From Sabellastarte sp. h YS-2021 (Eukaryota > Annelida > Polychaeta > Sabellida > Sabellidae), in NCBI GenBank assembly GCA_964017235.1, contig OZ024936.1:8842496-8906495 (forward strand): DNA of 64,000 nucleotides. Direction: 5' to 3'. Both the position numbers and the translations under genes were made by a program. Below are positions 1 to 64,000 of this stretch, piece after piece. Under the pieces are notes generated by a model. It had not been told where the DNA came from, made no database searches, and saw nothing but the letters and a program-made list of their open reading frames with translations. Position 1 is the first letter of the stretch. Each line of letters opens with the position of its first letter.

Positions 1-3000
1 TAGCCCAAAGTACAGGTTCAGGGAGTGTAGTTGGCGAGGGATAGGTAAAATGCCAGATCAGCCCAAACCACCCCTTAAAGTTGGTCAATCTGGCTGAAAT
101 TTTTACAGGAAACTCAGTTTATATCAGAGAATGAATTTGTATTAGGCTGGCATACTCGAGGGCCACATTAAAAATTTCAATTTCCGGGGTGTGGGGGGCC
201 CCAGGTTACCCCTCAGGTGGAAGATGTCAATTATATTCTAATATTGCCAATCTGAAGCCCAAATTTAATTTTATGCATATTCTAATAATTAATGAGGATA
301 TTTTAGGCACATTTGGAGCATTACATGTCTAACCAGAAAATATTTCACCAAAATAGTGTTCTAAATATAGCCAAAAATAGATGTAAATCAGCCCAAACCA
401 GTACCAAATATTGGTCTATAAGTCTGAAATTTGGCCTAAAAATCACTTGCCACCTACTAAATCTGACTGCATAGGTTTTAGGATTACATCTGGTATACCA
501 GTGGTGTCATATGTGTCATATGTGATCCAGGAAGGCGAAAATACAGCCTCAGATGGCTGTATCAGGAAATGCTGATATATTCTCAATTAAGGTAGATTCA
601 AGGTTGAAAACCATATTGAATCACACAGGAGTCGCCCCTGAAATGAATTTTAGTATTGTGTTCCTTCAGAAATATATATGTAGCCCAAAGTACAGGTTCA
701 GGGAGTGTAGTTGGCGAGGGATAGGTAAAATGCCAGATCAGCCCAAACCACCCCTTAAAGTTGGTCAATCTGGCTGAAATTTTTACAGGAAACTCAGTTT
801 ATATCAGAGAATGAATTTGTATTAGGCTGGCATACTCGAGGGCCACATTAAAAATTTCAATTTCCGGGGTGTGGGGGGGCCCCAGGTTACCCCTCAGGTG
901 GAAGATGTCAATTATATTCTAATATTGCCAATCTGAAGCCCAAATTTAATTTTATGCATATTCTAATAATTAATGAGGATATTTTAGGCACATTTGGAGC
1001 ATTACATGTCTAACCAGAAAATATTTCACCAAAATAGTGTTCTAAATATAGCCAAAAATAGATGTAAATCAGCCCAAACCAGTACCAAATATTGGTCTAT
1101 AAGTCTGAAATTTGGCCTAAAAATCACTTGCCACATACTAAATCTGACTGCATAGGTTTTAGGATTACATCTGTTATACCAGTGGTGTCATATGTGTCAT
1201 ATGTGATCCAGGAAGGCGAAAATACAGCCTCAGATGGCTGTATCAGGAAATGCTGATATATTCTCAATTAAGGTAGATTCAAGGTTGAAAACCACATTGA
1301 ATCACACAGGAGTCGCCCCTGAAATGAATTTTAGTATTGTGTTCCTTCAGAAATACATATGTAGCCCAAAGTACAGGTTCAGGGAGTGTAGTTGGCGAGG
1401 GATAGGTAAAATGCCAGATCAGCCCAAACCACCCCTTAAAGTTGGTCAATCTGCCTGAAATTTTTACAGGAAACTCAGTTTATATCAGAGAATGAATTTG
1501 TATTAGGCTGGCATACTCGAGGGCCACATTAAAAATTTCAATTTCCGGGGTGTGGGGGGGCCCCAGGTTACCCCTCAGGTGGAAGATGTCAATTATATTC
1601 TAATATTGCCAATCTGAAGCCCAAATTTAATTTTATGCATATTCTAATAATTAATGAGGATATTTTAGGCACATTTGGAGCATTACATGTCTAACCAGAA
1701 AATATTTCACCAAAATAGTGTTCTAAATATAGCCAAAAATAGATGTAAATCAGCCCAAACCAGTACCAAATATTGGTCTATAAGTCTGAAATTTGGCCTA
1801 AAAATCACTTGCCACATACTAAATCTGACTGCATAGGTTTTAGGATTACATCTGGTATACCAGTGGTGTCATATGTGTCATATGTGATCCAGGAAGGCGA
1901 AAATACAGCCTCAGATGGCTGTATCAGGAAATGCTGATATATTCTCAATTAAGGTAGATTCAAGGTTGAAAACCACATTGAATCACACAGGAGTCGCCCC
2001 TGAAATGAATTTTAGTATTGTGTTCCTTCAGAAATACATATGTAGCCCAAAGTACAGGTTCAGGGAGTGTAGTTGGCGAGGGATAGGTAAAATGCCAGAT
2101 CAGCCCAAACCACCCCTTAAAGTTGGTCAATCTGGCTGAAATTTTTACAGGAAACTCAGTTTATATCAGAGAATGAATTTGTATTAGGCTGGCATACTCG
2201 AGGGCCACATTAAAAATTTCAATTTCCGGGGTGTGGGGGGGGGGCCCCAGGTTACCCCTCAGGTGGAAGATGTCAATTATATTCTAATATTGCCAATCTG
2301 AAGCCCAAATTTAATTTTATGCATATTCTAATAATTAATGAGGATATTTTAGGCACATTTGGAGCATTACATGTCTAACCAGAAAATATTTCACCAAAAT
2401 AGTGTTCTAAATATAGCCAAAAATAGATGTAAATCAGCCCAAACCAGTACCAAATATTGGTCTATAAGTCTGAAATTTGGCCTAAAAATCACTTGCCACA
2501 TACTAAATCTGACTGCATAGGTTTTAGGATTACATCTGGTATACCAGTGGTGTCATATGTGTCATATGTGATCCAGGAAGGCGAAAATACAGCCTCAGAT
2601 GGCTGTATCAGGAAATGCTGATATATTCTCAATTAAGGTAGATTCAAGGTTGAAAACCATATTGAATCACACAGGAGTCGCCCCTGAAATGAATTTTAGT
2701 ATTGTGTTCCTTCAGAAATACATATGTAGCCCAAAGTACAGGTTCAGGGAGTGTAGTTGGCGAGGGATAGGTAAAATGCCAGATCAGCCCAAACCACCCC
2801 TTAAAGTTGGTCAATCTGGCTGAAATTTTTACAGGAAACTCAGTTTATATCAGAGAATGAATTTGTATTAGGCTGGCATACTCGAGGGCCACATTAAAAA
2901 TTTCAATTTCCGGGTGTGGGGGGCCCCAGGTTACCCCTCAGGTGGAAGATGTCAATTATATTCTAATATTGCCAATCTGAAGCCCAAATTTAATTTTATG

Positions 3001-5322
3001 CATATTCTAATAATTAATGAGGATATTTTAGGCACATTTGGAGCATTACATGTCTAACCAGAAAATATTTCACCAAAATAGTGTTCTAAATATAGCCAAA
3101 AATAGATGTAAATCAGCCCAAACCAGTACCAAATATTGGTCTATAAGTCTGAAATTTGGCCTAAAAATCACTTGCCACATACTAAATCTGACTGCATAGG
3201 TTTTAGGATTACATCTGGTATACCAGTGGTGTCATATGTGTCATATGTGATCCAGGAAGACGAAAATACAGCCTCAGATGGCTGTATCAGGAAATGCTGA
3301 TATATTCTCAATTAAGGTAGATTCAAGGTTGAAAACCATATTGAATCACACAGGAGTCGCCCCTGAAATGAATTTTAGTATTGTGTTCCTTCAGAAATAC
3401 ATATGTAGCCCAAAGTACAGGTTCAGGGAGTGTAGTTGGCGAGGGATAGGTAAAATGCCAGATCAGCCCAAACCACCCCTTAAAGTTGGTCAATCTGGCT
3501 GAAATTTTTACAGGAAACTCAGTTTATATCAGAGAATGAATTTGTATTAGGCTGGCATACTCGAGGGCCACATTAAAAATTTCAATTTCCGGGGTGTGGG
3601 GGGGGCCCCAGGTTACCCCTCAGGTGGAAGATGTCAATTATATTCTAATATTGCCAATCTGAAGCCCAAATTTAATTTTATGCATATTCTAATAATTAAT
3701 GAGGATATTTTAGGCACATTTGGAGCATTACATGTCTAACCAGAAAATATTTCACCAAAATAGTGTTCTAAATATAGCCAAAAATAGATGTAAATCAGCC
3801 CAAACCAGTACCAAATATTGGTCTATAAGTCTGAAATTTGGCCTAAAAATCACTTGCCACATACTAAATCTGACTGCATAGGTTTTAGGATTACATCTGG
3901 TATACCAGTGGTGTCATATGTGTCATATGTGATCCACGAAGGCGAAAATACAGCCTCAGATGGCTGTATCAGGAAATGCTGATATATTCTCAATTAAGGT
4001 AGATTCAAGGTTGAAAACCATATTGAATCACACAGGAGTCGCCCCTGAAATGAATTTTAGTATTGTGTTCCTTCAGAAATACATATGTAGCCCAAAGTAC
4101 AGGTTCAGGGAGTGTAGTTGGCGAGGGATAGGTAAAATGCCAGATCAGCCCAAACCACCCCTTAAAGTTGGTCAATCTGGCTGAAATATTTACAGGAAAC
4201 TCAGTTTATATCAGAGAATGAATTTGTATTAGGCTGGCATACTCGAGGGCCACATTAAAAATTTCAATTTTCGGGGTGTGGGGGGGCCCCAGGTTACCCC
4301 TCAGGTGGAAGATGTCAATTATATTCTAATATTGCCAATCTGAAGCCCAAATTTAATTTTATGCATATTCTAATAATTAATGAGGATATTTTAGGCACAT
4401 TTGGAGCATTACATGTCTAACCAGAAAATATTTCACCAAAATAGTGTTCTAAATATAGCCAAAAATAGATGTAAATCAGCCCAAACCAGTACCAAAATAT
4501 TGGTCTATAAGTCTGAAATTTGGCCTAAAAATCACTTGCCACCTACTAAATCTGACTGCATAGGTTTTAGGATTACATCTGGTATACCAGTGGTGTCATA
4601 TGTGTCATATGTGATCCAGGAAGGCGAAAATACAGCCTCAGATGGCTGTATCAGGAAATGCTGATATATTCTCAATTAAGGTAGATTCAAGGTTGAAAAC
4701 CACATTGAATCACACAGGAGTCGCCCCTGAAATGAATTTTAGTATTGTGTTCCTTCAGAAATACATATGTAGCCCAAAGTACAGGTTCAGGGAGTGTAGT
4801 TGGCGAGGGATAGGTAAAATGCCAGATCAGCCCAAACCACCCCTTAAAGTTGGTCAATCTGGCTGAAATTTTTACAGGAAACTCAGTTTATATCAGAGAA
4901 TGAATTTGTATTAGGCTGGCATACTCGAGGGCCACATTAAAAATTTCAATTTCCGGGGTGTGGGGGGGCCCCAGGTTACCCCTCAGGTGGAAGATGTCAA
5001 TTATATTCTAATATTGCCAATCTGAAGCCCAAATTTAATTTTATGCATATTCTAATAATTAATGAGGATATTTTAGGCACATTTGGAGCATTACATGTCT
5101 AACCAGAAAATATTTCACCAAAATAGTGTTCTAAATATAGCCAAAAATAGATGTAAATCAGCCCAAACCAGTACCAAATATTGGTCTATAAGTCTGAAAT
5201 TTGGCCTAAAAATCACTTGCCACATACTAAATCTGACTGCATAGGTTTTAGGATTACATCTGGTATACCAGTGGTGTCATATGTGTCATATGTGATCCAG
5301 GAAGGCGAAAATACAGCCTCAG

Positions 5323-8300
5323 ATGGCTGTATCAGGAAATGCTGATATATTCTCAATTAAGGTAGATTCAAGGTTGAAAACCACATTGAATCACACAGGA
5401 GTCGCCCCTGAAATGAATTTTAGTATTGTGTTCCTTCAGAAATACATATGTAGCCCAAAGTACAGGTTCAGGGAGTGTAGTTGGCGAGGGATAGGTAAAA
5501 TGCCAGATCAGCCCAAACCACCCCTTAAAGTTGGTCAATCTGGCTGAAATTTTTACAGGAAGCTCAGTTTATATCAGAGAATGAATTTGTATTAGGCTGG
5601 CATACTCGAGGGCCACATTAAAAATTTCAATTTCCGGGGTGTGGGGGGGCCCCAGGTTACCCCTCAGGTGGAAGATGTCAATTATATTCTAATATTGCCA
5701 ATCTGAAGCCCAAATTTAATTTTATGCATATTCTAATAATTAATGAGGATATTTTAGGCACATTTGGAGCATTACATGTCTAACCAGAAAATATTTCACC
5801 AAAATAGTGTTCTAAATATAGCCAAAAATAGATGTAAATCAGCCCAAACCAGTACCAAATATTGGTCTATAAGTCTGAAATTTGGCCTAAAAATCACTTG
5901 CCACATACTAAATCTGACTGCATAGGTTTTAGGATTACATTTGGTATACCAGTGGTGTCATATGTGTCATATGTGATCCAGGAAGGCGAAAATACAGCCT
6001 CAGATGGCTGTATCAGGAAATGCTGATATATTCTCAATTAAGGTAGATTCAAGGTTGAAAACCATATTGAATCACACAGGAGTCGCCCCTGAAATGAATT
6101 TTAGTATTGTGTTCCTTCAGAAATACATATGTAGCCCAAAGTACAGGTTCAGGGAGTGTAGTTGGCGAGGGATAGGTAAAATGCCAGATCAGCCCAAACC
6201 ACCCCTTAAAGTTGGTCAATCTGGCTGAAATTTTTACAGGAAACTCAGTTTATATCAGAGAATGAATTTGTATTAGGCTGGCATACTCGAGGGCCACATT
6301 AAAAATTTCAATTTCCGGGGTGTGGGGGGGCCCCAGGTTACCCCTCAGGTGGAAGATGTCAATTATATTCTAATATTGCCAATCTGAAGCCCAAATTTAA
6401 TTTTATGCATATTCTAATAATTAATGAGGATATTTTAGGCACATTTGGAGCATTACATGTCTAACCAGAAAATATTTCACCAAAATAGTGTTCTAAATAT
6501 AGCCAAAAATAGATGTAAATCAGCCCAAACCAGTACCAAATATTGGTCTATAAGTCTGAAATTTGGCCTAAAAATCACTTGCCACCTACTTAATCTGACT
6601 GCATAGGTTTTAGGATTACATCTGGTATACCAGTGGTGTCATATGTGTCATATGTGATCCAGGAAGGCGAAAATACAGCCTCAGATGGCTGTATCAGGAA
6701 ATGCTGATATATTCTCAATTAAGGTAGATTCAAGGTTGAAAACCATATTGAATCACACAGGAGTAGCCCCTGAAATGAATTTTAGTATTGTGTTCCTTGA
6801 GAAATATATATGTAGCCCAAAGTACAGGTTCAGGGAGTGTAGTTGGCGAGGGATAGGTAAAATGCCAGATCAGCCCAAACCACCCCTTAAAGTTGGTCAA
6901 TCTGGCTGAAATTTTTACAGGAAACTCAGTTTATATCAGAGAATGAATTTGTATTAGGCTGGCATACTCGAGGGCCACATTAAAAATTTCAATTTCCGGG
7001 GTGTGGGGGGGGCCCCAGGTTACCCCTCAGGTGGAAGATGTCAATTATATTCTAATATTGCCAATCTGAAGCCCAAATTTAATTTTATGCATATTCTAAT
7101 AATTAATGAGGATATTTTAGGCACATTTGGAGCATTACATGTCTAACCAGAAAATATTTCACCAAAATAGTGTTCTAAATATAGCCAAAAATAGATGTAA
7201 ATCAGCCCAAACCAGTACCAAATATTGGTCTATAAGTCTGAAATTTGGCCTAAAAATCACTTGCCACCTACTAAATCTGACTGCATAGGTTTTAGGATTA
7301 CATCTGGTATACCAGTGGTGTCATATGTGTCATATGTGATCCAGGAAGGCGAAAATACAGCCTCAGATGGCTGTATCAGGAAATGCTGATATATTCTCAA
7401 TTAAGGTAGATTCAAGGTTGAAAACCATATTGAATCACACAGGAGTCGCCCCTGAAATGAATTTTAGTATTGTGTTCCTTCAGAAATATATATGTAGCCC
7501 AAAGTACAGGTTCAGGGAGTGTAGTTGGCGAGGGATAGGTAAAATGCCAGATCAGCCCAAACCACCCCTTAAAGTTGGTCAATCTGGCTGAAATTTTTAC
7601 AGGAAACTCAGTTTATATCAGAGAATGAATTTGTATTAGGCTGGCATACTCGAGGGCCACATTAAAATTTCAATTTCCGGGGTGTGGGGGGGCCCCAGGT
7701 TACCCCTCAGGTGGAAGATGTCAATTATATTCTAATATTGCCAATCTGAAGCCCAAATTTAATTTTATGCATATTCTAATAATTAATGAGGATATTTTAG
7801 GCACATTTGGAGCATTACATGTCTAACCAGAAAATATTTCACCAAAATAGTGTTCTAAATATAGCCAAAAATAGATGTAAATCAGCCCAAACCAGTACCA
7901 AATATTGGTCTATAAGTCTGAAATTTGGCCTAAAAATCACTTGCCACATACTAAATCTGACTGCATAGGTTTTAGGATTACATCTGGTATACCAGTGGTG
8001 TCATATGTGTCATATGTGATCCAGGAAGGCGAAAATACAGCCTCAGATGGCTGTATCAGGAAATGCTGATATATTCTCAATTAAGGTAGATTCAAGGTTG
8101 AAAACCACATTGAATCACACAGGAGTCGCCCCTGAAATGAATTTTAGTATTGTGTTCCTTCAGAAATACATATGTAGCCCAAAGTACAGGTTCAGGGAGT
8201 GTAGTTGGCGAGGGATAGGTAAAATGCCAGATCAGCCCAAACCACCCCTTAAAGTTGGTCAATCTGGCTGAAATTTTTACAGGAAGCTCAGTTTATATCA

Positions 8301-11300
8301 GAGAATGAATTTGTATTAGGCTGGCATACTCGAGGGCCACATTAAAAATTTCAATTTCCGGGGTGTGGGGGGGCCCCAGGTTACCCCTCAGGTGGAAGAT
8401 GTCAATTATATTCTAATATTGCCAATCTGAAGCCCAAATTTAATTTTATGCATATTCTAATAATTAATGAGGATATTTTAGGCACATTTGGAGCATTACA
8501 TGTCTAACCAGAAAATATTTCACCAAAATAGTGTTCTAAATATAGCCAAAAATAGATGTAAATCAGCCCAAACCAGTACCAAATATTGGTCTATAAGTCT
8601 GAAATTTGGCCTAAAAATCACTTGCCACATACTAAATCTGACTGCATAGGTTTTAGGATTACATTTGGTATACCAGTGGTGTCATATGTGTCATATGTGA
8701 TCCAGGAAGGCGAAAATACAGCCTCAGATGGCTGTATCAGGAAATGCTGATATATTCTCAATTAAGGTAGATTCAAGGTTGAAAACCATATTGAATCACA
8801 CAGGAGTCGCCCCTGAAATGAATTTTAGTATTGTGTTCCTTCAGAAATACATATGTAGCCCAAAGTACAGGTTCAGGGAGTGTAGTTGGCGAGGGATAGG
8901 TAAAATGCCAGATCAGCCCAAACCACCCCTTAAAGTTGGTCAATCTGGCTGAAATTTTTACAGGAAACTCAGTTTATATCAGAGAATGAATTTGTATTAG
9001 GCTGGCATACTCGAGGGCCACATTAAAAATTTCAATTTCCGGGGTGTGGGGGGGCCCCAGGTTACCCCTCAGGTGGAAGATGTCAATTATATTCTAATAT
9101 TGCCAATCTGAAGCCCAAATTTAATTTTATGCATATTCTAATAATTAATGAGGATATTTTAGGCACATTTGGAGCATTACATGTCTAACCAGAAAATATT
9201 TCACCAAAATAGTGTTCTAAATATAGCCAAAAATAGATGTAAATCAGCCCAAACCAGTACCAAATATTGGTCTATAAGTCTGAAATTTGGCCTAAAAATC
9301 ACTTGCCACCTACTTAATCTGACTGCATAGGTTTTAGGATTACATCTGGTATACCAGTGGTGTCATATGTGTCATATGTGATCCAGGAAGGCGAAAATAC
9401 AGCCTCAGATGGCTGTATCAGGAAATGCTGATATATTCTCAATTAAGGTAGATTCAAGGTTGAAAACCATATTGAATCACACAGGAGTAGCCCCTGAAAT
9501 GAATTTTAGTATTGTGTTCCTTCAGAAATATATATGTAGCCCAAAGTACAGGTTCAGGGAGTGTAGTTGGCGAGGGATAGGTAAAATGCCAGATCAGCCC
9601 AAACCACCCCTTAAAGTTGGTCAATCTGGCTGAAATTTTTACAGGAAACTCAGTTTATATCAGAGAATGAATTTGTATTAGGCTGGCATACTCGAGGGCC
9701 ACATTAAAAATTTCAATTTCCGGGGTGTGGGGGGGGCCCCAGGTTACCCCTCAGGTGGAAGATGTCAATTATATTCTAATATTGCCAATCTGAAGCCCAA
9801 ATTTAATTTTATGCATATTCTAATAATTAATGAGGATATTTTAGGCACATTTGGAGCATTACATGTCTAACCAGAAAATATTTCACCAAAATAGTGTTCT
9901 AAATATAGCCAAAAATAGATGTAAATCAGCCCAAACCAGTACCAAATATTGGTCTATAAGTCTGAAATTTGGCCTAAAAATCACTTGCCACCTACTAAAT
10001 CTGACTGCATAGGTTTTAGGATTACATCTGGTATACCAGTGGTGTCATATGTGTCATATGTGATCCAGGAAGGCGAAAATACAGCCTCAGATGGCTGTAT
10101 CAGGAAATGCTGATATATTCTCAATTAAGGTAGATTCAAGGTTGAAAACCATATTGAATCACACAGGAGTCGCCCCTGAAATGAATTTTAGTATTGTGTT
10201 CCTTCAGAAATATATATGTAGCCCAAAGTACAGGTTCAGGGAGTGTAGTTGGCGAGGGATAGGTAAAATGCCAGATCAGCCCAAACCACCCCTTAAAGTT
10301 GGTCAATCTGGCTGAAATTTTTACAGGAAACTCAGTTTATATCAGAGAATGAATTTGTATTAGGCTGGCATACTCGAGGGCCACATTAAAATTTCAATTT
10401 CCGGGGTGTGGGGGGGCCCCAGGTTACCCCTCAGGTGGAAGATGTCAATTATATTCTAATATTGCCAATCTGAAGCCCAAATTTAATTTTATGCATATTC
10501 TAATAATTAATGAGGATATTTTAGGCACATTTGGAGCATTACATGTCTAACCAGAAAATATTTCACCAAAATAGTGTTCTAAATATAGCCAAAAATAGAT
10601 GTAAATCAGCCCAAACCAGTACCAAATATTGGTCTATAAGTCTGAAATTTGGCCTAAAAATCACTTGCCACATACTAAATCTGACTGCATAGGTTTTAGG
10701 ATTACATCTGGTATACCAGTGGTGTCATATGTGTCATATGTGATCCAGGAAGGCGAAAATACAGCCTCAGATGGCTGTATCAGGAAATGCTGATATATTC
10801 TCAATTAAGGTAGATTCAAGGTTGAAAACCACATTGAATCACACAGGAGTCGCCCCTGAAATGAATTTTAGTATTGTGTTCCTTCAGAAATACATATGTA
10901 GCCCAAAGTACAGGTTCAGGGAGTGTAGTTGGCGAGGGATAGGTAAAATGCCAGATCAGCCCAAACCACCCCTTAAAGTTGGTCAATCTGGCTGAAATTT
11001 TTACAGGAAGCTCAGTTTATATCAGAGAATGAATTTGTATTAGGCTGGCATACTCGAGGGCCACATTAAAAATTTCAATTTCCGGGGTGTGGGGGGGCCC
11101 CAGGTTACCCCTCAGGTGGAAGATGTCAATTATATTCTAATATTGCCAATCTGAAGCCCAAATTTAATTTTATGCATATTCTAATAATTAATGAGGATAT
11201 TTTAGGCACATTTGGAGCATTACATGTCTAACCAGAAAATATTTCACCAAAATAGTGTTCTAAATATAGCCAAAAATAGATGTAAATCAGCCCAAACCAG

Positions 11301-13493
11301 TACCAAATATTGGTCTATAAGTCTGAAATTTGGCCTAAAAATCACTTGCCACATACTAAATCTGACTGCATAGGTTTTAGGATTACATTTGGTATACCAG
11401 TGGTGTCATATGTGTCATATGTGATCCAGGAAGGCGAAAATACAGCCTCAGATGGCTGTATCAGGAAATGCTGATATATTCTCAATTAAGGTAGATTCAA
11501 GGTTGAAAACCATATTGAATCACACAGGAGTCGCCCCTGAAATGAATTTTAGTATTGTGTTCCTTCAGAAATACATATGTAGCCCAAAGTACAGGTTCAG
11601 GGAGTGTAGTTGGCGAGGGATAGGTAAAATGCCAGATCAGCCCAAACCACCCCTTAAAGTTGGTCAATCTGGCTGAAATTTTTACAGGAAACTCAGTTTA
11701 TATCAGAGAATGAATTTGTATTAGGCTGGCATACTCGAGGGCCACATTAAAAATTTCAATTTCCGGGGTGTGGGGGGGCCCCAGGTTACCCCTCAGGTGG
11801 AAGATGTCAATTATATTCTAATATTGCCAATCTGAAGCCCAAATTTAATTTTATGCATATTCTAATAATTAATGAGGATATTTTAGGCACATTTGGAGCA
11901 TTACATGTCTAACCAGAAAATATTTCACCAAAATAGTGTTCTAAATATAGCCAAAAATAGATGTAAATCAGCCCAAACCAGTACCAAATATTGGTCTATA
12001 AGTCTGAAATTTGGCCTAAAAATCACTTGCCACCTACTTAATCTGACTGCATAGGTTTTAGGATTACATCTGGTATACCAGTGGTGTCATATGTGTCATA
12101 TGTGATCCAGGAAGGCGAAAATACAGCCTCAGATGGCTGTATCAGGAAATGCTGATATATTCTCAATTAAGGTAGATTCAAGGTTGAAAACCATATTGAA
12201 TCACACAGGAGTAGCCCCTGAAATGAATTTTAGTATTGTGTTCCTTCAGAAATATATATGTAGCCCAAAGTACAGGTTCAGGGAGTGTAGTTGGCGAGGG
12301 ATAGGTAAAATGCCAGATCAGCCCAAACCACCCCTTAAAGTTGGTCAATCTGGCTGAAATTTTTACAGGAAACTCAGTTTATATCAGAGAATGAATTTGT
12401 ATTAGGCTGGCATACTCGAGGGCCACATTAAAAATTTCAATTTCCGGGGTGTGGGGGGGGCCCAGGTTACCCCTCAGGTGGAAGATGTCAATTATATTCT
12501 AATATTGCCAATCTGAAGCCCAAATTTAATTTTATGCATATTCTAATAATTAATGAGGATATTTTAGGCACATTTGGAGCATTACATGTCTAACCAGAAA
12601 ATATTTCACCAAAATAGTGTTCTAAATATAGCCAAAAATAGATGTAAATCAGCCCAAACCAGTACCAAATATTGGTCTATAAGTCTGAAATTTGGCCTAA
12701 AAATCACTTGCCACCTACTAAATCTGACTGCATAGGTTTTAGGATTACATCTGGTATACCAGTGGTGTCATATGTGTCATATGTGATCCAGGAAGGCGAA
12801 AATACAGCCTCAGATGGCTGTATCAGGAAATGCTGATATATTCTCAATTAAGGTAGATTCAAGGTTGAAAACCATATTGAATCACACAGGAGTCGCCCCT
12901 GAAATGAATTTTAGTATTGTGTTCCTTCAGAAATATATATGTAGCCCAAAGTACAGGTTCAGGGAGTGTAGTTGGCGAGGGATAGGTAAAATGCCAGATC
13001 AGCCCAAACCACCCCTTAAAGTTGGTCAATCTGGCTGAAATTTTTACAGGAAACTCAGTTTATATCAGAGAATGAATTTGTATTAGGCTGGCATACTCGA
13101 GGGCCACATTAAAATTTCAATTTCCGGGGTGTGGGGGGGCCCCAGGTTACCCCTCAGGTGGAAGATGTCAATTATATTCTAATATTGCCAATCTGAAGCC
13201 CAAATTTAATTTTATGCATATTCTAATAATTAATGAGGATATTTTAGGCACATTTGGAGCATTACATGTCTAACCAGAAAATATTTCACCAAAATAGTGT
13301 TCTAAATATAGCCAAAAATAGATGTAAATCAGCCCAAACCAGTACCAAATATTGGTCTATAAGTCTGAAATTTGGCCTAAAAATCACTTGCCACATACTA
13401 AATCTGACTGCATAGGTTTTAGGATTACATCTGGTATACCAGTGGTGTCATATGTGTCATATGTGATCCAGGAAGGCGAAAATACAGCCTCAG
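5323..13493 (+). repeat. 4-unit higher-order repeat, three copies (period 2,724 bp)
   Basis: Variant bases recur every fourth unit. The variant ggaagctcag (others have ggaaactcag) lies near 5558, 8282 and 11006. The variant acatttggtatacc (others acatctgg) lies near 5937, 8661 and 11385. A cctactt variant with a gtagcccc change marks the third unit of each set, and a shortened A-run (attaaaattt) marks the fourth. All spacings are 2,724 bp, so blocks of four 681-bp units were amplified together, as in alpha-satellite-type higher-order repeats. Confidence 0.9.
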
Positions 13494-14856
13494 ATGGCTG
13501 TATCAGGAAATGCTGATATATTCTCAATTAAGGTAGATTCAAGGTTGAAAACCACATTGAATCACACAGGAGTCGCCCCTGAAATGAATTTTAGTATTGT
13601 GTTCCTTCAGAAATACATATGTAGCCCAAAGTACAGGTTCAGGGAGTGTAGTTGGCGAGGGATAGGTAAAATGCCAGATCAGCCCAAACCACCCCTTAAA
13701 GTTGGTCAATCTGGCTGAAATTTTTACAGGAAACTCAGTTTATATCAGAGAATGAATTTGTATTAGGCTGGCATACTCGAGGGCCACATTAAAAATTTCA
13801 ATTTCCGGGGTGTGGGGGGGCCCCAGGTTACCCCTCAGGTGGAAGATGTCAATTATATTCTAATATTGCCAATCTGAAGCCCAAATTTAATTTTATGCAT
13901 ATTCTAATAATTAATGAGGATATTTTAGGCACATTTGGAGCATTACATGTCTAACCAGAAAATATTTCACCAAAATAGTGTTCTAAATATAGCCAAAAAT
14001 AGATGTAAATCAGCCCAAACCAGTACCAAATATTGGTCTATAAGTCTGAAATTTGGCCTAAAAATCACTTGCCACATACTAAATCTGACTGCATAGGTTT
14101 TAGGATTACATCTGGTATACCAGTGGTGTCATATGTGTCATATGTGATCCAGGAAGGCGAAAATACAGCCTCAGATGGCTGTATCAGGAAATGCTGATAT
14201 ATTCTCAATTAAGGTAGATTCAAGGTTGAAAACCATATTGAATCACACAGGAGTCGCCCCTGAAATGAATTTTAGTATTGTGTTCCTTCAGAAATACATA
14301 TGTAGCCCAAAGTACAGGTTCAGGGAGTGTAGTTGGCGAGGGATAGGTAAAATGCCAGATCAGCCCAAACCACCCCTTAAAGTTGGTCAATCTGGCTGAA
14401 ATTTTTACAGGAAACTCAGTTTATATCAGAGAATGAATTTGTATTAGGCTGGCATACTCGAGGGCCACATTAAAAATTTCAATTTCCGGGGTGTGGGGGG
14501 GGCCCCAGGTTACCCCTCAGGTGGAAGATGTCAATTATATTCTAATATTGCCAATCTGAAGCCCAAATTTAATTTTATGCATATTCTAATAATTAATGAG
14601 GATATTTTAGGCACATTTGGAGCATTACATGTCTAACCAGAAAATATTTCACCAAAATAGTGTTCTAAATATAGCCAAAAATAGATGTAAATCAGCCCAA
14701 ACCAGTACCAAATATTGGTCTATACGTCTGAAATTTGGCCTAAAAATCACTTGCCACATACTAAATCTGACTGCATAGGTTTTAGGATTACATCTGGTAT
14801 ACCAGTGGTGTCATATGTGTCATATGTGATCCAGGAAGGCGAAAATACAGCCTCAG

Positions 14857-17800
14857 ATGGCTGTATCAGGAAATGCTGATATATTCTCAATTAAGGTAGA
14901 TTCAAGGTTGAAAACCATATTGAATCACACAGGAGTCGCCCCTGAAATGAATTTTAGTATTGTGTTCCTTCAGAAATACATATGTAGCCCAAAGTACAGG
15001 TTCAGGGAGTGTAGTTGGCGAGGGATAGGTAAAATGCCAGATCAGCCCAAACCACCCCTTAAAGTTGGTCAATCTGGCTGAAATTTTTACAGGAAACTCA
15101 GTTTATATCAGAGAATGAATTTGTATTAGGCTGGCATACTCGAGGGCCACATTAAAAATTTCAATTTCCGGGGTGTGGGGGGGTCCCAGGTTACCCCTCA
15201 GGTGGAAGATGTCAATTATATTCTAATATTGCCAATCTGAAGCCCAAATTTAATTTTATGCATATTCTAATAATTAATGAGGATATTTTAGGCACATTTG
15301 GAGCATTACATGTCTAACCAGAAAATATTTCACCAAAATAGTGTTCTAAATATAGCCAAAAATAGATGTAAATCAGCCCAAACCAGTACCAAATATTGAT
15401 CTATAAGTCTGAAATTTGGCCTAAAAATCACTTGCCACATACTAAATCTGACTGCATAGGTTTTAGGATTACATCTGGTATACCAGTGGTGTCATATGTG
15501 TCATATGTGATCCAGGAAGGCGAAAATACAGCCTCAGATGGCTGTATCAGGAAATGCTGATATATTCTCAATTAAGGTAGATTCAAGGTTGAAAACCATA
15601 TTGAATCACACAGGAGTCGCCCCTGAAATGAATTTTAGTATTGTGTTCCTTCAGAAATACATATGTAGCCCAAAGTACAGGTTCAGGGAGTGTAGTTGGC
15701 GAGGGATAGGTAAAATGCCAGATCAGCCCAAACCACCCCTTAAAGTTGGTCAATCTGGCTGAAATTTTTACAGGAAACTCAGTTTATATCAGAGAATGAA
15801 TTTGTATTAGGCTGGCATACTCGAGGGCCACATTAAAAATTTCAATTTCCGGGGTGTGGGGGGCCCCAGGTTACCCCTCAGGTGGAAGATGTCAATTATA
15901 TTCTAATATTGCCAATCTGAAGCCCAAATTTAATTTTATGCATATTCTAATAATTAATGAGGATATTTTAGGCACATTTGGAGCATTACATGTCTAACCA
16001 GAAAATATTTCACCAAAATAGTGTTCTAAATATAGCCAAAAATAGATGTAAATCAGCCCAAACCAGTACCAAATATTGGTCTATAAGTCTGAAATTTGGC
16101 CTAAAAATCACTTGCCACATACTAAATCTGACTGCATAGGTTTTAGGATTACATCTGGTATACCAGTGGTGTCATATGTGTCATATGTGATCCAGGAAGG
16201 CGAAAATACAGCCTCAGATGGCTGTATCAGGAAATGCTGTTATATTCTCAATTAAGGTAGATTCAAGGTTGAAAACCACATTGAATCACACAGGAGTCGC
16301 CCCTGAAATGAATTTTAGTATTGTGTTCCTTCAGAAATACATATGTAGCCCAAAGTACAGGTTCAGGGAGTGTAGTTGGCGAGGGATAGGTAAAATGCCA
16401 GATCAGCCCAAACAACCCCTTAAAGTTGGTCAATCTGGCTGAAATTTTTACAGGAAACTCAGTTTATATCAGAGAATGAATTTGTATTAGGCTGGCATAC
16501 TCGAGGGCCACATTAAAAATTTCAATTTCCGGGGTGTGGGGGGGCCCCAGGTTACCCCTCAGGTGGAAGATGTCAATTATATTCTAATATTGCCAATCTG
16601 AAGCCCAAATTTAATTTTATGCATATTCTAATAATTAATGAGGATATTTTAGGCACATTTGGAGCATTACATGTCTAACCAGAAAATATTTCACCAAAAT
16701 AGTGTTCTAAATATAGCCAAAAATAGATGTAAATCAGCCCAAACCAGTACCAAATATTGGTCTATAAGTCTGAAATTTGGCCTAAAAATCACTTGCCACA
16801 TACTAAATCTGACTGCATAGGTTTTAGGATTACATCTGGTATACCAGTGGTGTCATATGTGTCATATGTGATCCAGGAAGGCGAAAATACAGCCTCAGAT
16901 GGCTGTATCAGGAAATGCTGATATATTCTCAATTAAGGTAGATTCAAGGTTGAAAACCATATTGAATCACACAGGAGTCGCCCCTGAAATGAATTTTAGT
17001 ATTGTGTTCCTTCAGAAATACATATGTAGCCCAAAGTACAGGTTCAGGGAGTGTAGTTGGCGAGGGATAGGTAAAATGCCAGATCAGCCCAAACAACCCC
17101 TTAAAGTTGGTCAATCTGGCTGAAATTTTTACAGGAAACTCAGTTTATATCAGAGAATGAATTTGTATTAGGCTGGCATACTCGAGGGCCACATTAAAAA
17201 TTTCAATTTCCGGGGTGTGGGGGGGCCCCAGGTTACCCCTCAGGTGGAAGATGTCAATTATATTCTAATATTGCCAATCTGAAGCCCAAATTTAATTTTA
17301 TGCATATTCTAATAATTAATGAGGATATTTTAGGCACATTTGGAGCATTACATGTCTAACCAGAAAATATTTCACCAAAATAGTGTTCTAAATATAGCCA
17401 AAAATAGATGTAAATCAGCCCAAACCAGTACCAAATATTGGTCTATAAGTCTGAAATTTGGCCTAAAAATCACTTGCCACATACTAAATCTGACTGCATA
17501 GGTTTTAGGATTACATCTGGTATACCAGTGGTGTCATATGTGTCATATGTGATCCAGGAAGGCGAAAATACAGCCTCAGATGGCTGTATCAGGAAATGCT
17601 GATATATTCTCAATTAAGGTAGATTCAAGGTTGAAAACCATATTGAATCACACAGGAGTCGCCCCTGAAATGAATTTTAGTATTGTGTTCCTTCAGAAAT
17701 ACATATGTAGCCCAAAGTACAGGTGCAGGGAGTGTAGTTGGCGAGGGATAGGTAAAATGCCAGATCAGCCCAAACCACCCCTTAAAGTTGGTCAATCTGG

Positions 17801-20800
17801 CTGAAATTTTTACAGGAAACTCAGTTTATATCAGAGAATGAATTTGTATTAGGCTGGCATACTCGAGGGCCACATTAAAAATTTCAATTTCCGGGGTGTG
17901 GGGGGGGCCCCAGGTTACCCCTCAGGTGGAAGATGTCAATTATATTCTAATATTGCCAATCTGAAGCCCAAATTTAATTTTATGCATATTCTAATAATTA
18001 ATGAGGATATTTTAGGCACATTTGGAGCATTACATGTCTAACCAGAAAATATTTCACCAAAATAGTGTTCTAAATATAGCCAAAAATAGATGTAAATCAG
18101 CCCAAACCAGTACCAAATATTGGTCTATACGTCTGAAATTTGGCCTAAAAATCACTTGCCACATACTAAATCTGACTGCATAGGTTTTAGGATTACATCT
18201 GGTATACCAGTGGTGTCATATGTGTCATATGTGATCCAGGAAGGCGAAAATACAGCCTCAGATGGCTGTATCAGGAAATGCTGATATATTCTCAATTAAG
18301 GTAGATTCAAGGTTGAAAACCATATTGAATCACACAGGAGTCGCCCCTGAAATGAATTTTAGTATTGTGTTCCTTCAGAAATACATATGTAGCCCAAAGT
18401 ACAGGTTCAGGGAGTGTAGTTGGCGAGGGATAGGTAAAATGCCAGATCAGCCCAAACCACCCCTTAAAGTTGGTCAATCTGGCTGAAATTTTTACAGGAA
18501 ACTCAGTTTATATCAGAGAATGAATTTGTATTAGGCTGGCATACTCGAGGGCCACATTAAGAATTTCAATTTCCGGGGTGGGGGGGGGGGCCCCAGGTTA
18601 CCCCTCAGGTGGAAGATGTCAATTATATTCTAATATTGCCAATCTGAAGCCCAAATTTAATTTTATGCATATTCTAATAATTAATGAGGATATTTTAGGC
18701 ACATTTGGAGCATTACATGTCTAACCAGAAAATATTTCACCAAAATAGTGTTCTAAATATAGCCAAAAATAGATGTAAATCAGCCCAAACCAGTACCAAA
18801 TATTGGTCTATACGTCTGAAATTTGGCCTAAAAATCACTTGCCACATACTAAATCTGACTGCATAGGTTTTAGGATTGCATCTGGTATACCAGTGGTGTC
18901 ATATGTGTCATATGTGATCCAGGAAGGCGAAAATACAGCCTCAGATGGCTGTATCAGGAAATGCTGATATATTCTCAATTAAGGTAGATTCAAGGTTGAA
19001 AACCATATTGAATCACACAGGAGTCGCCCCTGAAATGAATTTTAGTATTGTGTTCCTTCAGAAATACATATGTAGCCCAAAGTACAGGTTCAGGGAGTGT
19101 AGTTGGCGAGGGATAGGTAAAATGCCAGATCAGCCCAAACCACCCCTTAAAGTTGGTCAATCTGGCTGAAATTTTTACAGGAAACTCAGTTTATATCAGA
19201 GAATGAATTTGTATTAGGCTGGCATACTCGAGGGCCACATTAAGAATTTCAATTTCCGGGGTGGGGGGGGGGGGGCCCAGGTTACCCCTCAGGTGGAAGA
19301 TGTCAATTATATTCTAATATTGACAATCTGAAGCCCAAATTTAATTTTATGCATATTCTAATAATTAATGAGGATATTTTAGGCACATTTGGAGCATTAC
19401 ATGTCTAACCAGAAAATATTTCACCAAAATAGTGTTCTAAATATAGCCAAAAATAGATGTAAATCAGCCCAAACCAGTACCAAATATTGGTCTATAAGTC
19501 TGAAATTTGGCCTAAAAATCACTTGCCACATACTAAATCTGACTGCATAGGTTTTAGGATTACATATGGTATACCAGTGGTGTCATATGTGTCATATGTG
19601 ATCCAGGAAGGCGAAAATACAGCCTCAGATGGCTGTATCAGGAAATGCTGATATATTCTCAATTAAGGTAGATTCAAGGTTGAAAACCATATTGAATCAC
19701 ACAGGAGTCGCCCCTGAAATGAATTTTAGTATTGTGTTCCTTCAGAAATACATATGTAGCCCAAAGTACAGGTTCAGGGAGTGTAGTTGGCGAGGGATAG
19801 GTAAAATGCCAGATCAGCCCAAACCACCCCTTAAAGTTGGTCAATCTGGCTGAAATTTTTACAGGAAACTCAGTTTATATCAGAGAATGAATTTGTATTA
19901 GGCTGGCATACTCGAGGGCCACATTAAAAATTTCAATTTCCGGGGTGTGGGGGGGTCCCAGGTTACCCCTCAGGTGGAAGATGTCAATTATATTCTAATA
20001 TTGCCAATCTGAAGCCCAAATTTAATTTTATGCATATTCTAATAATTAATGAGGATATTTTAGGCACATTTGGAGCATTACATGTCTAACCAGAAAATAT
20101 TTCACCAAAATAGTGTTCTAAATATAGCCAAAAATAGATGTAAATCAGCCCAAACCAGTACCAAATATTGGTCTATAAGTCTGAAATTTGGCCTAAAAAT
20201 CACTTGCCACATACTAAATCTGACTGCATAGGTTTTAGGATTACATCTGGTATACCAGTGGTGTCATATGTGTCATATGTGATCCAGGAAGGCGAAAATA
20301 CAGCCTCAGATGGCTGTATCAGGAAATGCTGATATATTCTCAATTAAGGTAGATTCAAGGTTGAAAACCATATTGAATCACACAGGAGTCGCCCCTGAAA
20401 TGAATTTTAGTATTGTGTTCCTTCAGAAATACATATGTAGCCCAAAGTACAGGTTCAGGGAGTGTAGTTGGCGAGGGATAGGTAAAATGCCAGATCAGCC
20501 CAAACCACCCCTTAAAGTTGGTCAATCTGGCTGAAATTTTTACAGGAAACTCAGTTTATATCAGAGAATGAATTTGTATTAGGCTGGCATACTCGAGGGC
20601 CACATTAAAAATTTCAATTTCCGGGGTGTGGGGGGCCCCAGGTTACCCCTCAGGTGGAAGATGTCAATTATATTCTAATATTGCCAATCTGAAGCCCAAA
20701 TTTAATTTTATGCATATTCTAATAATTAATGAGGATATTTTAGGCACATTTGGAGCATTACATGTCTAACCAGAAAATATTTCACCAAAATAGTGTTCTA

Positions 20801-21670
20801 AATATAGCCAAAAATAGATGTAAATCAGCCCAAACCAGTACCAAATATTGGTCTATAAGTCTGAAATTTGGCCTAAAAATCACTTGCCACATACTAAATC
20901 TGACTGCATAGGTTTTAGGATTACATCTGGTATACCAGTGGTGTCATATGTGTCATATGTGATCCAGGAAGGCGAAAATACAGCCTCAGATGGCTGTATC
21001 AGGAAATGCTGTTATATTCTCAATTAAGGTAGATTCAAGGTTGAAAACCACATTGAATCACACAGGAGTCGCCCCTGAAATGAATTTTAGTATTGTGTTC
21101 CTTCAGAAATACATATGTAGCCCAAAGTACAGGTTCAGGGAGTGTAGTTGGCGAGGGATAGGTAAAATGCCAGATCAGCCCAAACAACCCCTTAAAGTTG
21201 GTCAATCTGGCTGAAATTTTTACAGGAAACTCAGTTTATATCAGAGAATGAATTTGTATTAGGCTGGCATACTCGAGGGCCACATTAAAAATTTCAATTT
21301 CCGGGGTGTGGGGGGGCCCCAGGTTACCCCTCAGGTGGAAGATGTCAATTATATTCTAATATTGCCAATCTGAAGCCCAAATTTAATTTTATGCATATTC
21401 TAATAATTAATGAGGATATTTTAGGCACATTTGGAGCATTACATGTCTAACCAGAAAATATTTCACCAAAATAGTGTTCTAAATATAGCCAAAAATAGAT
21501 GTAAATCAGCCCAAACCAGTACCAAATATTGGTCTATAAGTCTGAAATTTGGCCTAAAAATCACTTGCCACATACTAAATCTGACTGCATAGGTTTTAGG
21601 ATTACATCTGGTATACCAGTGGTGTCATATGTGTCATATGTGATCCAGGAAGGCGAAAATACAGCCTCAG
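14857..21670 (+). repeat. 7-unit segmental duplication inside the satellite
   Basis: Units starting at 14857, 15538, 16218 and 17580 correspond by shared private variants to units at 19629, 20310, 20990 and 21671. Examples are gctgttatat at 16236 and 21008 (spacing 4,772 bp), the aaacaacccc variant, and caggtgcagg near 17720 and 21811 (spacing 4,091 bp). The spacing drops by one unit because the counterpart of the 16899 unit is absent in the second copy. This is a block duplication with a one-unit gain or loss, consistent with unequal crossing over. Confidence 0.8.
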
Positions 21671-24600
21671 ATGGCTGTATCAGGAAATGCTGATATATTC
21701 TCAATTAAGGTAGATTCAAGGTTGAAAACCATATTGAATCACACAGGAGTCGCCCCTGAAATGAATTTTAGTATTGTGTTCCTTCAGAAATACATATGTA
21801 GCCCAAAGTACAGGTGCAGGGAGTGTAGTTGGCGAGGGATAGGTAAAATGCCAGATCAGCCCAAACCACCCCTTAAAGTTGGTCAATCTGGCTGAAATTT
21901 TTACAGGAAACTCAGTTTATATCAGAGAATGAATTTGTATTAGGCTGGCATACTCGAGGGCCACATTAAAAATTTCAATTTCCGGGGTGTGGGGGGGGCC
22001 CCAGGTTACCCCTCAGGTGGAAGATGTCAATTATATTCTAATATTGCCAATCTGAAGCCCAAATTTAATTTTATGCATATTCTAATAATTAATGAGGATA
22101 TTTTAGGCACATTTGGAGCATTACATGTCTAACCAGAAAATATTTCACCAAAATAGTGTTCTAAATATAGCCAAAAATAGATGTAAATCAGCCCAAACCA
22201 GTACCAAATATTGGTCTATAAGTCTGAAATTTGGCCTAAAAATCACTTGCCACATACTAAATCTGACTGCATAGGTTTTAGGATTACATCTGGTATACCA
22301 GTGGTGTCATATGTGTCATATGTGATCCAGGAAGGCGAAAATACAGCCTCAGATGGCTGTATCAGGAAATGCTGATATATTCTCAATTAAGGTAGATTCA
22401 AGGTTGAAAACCATATTGAATCACACAGGAGTCGCCCCTGAAATGAATTTTAGTATTGTGTTCCTTCAGAAATACATATGTAGCCCAAAGTACAGGTTCA
22501 GGGAGTGTAGTTGGCGAGGGATAGGTAAAATGCCAGATCAGCCCAAACCACCCCTTAAAGTTGGTCAATCTGGCTGAAATTTTTACAGGAAACTCAGTTT
22601 ATATCAGAGAATGAATTTGTATTAGGCTGGCATACTCGAGGGCCACATTAAAAATTTCAATTTCCGGGGTGTGGGGGGCCCCAGGTTACCCCTCAGGTGG
22701 AAGATGTCAATTATATTCTAATATTGCCAATCTGAAGCCCAAATTTAATTTTATGCATATTCTAATAATTAATGAGGATATTTTAGGCACATTTGGAGCA
22801 TTACATGTCTAACCAGAAAATATTTCACCAAAATAGTGTTCTAAATATAGCCAAAAATAGATGTAAATCAGCCCAAACCAGTACCAAATATTGGTCTATA
22901 AGTCTGAAATTTGGCCTAAAAATCACTTGCCACATACTAAATCTGACTGCATAGGTTTTAGGATTACATCTGGTATACCAGTGGTGTCATATGTGTCATA
23001 TGTGATCCAGGAAGGCGAAAATACAGCCTCAGATGGCTGTATCAGGAAATGCTGATATATTCTCAATTAAGGTAGATTCAAGGTTGAAAACCATATTGAA
23101 TCACACAGGAGTCGCCCCTGAAATGAATTTTAGTATTGTGTTCCTTCAGAAATACATATGTAGCCCAAAGTACAGGTTCAGGGAGTGTAGTTGGCGAGGG
23201 ATAGGTAAAATGCCAGATCAGCCCAAACCACCCCTTAAAGTTGGTCAATCTGGCTGAAATTTTTACAGGAAACTCAGTTTATATCAGAGAATGAATTTGT
23301 ATTAGGCTGGCATACTCGAGGGCCACATTAAAAATTTCAATTTCCGGGGTGTGGGGGGGGCCCCAGGTTACCCCTCAGGTGGAAGATGTCAATTATATTC
23401 TAATATTGCCAATCTGAAGCCCAAATTTAATTTTATGCATATTCTAATAATTAATGAGGATATTTTAGGCACATTTGGAGCATTACATGTCTAACCAGAA
23501 AATATTTCACCAAAATAGTGTTCTAAATATAGCCAAAAATAGATGTAAATCAGCCCAAACCAGTACCAAATATTGGTCTATAAGTCTGAAATTTGGCCTA
23601 AAAATCACTTGCCACATACTAAATCTGACTGCATAGGTTTTAGGATTACATCTGGTATACCAGTGGTGTCATATGTGTCATATGTGATCCAGGAAGGCGA
23701 AAATACAGCCTCAGATGGCTGTATCAGGAAATGCTGATATATTCTCAATTAAGGTAGATTCAAGGTTGAAAACCATATTGAATCACACAGGAGTCGCCCC
23801 TGAAATGAATTTTAGTATTGTGTTCCTTCAGAAATACATATGTAGCCCAAAGTACAGGTGCAGGGAGTGTAGTTGGCGAGGGATAGGTAAAATGCCAGAT
23901 CAGCCCAAACCACCCCTTAAAGTTGGTCAATCTGGCTGAAATTTTTACAGGAAACTCAGTTTATATCAGAGAATGAATTTGTATTAGGCTGGCATACTCG
24001 AGGGCCACATTAAAAATTTCAATTTCCGGGGTGTGGGGGGGGCCCCAGGTTACCCCTCAGGTGGAAGATGTCAATTATATTCTAATATTGCCAATCTGAA
24101 GCCCAAATTTAATTTTATGCATATTCTAATAATTAATGAGGATATTTTAGGCACATTTGGAGCATTACATGTCTAACCAGAAAATATTTCACCAAAATAG
24201 TGTTCTAAATATAGCCAAAAATAGATGTAAATCAGCCCAAACCAGTACCAAATATTGGTCTATAAGTCTGAAATTTGGCCTAAAAATCACTTGCCACATA
24301 CTAAATCTGACTGCATAGGTTTTAGGATTACATCTGGTATACCAGTGGTGTCATATGTGTCATATGTGATCCAGGAAGGCGAAAATACAGCCTCAGATGG
24401 CTGTATCAGGAAATGCTGATATATTCTCAATTAAGGTAGATTCAAGGTTGAAAACCATATTGAATCACACAGGAGTCGCCCCTGAAATGAATTTTAGTAT
24501 TGTGTTCCTTCAGAAATACATATGTAGCCCAAAGTACAGGTTCAGGGAGTGTAGTTGGCGAGGGATAGGTAAAATGCCAGATCAGCCCAAACCACCCCTT

Positions 24601-25758
24601 AAAGTTGGTCAATCTGGCTGAAATTTTTACAGGAAACTCAGTTTATATCAGAGAATGAATTTGTATTAGGCTGGCATACTCGAGGGCCACATTAAAAATT
24701 TCAATTTCCGGGGTGTGGGGGGCCCCAGGTTACCCCTCAGGTGGAAGATGTCAATTATATTCTAATATTGCCAATCTGAAGCCCAAATTTAATTTTATGC
24801 ATATTCTAATAATTAATGAGGATATTTTAGGCACATTTGGAGCATTACATGTCTAACCAGAAAATATTTCACCAAAATAGTGTTCTAAATATAGCCAAAA
24901 ATAGATGTAAATCAGCCCAAACCAGTACCAAATATTGGTCTATAAGTCTGAAATTTGGCCTAAAAATCACTTGCCACATACTAAATCTGACTGCATAGGT
25001 TTTAGGATTACATCTGGTATACCAGTGGTGTCATATGTGTCATATGTGATCCAGGAAGGCGAAAATACAGCCTCAGATGGCTGTATCAGGAAATGCTGAT
25101 ATATTCTCAATTAAGGTAGATTCAAGGTTGAAAACCATATTGAATCACACAGGAGTCGCCCCTGAAATGAATTTTAGTATTGTGTTCCTTCAGAAATACA
25201 TATGTAGCCCAAAGTACAGGTTCAGGGAGTGTAGTTGGCGAGGGATAGGTAAAATGCCAGATCAGCCCAAACCACCCCTTAAAGTTGGTCAATCTGGCTG
25301 AAATTTTTACAGGAAACTCAGTTTATATCAGAGAATGAATTTGTATTAGGCTGGCATACTCGAGGGCCACATTAAAAATTTCAATTTCCGGGGTGTGGGG
25401 GGGGCCCCAGGTTACCCCTCAGGTGGAAGATGTCAATTATATTCTAATATTGCCAATCTGAAGCCCAAATTTAATTTTATGCATATTCTAATAATTAATG
25501 AGGATATTTTAGGCACATTTGGAGCATTACATGTCTAACCAGAAAATATTTCACCAAAATAGTGTTCTAAATATAGCCAAAAATAGATGTAAATCAGCCC
25601 AAACCAGTACCAAATATTGGTCTATAAGTCTGAAATTTGGCCTAAAAATCACTTGCCACATACTAAATCTGACTGCATAGGTTTTAGGATTACATCTGGT
25701 ATACCAGTGGTGTCATATGTGTCATATTTGATCCAGGAAGACGAAAATACACCCTCAG
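21671..25758 (+). repeat. 3-unit higher-order repeat, two copies
   Basis: Units at 21671, 22353 and 23033 are repeated as units at 23715, 24397 and 25077. The caggtgcagg variant recurs at 2,044 bp (near 21811 and 23855) and the G-run lengths follow the same order in both sets. The first unit of each set also matches the 17580 unit, so this block derives from the larger duplication upstream. Confidence 0.7.
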
Positions 25759-28700
25759 ATGGCTGTATCAGGAAATGCTGATATATTCTCAATTAAGGTA
25801 GATTCAAGGTTGAAAACCATATTGAATCACACAGGAGTCGCCCCTGAAATGAATTTTAGTATTGTGTTCCTTCAGAAATACATATGTAGCCCAAAGTACA
25901 GGTTCAGGGAGTGTAGTTGGCGAGGGATAGGTAAAATGCCAGATCAGCCCAAACCACCCCTTAAAGTTGGTCAATCTGGCTGAAATTTTTACAGGAAACT
26001 CAGTTTATATCAGAGAATGAATTTGTATTAGGCTGGCATACTCGAGGGCCACATTAAAAATTTCAATTTCCGGGTGTGGGGGGCCCCAGGTTACCCCTCA
26101 GGTGGAAGATGTCAATTATATTCTAATATTGCCAATCTGAAGCCCAAATTTAATTTTATGCATATTCTAATAATTAATGAGGATATTTTAGGCACATTTG
26201 GAGCATTACATGTCTAACCAGAAAATATTTCACCAAAATAGTGTTCTAAATATAGCCAAAAATAGATGTAAATCAGCCCAAACCAGTACCAAATATTGGT
26301 CTATAAGTCTGAAATTTGGCCTAAAAATCACTTGCCACATACTAAATCTGACTGCATAGGTTTTAGGATTACATCTGGTATACCAGTGGTGTCATATGTG
26401 TCATATTTGATCCAGGAAGACGAAAATACAGCCTCAGATGGCTGTATCAGGAAATGCTGATATATTCTCAATTAAGGTAGATTCAAGGTTGAAAACCATA
26501 TTGAATCACACAGGAGTCGCCCCTGAAATGAATTTTAGTATTGTGTTCCTTCAGAAATACATATGTAGCCCAAAGTACAGGTTCAGGGAGTGTAGTTGGC
26601 GAGGGATAGGTAAAATGCCAGATCAGCCCAAACCACCCCTTAAAGTTGGTCAATCTGGCTGAAATTTTTACAGGAAACTCAGTTTATATCAGAGAATGAA
26701 TTTGTATTAGGCTGGCATAGTCGAGGGCCACATTAAAAATTTCAATTTCCGGGTGTGGGGGGCCCCAGGTTACCCCTCAGGTGGAAGATGTCAATTATAT
26801 TCTAATATTGCCAATCTGAAGCCCAAATTTAATTTTATGCATATTCTAATAATTAATGAGGATATTTTAGGCACATTTGGAGCATTACATGTCTAACCAG
26901 AAAATATTTCACCAAAATAGTGTTCTAAATATAGCCAAAAATAGATGTAAATCAGCCCAAACCAGTACCAAATATTGGTCTATAAGTCTGAAATTTGGCC
27001 TAAAAATCACTTGCCACATACTAAATCTGACTGCATAGGTTTTAAGATTACATCTGGTATACCAGTGGTGTCATATGTGTCATATGTGATCCAGGAAGGC
27101 GAAAATACAGCCTCAGATGGCTGTATCAGGAAATGCTGATATATTCTCAATTAAGGTAGATTCAAGGTTGAAAACCATATTGAATCACACAGGAGTCGCC
27201 CCTGAAATGAATTTTAGTATTGTGTTCCTTCAGAAATACATATGTAGCCCAAAGTACAGGTTCAGGGAGTGTAGTTGGCGAGGGATAGGTAAAATGCCAG
27301 ATCAGCCCAAACCACCGCTTAAAGTTGGTCAATCTGGCTGAAATTTTTACAGGAAACTCAGTTTATATCAGAGAATGAATTTGTATTAGGCTGGCATACT
27401 CGAGGGCCACATTAAAATTTCAATTTCCGGGGTGTGGGGGGGCCCCAGGTTACCCCTCAGGTGGAAGATGTCAATTATATTCTAATATTGCCAATCTGAA
27501 GCCCAAATTTAATTTTATGCATATTCTAATAATTAATGAGGATATTTTAGGCACATTTGGAGCATTACATGTCTAACCAGAAAATATTTCACCAAAATAG
27601 TGTTCTAAATATAGCCAAAAATAGATGTAAATCAGCCCAAACCAGTACCAAATATTGGTCTATAAGTCTGAAATTTGGCCTAAAAATCACTTGGCACATA
27701 CTAAATCTGACTGCATAGGTTTTAGGATTACATCTGGTATACCAGTGGTGTCATATGTGTCATATGTGATCCAGGAAGGCGAAAATACAGCCTCAGATGG
27801 CTGTATCAGGAAATGCTGATATATTCTCTATTAAGGTAGATTCAAGGTTGAAAACCATATTGAATCACACAGGAGTCGCCCCTGAAATGAATTTTAGTAT
27901 TGTGTTCCTTCAGAAATACATATGTAGCCCAAAGTACAGGTTCAGGGAGTGTAGTTGGCGAGGGATAGGTAAAATGCCAGATCAGCCCAAACCACCCCTT
28001 AAAGTTGGTCAATCTGGCTGAAATTTTTACAGGAAACTCAGTTTATATCAGAGAATGAATTTGTATTAGGCTGGCATACTCGAGGGCCACATTAAAAATT
28101 TCAATTTCCGGGGTGTGGGGGGGGCCCCAGGTTACCCCTCAGGTGGAAGATGTCAATTATATTCTAATATTGCCAATCTGAAGCCCAAATTTAATTTTAT
28201 GCATATTCTAATAATTAATGAGGATATTTTAGGCACATTTGGAGCATTACATGTCTAACCAGAAAATATTTCACCAAAATAGTGTTCTAAATATAGCCAA
28301 AAATAGATGTAAATCAGCCCAAACCAGTACCAAATATTGGTCTATAAGTCTGAAATTTGGCCTAAAAATCACTTGCCACATACTAAATCTGACTGCATAG
28401 GTTTTAGGATTACATCTGGTATACCAGTGGTGTCATATGTGTCATATGTGATCCAGGAAGGCGAAAATACAGCCTCAGATGGCTGTATCAGGAAATGCTG
28501 ATATATTCTCAATTAAGGTAGATTCAAGGTTGAAAACCATATTGAATCACACAGGAGTCGCCCCTGAAATGAATTTTAGTATTGTGTTCCTTCAGAAATA
28601 CATATGTAGCCCAAAGTACAGGTTCAGGGAGTGTAGTTGGCGAGGGATAGGTAAAATGCCAGATCAGCCCAAACCACCCCTTAAAGTTGGTCAATCTGGC

Positions 28701-31700
28701 TGAAATTTTTACAGGAAACTCAGTTTATATCAGAGAATGAATTTGTATTAGGCTGGCATACTCGAGGGCCACATTAAAAATTTCAATTTCCGGGGTGTGG
28801 GGGGGCCCCAGGTTACCCCTCAGGTGGAAGATGTCAATTATATTCTAATATTGCCAATCTGAAGCCCAAATTTAATTTTATGCATATTCTAATAATTAAT
28901 GAGGATATTTTAGGCACATTTGGAGCATTACATGTCTAACCAGAAAATATTTCACCAAAATAGTGTTCTAAATATAGCCAAAAATAGATGTAAATCAGCC
29001 CAAACCAGTACCAAATATTGGTCTATAAGTCTGAAATTTGGCCTAAAAATCACTTGCCACATACTAAATCTGACTGCATAGGTTTTAGGATTACATCTGG
29101 TATACCAGTGGTGTCATATGTGTCATATGTGATCCAGGAAGGCGAAAATACAGCCTCAGATGGCTGTATCAGGAAATGCTGATATATTCTCAATTAAGGT
29201 AGATTCAAGGTTGAAAACCATATTGAATCACACAGGAGTCGCCCCTGAAATGAATTTTAGTATTGTGTTCCTTCAGAAATACATATGTAGCCCAAAGTAC
29301 AGGTTCAGGGAGTGTAGTTGGCGAGGGATAGGTAAAATGCAAGATCAGCCCAAACCACCCCTTAAAGTTGGTCAATCTGGCTGAAATTTTTACAGGAAAC
29401 TCAGTTTATATCAGAGAATGAATTTGTATTAGGCTGGCATACTCGAGGGCCACATTAAAAATTTCAATTTCCGGGGTGTGGGGGGGCCCCAGGTTACCCC
29501 TCAGGTGGAAGATGTCAATTATATTCTAATATTGCCAATCTGAAGCCCAAATTTAATTTTATGCATATTCTAATAATTAATGAGGATATTTTAGGCACAT
29601 TTGGAGCATTACATGTCTAACCAGAAAATATTTCACCAAAATAGTGTTCTAAATATAGCCAAAAATAGATGTAAATCAGCCCAAACCAGTACCAAATATT
29701 GGTCTATAAGTCTGAAATTTGGCCTAAAAATCACTTGCCACATACTAAATCTGACTGCATAGGTTTTAGGATTACATCTGGTATACCAGTGGTGTCATAT
29801 GTGTCATATGTGATCCAGGAAGGCGAAAATACAGCCTCAGATGGCTGTATCAGGAAATGCTGATATATTCTCAATTAAGGTAGATTCAAGGTTGAAAACC
29901 ATATTGAATCACACAGGAGTCGCCCCTGAAATGAATTTTAGTATTGTGTTCCTTCAGAAATACATATGTAGCCCAAAGTACAGGTTCAGGGAGTGTAGTT
30001 GGCGAGGGATAGGTAAAATGCCAGATCAGCCCAAACCACCCCTTAAAGTTGGTCAATCTGGCTGAAATTTTTACAGGAAACTCAGTTTATATCAGAGAAT
30101 GAATTTGTATTAGGCTGGCATACTCGAGGGCCACATTAAAAATTTCAATTTCCGGGGTGTGGGGGGGCCCCAGGTTACCCCTCAGGTGGAAGATGTCAAT
30201 TATATTCTAATATTGCCAATCTGAAGCCCAAATTTAATTTTATGCATATTCTAATAATTAATGAGGATATTTTAGGCACATTTGGAGCATTACATGTCTA
30301 ACCAGAAAATATTTCACCAAAATAGTGTTCTAAATATAGCCAAAAATAGACGTAAATCAGCCCAAACCAGTACCAAATATTGGTCTATAAGTCTGAAATT
30401 TGGCCTAAAAATCACTTGCCACATACTAAATCTGACTGCATAGGTTTTAGGATTACATCTGGTATACCAGTTGTGTCATATGTGTCATATGTGATCCAGG
30501 AAGGCGAAAATACAGCCTCAGATGGCTGTATCAGGAAATGCTGATATATTCTCAATTAAGGTAGATTCAAGGTTGAAAACCATATTGAATCACACAGGAG
30601 TCGCCCCTGAAATGAATTTTAGTATTGTGTTCCTTCAGAAATACATATGTAGCCCAAAGTACAGGTTCAGGGAGTGTAGTTGGCGAGGGATAGGTAAAAT
30701 GCCAGATCAGCCCAAACCACCCCTTAAAGCTGATCAATCTGGCTGAAATTTTTACAGGAAACTCAGTTTATATCAGAGAATGAATTTGTATTAGGCTGGC
30801 ATACTCGAGGGCCACATTAAAAATTTCAATTTCCGGGGTGTGGGGGGGCCCCAGGTTACCCCTCAGGTGGAAGATGTGAATTATATTCTAATATTGCCAA
30901 TCTGAAGCCCAAATTTAATTTTATGCATATTCTAATAATTAATGAGGATATTTTAGGCACATTTGGAGCATTACATGTCTAACCAGAAAATATTTCACCA
31001 AAATAGTGTTCTAAATATAGCCAAAAATAGATGTAAATCAGCCCAAACCAGTACCAAATATTGGTCTATAAGTCTGAAATTTGGCCTAAAAATCACTTGC
31101 CACATACTAAATCTGACTGCATAGGTTTTAGGATTACATCTGGTATACCAGTGGTGTCATATGTGTCATATGTGATCCAGGAAGGCGAAAATACAGCCTC
31201 AGATGGCTGTATCAGGAAATGCTGATATATTCTCAATTAAGGTAGATTCAAGGTTGAAAACCATATTGAATCACACAGGAGTCGCCCCTGAAATGAATTT
31301 TAGTATTGTGTTCCTTCAGAAATACATATGTAGCCCAAAGTACAGGTTCAGGGAGTGTAGTTGGCGAGGGATAGGTAAAATGCCAGATCAGCCCAAACCA
31401 CCCCTTAAAGTTGGTCAATCTGGCTGAAATTTTTACAGGAAACTCAGTTTATATCAGAGAATGAATTTGTATTAGGCTGGCATACTCGAGGGCCACATTA
31501 AAAATTTCAATTTCCGGGGTGTGGGGGGGGCCCCAGGTTACCCCTCAGGTGGAAGATGTGAATTATATTCTAATATTGCCAATCTGAAGCCCAAATTTAA
31601 TTTTATGCATATTCTAATAATTAATGAGGATATTTTAGGCACATTTGGAGCATTACATGTCTAACCAGAAAATATTTCACCAAAATAGTGTTCTAAATAT

Positions 31701-32812
31701 AGCCAAAAATAGATGTAAATCAGCCCAAACCAGTACCAAATATTGGTCTATAAGTCTGAAATTTGGCCTAAAAATCACTTGCCACATACTAAATCTGACT
31801 GCATAGGTTTTAGGATTACATCTGGTATACCAGTGGTGTCATATGTGTCATATGTGATCCAGGAAGGCGAAAATACAGCCTCAGATGGCTGTATCAGGAA
31901 ATGCTGATATATTCTCAATTAAGGTAGATTCAAGGTTGAAAACCATATTGAATCACACAGGAGTCGCCCCTGAAATGAATTTTAGTATTGTGTTCCTTCA
32001 GAAATACATATGTAGCCCAAAGTACAGGTTCAGGGAGTGTAGTTGGCGAGGGATAGGTAAAATGCAAGATCAGCCCAAACCACCCCTTAAAGTTGGTCAA
32101 TCTGGCTGAAATTTTTACAGGAAACTCAGTTTATATCAGAGAATGAATTTGTATTAGGCTGGCATACTCGAGGGCCACATTAAAAATTTCAATTTCCGGG
32201 GTGTGGGGGGCCCCAGGTTACCCCTCAGGTGGAAGATGTCAATTATATTCTAATATTGCCAATCTGAAGCCCAAATTTAATTTTATGCATATTCTAATAA
32301 TTAATGAGGATATTTTAGGCACATTTGGAGCATTACATGTCTAACCAGAAAATATTTCACCAAAATAGTGTTCTAAATATAGCCAAAAATAGATGTAAAT
32401 CAGCCCAAACCAGTACCAAATATTGGTCTATAAGTCTGAAATTTGGCCTAAAAATCACTTGCCACATACTAAATCTGACTGCATAGGTTTTAGGATTACA
32501 TCTGGTATACCAGTGGTGTCATATGTGTCATATGTGATCCAGGAAGGCGAAAATACAGCCTCAGATGGCTGTATCAGGAAATGCTGATATATTCTCAATT
32601 AAGGTAGATTCAAGGTTGAAAACCATATTGAATCACACAGGAGTCGCCCCTGAAATGAATTTTAGTATTGTGTTCCTTCAGAAATACATATGTAGCCCAA
32701 AGTACAGGTTCAGGGAGTGTAGTTGGCGAGGGATAGGTAAAATGCCAGATCAGCCCAAACCACCCCTTAAAGTTGGTCAATCTGGCTGAAATTTTTACAG
32801 GAAACTCAGTTT

Positions 32813-33062
32813 CACTTGGGGCGTCCAGGCGCCCCAGATGTCAGTCCTGCCCCACAGACAGTATCTTACCTGGTACCTTATTAACACTTTAGGTACCAGT
32901 CTAATGTGAATGGTTATGTAAAGCAATGTCAGTTGCTAGGTACCCCAGTAAACAACACATTCTCATTGGTTGCCCCTGTTTCACTGTGCTTCTCCCCTTG
33001 AAACAAAGTCACTTTGAAACTTGACATTGAGTGGAAGACATGTTAACTAAGAACTTGAATTT
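32813..33062 (+). repeat. A1 split direct repeat of the YR retrotransposon
   Basis: This 250-bp left terminal repeat is identical, by eye, to A2 at 38893-39142. It begins cacttggggcg. Two stem-loops lie near its start: TGGGGCG/CGCCCCA at 32817-32836 (6-nt loop) and CTGGTACCT/AGGTACCAG at 32870-32899 (12-nt loop). In this family A repeats template the rebuilding of the circular intermediate, and the outer end is the recombination site. Confidence 0.88.
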
Positions 33063-33486
33063 TACTGAGGAACTTGAACTTTTTAATTTTTGATTTTATT
33101 TTCTTTAGTTTTTTATACTGTTTTAGGTTTTAAAGTGTAAGATAGTGTATATAAAATGGAACGGTCATTTAGCAAGCAACAAGTGTTTTTATGTTTGTGA
33201 TTTCTGAAGTCCAGTAGTGCAGTGGCTGGATGAACTGTTTGTGACACGTCAACTTTTTGACGCCTTCTGTGAACTGATTGAGTCGTCTTGACAACCTCAG
33301 GCTTTGCATATTGGTTACAAAGGGACGGTCTAACCTATATTTTCAATCATCTTTGCATGTTTATGCCAATTTGGTCGTGATTTGTCAAATTATACCCTTT
33401 GATTAAGCCTGACATTGTCAAGATTGTAGCTGATCCTTTCTTGCCTATGTTCTTAACAGAGACAGAGATTTATATTTGATTTAAAA
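33063..33486 (+). other. Untranslated leader of the YR retrotransposon
   Basis: This is AT-rich sequence between the A1 repeat and the first ORF. I see no convincing ORF, tRNA primer-binding site or repeat in it. A promoter probably lies here or in A1, but no clear TATA box and start pair can be assigned. Confidence 0.5.
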
Positions 33487-34581
33487 ATGCCTGACAACAA
33501 ACAAAGGTGTAAAAACTGTAAAAGCAGACATGCCCCACCCACGGGGAAGAAGTGTAAATTTGTGAGTGAACAGAATGATGTTACCCAAGGACTTGTACGA
33601 GATGCTGCCGTTGCAAGTGAGTCACTTGCTACAGATCACAGTCAGGATCTGGGCGGACAGCGGATACAGATGGAAATCCTGGAGCAGCTGAAGAGGATGT
33701 CACACAGGTTGGATCTGGTTGAAGATCAAGTAGTAGCCACAACACAGCAGACAGCTCAGGCGTCAACTTCAGGAAAGTTAAGTACAGATACTGTTTTGTC
33801 AAGTTCTAGCAAAAAAAGTAGCAAAAGTAAAAAAAGTAGGCCCACTTATGTAACCAGTGATTCGTCCTCAGACGAAAGTGACACCCCCTCCATGGAACAA
33901 TTAAAGTCCAATGCTATTCAGAAAAAAGTTGACAGGAGGCTTAGGGAGTTAAACCACAGTTCACACCTCCCAGGTAGTGATAGTTCTGTCAAATTAAAAT
34001 CAAAACGAGGAGGCAGTGTTGAGGTTAATGTAAAAAACAAAGTGTCATGGCCTCACGAGGCCATACTGGGTGGCGTCAGTAGGCAAAGGGTCACATACGA
34101 CCAGTTGACGCTCACCCAGTGGGTGCAAGGTTTTTGTAAAAACATCATGGAGGAAAGTTGTAATGATAGAAGGTATACCATGGTTTCCTACTTGAGTGAT
34201 CTGATGGAGGATGTCACAGATTTTTCTTGGCAGAGTGCTAAGGCAGCACATGCTGTCTTACTTTGCGAAATGGAGCGGGGTTCCCTCCAGTGGGAAGACA
34301 TGGACCGAATTGATCGGATCCGAAGGGCCCATGCTCAAAAGCATGTTGCAAGTAGGGGTGGTTGGGCTAAGCCATCAGATCTCTCGGGTAGGAAACCATG
34401 GTTTTGTAAAAGTTTTCAGACAGGTGTTTGTTCACATACAGGTGACCATGAAAATAATGGGAAGTTGCAAAGGCACATATGTGCTCATTGCCTCAAGGGG
34501 GGTAGGCAACTTAACCATCCCGAGAAGGATTGTAATGTCAAAAAACAGGCAAAAAACGATCAAGCAGCTGCCCATCATTAG
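33487..34581 (+). CDS. Gag-like protein of the YR retrotransposon
   Basis: A 364-residue ORF starts at an ATG after the leader. The N-terminus has a Cys/His cluster (C8, C11, H15, C23). Next comes a Ser/Lys-rich low-complexity stretch around residues 95-130, then a central region of about 100 residues with W/L-rich helical character. The C-terminus has a Cys/His-rich zone beginning WFCKSF and containing ICAHCLKGG and HPEKDC, which reads as two adjacent zinc knuckle-like motifs. This layout, with CCCH-type fingers at the end, is what gag-like ORF1 proteins of Ngaro and DIRS elements show. The inferred role is packaging element RNA into a nucleoprotein particle. Assignment rests on position before the RT gene and the Cys motifs, not on a close match I can name. 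Confidence 0.7.
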   Translation: MPDNKQRCKNCKSRHAPPTGKKCKFVSEQNDVTQGLVRDAAVASESLATDHSQDLGGQRIQMEILEQLKRMSHRLDLVEDQVVATTQQTAQASTSGKLSTDTVLSSSSKKSSKSKKSRPTYVTSDSSSDESDTPSMEQLKSNAIQKKVDRRLRELNHSSHLPGSDSSVKLKSKRGGSVEVNVKNKVSWPHEAILGGVSRQRVTYDQLTLTQWVQGFCKNIMEESCNDRRYTMVSYLSDLMEDVTDFSWQSAKAAHAVLLCEMERGSLQWEDMDRIDRIRRAHAQKHVASRGGWAKPSDLSGRKPWFCKSFQTGVCSHTGDHENNGKLQRHICAHCLKGGRQLNHPEKDCNVKKQAKNDQAAAHH

Positions 34582-34766
34582 GATGGAGCAGCTGTGCAGA
34601 TGTATCTGTCGCGGGTAGTCCAAAAATCACTAACACTGATCAGCTCACCGGTGATGACAATGAATCAAGTTGTAATTCAAATACCATTGAGGGCAGTGCC
34701 AAAAACACCAAATATGTAGCTAGGTTCTTTTATAACTCGGCTGTTAGACCCAGAGACATTGACAAT

Positions 34767-37187
34767 TTGCTTGCAAAAAAGTCAAAAAATATTTTTGAAA
34801 ATTCAGAAATTCTGGTCAAAACTCGAATTTTTCAGCGAGCTAGCAGCCCCAGTGCGAAGGTTACAAACAAAATACCTACTGGCCAGCATAAACTGCACTA
34901 CCACCCTGTTGTCCACCCTCGGCGGCGTTCGGACTCCCTCGAACTTGATAATGCAAAGAGTACCCACATAGAGAGTACAATTGAACCTGGTGAATGTATT
35001 GGTCGTGGTTTGAATGTCAATGACGTTAAAAATGCTCCACAGGTAACCAACATGGCCTTGGGTTTGAATCCTCACCCGGATTGCCAGGTTAACCCGGAAT
35101 CCAATGAAGTGCAAAATGTCAGTAATAACAATCATACAAATCTCGCCAGCAATGGAGACATGGGTTGCAAAGGTAGTGAGAACTCCCAGAAGCATGAAAA
35201 CCCCTGTAAAACGGTCATTGCTAGGTCCATGGGTTTGTGTCCTGTAACTCACAGTAACAACATGGTCTCGGGTTCAAATCTCAAAAATCAGAGCAGGGTG
35301 AACTCCGCCATAAATGAAAAGGTGGGTCTGGATGGTCCTGTACCTCTGTATGATGTGAATTCAATTGGTGTGGAAGAAAAATTCGCCAATAGTATCATGC
35401 ATTTTCAACAATTCAACAAATCTCAGGTCCCCATTGGGGCTAATAGTCAAATTTTCAAAGAATGGAGTGAACAATCAGACTTTCAATTTGGCTTCATTCC
35501 ATTGGGTGAGCAAGTAATGCCTGGCGACCTAACTTGTAATACCTCAAAAAAATCCTTACTTGAGATTCATGACACAGTTAGGCAGTCTGGTAAGCCCAAT
35601 TTTTTGGGGGCTCGCATACCTATGGTCTCACAGCTTAATGTCGAAGCATGGGAGAAACATCTGAAGGGTTACTGGGATCAGCAGCTGCTGCAGCTGCTTA
35701 AGTTCGGATTCCCCCTTGACTTCAACAGGGATTGCCCATTACAAAGTGAAAAAGGTAACCATAGCTCAGCCACACAGTTTCCCAAAGATGTGGATGCCTA
35801 TATTGAGGAGGAAAGCAGGTATGGGGCCATATTAGGGCCATTCAAAGAAAATCCAATTCAAAACTGTCACACGTCACCGTTCATGACCAGAAACAAGCCA
35901 AACTCTGACAGGCGTAGGGTCATTATTGATTTGAGCTGGCCCATTGGGGCTTCTGTTAATGCTGGCATTGACAAGGACACATATTTGAATAGTCCTTTTG
36001 CTTTGACCTTCCCCACTATAGATGATATTACATCACAGCTCAAACGCTTAGGTAGGGGCGCGCTCTTATACAAGATTGACGTAAGCAGAGCTTTTCGACA
36101 TGTGAGGGTTGATCCTGGGGATTTTGACCTCCTGGGGCTCCAGTGGCGTCACGCTTACGTTGATACGTGCCTTCCGTTCGGGACGCGTCACGGGAGCCAG
36201 ATTTTTCAACGCCTCAGCGACGCTGTGCGTCACGTCATGCGTCAGAAAGGTTTTTGCGTCATCGACTACATAGACGATTACGTCGGGATGGGCGTCACTG
36301 ACGTTGCGCATGCGTCATTCAACGCGTTATTCCAGCTTATGGGGGACCTGGGCCTTACCATCAGTGACAGCAAGCTAGTACCCCCCAGTACTCAAGTTGT
36401 GTGCCTGGGCATATTAATCAATACTGAGAATGGCACTGTCTCCATCCCCCCTGAAAAGTTGCGTCAGATTTCTGACACTGTGCGTCAATGGCTTGGCAAA
36501 ACATCATGTACTAAAAGGCAACTGCAGTCCATACTTGGCATGCTTTTGTATGTCCATAAGTGTGTGAAGCCAGCTCGTGCTTTTTTAAACAGAATGCTGG
36601 CCCTCCTGAGATCTGGTCATGCTGCACAAAAAATCACTTTGACCCCTGAGTTCAAACGTGACCTTAGATGGTTTGACAAGTTCCTTCCACTCTACAATGG
36701 GGTGTCACTTTATGACCACAGGCCCATTGATCATACTCTTGAGCTGGATGCCTGCTTGAAGGGCCTCGGGGGGCGTTGGTGTAGGTATGTTTACCATCTT
36801 CCCATACCTGAAGGCCATATGAACTGGTCCATCGTCCACCTCGAAATGATAAACATACTCCTGTCAATTAGATTGTTTCAGGCCCAATGGGCAGGTCGAA
36901 AAGTGTTAATAAAGTGTGATAATGAAGCAGTGGTCACAGTTCTCAGGTCAGGCAGAGCAAGAGATCCCTTCCTTGGGGCATGTGCCCGGAACATATGGTA
37001 TGCCGGTTCCTTGGCAGATATGGACATTCAGTATGTCCACATCAGGGGGCTGGACAACAGGGTGGCTGACTTACTGTCTCGTTGGACAGGTTGTTACAAA
37101 GATGTTATTGAACTACAGAGTCATGTTGAGGATCCCATATGGGTCCCTGTTAGTATGGAATTTCTGGAAATTGATCCAGAACTATAA
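34767..37187 (+). CDS. Reverse transcriptase-RNase H polyprotein of the YR retrotransposon
   Basis: A long open region of about 800 codons. The first 300 residues are low in motifs and rich in Asn and Ser. The reverse transcriptase follows: ALLYKIDVSRAFRHV (motif A), LPFGTRHGSQIFQRL (motif B) and the catalytic box VIDYIDDYVGMG (motif C, YIDD). RNase H comes after it, with LELDACLKGLGG, HLEMINILLSI, IKCDNEAVVTVL and GLDNRVADLLSRW supplying the acidic residues and the final Asp. The RT is of the DIRS/Ngaro type, in which RNase H directly follows RT and no aspartic protease is visible. The true translation start is unclear because the open region begins at a non-ATG codon. YR retroelements often express pol from frames that overlap or follow gag. 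An unusual CpG-rich patch lies inside the RT domain (see findings). Confidence 0.85.
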   Translation: MLAKKSKNIFENSEILVKTRIFQRASSPSAKVTNKIPTGQHKLHYHPVVHPRRRSDSLELDNAKSTHIESTIEPGECIGRGLNVNDVKNAPQVTNMALGLNPHPDCQVNPESNEVQNVSNNNHTNLASNGDMGCKGSENSQKHENPCKTVIARSMGLCPVTHSNNMVSGSNLKNQSRVNSAINEKVGLDGPVPLYDVNSIGVEEKFANSIMHFQQFNKSQVPIGANSQIFKEWSEQSDFQFGFIPLGEQVMPGDLTCNTSKKSLLEIHDTVRQSGKPNFLGARIPMVSQLNVEAWEKHLKGYWDQQLLQLLKFGFPLDFNRDCPLQSEKGNHSSATQFPKDVDAYIEEESRYGAILGPFKENPIQNCHTSPFMTRNKPNSDRRRVIIDLSWPIGASVNAGIDKDTYLNSPFALTFPTIDDITSQLKRLGRGALLYKIDVSRAFRHVRVDPGDFDLLGLQWRHAYVDTCLPFGTRHGSQIFQRLSDAVRHVMRQKGFCVIDYIDDYVGMGVTDVAHASFNALFQLMGDLGLTISDSKLVPPSTQVVCLGILINTENGTVSIPPEKLRQISDTVRQWLGKTSCTKRQLQSILGMLLYVHKCVKPARAFLNRMLALLRSGHAAQKITLTPEFKRDLRWFDKFLPLYNGVSLYDHRPIDHTLELDACLKGLGGRWCRYVYHLPIPEGHMNWSIVHLEMINILLSIRLFQAQWAGRKVLIKCDNEAVVTVLRSGRARDPFLGACARNIWYAGSLADMDIQYVHIRGLDNRVADLLSRWTGCYKDVIELQSHVEDPIWVPVSMEFLEIDPEL

Positions 37188-37236
37188 TGTCATTTCAGTG
37201 TGTGTTCCTTGCTAGGGGCCATCTGTATAGATAAAC

Positions 37237-38323
37237 ATGTTAATTAATAATTGTGTAATAAGTGTTCTTCCCTGTAAGCCCCTGGGCAGGGGCGTCATTG
37301 CTAATATACATGTTACTAAAATGCAGTTACTATGCTTTGTTTCAGGCAATGTGGTGTTGAAATCCTTGTCTAAGAAAGCAGCTGTTAGAACGCAAGCTGC
37401 CTTCAGGCCTAAGACGAGACAAGCCTACTTCAGAATGTTCAAGGTGTTCCTGGCCTTTTGTATTTGTATGGATGTATCAGTGGCCAGAGTTAATGTTCAA
37501 GTAATCTTGTCATTTCTGGAGTGTCTTGTATATAACAAATGTTCTGTTGCTATGATATCGAATTATGTGTCAGCCATAAAGGCTTGCTTTGTCTTGTATG
37601 ACTTGCCTTTCCACATCCTGGACCATCAAAAGATCAAATATTTCCAAAAATCTCTGAGAATCAATCGACCTCTGAGCTTGACCTCTCATAACATCATTGA
37701 CCTAGATGGCCTTGAAAAAATATCTTTAGCCTGTCAAGAATTCAACTGTGGCCAAGTCCTTCGAGCGGTGTTTCTGACTGGATTTTTTTGGATTTTTTAG
37801 ACTTTCGAACTTGGCCCCTCACTCTGTGTCAGGTTTTGACCCCTCCAGGCATCTTACTGGACAGGATCTATTTTTCACTAATAAAATGGTTAAAGTCCTC
37901 ATCAAATGGTCTAAGACCATCCAAACTAGAGATACTGCTCAAGTCATTTCACTACCAAAGTTAAAAAATAGAATAATCTGTCCTTTCAGGGCCCTTAAGG
38001 CCCTCCAGGCTTTATATCCCATGTCTGCAGATCACTCTGCCTTCCAAGTTAATGTACAATCGGGCTGGCAGCCCATCACTGATAGTAAGATCAGAAAGTG
38101 TTTGAAATCCATCAATATGACCTTGGGTTTGAACCCTCACTTCTATACGTTTCACTCATTTCGAAGGTCAGGGGCGACATTTGCGTATAATGCACACATC
38201 CCCATTCAACAAATACAGCGTCATGGTACCTGGAGCTCAGATTGTATCTGGCGCTATATTCAGGCTGACCACTCTTCTGGTGAAAGCCTTGCTTTATCAC
38301 TTGCTACTGTTATTAATGCATAA
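37237..38323 (+). pseudogene. Tyrosine recombinase region of the YR retrotransposon (broken)
   Basis: This coding region takes the place of the integrase of LTR elements. The N-terminal part resembles the helical core-binding domain of tyrosine recombinases (TRQAYFRMFKVFLAFC). The C-terminal part has the catalytic signature: HSFRRSGATFAY (the H-x-x-R box), then RHGTW with the second His, then WRYIQ with the nucleophilic Tyr. In YR retrotransposons this enzyme joins a circular DNA copy to the target without a target duplication, which matches the clean junctions here. The region is not one continuous frame and looks broken, with about one break. Confidence 0.85.
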
Positions 38324-38343
38324 ATGCTCCTACTGTTGGGGTT

Positions 38344-38892
38344 GAGGGCTTATTATATTGCTGTATGTCATGTATTTTTCACAATCTTGTAAACCTTAGG
38401 TCTTCTGGTCTCCAGCCTTAGGGTGACCTTAACTTCAACACTTTTCAAATCATCACCTCCAGTTGTGAGGTCATTGCTACTTTGATGGGCGACCCTGAGC
38501 AGGGGTCACCTTGGTTTGACATCATGTGACCTTTCAAGGTCATTCCCTCTTGCTGGATTCGGGTAGACTTCTTGGTATTCTTTTATTTTAGTATTTTAAA
38601 TATTTCAAGCTGGTAAACTTCTGAAGTGACTTCTTATGAACTATGAACTTTAACTTATCAGTCACTTCTTCGTGTATTTAGTAACTCATTAATGATTCTA
38701 GTGACTTCTTATGAACTATGAACTCTAACTTACTAGTCACTATTTACTGCATTTACATTACTCAGAATCTGTATATTTTTACTGACCTGTAAATAACTTT
38801 TAGTATAGATATGTATATTATATATATATTTGTTATGTATTAAACAAAGTGCCCTCAACTCTGTGTTTTTACTGCCTTGGGGTGGGGACTGT
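38344..38892 (+). repeat. B1 split direct repeat of the YR retrotransposon
   Basis: This 549-bp repeat matches B2 at 39193-39741 with a single difference that I can see (ggtctcc against ggtcccc). It contains a cluster of TGACC/GGTCA half-sites, two hairpins with AGTGACT/AGTCACT arms 75 bp apart, and an AT-rich end (tatatatatattt) before the terminal ggggtggggactgt. Confidence 0.88.
38421..38542 (+). promoter_or_regulatory. Cluster of nuclear-receptor-like half-sites in the B repeat
   Basis: Within about 120 bp lie TGACCTT (near 38424), GAGGTCA (38467-38473), GGGGTCA (38502-38508) and the everted pair TGACCTTTCAAGGTCA (38527-38542), which is TGACCT and AGGTCA with a 4-bp spacer. The same set is present in B2, 849 bp further on. 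These match the AGGTCA half-site bound by nuclear receptors. Whether they work as a promoter element is inference only. Confidence 0.35.
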
Positions 38893-39142
38893 CACTTGGG
38901 GCGTCCAGGCGCCCCAGATGTCAGTCCTGCCCCACAGACAGTATCTTACCTGGTACCTTATTAACACTTTAGGTACCAGTCTAATGTGAATGGTTATGTA
39001 AAGCAATGTCAGTTGCTAGGTACCCCAGTAAACAACACATTCTCATTGGTTGCCCCTGTTTCACTGTGCTTCTCCCCTTGAAACAAAGTCACTTTGAAAC
39101 TTGACATTGAGTGGAAGACATGTTAACTAAGAACTTGAATTT
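38893..39142 (+). repeat. A2 split direct repeat of the YR retrotransposon
   Basis: Internal copy of A1, 250 bp, including both stem-loops (first one at 38897-38916). It directly abuts B1, so the joint ...ggactgt/cacttgg... at 38892/38893 has the sequence expected where the two ends of a circular intermediate are joined. Confidence 0.88.
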
Positions 39143-39192
39143 CCCTCCCACCCTCCCTGGAGAATGTAATAACCACTCTCTAGGTGGGGCCA
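39143..39192 (+). other. 50-bp segment between A2 and B2
   Basis: C-rich then mixed sequence (starts ccctcccaccctccc) that is absent between the other repeat copies. In A1...B1A2B2 elements A2 and B2 usually adjoin, so this is an extra or variable piece. Its origin is not clear. Confidence 0.6.
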
Positions 39193-39741
39193 GAGGGCTT
39201 ATTATATTGCTGTATGTCATGTATTTTTCACAATCTTGTAAACCTTAGGTCTTCTGGTCCCCAGCCTTAGGGTGACCTTAACTTCAACACTTTTCAAATC
39301 ATCACCTCCAGTTGTGAGGTCATTGCTACTTTGATGGGCGACCCTGAGCAGGGGTCACCTTGGTTTGACATCATGTGACCTTTCAAGGTCATTCCCTCTT
39401 GCTGGATTCGGGTAGACTTCTTGGTATTCTTTTATTTTAGTATTTTAAATATTTCAAGCTGGTAAACTTCTGAAGTGACTTCTTATGAACTATGAACTTT
39501 AACTTATCAGTCACTTCTTCGTGTATTTAGTAACTCATTAATGATTCTAGTGACTTCTTATGAACTATGAACTCTAACTTACTAGTCACTATTTACTGCA
39601 TTTACATTACTCAGAATCTGTATATTTTTACTGACCTGTAAATAACTTTTAGTATAGATATGTATATTATATATATATTTGTTATGTATTAAACAAAGTG
39701 CCCTCAACTCTGTGTTTTTACTGCCTTGGGGTGGGGACTGT
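39193..39741 (+). repeat. B2 split direct repeat of the YR retrotransposon (right end)
   Basis: Right terminal 549-bp repeat, one base different from B1. It ends ggggtggggactgt and is followed at once by satellite sequence atatcagag. The last T is shared by target and element and cannot be assigned to one of them. Confidence 0.88.
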
Positions 39742-42700
39742 ATATCAGAGAATGAATTTGTATTAGGCTGGCATACTCGAGGGCCACATTAAAAATTTCA
39801 ATTTCCGGGGTGTGGGGGGGGCCCCAGGTTACCCCTCAGGTGGAAGATGTCAATTATATTCTAATATTGCCAATCTGAAGCCCAAATTTAATTTTATGCA
39901 TATTCTAATAATTAATGAGGATATTTTAGGCACATTTGGAGCATTACATGTCTAACCAGAAAATATTTCACCAAAATAGTGTTCTAAATATAGCCAAAAA
40001 TAGATGTAAATCAGCCCAAACCAGTACCAAATATTGGTCTATAAGTCTGAAATTTGGCCTAAAAATCACTTGCCACATACTAAATCTGACTGCATAGGTT
40101 TTAGGATTACATCTGGTATACCAGTGGTGTCATATGTGTCATATGTGATCCAGGAAGGCGAAAATACAGCCTCAGATGGCTGTATCAGGAAATGCTGATA
40201 TATTCTCAATTAAGGTAGATTCAAGGTTGAAAACCATATTGAATCACACAGGAGTCGCCCCTGAAATGAATTTTAGTATTGTGTTCCTTCAGAAATACAT
40301 ATGTAGCCCAAAGTACAGGTTCAGGGAGTGTAGTTGGCGAGGGATAGGTAAAATGCCAGATCAGCCCAAACCACCCCTTAAAGTTGGTCAATCTGGCTGA
40401 AATTTTTACAGGAAACTCAGTTTATATCAGAGAATGAATTTGTATTAGGCTGGCATACTCGAGGGCCACATTAAAAATTTCAATTTCCGGGGTGTGGGGG
40501 GGGCCCCAGGTTACCCCTCAGGTGGAAGATGTCAATTATATTCTAATATTGCCAATCTGAAGCCCAAATTTAATTTTATGCATATTCTAATAATTAATGA
40601 GGATATTTTAGGCACATTTGGAGCATTACATGTCTAACCAGAAAATATTTCACCAAAATAGTGTTCTAAATATAGCCAAAAATAGATGTAAATCAGCCCA
40701 AACCAGTACCAAATATTGGTCTATAAGTCTGAAATTTGGCCTAAAAATCACTTGCTACATACTAAATCTGACTGCATAGGTTTTAGGATTACATCTGGTA
40801 TACCAGTGGTGTCATATGTGTCATATGTGATCCAGGAAGGCGAAAATACAGCCTCAGATGGCTGTATCAGGAAATGCTGATATATTCTCAATTAAGGTAG
40901 ATTCAAGGTTGAAAACCATATTGAATCACACAGGAGTCGCCCCTGAAATGAATTTTAGTATTGTGTTCCTTCAGAAATACATATGTAGCCCAAAGTACAG
41001 GTTCAGGGAGTGTAGTTGGCGAGGGATAGGTAAAATGCCAGATCAGCCCAAACCACCCCTTAAAGTTGGTCAATCTGGCTGAAATTTTTACAGGAAACTC
41101 AGTTTATATCAGAGAATGAATTTGTATTAGGCTGGCATACTCGAGGGCCACATTAAAAATTTCAATTTCCGGGGTGTGGGGGGGGGGGCCCAGGTTACCC
41201 CTCAGGTGGAAGATGTCAATTATATTCTAATATTGCCAATCTGAAGCCCAAATTTAATTTTATGCATATTCTAATAATTAATGAGGATATTTTAGGCACA
41301 TTTGGAGCATTACATGTCTAACCAGAAAATATTTCACCAAAATAGTGTTCTAAATATAGCCAAAAATAGATGTAAATCAGCCCAAACCAGTACCAAATAT
41401 TGGTCTATAAGTCTGAAATTTGGCCTAAAAATCACTTGCCACATACTAAATCTGACTGCATAGGTTTTAGGATTACATCTGGTATACCAGTGGTGTCATA
41501 TGTGTCATATGTGATCCAGGAAGGCGAAAATACAGCCTCAGATGGCTGTATCAGGAAATGCTGATATATTCTCAATTAAGGTAGATTCAAGGTTGAAAAC
41601 CATATTGAATCACACAGGAGTCGCCCCTGAAATGAATTTTAGTATTGTGTTCCTTCAGAAATACATATGTAGCCCAAAGTACAGGTTCAGGGAGTGTAGT
41701 TGGCGAGGGATAGGTAAAATGCCAGATCAGCCCAAACCACCCCTTAAAGTTGGTCAATCTGGCTGAAATTTTTACAGGAAACTCAGTTTATATCAGAGAA
41801 TGAATTTGTATTAGGCTGGCATACTCGAGGGCCACATTAAAAATTTCAATTTCCGGGGTGTGGGGGGGCCCCAGGTTACCCCTCAGGTGGAAGATGTCAA
41901 TTATATTCTAATATTGCCAATCTGAAGCCCAAATTTAATTTTATGCATATTCTAATAATTAATGAGGATATTTTAGGCACATTTGGAGCATTACATGTCT
42001 AACCAGAAAATATTTCACCAAAATAGTGTTCTAAATATAGCCAAAAATAGATGTAAATCAGCCCAAACCAGTACCAAATATTGGTCTATAAGTCTGAAAT
42101 TTGGCCTAAAAATCACTTGCTACATACTAAATCTGACTGCATAGGTTTTAGGATTACATCTGGTATACCAGTGGTGTCATATGTGTCATATGTGATCCAG
42201 GAAGGCGAAAATACAGCCTCAGATGGCTGTATCAGGAAATGCTGATATATTCTCAATTAAGGTAGATTCAAGGTTGAAAACCATATTGAATCACACAGGA
42301 GTCGCCCCTGAAATGAATTTTAGTATTGTGTTCCTTCAGAAATACATATGTAGCCCAAAGTACAGGTTCAGGGAGTGTAGTTGGCGAGGGATAGGTAAAA
42401 TGCCAGATCAGCCCAAACCACCCCTTAAAGTTGGTCAATCTGGCTGAAATTTTTACAGGAAACTCAGTTTATATCAGAGAATGAATTTGTATTAGGCTGG
42501 CATACTCGAGGGCCACATTAAAAATTTCAATTTCCGGGGTGTGGGGGGGGGGGGCCCAGGTTACCCCTCAGGTGGAAGATGTCAATTATATTCTAATATT
42601 GCCAATCTGAAGCCCAAATTTAATTTTATGCATATTCTAATAATTAATGAGGATATTTTAGGCACATTTGGAGCATTACATGTCTAACCAGAAAATATTT

Positions 42701-45700
42701 CACCAAAATAGTGTTCTAAATATAGCCAAAAATAGATGTAAATCAGCCCAAACCAGTACCAAATATTGGTCTATAAGTCTGAAATTTGGCCTAAAAATCA
42801 CTTGCCACATACTAAATCTGACTGCATAGGTTGTAGGATTACATCTGGTATACCAGTGGTGTCATATGTGTCATATGTGATCCAGGAAGGCGAAAATACA
42901 GCCTCAGATGGCTGTATCAGGAAATGCTGATATATTCTCAATTAAGGTAGATTCAAGGTTGAAAACCATATTGAATCACACAGGAGTCGCCCCTGAAATG
43001 AATTTTAGTATTGTGTTCCTTCAGAAATACATATGTAGCCCAAAGTACAGGTTCAGGGAGTGTAGTTGGCGAGGGATAGGTAAAATGCCAGATCAGCCCA
43101 AACCACCCCTTAAAGTTGGTCAATCTGGCTGAAATTTTTACAGGAAACTCAGTTTATATCAGAGAATGAATTTGTATTAGGCTGGCATACTCGAGGGCCA
43201 CATTAAAATTTCAATTTCCGGGGTGTGGGGGGGCCCCAGGTTACCCCTCAGGTGGAAGATGTCAATTATATTCTAATATTGCCAATCTGAAGCCCAAATT
43301 TAATTTTATGCATATTCTAATAATTAATGAGGATATTTTAGGCACATTTGGAGCATTACATGTCTAACCAGAAAATATTTCACCAAAATAGTGTTCTAAA
43401 TATAGCCAAAAATAGATGTAAATCAGCCCAAACCAGTACCAAATATTGGTCTATAAGTCTGAAATTTGGCCTAAAAATCACTTGGCACATACTAAATCTG
43501 ACTGCATAGGTTTTAGGATTACATCTGGTATACCAGTGGTGTCATATGTGTCATATGTGATCCAGGAAGGCGAAAATACAGCCTCAGATGGCTGTATCAG
43601 GAAATGCTGATATATTCTCTATTAAGGTAGATTCAAGGTTGAAAACCATATTGAATCACACAGGAGTCGCCCCTGAAATGAATTTTAGTATTGTGTTCCT
43701 TCAGAAATACATATGTAGCCCAAAGTACAGGTTCAGGGAGTGTAGTTGGCGAGGGATAGGTAAAATGCCAGATCAGCCCAAACCACCCCTTAAAGTTGGT
43801 CAATCTGGCTGAAATTTTTACAGGAAACTCAGTTTATATCAGAGAATGAATTTGTATTAGGCTGGCATACTCGAGGGCCACATTAAAAATTTCAATTTCC
43901 GGGGTGTGGGGGGGGCCCCAGGTTACCCCTCAGGTGGAAGATGTCAATTATATTCTAATATTGCCAATCTGAAGCCCAAATTTAATTTTATGCATATTCT
44001 AATAATTAATGAGGATATTTTAGGCACATTTGGAGCATTACATGTCTAACCAGAAAATATTTCACCAAAATAGTGTTCTAAATATAGCCAAAAATAGATG
44101 TAAATCAGCCCAAACCAGTACCAAATATTGGTCTATAAGTCTGAAATTTGGCCTAAAAATCACTTGCCACATACTAAATCTGACTGCATAGGTTTTAGGA
44201 TTACATCTGGTATACCAGTGGTGTCATATGTGTCATATGTGATCCAGGAAGGCGAAAATACAGCCTCAGATGGCTGTATCAGGAAATGCTGATATATTCT
44301 CAATTAAGGTAGATTCAAGGTTGAAAACCATATTGAATCACACAGGAGTCGCCCCTGAAATGAATTTTAGTATTGTGTTCCTTCAGAAATACATATGTAG
44401 CCCAAAGTACAGGTTCAGGGAGTGTAGTTGGCGAGGGATAGGTAAAATGCCAGATCAGCCCAAACCACCGCTTAAAGTTGGTCAATCTGGCTGAAATTTT
44501 TACAGGAAACTCAGTTTATATCAGAGAATGAATTTGTATTAGGCTGGCATACTCGAGGGCCACATTAAAATTTCAATTTCCGGGGTGTGGGGGGGCCCCA
44601 GGTTACCCCTCAGGTGGAAGATGTCAATTATATTCTAATATTGCCAATCTGAAGCCCAAATTTAATTTTATGCATATTCTAATAATTAATGAGGATATTT
44701 TAGGCACATTTGGAGCATTACATGTCTAACCAGAAAATATTTCACCAAAATAGTGTTCTAAATATAGCCAAAAATAGATGTAAATCAGCCCAAACCAGTA
44801 CCAAATATTGGTCTATAAGTCTGAAATTTGGCCTAAAAATCACTTGGCACATACTAAATCTGACTGCATAGGTTTTAGGATTACATCTGGTATACCAGTG
44901 GTGTCATATGTGTCATATGTGATCCAGGAAGGCGAAAATACAGCCTCAGATGGCTGTATCAGGAAATGCTGATATATTCTCTATTAAGGTAGATTCAAGG
45001 TTGAAAACCATATTGAATCACACAGGAGTCGCCCCTGAAATGAATTTTAGTATTGTGTTCCTTCAGAAATACATATGTAGCCCAAAGTACAGGTTCAGGG
45101 AGTGTAGTTGGCGAGGGATAGGTAAAATGCCAGATCAGCCCAAACCACCCCTTAAAGTTGGTCAATCTGGCTGAAATTTTTACAGGAAACTCAGTTTATA
45201 TCAGAGAATGAATTTGTATTAGGCTGGCATACTCGAGGGCCACATTAAAAATTTCAATTTCCGGGGTGTGGGGGGGGGCCCCAGGTTACCCCTCAGGTGG
45301 AAGATGTCAATTATATTCTAATATTGCCAATCTGAAGCCCAAATTTAATTTTATGCATATTCTAATAATTAATGAGGATATTTTAGGCACATTTGGAGCA
45401 TTACATGTCTAACCAGAAAATATTTCACCAAAATAGTGTTCTAAATATAGCCAAAAATAGATGTAAATCAGCCCAAACCAGTACCAAATATTGGTCTATA
45501 AGTCTGAAATTTGGCCTAAAAATCACTTGCCACATACTAAATCTGACTGCATAGGTTTTAGGATTACATCTGGTATACCAGTGGTGTCATATGTGTCATA
45601 TTTGATCCAGGAAGGCGAAAATACAGCCTCAGATGGCTGTATCAGGAAATGCTGATATATTCTCAATTAAGGTAGATTCAAGGTTGAAAACCATATTGAA

Positions 45701-48700
45701 TCACACAGGAGTCGCCCCTGAAATGAATTTTAGTATTGTGTTCCTTCAGAAATACATATGTAGCCCAAAGTACAGGTTCAGGGAGTGTAGTTGGCGAGGG
45801 ATAGGTAAAATGCCAGATCAGCCCAAACCACCCCTTAAAGTTGGTCAATCTGGCTGAAATTTTTACAGGAAACTCAGTTTATATCAGAGAATGAATTTGT
45901 ATTAGGCTGGCATACTCGAGGGCCACATTAAAAATTTCAATTTCCGGGGTGTGGGGGGGGCCCCAGGTTACCCCTCAGGTGGAAGATGTCAATTATATTC
46001 TAATATTGCCAATCTGAAGCCCAAATTTAATTTTATGCATATTCTAATAATTAATGGGGATATTTTAGGCACATTTGGAGCATTACATGTCTAACCAGAA
46101 AATATTTCACCAAAATAGTGTTCTAAATATAGCCAAAAATAGATGTAAATCAGCCCAAACCAGTACCAAATATTGGTCTATAAGTCTGAAATTTGGCCTA
46201 AAAATCACTTGCCACATACTAAATCTGACTGCATAGGTTTTAGGATTACATCTGGTATACCAGTGGTGTCATATGTGTCATATGTGATCCAGGAAGGCGA
46301 AAATACAGCCTCAGATGGCTGTATCAGGAAATGCTGATATATTCTCAATTAAGGTAGATTCAAGGTTGAAAACCATATTGAATCACACAGGAGTCGCCCC
46401 TGAAATGAATTTTAGTATTGTGTTCCTTCAGAAATACATATGTAGCCCAAAGTACAGGTTCAGGGAGTGTAGTTGGCGAGGGATAGGTAAAATGCCAGAT
46501 CAGCCCAAACCACCCCTTAAAGTTGGTCAATCTGGCTGAAATTTTTACAGGAAACTCAGTTTATATCAGAGAATGAATTTGTATTAGGCTGGCATACTCG
46601 AGGGCCACATTAAAAATTTCAATTTCCGGGGTGTGGGGGGGCCCCAGGTTACCCCTCAGGTGGAAGATGTCAATTATATTCTAATATTGCCAATCTGAAG
46701 CCCAAATTTAATTTTATGCATATTCTAATAATTAATGAGGATATTTTAGGCACATTTGGAGCATTACATGTCTAACCAGAAAATATTTCACCAAAATAGT
46801 GTTTTAAATATAGCCAAAAATAGATGTAAATCAGCCCAAACCAGTACCAAATATTGGTCTATAAGTCTGAAATTTGGCCTAAAAATCACTTGCCACATAC
46901 TAAATCTGACTGCATAGGTTTTAGGATTACATCTGGTATACCAGTGGTGTCATATGTGTCATATTTGATCCAGGAAGGCGAAAATACAGCCTCAGATGGC
47001 TGTATCAGGAAATGCTGATATATTCTCAATTAAGGTAGATTCAAGGTTGAAAACCATATTGAATCACACAGGAGTCGCCCCTGAAATGAATTTTAGTATT
47101 GTGTTCCTTCAGAAATACATATGTAGCCCAAAGTACAGGTTCAGGGAGTGTAGTTGGCGAGGGATAGGTAAAATGCCAGATCAGCCCAAACCACCCCTTA
47201 AAGTTGGTCAATCTGGCTGAAATTTTTACAGGAAACTCAGTTTATATCAGAGAATGAATTTGTATTAGGCTGGCATACTCGAGGGCCACATTAAAAATTT
47301 CAATTTCCGGGGTGTGGGGGGGGGCCCCAGGTTACCCCTCAGGTGGAAGATGTCAATTATATTCTAATATTGCCAATCTGAAGCCCAAATTTAATTTTAT
47401 GCATATTCTAATAATTAATGAGGATATTTTAGGCACATTTGGAGCATTACATGTCTAACCAGAAAATATTTCACCAAAATAGTGTTCTAAATATAGCCAA
47501 AAATAGATGTAAATCAGCCCAAACCAGTACCAAATATTGGTCTATAAGTCTGAAATTTGGCCTAAAAATCACTTGCCACATACTAAATCTGACTGCATAG
47601 GTTTTAGGATTACATCTGGTATACCAGTGGTGTCATATGTGTCATATGTGATCCAGGAAGGCGAAAATACAGCCTCAGATGGCTGTATCAGGAAATGCTG
47701 ATATATTCTCAATTAAGGTAGATTCAAGGTTGAAAACTATATTGAATCACACAGGAGTCGCCCCTGAAATGAATTTTAGTATTGTGTTCCTTCAGAAATA
47801 CATATGTAGCCCAAAGTACAGGTTCAGGGAGTGTAGTTGGCGAGGGATAGGTAAAATGCCAGATCAGCCCAAACCACCCCTTAAAGTTGGTCAATCTGGC
47901 TGAAATTTTTACAGGAAACTCAGTTTATATCAGAGAATGAATTTGTATTAGGCTGGCATACTCGAGGGCCACATTAAAAATTTCAATTTCCGGGGTGTGG
48001 GGGGGGCCCCAGGTTACCCCTCAGGTGGAAGATGTCAATTATATTCTAATATTGCCAATCTGAAGCCCAAATTTAATTTTATGCATATTCTAATAATTAA
48101 TGAGGATATTTTAGGCACATTTGGAGCATTACATGTCTAACCAGAAAATATTTCACCAAAATAGTGTTCTAAATATAGCCAAAAATAGATGTAAATCAGC
48201 CCAAACCAGTACCAAATATTGGTCTATAAGTCTGAAATTTGGCCTAAAAATCACTTGCCACATACTAAATCTGACTGCATAGGTTTTAGGATTACATCTG
48301 GTATACCAGTGGTGTCATATGTGTCATATGTGATCCAGGAAGGCGAAAATACAGCCTCAGATGGCTGTATCAGGAAATGCTGATATATTCTCAATTAAGG
48401 TAGATTCAAGGTTGAAAACCATATTGAATCACACAGGAGTCGCCCCTGAAATGAATTTTAGTATTGTGTTCCTTCAGAAATACATATGTAGCCCAAAGTA
48501 CAGGTTCAGGGAGTGTAGTTGGCGAGGGATAGGTAAAATGCCAGATCAGCCCAAACCACCCCTTAAAGTTGGTCAATCTGGCTGAAATTTTTACAGGAAA
48601 CTCAGTTTATATCAGAGAATGAATTTGTATTAGGCTGGCATACTCGAGGGCCACATTAAAAATTTCAATTTCCGGGGTGTGGGGGGGCCCCAGGTTACCC

Positions 48701-51700
48701 CTCAGGTGGAAGATGTCAATTATATTCTAATATTGCCAATCTGAAGCCCAAATTTAATTTTATGCATATTCTAATAATTAATGAGGATATTTTAGGCACA
48801 TTTGGAGCATTACATGTCTAACCAGAAAATATTTCACCAAAATAGTGTTCTAAATATAGCCAAAAATAGATGTAAATCAGCCCAAACCAGTACCAAATAT
48901 TGGTCTATAAGTCTGAAATTTGGCCTAAAAATCACTTGCCACATACTAAATCTGACTGCATAGGTTTTAGGATTACATCTGGTATACCAGTGGTGTCATA
49001 TGTGTCATATTTGATCCAGGAAGGCGAAAATACAGCCTCAGATGGCTGTATCAGGAAATGCTGATATATTCTCAATTAAGGTAGATTCAAGGTTGAAAAC
49101 CATATTGAATCACACAGGAGTCGCCCCTGAAATGAATTTTAGTATTGTGTTCCTTCAGAAATACATATGTAGCCCAAAGTACAGGTTCAGGGAGTGTAGT
49201 TGGCGAGGGATAGGTAAAATGCCAGATCAGCCCAAACCACCCCTTAAAGTTGGTCAATCTGGCTGAAATTTTTACAGGAAACTCAGTTTATATCAGAGAA
49301 TGAATTTGTATTAGGCTGGCATACTCGAGGGCCACATTAAAAATTTCAATTTCCGGGGTGTGGGGGGGCCCCAGGTTACCCCTCAGGTGGAAGATGTCAA
49401 TTATATTCTAATATTGCCAATCTGAAGCCCAAATTTAATTTTATGCATATTCTAATAATTAATGAGGATATTTTAGGCACATTTGGAGCATTACATGTCT
49501 AACCAGAAAATATTTCACCAAAATAGTGTTCTAAATATAGCCAAAAATAGATGTAAATCAGCCCAAACCAGTACCAAATATTGGTCTATAAGTCTGAAAT
49601 TTGGCCTAAAAATCACTTGCCACATACTAAATCTGACTGCATAGGTTTTAGGATTACATCTGGTATACCAGTGGTGTCATATGTGTCATATGTGATCCAG
49701 GAAGGCGAAAATACAGCCTCAGATGGCTGTATCAGGAAATGCTGATATATTCTCAATTAAGGTAGATTCAAGGTTGAAAACTATATTGAATCACACAGGA
49801 GTCGCCCCTGAAATGAATTTTAGTATTGTGTTCCTTCAGAAATACATATGTAGCCCAAAGTACAGGTTCAGGGAGTGTAGTTGGCGAGGGATAGGTAAAA
49901 TGCCAGATCAGCCCAAACCACCCCTTAAAGTTGGTCAATCTGGCTGAAATTTTTACAGGAAACTCAGTTTATATCAGAGAATGAATTTGTATTAGGCTGG
50001 CATACTCGAGGGCCACATTAAAAATTTCAATTTCCGGGGTGTGGGGGGGCCCCAGGTTACCCCTCAGGTGGAAGATGTCAATTATATTCTAATATTGCCA
50101 ATCTGAAGCCCAAATTTAATTTTATGCATATTCTAATAATTAATGAGGATATTTTAGGCACATTTGGAGCATTACATGTCTAACCAGAAAATATTTCACC
50201 AAAATAGTGTTCTAAATATAGCCAAAAATAGATGTAAATCAGCCCAAACCAGTACCAAATATTGGTCTATAAGTCTGAAATTTGGCCTAAAAATCACTTG
50301 CCACATACTAAATCTGACTGCATAGGTTTTAGGATTACATCTGGTATACCAGTGGTGTCATATGTGTCATATGTGATCCAGGAAGGCGAAAATACAGCCT
50401 CAGATGGCTGTATCAGGAAATGCTGATATATTCTCAATTAAGGTAGATTCAAGGTTGAAAACCATATTGAATCACACAGGAGTCGCCCCTGAAATGAATT
50501 TTAGTATTGTGTTCCTTCAGAAATACATATGTAGCCCAAAGTACAGGTTCAGGGAGTGTAGTTGGCGAGGGATAGGTAAAATGCCAGATCAGCCCAAACC
50601 ACCCCTTAAAGTTGGTCAATCTGGCTGAAATTTTTACAGGAAACTCAGTTTATATCAGAGAATGAATTTGTATTAGGCTGGCATACTCGAGGGCCACATT
50701 AAAAATTTCAATTTCCGGGGTGTGGGGGGGCCCCAGGTTACCCCTCAGGTGGAAGATGTCAATTATATTCTAATATTGCCAATCTGAAGCCCAAATTTAA
50801 TTTTATGCATATTCTAATAATTAATGAGGATATTTTAGGCACATTTGGAGCATTACATGTCTAACCAGAAAATATTTCACCAAAATAGTGTTCTAAATAT
50901 AGCCAAAAATAGATGTAAATCAGCCCAAACCAGTACCAAATATTGGTCTATAAGTCTGAAATTTGGCCTAAAAATCACTTGCCACATACTAAATCTGACT
51001 GCATAGGTTTTAGGATTACATCTGGTATACCAGTGGTGTCATATGTGTCATATGTGATCCAGGAAGGCGAAAATACAGCCTCAGATGGCTGTATCAGGAA
51101 ATGCTGAAATATTCTCAATTAAGGTAGATTCAAGGTTGAAAACCATATTGAATCACACAGGAGTCGCCCCTGAAATGAATTTTAGTATTGTGTTCCTTCA
51201 GAAATACATATGTAGCCCAAAGTACAGGTTCAGGGAGTGTAGTTGGCGAGGGATAGGTAAAATGCAAGATCAGCCCAAACCACCCCTTAAAGTTGGTCAA
51301 TCTGGCTGAAATTTTTACAGGAAACTCAGTTTATATCAGAGAATGAATTTGTATTAGGCTGGCATACTCGAGGGCCACATTAAAAATTTCAATTTCCGGG
51401 GTGTGGGGGGCCCCAGGTTACCCCTCAGGTGGAAGATGTCAATTATATTCTAATATTGCCAATCTGAAGCCCAAATTTAATTTTATGCATATTCTAATAA
51501 TTAATGAGGATATTTTAGGCACATTTGGAGCATTACATGTCTAACCAGAAAATATTTCACCAAAATAGTGTTCTAAATATAGCCAAAAATAGATGTAAAT
51601 CAGCCCAAACCAGTACCAAATATTGGTCTATAAGTCTGAAATTTGGCCTAAAAATCACTTGCCACATACTAAATCTGACTGCATAGGTTTTAGGATTACA

Positions 51701-54700
51701 TCTGGTATACCAGTGGTGTCATATGTGTCATATGTGATCCAGGAAGGCGAAAATACAGCCTCAGATGGCTGTATCAGGAAATGCTGATATATTCTCAATT
51801 AAGGTAGATTCAAGGTTGAAAACCATATTGAATCACACAGGAGTCGCCCCTGAAATGAATTTTAGTATTGTGTTCCTTCAGAAATACATATGTAGCCCAA
51901 AGTACAGGTTCAGGGAGTGTAGTTGGCGAGGGATAGGTAAAATGCCAGATCAGCCCAAACCACCCCTTAAAGTTGGTCAATCTGGCTGAAATTTTTACAG
52001 GAAACTCAGTTTATATCAGAGAATGAATTTGTATTAGGCTGGCATACTCGAGGGCCACATTAAAAATTTCAATTTCCGGGGTGTGGGGGGGGGCCCCAGG
52101 TTACCCCTCAGGTGGAAGATGTCAATTATATTCTAATATTGCCAATCTGAAGCCCAAATTTAATTTTATGCATATTCTAATAATTAATGAGGATATTTTA
52201 GGCACATTTGGAGCATTACATGTCTAACCAGAAAATATTTCACCAAAATAGTGTTCTAAATATAGCCAAAAATAGATGTAAATCAGCCCAAACCAGTACC
52301 AAATATTGGTCTATAAGTCTGAAATTTGGCCTAAAAATCACTTGCCACATACTAAATCTGACTGCATAGGTTTTAGGATTACATCTGGTATACCAGTGGT
52401 GTCATATGTGTCATATTTGATCCAGGAAGGCGAAAATACAGCCTCAGATGGCTGTATCAGGAAATGCTGATATATTCTCAATTAAGGTAGATTCAAGGTT
52501 GAAAACCACATTGAATCACACAGGAGTCGCCCTTGAAATGAATTTTAGTATTGTGTTCCTTCAGAAATACATATGTAGCCCAAAGTACAGGTTCAGGGAG
52601 TGTAGTTGGCGAGGGATAGGTAAAATGCCAGATCAGCCCAAACCACCCCTTAAAGTTGGTCAATCTGGCTGAAATTTTTACAGGAAACTCAGTTTATATC
52701 AGAGAATGAATTTGTATTAGGCTGGCATACTCGAGGGCCACATTAAAAATTTCAATTTCCGGGGTGTGGGGGGGCCCCAGGTTACCCCTCAGGTGGAAGA
52801 TGTCAATTATATTCTAATATTGCCAATCTGAAGCCCAAATTTAATTTTATGCATATTCTAATAATTAATGAGGATATTTTAGGCACATTTGGAGCATTAC
52901 ATGTCTAACCAGAAAATATTTCACCAAAATAGTGTTTTAAATATAGCCAAAAATAGATGTAAATCAGCCCAAACCAGTACCAAATATTGGTCTATAAGTC
53001 TGAAATTTGGCCTAAAAATCACTTGCCACATACTAAATCTGACTGCATAGGTTTTAGGATTACATCTGGTATACCAGTGGTGTCATATGTGTCATATGTG
53101 ATCCAGGAAGGCGAAAATACAGCCTCAGATGGCTGTATCAGGAAATGCTGATATATTCTCAATTAAGGTAGATTCAAGGTTGAAAACCATATTGAATCAC
53201 ACAGGAGTCGCCCCTGAAATGAATTTTAGTATTGTGTTCCTTCAGAAATACATATGTAGCCCAAAGTACAGGTTCAGGGAGTGTAGTTGGCGAGGGATAG
53301 GTAAAATGCCAGATCAGCCCAAACCACCCCTTAAAGTTGGTCAATCTGGCTGAAATTTTTACAGGAAACTCAGTTTATATCAGAGAATGAATTTGTATTA
53401 GGCTGGCATACTCGAGGGCCACATTAAAAATTTCAATTTCCGGGGTGTGGGGGGGGCCCCAGGTTACCCCTCAGGTGGAAGATGTCAATTATATTCTAAT
53501 ATTGCCAATCTGAAGCCCAAATTTAATTTTATGCATATTCTAATAATTAATGAGGATATTTTAGGCACATTTGGAGCATTACATGTCTAACCAGAAAATA
53601 TTTCACCAAAATAGTGTTCTAAATATAGCCAAAAATAGATGTAAATCAGCCCAAACCAGTACCAAATATTGGTCTATAAGTCTGAAATTTGGCCTAAAAA
53701 TCACTTGCCACATACTAAATCTGACTGCATAGGTTTTAGGATTACATCTGGTATACCAGTGGTGTCATATGTGTCATATTTGATCCAGGAAGGCGAAAAT
53801 ACAGCCTCAGATGGCTGTATCAGGAAATGCTGATATATTCTCAATTAAGGTAGATTCAAGGTTGAAAACCATATTGAATCACACAGGAGTCGCCCTTGAA
53901 ATGAATTTTAGTATTGTGTTCCTTCAGAAATACATATGTAGCCCAAAGTACAGGTTCAGGGAGTGTAGTTGGCGAGGGATAGGTAAAATGCCAGATCAGC
54001 CCAAACCACCCCTTAAAGTTGGTCAATCTGGCTGAAATTTTTACAGGAAACTCAGTTTATATCAGAGAATGAATTTGTATTAGGCTGGCATACTCGAGGG
54101 CCACATTAAAAATTTCAATTTCCGGGGTGTGGGGGGGCCCCAGGTTACCCCTCAGGTGGAAGATGTCAATTATATTCTAATATTGCCAATCTGAAGCCCA
54201 AATTTAATTTTATGCATATTCTAATAATTAATGAGGATATTTTAGGCACATTTGGAGCATTACATGTCTAACCAGAAAATATTTCACCAAAATAGTGTTT
54301 TAAATATAGCCAAAAATAGATGTAAATCAGCCCAAACCAGTACCAAATATTGGTCTATAAGTCTGAAATTTGGCCTAAAAATCACTTGCCACATACTAAA
54401 TCTGACTGCATAGGTTTTAGGATTACATCTGGTATACCAGTGGTGTCATATGTGTCATATGTGATCCAGGAAGGCGAAAATACAGCCTCAGATGGCTGTA
54501 TCAGGAAATGCTGATATATTCTCAATTAAGGTAGATTCAAGGTTGAAAACCACATTGAATCACACAGGAGTCGCCCTTGAAATGAATTTTAGTATTGTGT
54601 TCCTTCAGAAATACATATGTAGCCCAAAGTACAGGTTCAGGGAGTGTAGTTGGCGAGGGATAGGTAAAATGCCAGATCAGCCCAAACCACCCCTTAAAGT

Positions 54701-57111
54701 TGGTCAATCTGGCTGAAATTTTTACAGGAAACTCAGTTTATATCAGAGAATGAATTTGTATTAGGCTGGCATACTCGAGGGCCACATTAAAAATTTCAAT
54801 TTCCGGGGTGTGGGGGGGCCCCAGGTTACCCCTCAGGTGGAAGATGTCAATTATATTCTAATATTGCCAATCTGAAGCCCAAATTTAATTTTATGCATAT
54901 TCTAATAATTAATGAGGATATTTTAGGCACATTTGGAGCATTACATGTCTAACCAGAAAATATTTCACCAAAATAGTGTTTTAAATATAGCCAAAAATAG
55001 ATGTAAATCAGCCCAAACCAGTACCAAATATTGGTCTATAAGTCTGAAATTTGGCCTAAAAATCACTTGCCACATACTAAATCTGACTGCATAGGTTTTA
55101 GGATTACATCTGGTATACCAGTGGTGTCATATGTGTCATATGTGATCCAGGAAGGCGAAAATACAGCCTCAGATGGCTGTATCAGGAAATGCTGATATAT
55201 TCTCAATTAAGGTAGATTCAAGGTTGAAAACCATATTGAATCACACAGGAGTCGCCCCTGAAATGAATTTTAGTATTGTGTTCCTTCAGAAATACATATG
55301 TAGCCCAAAGTACAGGTTCAGGGAGTGTAGTTGGCGAGGGATAGGTAAAATGCCAGATCAGCCCAAACCACCCCTTAAAGTTGGTCAATCTGGCTGAAAT
55401 TTTTACAGGAAACTCAGTTTATATCAGAGAATGAATTTGTATTAGGCTGGCATACTCGAGGGCCACATTAAAAATTTCAATTTCCGGGGTGTGGGGGGGC
55501 CCCAGGTTACCCCTCAGGTGGAAGATGTCAATTATATTCTAATATTGCCAATCTGAAGCCCAAATTTAATTTTATGCATATTCTAATAATTAATGAGGAT
55601 ATTTTAGGCACATTTGGAGCATTACATGTCTAACCAGAAAATATTTCACCAAAATAGTGTTCTAAATATAGCCAAAAATAGATGTAAATCAGCCCAAACC
55701 AGTACCAAATATTGGTCTATAAGTCTGAAATTTGGCCTAAAAATCACTTGCCACATACTAAATCTGACTGCATAGGTTTTAGGATTACATCTGGTATACC
55801 AGTGGTGTCATATGTGTCATATGTGATCCAGGAAGGCGAAAATACAGCCTCAGATGGCTGTATCAGGAAATGCTGATATATTCTCAATTAAGGTAGATTC
55901 AAGGTTGAAAACCATATTGAATCACACAGGAGTCGCCCCTGAAATGAATTTTAGTATTGTGTTCCTTCAGAAATACATATGTAGCCCAAAGTACAGGTTC
56001 AGGGAGTGTAGTTGGCGAGGGATAGGTAAAATGCAAGATCAGCCCAAACCACCCCTTAAAGTTGGTCAATCTGGCTGAAATTTTTACAGGAAACTCAGTT
56101 TATATCAGAGAATGAATTTGTATTAGGCTGGCATACTCGAGGGCCACATTAAAAATTTCAATTTCCGGGGTGTGGGGGGCCCCAGGTTACCCCTCAGGTG
56201 GAAGATGTCAATTATATTCTAATATTGCCAATCTGAAGCCCAAATTTAATTTTATGCATATTCTAATAATTAATGAGGATATTTTAGGCACATTTGGAGC
56301 ATTACATGTCTAACCAGAAAATATTTCACCAAAATAGTGTTCTAAATATAGCCAAAAATAGATGTAAATCAGCCCAAACCAGTACCAAATATTGGTCTAT
56401 AAGTCTGAAATTTGGCCTAAAAATCACTTGCCACATACTAAATCTGACTGCATAGGTTTTAGGATTACATCTGGTATACCAGTGGTGTCATATGTGTCAT
56501 ATGTGATCCAGGAAGGCGAAAATACAGCCTCAGATGGCTGTATCAGGAAATGCTGATATATTCTCAATTAAGGTAGATTCAAGGTTGAAAACCATATTGA
56601 ATCACACAGGAGTCGCCCCTGAAATGAATTTTAGTATTGTGTTCCTTCAGAAATACATATGTAGCCCAAAGTACAGGTTCAGGGAGTGTAGTTGGCGAGG
56701 GATAGGTAAAATGCCAGATCAGCCCAAACCACCCCTTAAAGTTGGTCAATCTGGCTGAAATTTTTACAGGAAACTCAGTTTATATCAGAGAATGAATTTG
56801 TATTAGGCTGGCATACTCGAGGGCCACATTAAAAATTTCAATTTCCGGGGTGTGGGGGGGCCCCAGGTTACCCCTCAGGTGGAAGATGTCAATTATATTC
56901 TAATATTGCCAATCTGAAGCCCAAATTTAATTTTATGCATATTCTAATAATTAATGAGGATATTTTAGGCACATTTGGAGCATTACATGTCTAACCAGAA
57001 AATATTTCACCAAAATAGTGTTCTAAATATAGCCAAAAATAGATGTAAATCAGCCCAAACCAGTACCAAATATTGGTCTATAAGTCTGAAATTTGGCCTA
57101 AAAATCACTTG
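39742..57111 (+). repeat. 681-bp satellite array, right part
   Basis: Continuation of the same array in the same orientation and exact phase, with 25 full units (landmark frame at 40176 through 56534) plus a partial last unit cut off at 57111 by the Polinton. Units share private variants with the left part. The acttggcacat plus ttctctatt pair occurs in the units at 27797, 43588 and 44950, and the accaccgctt variant at 27313 and 44466. Local higher-order structure is present too: catatttgatcc variants are spaced by 2 and 3 units (45599, 46964, 49008) and the atgcaag variant by 7 units (51262 and 56031). No gene is supported. Confidence 0.97.
57106..57111. other. Probable left copy of a 6-bp target-site duplication
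   Basis: The satellite breaks immediately after cacttg. Polintons duplicate 6 bp on insertion, so cacttg is the predicted target duplication. The right element end lies outside the window, so the second copy cannot be seen. Confidence 0.55.
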
Positions 57112-57340
57112 AGTAGTATAGGAGATACTATGGTCACGCAAGGGGGATTGTAGTCACACAATCTACGTGGTCCCCCTGTGGGGGTTGTATAGATTTTTGT
57201 GACCAGCAGTCACGGCCCATCTGTGTGAGGAGGGGGATATGGGGGAGTTGGGGGGTTGTATAGATTTTTGTGACCAGCAGTCACGGCCCATCTGTGTGAG
57301 GAGGGGGATATGGGGTAGTTGGGGGGTTTACTTAATGCAG
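57112..57340 (+). repeat. Left terminal region of the Polinton (terminal inverted repeat expected)
   Basis: It starts AGTAGTATAGGAGATACTA, where tagtat and atacta form a 6-bp inverted pair at the very tip. A second inverted pair, aggggga/tccccct, follows within 40 bp. The region is G-rich and non-coding. How far the terminal inverted repeat extends cannot be judged without the right end. Confidence 0.65.
57180..57321 (+). repeat. 71-bp direct tandem duplication in the Polinton terminus
   Basis: Two adjacent 71-bp copies (57180-57250 and 57251-57321), each containing ttgtatagatttttgtgac and gtgtgaggagggggatat, differ at one base only. The start of a third copy (ggggggtt) follows. Subterminal direct repeats like these occur in transposons as transposase-binding or replication-related sites. 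That role is inference here. Confidence 0.85.
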
Positions 57341-57360
57341 GGTGTTAATTATCTGTGAAA

Positions 57361-57369
57361 ATATATATT
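57361..57369 (+). promoter_or_regulatory. TATA-like box of the BIR gene
   Basis: The sequence atatatatt lies about 40 bp upstream of the ATG at 57407, a spacing that allows a short 5' leader. It belongs to the TATATA type also seen before the TBP and integrase genes. Confidence 0.5.
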
Positions 57370-57406
57370 GGGTAGTAAACCGATTTCGCTTTCATAAACC
57401 ATCGAG

Positions 57407-57886
57407 ATGTCGAAGGAGCAAGATCACGCAGTAGACGGTAGAATCGGAGGCTTTTCATTCGGGACCAGTTCTACAAATGGACCGACTATGTCGAAGGAGC
57501 ATACCGACAATGCTAGAATAGGAGGCTTTGCATTGTCAACGAATCAGGACACTGTTGAGAAAGGTGTATTCGAAGGTTTCTCTGTGTTGAAGCATACTAA
57601 ATATTTGCTTTATTCGTCTAGAATGGCAACCTTTAATACATGGCCAAAAGCCATGCCTATCACTGCCAAAGAATTAGCGCATGCAGGATTTATTTATACT
57701 GGCTATGCTGACAAGGTACATTGTCCCTGGTGTAGCATTACTTTGTACTCTTTCGAAACTAGAGACAGCGCTTACGAAGAGCACCTGAAGCACAGTAAAG
57801 GATGCCAGTACCTTCTGATGACAGTTCCCGACAAGTTCACCGACATCAACGGATTATGTCCTACAAAGGGACACGGACTATTTTAA
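57407..57886 (+). CDS. Single-BIR inhibitor-of-apoptosis-like protein
   Basis: A 159-residue ORF. Residues 66-137 form a BIR domain: SRMATFNTWP, then AGFIYTGYADKVHCPWC, then EEHLKHSKGC. The zinc ligands C106, C109, H126 and C133 fit the classic C-x2-C-x16-H-x6-C spacing exactly. There is no RING or CARD. The N-terminus has an internal duplication, MSKE...RIGGF at residues 1-15 and again at 28-41. BIR proteins of this short kind bind caspases or IAP-binding motifs, so the likely role is to block host-cell death, as with IAPs of large DNA viruses (inference). It is the first gene of the element, on the + strand, with its own TATA-like box upstream. The ORF looks whole. Confidence 0.88.
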   Translation: MSKEQDHAVDGRIGGFSFGTSSTNGPTMSKEHTDNARIGGFALSTNQDTVEKGVFEGFSVLKHTKYLLYSSRMATFNTWPKAMPITAKELAHAGFIYTGYADKVHCPWCSITLYSFETRDSAYEEHLKHSKGCQYLLMTVPDKFTDINGLCPTKGHGLF

Positions 57887-58122
57887 AAAATTCTAGAATA
57901 TAGAAACACATACACGCACATTTTTTCTTCCAACCAATCAAATTGCAGCAATTATGGTCCCACCAAGCGAAGCACCCTGTCTTATAGTCACACCAATCAA
58001 ATTGCATGAATTATGGTCAAAATGCTGGATTTAACGTCACACCAATCAGAAGCAGGCATTCGATTATAAAATTGATGAGCATCTCTATAAATATATCGCA
58101 ACGTAGCATTCGGGCAGCAAAC
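57887..58122 (+). promoter_or_regulatory. CCAAT/TATA promoter region of the second + strand gene
   Basis: This non-coding stretch has three CCAATCA boxes at 57934, 57993 and 58042. The first two belong to a 26-bp imperfect direct repeat (CCAATCAAATTGCA, then aattatggtc) with a 59-bp spacing. The third is preceded by cgtcacac. A TATA box, tctataaata, follows at 58084-58093, about 35 bp before the ATG at 58123 and about 40 bp after the last CCAAT box. This is a textbook polymerase II promoter arrangement. An ATG at 58006 opens the same frame but lies within this promoter, upstream of the TATA box, so it was not chosen. Confidence 0.7.
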
Positions 58123-58902
58123 ATGGAATTGACAGCAGAAAAGAGCAAGTTCAACGAGACTACTTTCGTGCGTCTCAGCAAAAACAACCGTTACATTTGC
58201 TTTTCCAGTAACGTCTGGAAGAAGCTTTCAAATCAATTCCATAGCATAACCGAGGCTCTGAAGAATGAACAAAATTTCAAGTTCGAACTTACCAAAGAAT
58301 CTAACCTGGAGACGCTTCCCTTTTACGGCAAGATGTACGTCTGCTTTAAGAGGAATAATCTGTACATCAATTTGGACGAAATCCAATGGAAAGAGTTTCA
58401 AGAGAAAGCCCTCGAGATTTTCTCACCGGCGGATAAAGAAAACATTCCTCCTGAACCTACCTTAACCAAGTACCTTTACAGCGCTGAGCACGGATCTCCT
58501 AAATCGTTCTTCTCCAAGACGTCTCTGAAGCAGTACGCCGAACAGGAAGGGTGGCCCTACACTATAACCGAGAAAAAGGCTCCTGCCCCGGACAAACAGA
58601 AACTCGTCAGACTCGTTAGAGCCTATATGACCCAAAAGGCAGCGTCGGATCTCGTTAGAGAGCACTGCTATGGTTGTCAATACGACATGCTGGGACAGAG
58701 GGACCATAGCTGTTTAGAAGAAGACGCGGAACAAAATTACTTGCATTTGATCTCTTTAAGTAATGTGGCAGAAAACATCGAGAAAGTTTTCAAGATTTTA
58801 GGACTACAAGAAGTCGAATATGCGCCATTGGAGGAAACTACCCTACCAGTGTTAGAGACTATTCCCGAAGACTACAAACTGCTGTTCCGAGAGACCCTAT
58901 AA
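58123..58902 (+). CDS. Conserved Polinton cargo protein with Cys/His motif
   Basis: A 259-residue protein, start chosen at 58123 because the TATA box lies about 35 bp upstream. The C-terminal segment REHCYGCQYDMLGQRDHSC has C182, C185, H195 and C197 (C-x2-C-x9-H-x-C), a probable zinc-binding motif. I recall similar REHCYGC...H.C segments in uncharacterised invertebrate proteins linked to such elements. The N-terminal 100 residues contain two similar stretches, YICFSSNVWKKL and MYVCFKRNNLYINLDEIQW, which faintly recall the beta-sheet and helix pattern of PC4-like single-strand DNA-binding coactivators. That is a weak suggestion. A stretch near 100-115 is Pro/Glu-rich and probably a linker. Function unknown; nucleic-acid binding is the best guess. 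A polyadenylation signal follows 35 bp after the stop. Confidence 0.7.
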   Translation: MELTAEKSKFNETTFVRLSKNNRYICFSSNVWKKLSNQFHSITEALKNEQNFKFELTKESNLETLPFYGKMYVCFKRNNLYINLDEIQWKEFQEKALEIFSPADKENIPPEPTLTKYLYSAEHGSPKSFFSKTSLKQYAEQEGWPYTITEKKAPAPDKQKLVRLVRAYMTQKAASDLVREHCYGCQYDMLGQRDHSCLEEDAEQNYLHLISLSNVAENIEKVFKILGLQEVEYAPLEETTLPVLETIPEDYKLLFRETL

Positions 58903-58937
58903 ACTTTCAATTTCTCTATGTTTTATGTGAAATGTTC

Positions 58938-58943
58938 AATAAA
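58938..58943 (+). terminator. Polyadenylation signal AATAAA
   Basis: AATAAA lies 35 bp after the stop codon of the 259-residue gene and is followed by GT-rich sequence (atatgtgtactctgtaa), fitting cleavage and polyadenylation there. Confidence 0.6.
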
Positions 58944-58993
58944 ATATGTGTACTCTGTAAATATTAGTTTTTTTCCAGGGTTTCCTGGTCCCC

Positions 58994-59056
58994 CCTTCCT
59001 CGGAAGGTATTATTTGTTCGCAGACAAGGGTATCGTCTCGGGACCCCAACCGAGAC
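58994..59056. other. Two hairpins between convergent genes
   Basis: CCTTCC-tc-GGAAGG at 58994-59007 and GTCTCGG/CCGAGAC with an 8-nt loop at 59035-59056. The second directly adjoins the stop codon of the minus-strand 68-residue ORF. They lie between the convergent gene ends and could act as a two-way 3'-end structure. This is inference. Confidence 0.45.
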
Positions 59057-59263
59057 TCATTGTTGCCAGGATTCAATCACTTGACCATCTTTTAGCACTC
59101 TCACATTTATTAGGTCGTTACCGAATCTGGCTTGACCGTACTGTAATCCAGCCATCGCACACTCTTTGGCATCCGCATATTTCTTCTTGCTGGGTAATTT
59201 TTCCAAGTATTCTATCGTATACGTATACTTTGCGATACTAGGGTGATATCTGACATGCTCCAT
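59057..59263 (-). CDS. Small hypothetical protein (68 residues)
   Basis: The ORF has no recognised domain. The sequence is well mixed (for example YTIEYLEKLPSKKKYADAKE and LINVRVLKDGQVIESW) and reads as a small folded alpha/beta protein, so I treat it as a probable gene. It is the last minus-strand ORF before the convergent + strand gene. Its ATG follows directly on a long A-rich tract (minus-strand sense), and a TATAAAAG sequence lies about 85 bp upstream, just after the TBP stop codon. The stop codon is followed at once by a 7-bp-stem hairpin. Function unknown. Confidence 0.45.
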   Translation of the reverse strand: MEHVRYHPSIAKYTYTIEYLEKLPSKKKYADAKECAMAGLQYGQARFGNDLINVRVLKDGQVIESWQQ

Positions 59264-59264
59264 C

Positions 59265-59340
59265 TTTTTTTTTTGATTTTGTTTTTTATTTTTTTTTTGT
59301 TTTTTTTTTGTTTTTTTTTGTATTTTTTATTTATTTTTTC
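59265..59340. repeat. T-rich low-complexity tract (A-rich on the minus strand)
   Basis: Runs of 6-10 T separated by single G or A. On the minus strand it is A-rich, contains AATAAA (59330-59335) about 23 bp after the TBP stop codon, and ends at the ATG of the 68-residue ORF. It could serve both as 3' end of the TBP transcript and as an A-rich leader of the next gene. Confidence 0.7.
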
Positions 59341-59357
59341 GTATTTTGTCTGTACTT

Positions 59358-59852
59358 TTATAACACTTCTAACTCTAGTAAAACAGCATTAACTTTGTTA
59401 TCCAAATCTTTTTCGGATTTTATTCCAGTCACAATCGTTTTACCGCTTTTATAAACGGTATAATGTATCCCCTCTCTTATAAAGCCCACAGCATGAAAGA
59501 TTTCCGGTTCATAAGAACCTTGCATCCATTGTACTATTTTGCAATAGTCTACTTTTCCTCGTAAAGTATATACAGCACTCATAGTAAGCGTTTTGATTTT
59601 CTTCATCCTTACCGGATATCCCATTCTTTCCACTAACCTGGCGTATCGTCTCATTTGTTCTTTCCCTCCGTGACAAATAATTTTTCCGGTAGAATAAATC
59701 ATGCAAGTGCATCCGATTTTCCTATGTCTCCACAATAATCTTTCAAACGACAAAGAATGGTACTCGATGTCGATCTTCGTTTCTGCCATATCGCGCAGAT
59801 TTAATGGACATCCCAAATCGCTGTAAAGCACTCGATGCGTTAACTTGGCCAT
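59358..59852 (-). CDS. TATA-binding protein (TBP) homologue
   Basis: A 164-residue protein that is nearly only the TBP core domain (about 180 residues in eukaryotes). It has the two-fold repeat of TBP. Repeat 1: LGCPLNLRDMA (compare the TBP segment LGCKLDLKTIA), then EYHSLSFERLLWR, CTCMIYSTGKIICHGGK and YARLVERMGYP. Repeat 2: GSYEPEIFHAVGF, YTVYKSGKTIVTGIKS and the final helix. The spacing of both SGK/TGK loops and the YEPE box matches TBP closely. The positions of the four DNA-intercalating Phe residues read F36, Y53, F119 and Y134. The expected role is binding a TATA-like element and recruiting RNA polymerase, possibly favouring the element's own promoters. It starts 18 bp after the stop of the membrane-protein gene, with a TATATA sequence at 59891-59896 about 40 bp upstream. 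The ORF looks whole. It is unlikely to be a host TBP because it is so divergent and is embedded in the element's gene block. Confidence 0.87.
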   Translation of the reverse strand: MAKLTHRVLYSDLGCPLNLRDMAETKIDIEYHSLSFERLLWRHRKIGCTCMIYSTGKIICHGGKEQMRRYARLVERMGYPVRMKKIKTLTMSAVYTLRGKVDYCKIVQWMQGSYEPEIFHAVGFIREGIHYTVYKSGKTIVTGIKSEKDLDNKVNAVLLELEVL

Positions 59853-59870
59853 CTGGACTCGAACTGATCA

Positions 59871-60380
59871 TTAAACCAAACTCTCTTCCGTATATATCTT
59901 CAAATGAGCATTCGGTTCGTTTAAGGGTTTTTTGGTATACTGGTATATTATCCGATAACCTCCTACTAAACCCAGAAGCGAAAACGGAATGAATGTTAAA
60001 AAGAATGGCCACAAGAAAACTTCGTTACCTTCCGTTATTTCAATCGTAGATAGAGAGTCTCTTGGACAATCGCTATTCACGTAGATATGGCTGCTCCATC
60101 CCTCCAGCTCTCTACAACTGGAATACCTATTGCCAATCCAATTTAACATAGCAAGATTAGGCCAGTCATCTAAATCCGGTATTTGGGATAAGCTGCTATT
60201 AACAATATCCAGCATATCAATATTCCATATATCCGAACTATTAAATCTCGGAAACTCTTCTATTTCTTTACAGGATATTAAACTCAGAGACTCGTAGCAT
60301 CGACACACCGCTGGTTCACCACAAGGTTTGCAATAAAACCCGGGTATCCAAAAGAAAATCAAGAAATACTTCGCATACAT
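59871..60380 (-). CDS. Small LRR-type single-pass membrane protein
   Basis: A 169-residue protein. Residues 1-16 form a hydrophobic signal peptide. Five Cys (17, 20, 26, 28, 37) in the pattern C-x5-C-x-C-x8-C resemble an LRRNT cap. One or two leucine-rich-repeat-like turns follow (LDIVNSSLSQIPDL, then WPNLAMLNWIGN), then two more Cys (89 and 105). Residues 121-146 are a clear membrane helix with a short basic cytoplasmic start (YTKKP). NSS at 47 and 61 are possible N-glycosylation sites. The predicted topology is an outside N-terminus with an ectodomain of about 100 residues. It lies between the capsid gene and TBP, with a strong TATA-like motif upstream. It could be a virion surface protein or an immune decoy, both speculative. 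I know no standard Polinton gene like it. Confidence 0.7.
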   Translation of the reverse strand: MYAKYFLIFFWIPGFYCKPCGEPAVCRCYESLSLISCKEIEEFPRFNSSDIWNIDMLDIVNSSLSQIPDLDDWPNLAMLNWIGNRYSSCRELEGWSSHIYVNSDCPRDSLSTIEITEGNEVFLWPFFLTFIPFSLLGLVGGYRIIYQYTKKPLNEPNAHLKIYTEESLV

Positions 60381-60415
60381 CCTGAATGACTCATTTTTAG
60401 ACCTGTTCCTCCCCT

Positions 60416-60426
60416 TTTATAGACTT
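60416..60426 (-). promoter_or_regulatory. TATA-like motif of the membrane-protein gene
   Basis: On the minus strand it reads AAGTCTATAAAAGGGGAGG, about 35-40 bp before the ATG at 60380. A second TATAAAG lies just upstream and contains the TAA stop codon of the capsid gene. Confidence 0.65.
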
Positions 60427-60428
60427 CT

Positions 60429-61682
60429 TTATAGGATATTTCTGGCAGCATCCACTCTTATTTCAGCCGGAAAAGATGCGTACAGCAAGACGGTAGCATT
60501 TTCTTCTAAAGCCTTGGCAAATTTTAAATTGATTCTGGTATGCCCGCATTTCTTCTGATTTACCACATCCCCGCCTACTCTTCCCAAAATTCTAAATATG
60601 TATATGCAGTAACCGTTGGGATATTCTTTCATTTCTATACACCGACCGTATCTAGGTTCCTCGCACATCAGGGTCCAGTAAGCTTCAGCAAAATCTCCAT
60701 TGGTATAGTTAGGCGTAATAGCTTGAGATGGAACGGACACTCCATCTACCATAACCTCTGCGAAATTTAATTGGTAATTTTTAAAATTAAAGGGATTTTC
60801 AGAGTAATTACCATTGAATGCGCTTCCGCTGCACAACACTATTTTTATCTCAGAGGGTATGCTCCCGTGATACACGTCATCGGCAGACCACCCGTAACTT
60901 CCCTTTTCTATATTGAAAGCTTTTAAATCGGACTTCCAAAACGGGTACACGGCGCATTGCTTTGGTATTCTTTTTTCATGCGCTACCACCATACCAGGGC
61001 TTAGTTTCACCTGACAGACTCTCAAAGAGGCGTATTGTATTTCAACTTTGTAGTCGTCGGTAGTCTCAGCCATGAGTCGAAAAGGATCTTCGTGCTGGTA
61101 AAGTTTCATACGAATTCTAATACCATTGATGATAAATTTCTTTTGTTGACAAATATCCATTCTAATAGGGCCTTCTAAAAAGACTGTATTACCTTTACTC
61201 GTCCGTTTGTACCTTCGGTCGAACCCGATATTACTGGTCGAGTCGCTATCCATTGCGTCATAAGAGTCTTTATGGAATAGTTCGTTATTTAATATTCCCT
61301 TGGTATCTCCGATGTTACTGTTTAAAAGGGCATCTAAATACGCTTTGTAAGGATAATAAGAGCCCACGCTTGCGGTAATCAGCCTCTGGTTTAACTCGAT
61401 GTCTACTTGTCTGAACAAACTTTGCAATCCAAGGTTTGCTAAACATACTTTGTCCTCTTCGGTCACAGGTTTATCCTCCCCCGTTACGATGCGTAGGCCC
61501 ACTCTCAATCTACTTCTATTTAAATCGATATATGCGGCAGAATTTCCGGGTATATCGAATTCTAAGGGAGCATTTCTTCCTATCACGCCCTGAGGGGCAT
61601 AGGGAATCCATTCCGTTTTTTCAATGAAAGAATCCGTATGGGTCTCTTCGAACAAATGCAAATTAGATTCGTACACCTCCAT
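60429..61682 (-). CDS. Polinton major capsid-type protein
   Basis: A 417-residue protein starting at the ATG at 61682. The N-terminal half has the sequence features of the uncharacterised F54H12.2-like family common in invertebrate genomes and Polintons: PLEFDIPGNSAAYIDLNRSR, SLFRQVDIELNQRLI, SYYPYKAYLDALLN and then a FHKD box. This family is the likely double jelly-roll capsid protein of the elements. The rest is predicted beta-rich with no membrane segment, as expected for two jelly rolls. Its ATG overlaps the preceding stop codon (TGATG), so the basic-protein and capsid genes may be translationally coupled, although a TATA-like motif about 35 bp upstream also offers a separate promoter. 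At 417 residues it is shorter than many Polinton capsid proteins I recall. The ORF looks whole. Confidence 0.75.
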   Translation of the reverse strand: MEVYESNLHLFEETHTDSFIEKTEWIPYAPQGVIGRNAPLEFDIPGNSAAYIDLNRSRLRVGLRIVTGEDKPVTEEDKVCLANLGLQSLFRQVDIELNQRLITASVGSYYPYKAYLDALLNSNIGDTKGILNNELFHKDSYDAMDSDSTSNIGFDRRYKRTSKGNTVFLEGPIRMDICQQKKFIINGIRIRMKLYQHEDPFRLMAETTDDYKVEIQYASLRVCQVKLSPGMVVAHEKRIPKQCAVYPFWKSDLKAFNIEKGSYGWSADDVYHGSIPSEIKIVLCSGSAFNGNYSENPFNFKNYQLNFAEVMVDGVSVPSQAITPNYTNGDFAEAYWTLMCEEPRYGRCIEMKEYPNGYCIYIFRILGRVGGDVVNQKKCGHTRINLKFAKALEENATVLLYASFPAEIRVDAARNIL

Positions 61683-62050
61683 CACGAAAATATATCTTTT
61701 CGCACCGTCCTTCGACCTCTTATAGACTTTTTAACCCTCTTGACTGTTGTATTTTTCCTCTTAGGTTTTTTATTTACGCTATTATTACCAGTCTTCTTTT
61801 TTTTCTGAGTCGGTTTTCCCGTTCCAGCTTTCTTTTTCTGCGCCTGTTTTCTCGTTCCAGCTTTCTTTTTCTGCGCCTGTTTTCTCGTTCCAGCTTTCTT
61901 TTTCTGCGCCGGTTTTCTCATTCCCGTCTTCTTTTTCTGCACCGGTTTTCCCGTTCCTCTCTTCCTTTTGACCAACATTTCAGCCATTTCGGTTTGCTGT
62001 TGCACCGGGCTGATTAATTTAAACGGATGGTAACCTTTGGGTATCCACAT
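61682..62050 (-). CDS. Basic repeat protein, core/DNA-condensing type
   Basis: A 122-residue protein with about 40 percent Lys plus Arg. The middle consists of five 11-residue repeats of the type GTRKQAQKKKA, encoded by 33-bp tandem repeats. The C-terminus has further basic clusters (KKPKRKN, RVKKSIRGRR). Such composition fits a DNA-condensing virion core protein, comparable in role with adenovirus protein VII or mu. That is inference from composition and position between the penton-like and capsid genes. The first ATG (62050) overlaps the end of the upstream gene by 32 bp. An ATG at 61987 would avoid the overlap and also give a fully basic protein, so the start is uncertain. Confidence 0.6.
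   Translation of the reverse strand: MWIPKGYHPFKLISPVQQQTEMAEMLVKRKRGTGKPVQKKKTGMRKPAQKKKAGTRKQAQKKKAGTRKQAQKKKAGTGKPTQKKKKTGNNSVNKKPKRKNTTVKRVKKSIRGRRTVRKDIFS
61717..61732 (-). promoter_or_regulatory. TATA-like motif of the capsid gene
   Basis: On the minus strand it reads AAAAAGTCTATAAGAGGTCG, about 35 bp upstream of the capsid ATG at 61682. It lies within the coding sequence of the basic protein, which shows how compact this block is. Confidence 0.6.
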
Positions 62051-62426
62051 ATTTTTTCCTTAGATACAAGGTACACTCGATATCGCTCAGTTGGTAAGGT
62101 TTTAAGTTTTGATCGAGAATACTCAATCTTATACTCCGCACCTCTGATTTATTCGTTTCTACGAAATATGGTAGCGTATATTGAGCCTCTTTCCCGTCCA
62201 CTCTCCGTAACACAGGGTACTGACTTCCCTTTAAAAAACTCTCTTCGCAAAAGTCCGCTAATACGTAAAAAGTAGATTTCTTTGGGGCCCTTACTTTAAT
62301 ATCCGTCAAGGCTACCTCCCACTTTCCTTGTAAAAGCAAACTTTTTGGCAAATCCACGATAAAATCGTTAGGCCTGTTGAAAGGGTGAACCTCTAAGGAA
62401 TCCTGCCAGCCTATGTAGAGAAACAT
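62019..62426 (-). CDS. Penton-like minor capsid protein
   Basis: A 135-residue protein, predicted all-beta. FIVDLPKSLLLQGKWEVALTDI near the start and YVLADFCEESFLKGSQYPVLR in the middle match a pattern I associate with the small proteins found beside the capsid gene in invertebrate Polintons, where a single jelly-roll penton protein is expected. SIRLSILDQNLKPY is another conserved-looking strand-turn-strand. The size fits a single jelly roll only tightly. It precedes the basic-protein gene and overlaps it. The motif AAAGTTTATAAGAG abuts its ATG directly, so it cannot be an ordinary TATA box at -30 for this ATG. Assignment is by pattern recall and gene position. Confidence 0.6.
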   Translation of the reverse strand: MFLYIGWQDSLEVHPFNRPNDFIVDLPKSLLLQGKWEVALTDIKVRAPKKSTFYVLADFCEESFLKGSQYPVLRRVDGKEAQYTLPYFVETNKSEVRSIRLSILDQNLKPYQLSDIECTLYLRKKYVDTQRLPSV

Positions 62427-62440
62427 CTCTTATAAACTTT
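62427..62440 (-). promoter_or_regulatory. TATA-like motif at the penton-like gene start
   Basis: On the minus strand it reads AAAGTTTATAAGAG and is followed immediately by the ATG at 62426. It overlaps the end of the integrase region. The core is the same as in the motifs before the capsid and small membrane genes, but the spacing to the ATG differs. Confidence 0.45.
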
Positions 62441-63520
62441 TCAAATCTTTATCGGCCACCCAAGAATCAAATTTTTTGGGCCAATGCAACCACCTTACCA
62501 AATGTTCTTTGCGACCTTTAGTTTTACGCGTTTTTAGCACTTTGCTAATTTTCTATTTTCGTCGCTTTGCTCCACTTTCTGCAATTCGGCTTCGTAGAAG
62601 CTTCCTTTTATATCTTCGTCCAAAAAGTCTTTTAAACGATACACATTGATTCCATCCCTCTTATAACGCGCCCTTATTTTGAATATCTCACCGGTCCATT
62701 TGAAATCGTATTCCCTGTCGAAAAGGGTTTTAGTGTGAGTAACTCTTACGTTATCGCCTACTTTAAACTTATAAGGTTTCAGCCGGAAATTTTCGTCCTT
62801 TTCAGGCCAATAGGAATACCACCAGACCGATCTTTCGTTACTCCGACCCACCCTCGCAGGGGGCATACCTATGGTTCTATGATAGCTATAGTTATAAGAT
62901 CGTACAAGCTCTTCTAAATGGTCTATATATTTCTCCTTGTCATAATGAGTGATGTATCTATAAATCATCTTTTTCAGGGTTTTAATTACTCTTTCGGCAA
63001 AATTCGCTTTGGTCTCGTTTTGACTGGTATAAAATTCTATTTTTTCATCTTTCAAAAGCCCTTGTACTTGCTTATTAGAAAATTCTTTTCCTTGGTCGAA
63101 ACGGCACTTTTTAGGTTTGCGCCCCTTTCGAAAAATATCTTCTAAAGCGGCTTTGACCTCTTTACCCGTTTTGTTCTTTAAAGGTCTGACAAAAAGGTAT
63201 TTTGAGAAGACGTCGATGGCAACTAACAGGAACTTTATTCCGTCATTCTTTTTTGCCAAAGACCCTACATCCATTAAATCTACATCCCATTGACTGTCTA
63301 TTCCTTCTACCACTACTCTGCTACGTCTTTTTGGTTTACGCGACTGGCGATGTAAACTGTATGAGTCTTTATTTTTTAGCCAAGTTGCCACCTGGTTCTT
63401 CGTCACATCGAAATTACCCTCTTCTTTCAAGTAGCGATATAACTTCTGCGGTCCCGCAAAACTAGCCGGATTCCCCGGATCGAAGTAATTCTTCTCCAGA
63501 AACTGTTTCCATGGGGTCAT
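62430..63520 (-). pseudogene. Polinton DDE integrase region with chromodomain-like tail
   Basis: Retrovirus-type integrase of the Polinton family. The N-terminal part (YFDPGNPASFAGPQKLYRYL) is a typical Polinton integrase opening. The rve core has WDVDLMDV (D81), RFDQGKEF (D142) and NFAERVIKTLK (E176), the D, D-33-E triad. A later segment, FKVGDNVRV...YDFKWTGEIFKI, is the SH3-like DNA-binding domain. The C-terminal tail has a chromodomain-like W-x2-W-P-x-K-F-x-S-W signature, as in Polinton integrases that read histone marks to choose targets. The enzyme joins the element ends to host DNA and produces the 6-bp target duplication. The region looks broken, with about one break. A TATA-like GGTATATTA lies about 30 bp upstream of the ATG. 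Confidence 0.88.
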
Positions 63521-63647
63521 CCCTGTTTAACAGCTGTAAACAATGTCGTAATATACCGAACCAAAATCCCTTTCCAGTGGGATCGAACAAGGCAGCTATT
63601 ACCACCACCAAACACACAGCTATTCGACAGATGTAACCGATCTTCAT
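63462..63647 (-). CDS. Small hydrophobic protein (61 residues)
   Basis: A 61-residue ORF with one hydrophobic segment, ICRIAVCLVVVIAALF (residues 5-20), which could be a signal anchor or signal peptide, then a short polar tail. It overlaps the start of the integrase by about 58 bp in another frame. Support for it being a gene is the TATA-like motif CAAAAGTTATAAGAGTGGG about 30 bp before its ATG, in the same arrangement as for the capsid and membrane-protein genes. Function unknown. It could instead be a non-coding leader ORF upstream of the integrase. Confidence 0.45.
   Translation of the reverse strand: MKIGYICRIAVCLVVVIAALFDPTGKGFWFGILRHCLQLLNRDDPMETVSGEELLRSGESG
63549..63557 (-). promoter_or_regulatory. 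TATA-like box of the integrase
   Basis: On the minus strand it reads GGTATATTA, about 30-35 bp upstream of the integrase ATG at 63520. It is of the TATATA type, unlike the TATAAGAG type used before the capsid-block genes. Confidence 0.4.
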
Positions 63648-63672
63648 TTTGGTAAAACTGTTAATCCTTGAC

Positions 63673-63690
63673 CCACTCTTATAACTTTTG
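63673..63690 (-). promoter_or_regulatory. TATA-like motif of the small hydrophobic gene
   Basis: On the minus strand it reads CAAAAGTTATAAGAGTGG, about 30-35 bp before the ATG at 63647. Its TAA is at the same time the stop codon of the upstream gene. Confidence 0.5.
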
Positions 63691-64000
63691 CCAAGTACTG
63701 CCCGTCTTTTTATCTCGTCTTGGAAATGGGTTTTTTCTACGGGTAACTACGCTTTTAGGAACATTGACCTCGCATAGTATTTCTAGAAAGGTCCCGTAAT
63801 GGGGAGGGGGAGATTCGCCGTATTCTTGTAGACTATAACGTACTAGGTCTGTAATGTGACTACCCTCCAGGCATTTATCGTTGTAAACCACTTCACCGTT
63901 ATTTTTCCACTCAATACTACCCTGTATGTAACTGAGTAATGAATCCGCTTTACGCTTTAAAGATTTTGGCATAGCCGATACGATCAATTCTTTCTCCAAA
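63679..64000 (-). CDS. Conserved Polinton-associated protein, partial at window edge
   Basis: An open frame of about 106 residues running off the right edge. The frame has no certain ATG at its visible start, and an internal ATG lies at 63972. The segment SLLSYIQGSIEWKNNGEVVY, then GSHITDLVRYSLQ, then HYGTFLEILCEVNVPKSVV, matches a pattern I recall in uncharacterised invertebrate proteins found close to Polinton integrases and capsid genes. The C-terminus is basic (RRKNPFPRRDKK). Function unknown. The pattern reads as a short helical domain, possibly a DNA-binding or virion-associated protein. Confidence 0.55.
   Translation of the reverse strand, partial: LEKELIVSAMPKSLKRKADSLLSYIQGSIEWKNNGEVVYNDKCLEGSHITDLVRYSLQEYGESPPPHYGTFLEILCEVNVPKSVVTRRKNPFPRRDKKTGSTWQKL

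Follow-up and report, generated by a model that had tools for sequence, protein, structure and literature searches.

The locus raises the question of whether a Polinton can carry a TATA-binding protein (TBP) as a gene of its own and, if so, what such a protein would do for the element. In the window, that is, the whole stretch of 64,000 nucleotides analysed, a TBP gene lies between the gene of a membrane protein and the terminal genes, which face outward, of an element with the following features.

57112-64000 (no strand assigned): Polinton part within the window, continuing past the right edge; left end from the satellite junction
57407-57886 (+): BIR-domain protein, from Pfam
58123-58902 (+): 259-aa element protein with no assigned function; its longest frame begins at 58006
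59358-59852 (-): TBP gene, 164 aa, a single open frame without introns, from translation, Pfam, phmmer and genome matches
59871-60380 (-): membrane-protein gene adjoining the TBP gene, with signal-like and membrane-like segments and no Pfam match (LRR-like only by eye), from the ORF and sister-locus matches
60429-61682 (-): major capsid protein (MCP), a double jelly roll by structure prediction
61682-62050 (-): lysine-rich repeat protein
62019-62426 (-): conserved element protein of 135 aa, 36% identical to a 141-aa ORF of L001
62534-63520 (-): integrase (rve), whose frame in the window copy stops before a chromodomain-like stretch located in another frame
63462-63647 (-): 61-aa ORF with a hydrophobic N-terminus
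63679-63972 (-): 97-aa conserved element ORF

The left end was placed at 57112 because the match to a 681-bp satellite stops at 57111, and from this junction the element starts with AG; Polinton/Maverick ends are characterized by terminal inverted repeats starting with AG and by a 6-bp target duplication. The integrase of the window matches rve at 3.9e-13 (Pfam). No ORF for a family B DNA polymerase (PolB) was found within 9.9 kb to the right of the window; in sister copies PolB is present (PF03175, 3.3e-40 beside L038 and 7.6e-37 in L036), and L038 contains an A32-type packaging ATPase candidate just below the cut-off (Pox_A32, 22.4 bits vs 22.8). With its integrase, its predicted double-jelly-roll MCP and the PolB of its sister copies, the element is, as judged by sequence and modelling, a Polinton.

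Other features were noted as well. The outermost element gene encodes the BIR-domain protein, of the inhibitor-of-apoptosis type, which has matches in several sister loci. An acidic protein with WWDDSF motifs adjoins PolB in two families (L038:6408-6800 and L035:5394-5792). Between satellite stretches, at 34767-38323 (+) of the window, a further mobile element has a reverse-transcriptase-like ORF followed by two recombinase-like ORFs, of DIRS/Ngaro type by eye. The near-uniform base composition of 1-33000 and 40000-57111 is consistent with an extended satellite array; its 681-bp period was measured in 54000-57131 only. The 68-aa ORF after the TBP gene showed no similarity to the 76-aa ORF of L001.

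The sequence-only reading had recognized a TBP from motifs of both half-repeats in the right order, and every one of these motifs is found in the translation of 59358-59852(-), an open frame of 164 codons. A profile search bears out this identity: PF00352 matches in two stretches at 2.6e-19, scoring 69.3 bits where the curated cut-off is 22.9. In a phmmer search of PDB (E<=1), 34 of the 35 distinct sequences matched are named TBP, TFIID or TBP fusions, the remaining one being named only ECU04_1440 protein; the best match has an E-value of 5.8e-16. Identity to yeast TBP is 26%, with 42/142 aligned residues identical to human and 41/161 to yeast TBP. The structure model is of low confidence (pLDDT 59, pTM 0.54), and the 44 Foldseek matches that it gave at E<=0.001 are all TBPs or TBP-complex entries, with a TM of only about 0.39-0.47. 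The stirrup phenylalanine positions are occupied by F36, Y53, F119 and Y134, and the acidic TFIIB-contact positions (yeast E186 and E188) by E115 and E117. The sequence matches show that the ORF encodes a two-repeat TBP.

Is this TBP a regular gene of the element? The host genome was scanned (1,785,957,881 bases, or 1.79 Gb, in 647 contigs), and 150 TBP matches were scored out of 289 candidates. Thirty-two of the 150, the window's included, are top-score places with 100% identity and no internal stop in any of them, so that the window gene can be put down neither to chance nor to an assembly artefact confined to one copy. Eight of these loci match the window DNA at 98.6-99.3% identity across 3.4-3.5 kb, and further TBP groups occur at 68, 52, 47, 46 and 44% identity. 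Looking for the gene in other copies had been proposed as a check on the earlier reading, and the 32 top-score places and several families of the host genome provide it.

The genes around the TBP recur as well. In 19 further loci chosen from the TBP list so as to span the identity groups (L012-L030), matches to the MCP and the membrane protein adjoin the TBP on the same strand in 19/19, and the 259-aa gene lies on the opposite strand in 18/19; the gene order of the window is found again in families with MCPs that share 40-47% identity with that of the window. A separate MCP search, in which 100 of 1947 candidates were scored, gave 104 matches that were merged into 100 loci. A scored TBP is located 0.9-2.4 kb downstream of the MCP, on the same strand, in 97 of these 100 loci, with 3 of the 100 having no scored TBP nearby; the 1847 candidates outside the scored set are presumably more distant Polintons. 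The assignment of the TBP to the element, made at first from one copy, is thus upheld by its place beside 97/100 scored MCP loci and by a gene order shared with divergent families. The canonical TBP of the host is shown to be a separate gene, with three exon rows (at least three exons) at C2:73,622,790-73,633,700 whose identity to yeast TBP is 73-78%; for the element TBP matches as a whole it is about 23-33%.

Selection was estimated by Nei-Gojobori dN/dS on 17 chosen TBP pairs, mutually non-independent, of which 11 were computable: eight gave 0.13-0.20, one pair near saturation gave 0.08, and two very close pairs gave 0.26 and 0.43. The other six could not be computed, five being saturated at synonymous sites and one having no synonymous change. 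The element TBP is under purifying selection, and TBP is shown to be a regular gene of this Polinton lineage.

Some copies are arranged as inverted pairs of element gene blocks with their heads facing (L016/L017/L037 at C7:34.62-34.64 Mb, L024/L025 and L026/L027). The C7 pair has two ATPase ORFs pointing at each other across about 1 kb, too short a gap for PolB, and such pairs may be palindromic PolB-less dimers.

Relatives of the window TBP are also present in other data sets, with 18 found by phmmer and 367 matches in a profile search, of which the best 120 were used. Two TBP relatives and MCP relatives are located on contigs of identical size (54,364 and 419,610 bases), which suggests that they share the same contigs. 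In IMG/VR, no relative was confirmed by scans with P0001, P0014, A1, A3, A4, A5 (the MCP alignment) or the MCP of L002, nor was one by a GTDB contig scan with A2, and none was found in phage records. In a tree of 103 rows, 92 element-type TBP rows are split from the cellular TBPs and human TBPL1 with support 100/97, P0103 and P0118 joining the element-type rows only at 96/67.

Conservation of single residues was tabulated in yeast numbering for 94 family rows, all 140 aa or longer, drawn from the listed phmmer matches and the best 120 of the 367 profile matches; P0003, P0004, P0006, P0019 and shorter rows are outside the table. Seven comparison rows were set apart by eye (human, yeast, P0111, P0112, P0114, P0121 and P0123), P0112 being itself divergent at several DNA contacts. 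At positions that we take to contact DNA, N159 is replaced by T in 88/94 and V161 by S in 91/94 family rows among the matches listed, T124 gives way to N in 43 and to H in 31, and L205 is kept in 2. Among the same listed rows, the stirrups hold F at position 99 in 86/94 (F or Y in 90), F in 63 and Y in 30 at position 116 (F or Y in 93/94), F in 69 at position 190, and F, Y and H in 37, 33 and 23 at position 207; T215 is T in 89/94. The TFIIB-contact residues are kept as E186 in 78, P187 in 93 and E188 in 93 of the 94 listed family rows, and K or R occupies positions 133, 138 and 145, presumably the host-regulator patch, in 75, 65 and 77 of them. Positions 69 and 124 are coupled among the matches listed (N-N 42, H-H 23 and N-H 3 of 94), and these states look like a maintained DNA surface.

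The octamer TATAAGAG was first spotted by eye and counted afterwards; it is the top-ranked octamer of the minus-strand block, with 5 occurrences vs 0.22 expected under an order-2 model. The broader pattern TATAA[A/G]AG occurs 9 times vs 0.63 expected on the minus (coding) strand of the element part, and not at all on the plus strand. The boxes located before genes include the following.

58086-58093 (+): TATAAATA box, starting 37 nt before the 259-aa ORF
60414-60421 (-): TATAAAAG box, starting 41 nt before the membrane-protein ATG
61717-61724 (-): TATAAGAG box, starting 42 nt before the MCP ATG, within the lysine-rich ORF
63676-63683 (-): TATAAGAG box, starting 36 nt before the 61-aa ORF

Boxes also start 36 nt before the 97-aa ORF and 31 nt before the ATPase, and a box lies 26-50 nt upstream of 3/10 annotated minus-strand ATGs vs 1/105 other ATGs. 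Among the nine TATAA[A/G]AG boxes, four fall within the TBP and integrase coding sequences, remote from any start, another follows directly on the TBP gene and one stands 8 nt from an ATG. No such box was found at the expected place before the TBP, integrase, 135-aa and lysine-rich starts of the window, nor any box at the PolB starts of L035, L036, L038 and L039. The Leu-stop (TTATAA) that ends one frame lies within the TATAAGAG box of the next gene at window 63683 and 62434 and at L001 956 and 1449, the box at window 62434 being the one only 8 nt from an ATG.

The sixth base of the box varies. In one and the same element it is G before the MCP and the 61-aa ORF and A before the membrane protein, the 97-aa ORF and the ATPase, and it changes between families and copies as well (L026/L027 vs L029 before the MCP). 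The 68% family has TATAAAAG boxes at the corresponding sites (8 vs 0.33-0.36 expected, some in coding sequence), and fewer boxes are kept in the 52% and 47% families. As both A and G occur at position 6 in the window family, the element boxes are best described as putative TATA boxes whose sixth base varies, which is not proof of matched specificity. The first idea, that changed DNA contacts explain a non-canonical TATAAGAG box, was reduced to a possibility: by eye, the TBPs of L012 and L013, from the 68% family, are the same as the window TBP at H69, V71, M114, Y116, I122, H124, T159, S161 and Y207, yet their boxes read TATAAAAG. This identity of residues, together with the A/G variation within the element and between copies, weakens the claim of altered specificity, and no change matching that at box position 6 is visible in the TBP DNA face. 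A baculovirus-like late initiator was also considered, as TAAG, which is such an initiator, is contained in TATAAGAG; a TATA box fits better because the boxes of sister copies have the sequence TATAAAAG and the ORFs examined showed no RNA polymerase gene. A table of octamers that are frequent in cellular core promoters includes TATAAGAG (PMC9504043) and, the boxes being near-canonical, the host TBP might suffice to bind them.

L001 is a Polinton piece, with an MCP 39% identical, that lies terminally on a scaffold from a Solemya velum symbiont, and is probably host DNA within the clam-symbiont assembly; retrotransposon-like sequence was also seen by eye at this scaffold end. It was examined after the motif had been named and is thus sequence that was not used in defining TATAAGAG, which occurs 5 times in 4.4 kb vs 0.06 expected and at most 2 times in 2000 simulations. 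Three of these boxes start 39, 36 and 41 nt before 3/6 ORFs and the other two are inside a lysine-rich ORF.

L002 is a contig of 10,082 bp labelled as a Rickettsiaceae MAG and probably misbinned, with an MCP distant from that of the window (22%, 4e-26) and a chromo-integrase; adenain-like protease candidates, in L002 as in L001, are below the Pfam cut-off. At L002:5700-6922 a TBP (PF00352, 2.5e-8) overlaps a TFIIB (PF00382, 1.5e-8) by 4 bp. The TBP is above the Pfam cut-off; its best phmmer match is only 0.0046, to archaeal TBPs, hhalign against A1 and A3 gives a probability of 3-4%, and its branch in the 103-row tree is 3.4-4.1. Similarity outside Pfam is weak, and this candidate TBP may stand outside the window family. 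By eye, the residue that it carries at E186 is N (YNRELF), and TATAAGAG occurs once in the contig. L002 would represent a very different Polinton-like element that pairs TBP with TFIIB; in the window element no TFIIB was found among eight distal ORFs tested.

Recruitment of host TFIIB and Pol II to the element promoters by the element TBP is the best reading of these data, and one that we consider rather probable. Direction of Pol II to element genes is inferred because the TFIIB face is kept and TATA boxes precede some of these genes. Specifically, the element TBP would bind the TATA-type boxes that lie a short way before element genes via its altered DNA-contact surface, its conserved C-terminal stirrup (YEPEIF) would be presented to host TFIIB, and host Pol II would thereby be loaded onto the element promoters. 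It is conceivable, with a chance a little short of even, that a Polinton clade, small beside the TBP-bearing giant viruses, brings an initiation factor with a host TFIIB socket and a re-tooled DNA surface, and so a promoter channel of its own that runs via host Pol II, L002 going further with TBP plus TFIIB.

The same TFIIB face, combined with DNA-floor residues changed family-wide among the matches listed (N159T 88/94, V161S 91/94, T124 as N 43 and H 31), would also suit a decoy that titrates host TFIIB (or TFIIA/Brf) in the absence of productive promoter binding and thereby depresses transcription of the host during element activity. This is improbable, as the stirrup aromatics are kept in the listed rows (90/94 at the F99 position, 93/94 at F116), as is T215 (89/94), the coupled 69/124 states (N-N 42, H-H 23 of 94 listed) resemble a maintained DNA surface, and TATA boxes precede some element genes. 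TBP folds bend DNA, and a role as a bending protein in replication, integration or packaging rather than transcription would follow from this general property; it would leave the kept TFIIB-contact residues unexplained, and we give it slim odds. A partnership with Brf-type factors instead of TFIIB, leading to Pol III or another polymerase, draws on the use of the same TBP interface by Brf1/2, as stated in PMC7221094, and is very improbable for protein genes, several of which have TATA boxes 31-42 nt before the ATG. A recent chance capture of the host TBP gene, or an assembly artefact, has next to no probability: no evidence in its favour was found, the protein is 26% identical to yeast TBP vs 73-78% for the host TBP exons, and the gene occurs in many copies, in divergent families and in relatives from other data sets, so that the case of a single copy nearly identical to a host TBP does not hold. 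If recruitment of host TFIIB is the correct reading, a DNA element with no transcription polymerase gene of its own would gain promoter control over host Pol II by means of a natural TBP with altered DNA contacts and a host-type TFIIB face, which would bear on the origin or movement of TBP-TFIIB systems among Polintons and larger viruses.

How does this TBP compare with known systems? No title or abstract opening found on Polinton, Maverick or virophage TBP or TFIIB reports a Polinton TBP, subscription literature being mostly outside this scope, and a term search of the available text of PMC11071296, PMC11071308, PMC10120064, PMC10675990, PMC4642659, PMC7805220, PMC12220804 and PMC8097293 gave no TBP in Polintons. 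TBPs are described, in the accessible parts of the respective papers, in mirusviruses (PMC10132985), in large algal viruses and megavirus (PMC4602308, PMC11464507) and in elements with mirusvirus-like MCP genes (PMC10675990). With cellular TBP, the TFIID core (PF00352), the window TBP has in common the two repeats, the stirrups and the YEPE[IL]F TFIIB face; it differs in N159, V161, T124 and L205, in a shorter stretch after repeat 1, in its single exon and in having no N-terminal tail. The metazoan paralogues TRF1/TRF2/TRF3 are likewise extra TBPs with altered DNA-contact residues, but human TBPL1 (long branch) groups with the cellular TBPs, outside the element family. The poxvirus factors VITF-3 / VETF are virus-coded initiation factors with a TBP-like fold that, according to PMC12917281, work with a viral RNA polymerase and show minimal sequence conservation, whereas the element TBP is found by plain sequence search.

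Large dsDNA viruses (PMC7221094) and mirusviruses (PMC10132985) are, in the available text, DNA-virus lineages with a TBP of their own, like the element. According to the same portion of PMC7221094, viral TBPs hold the DNA-binding signature positions at 50-90% with TFIIB and regulator positions diverged, about 40% conserve the first acidic TFIIB position (the equation of these positions with yeast E186/E188 being our own mapping), some viral TBPs keep acidic residues, and almost all TBP-bearing viruses surveyed carry their own TFIIB. The present element is instead a Polinton with a host-type TFIIB face and no TFIIB of its own in the eight ORFs tested. With Polinton/Maverick elements and adintoviruses (MELD) it shares the rve integrase and the double-jelly-roll MCP, as well as PolB in sister copies and an A32-like ATPase candidate just under the cut-off, and it differs from them in its TBP and BIR genes. 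While the TBPs of giant viruses and mirusviruses are already in print, here a Polinton keeps a TBP beside its capsid gene.
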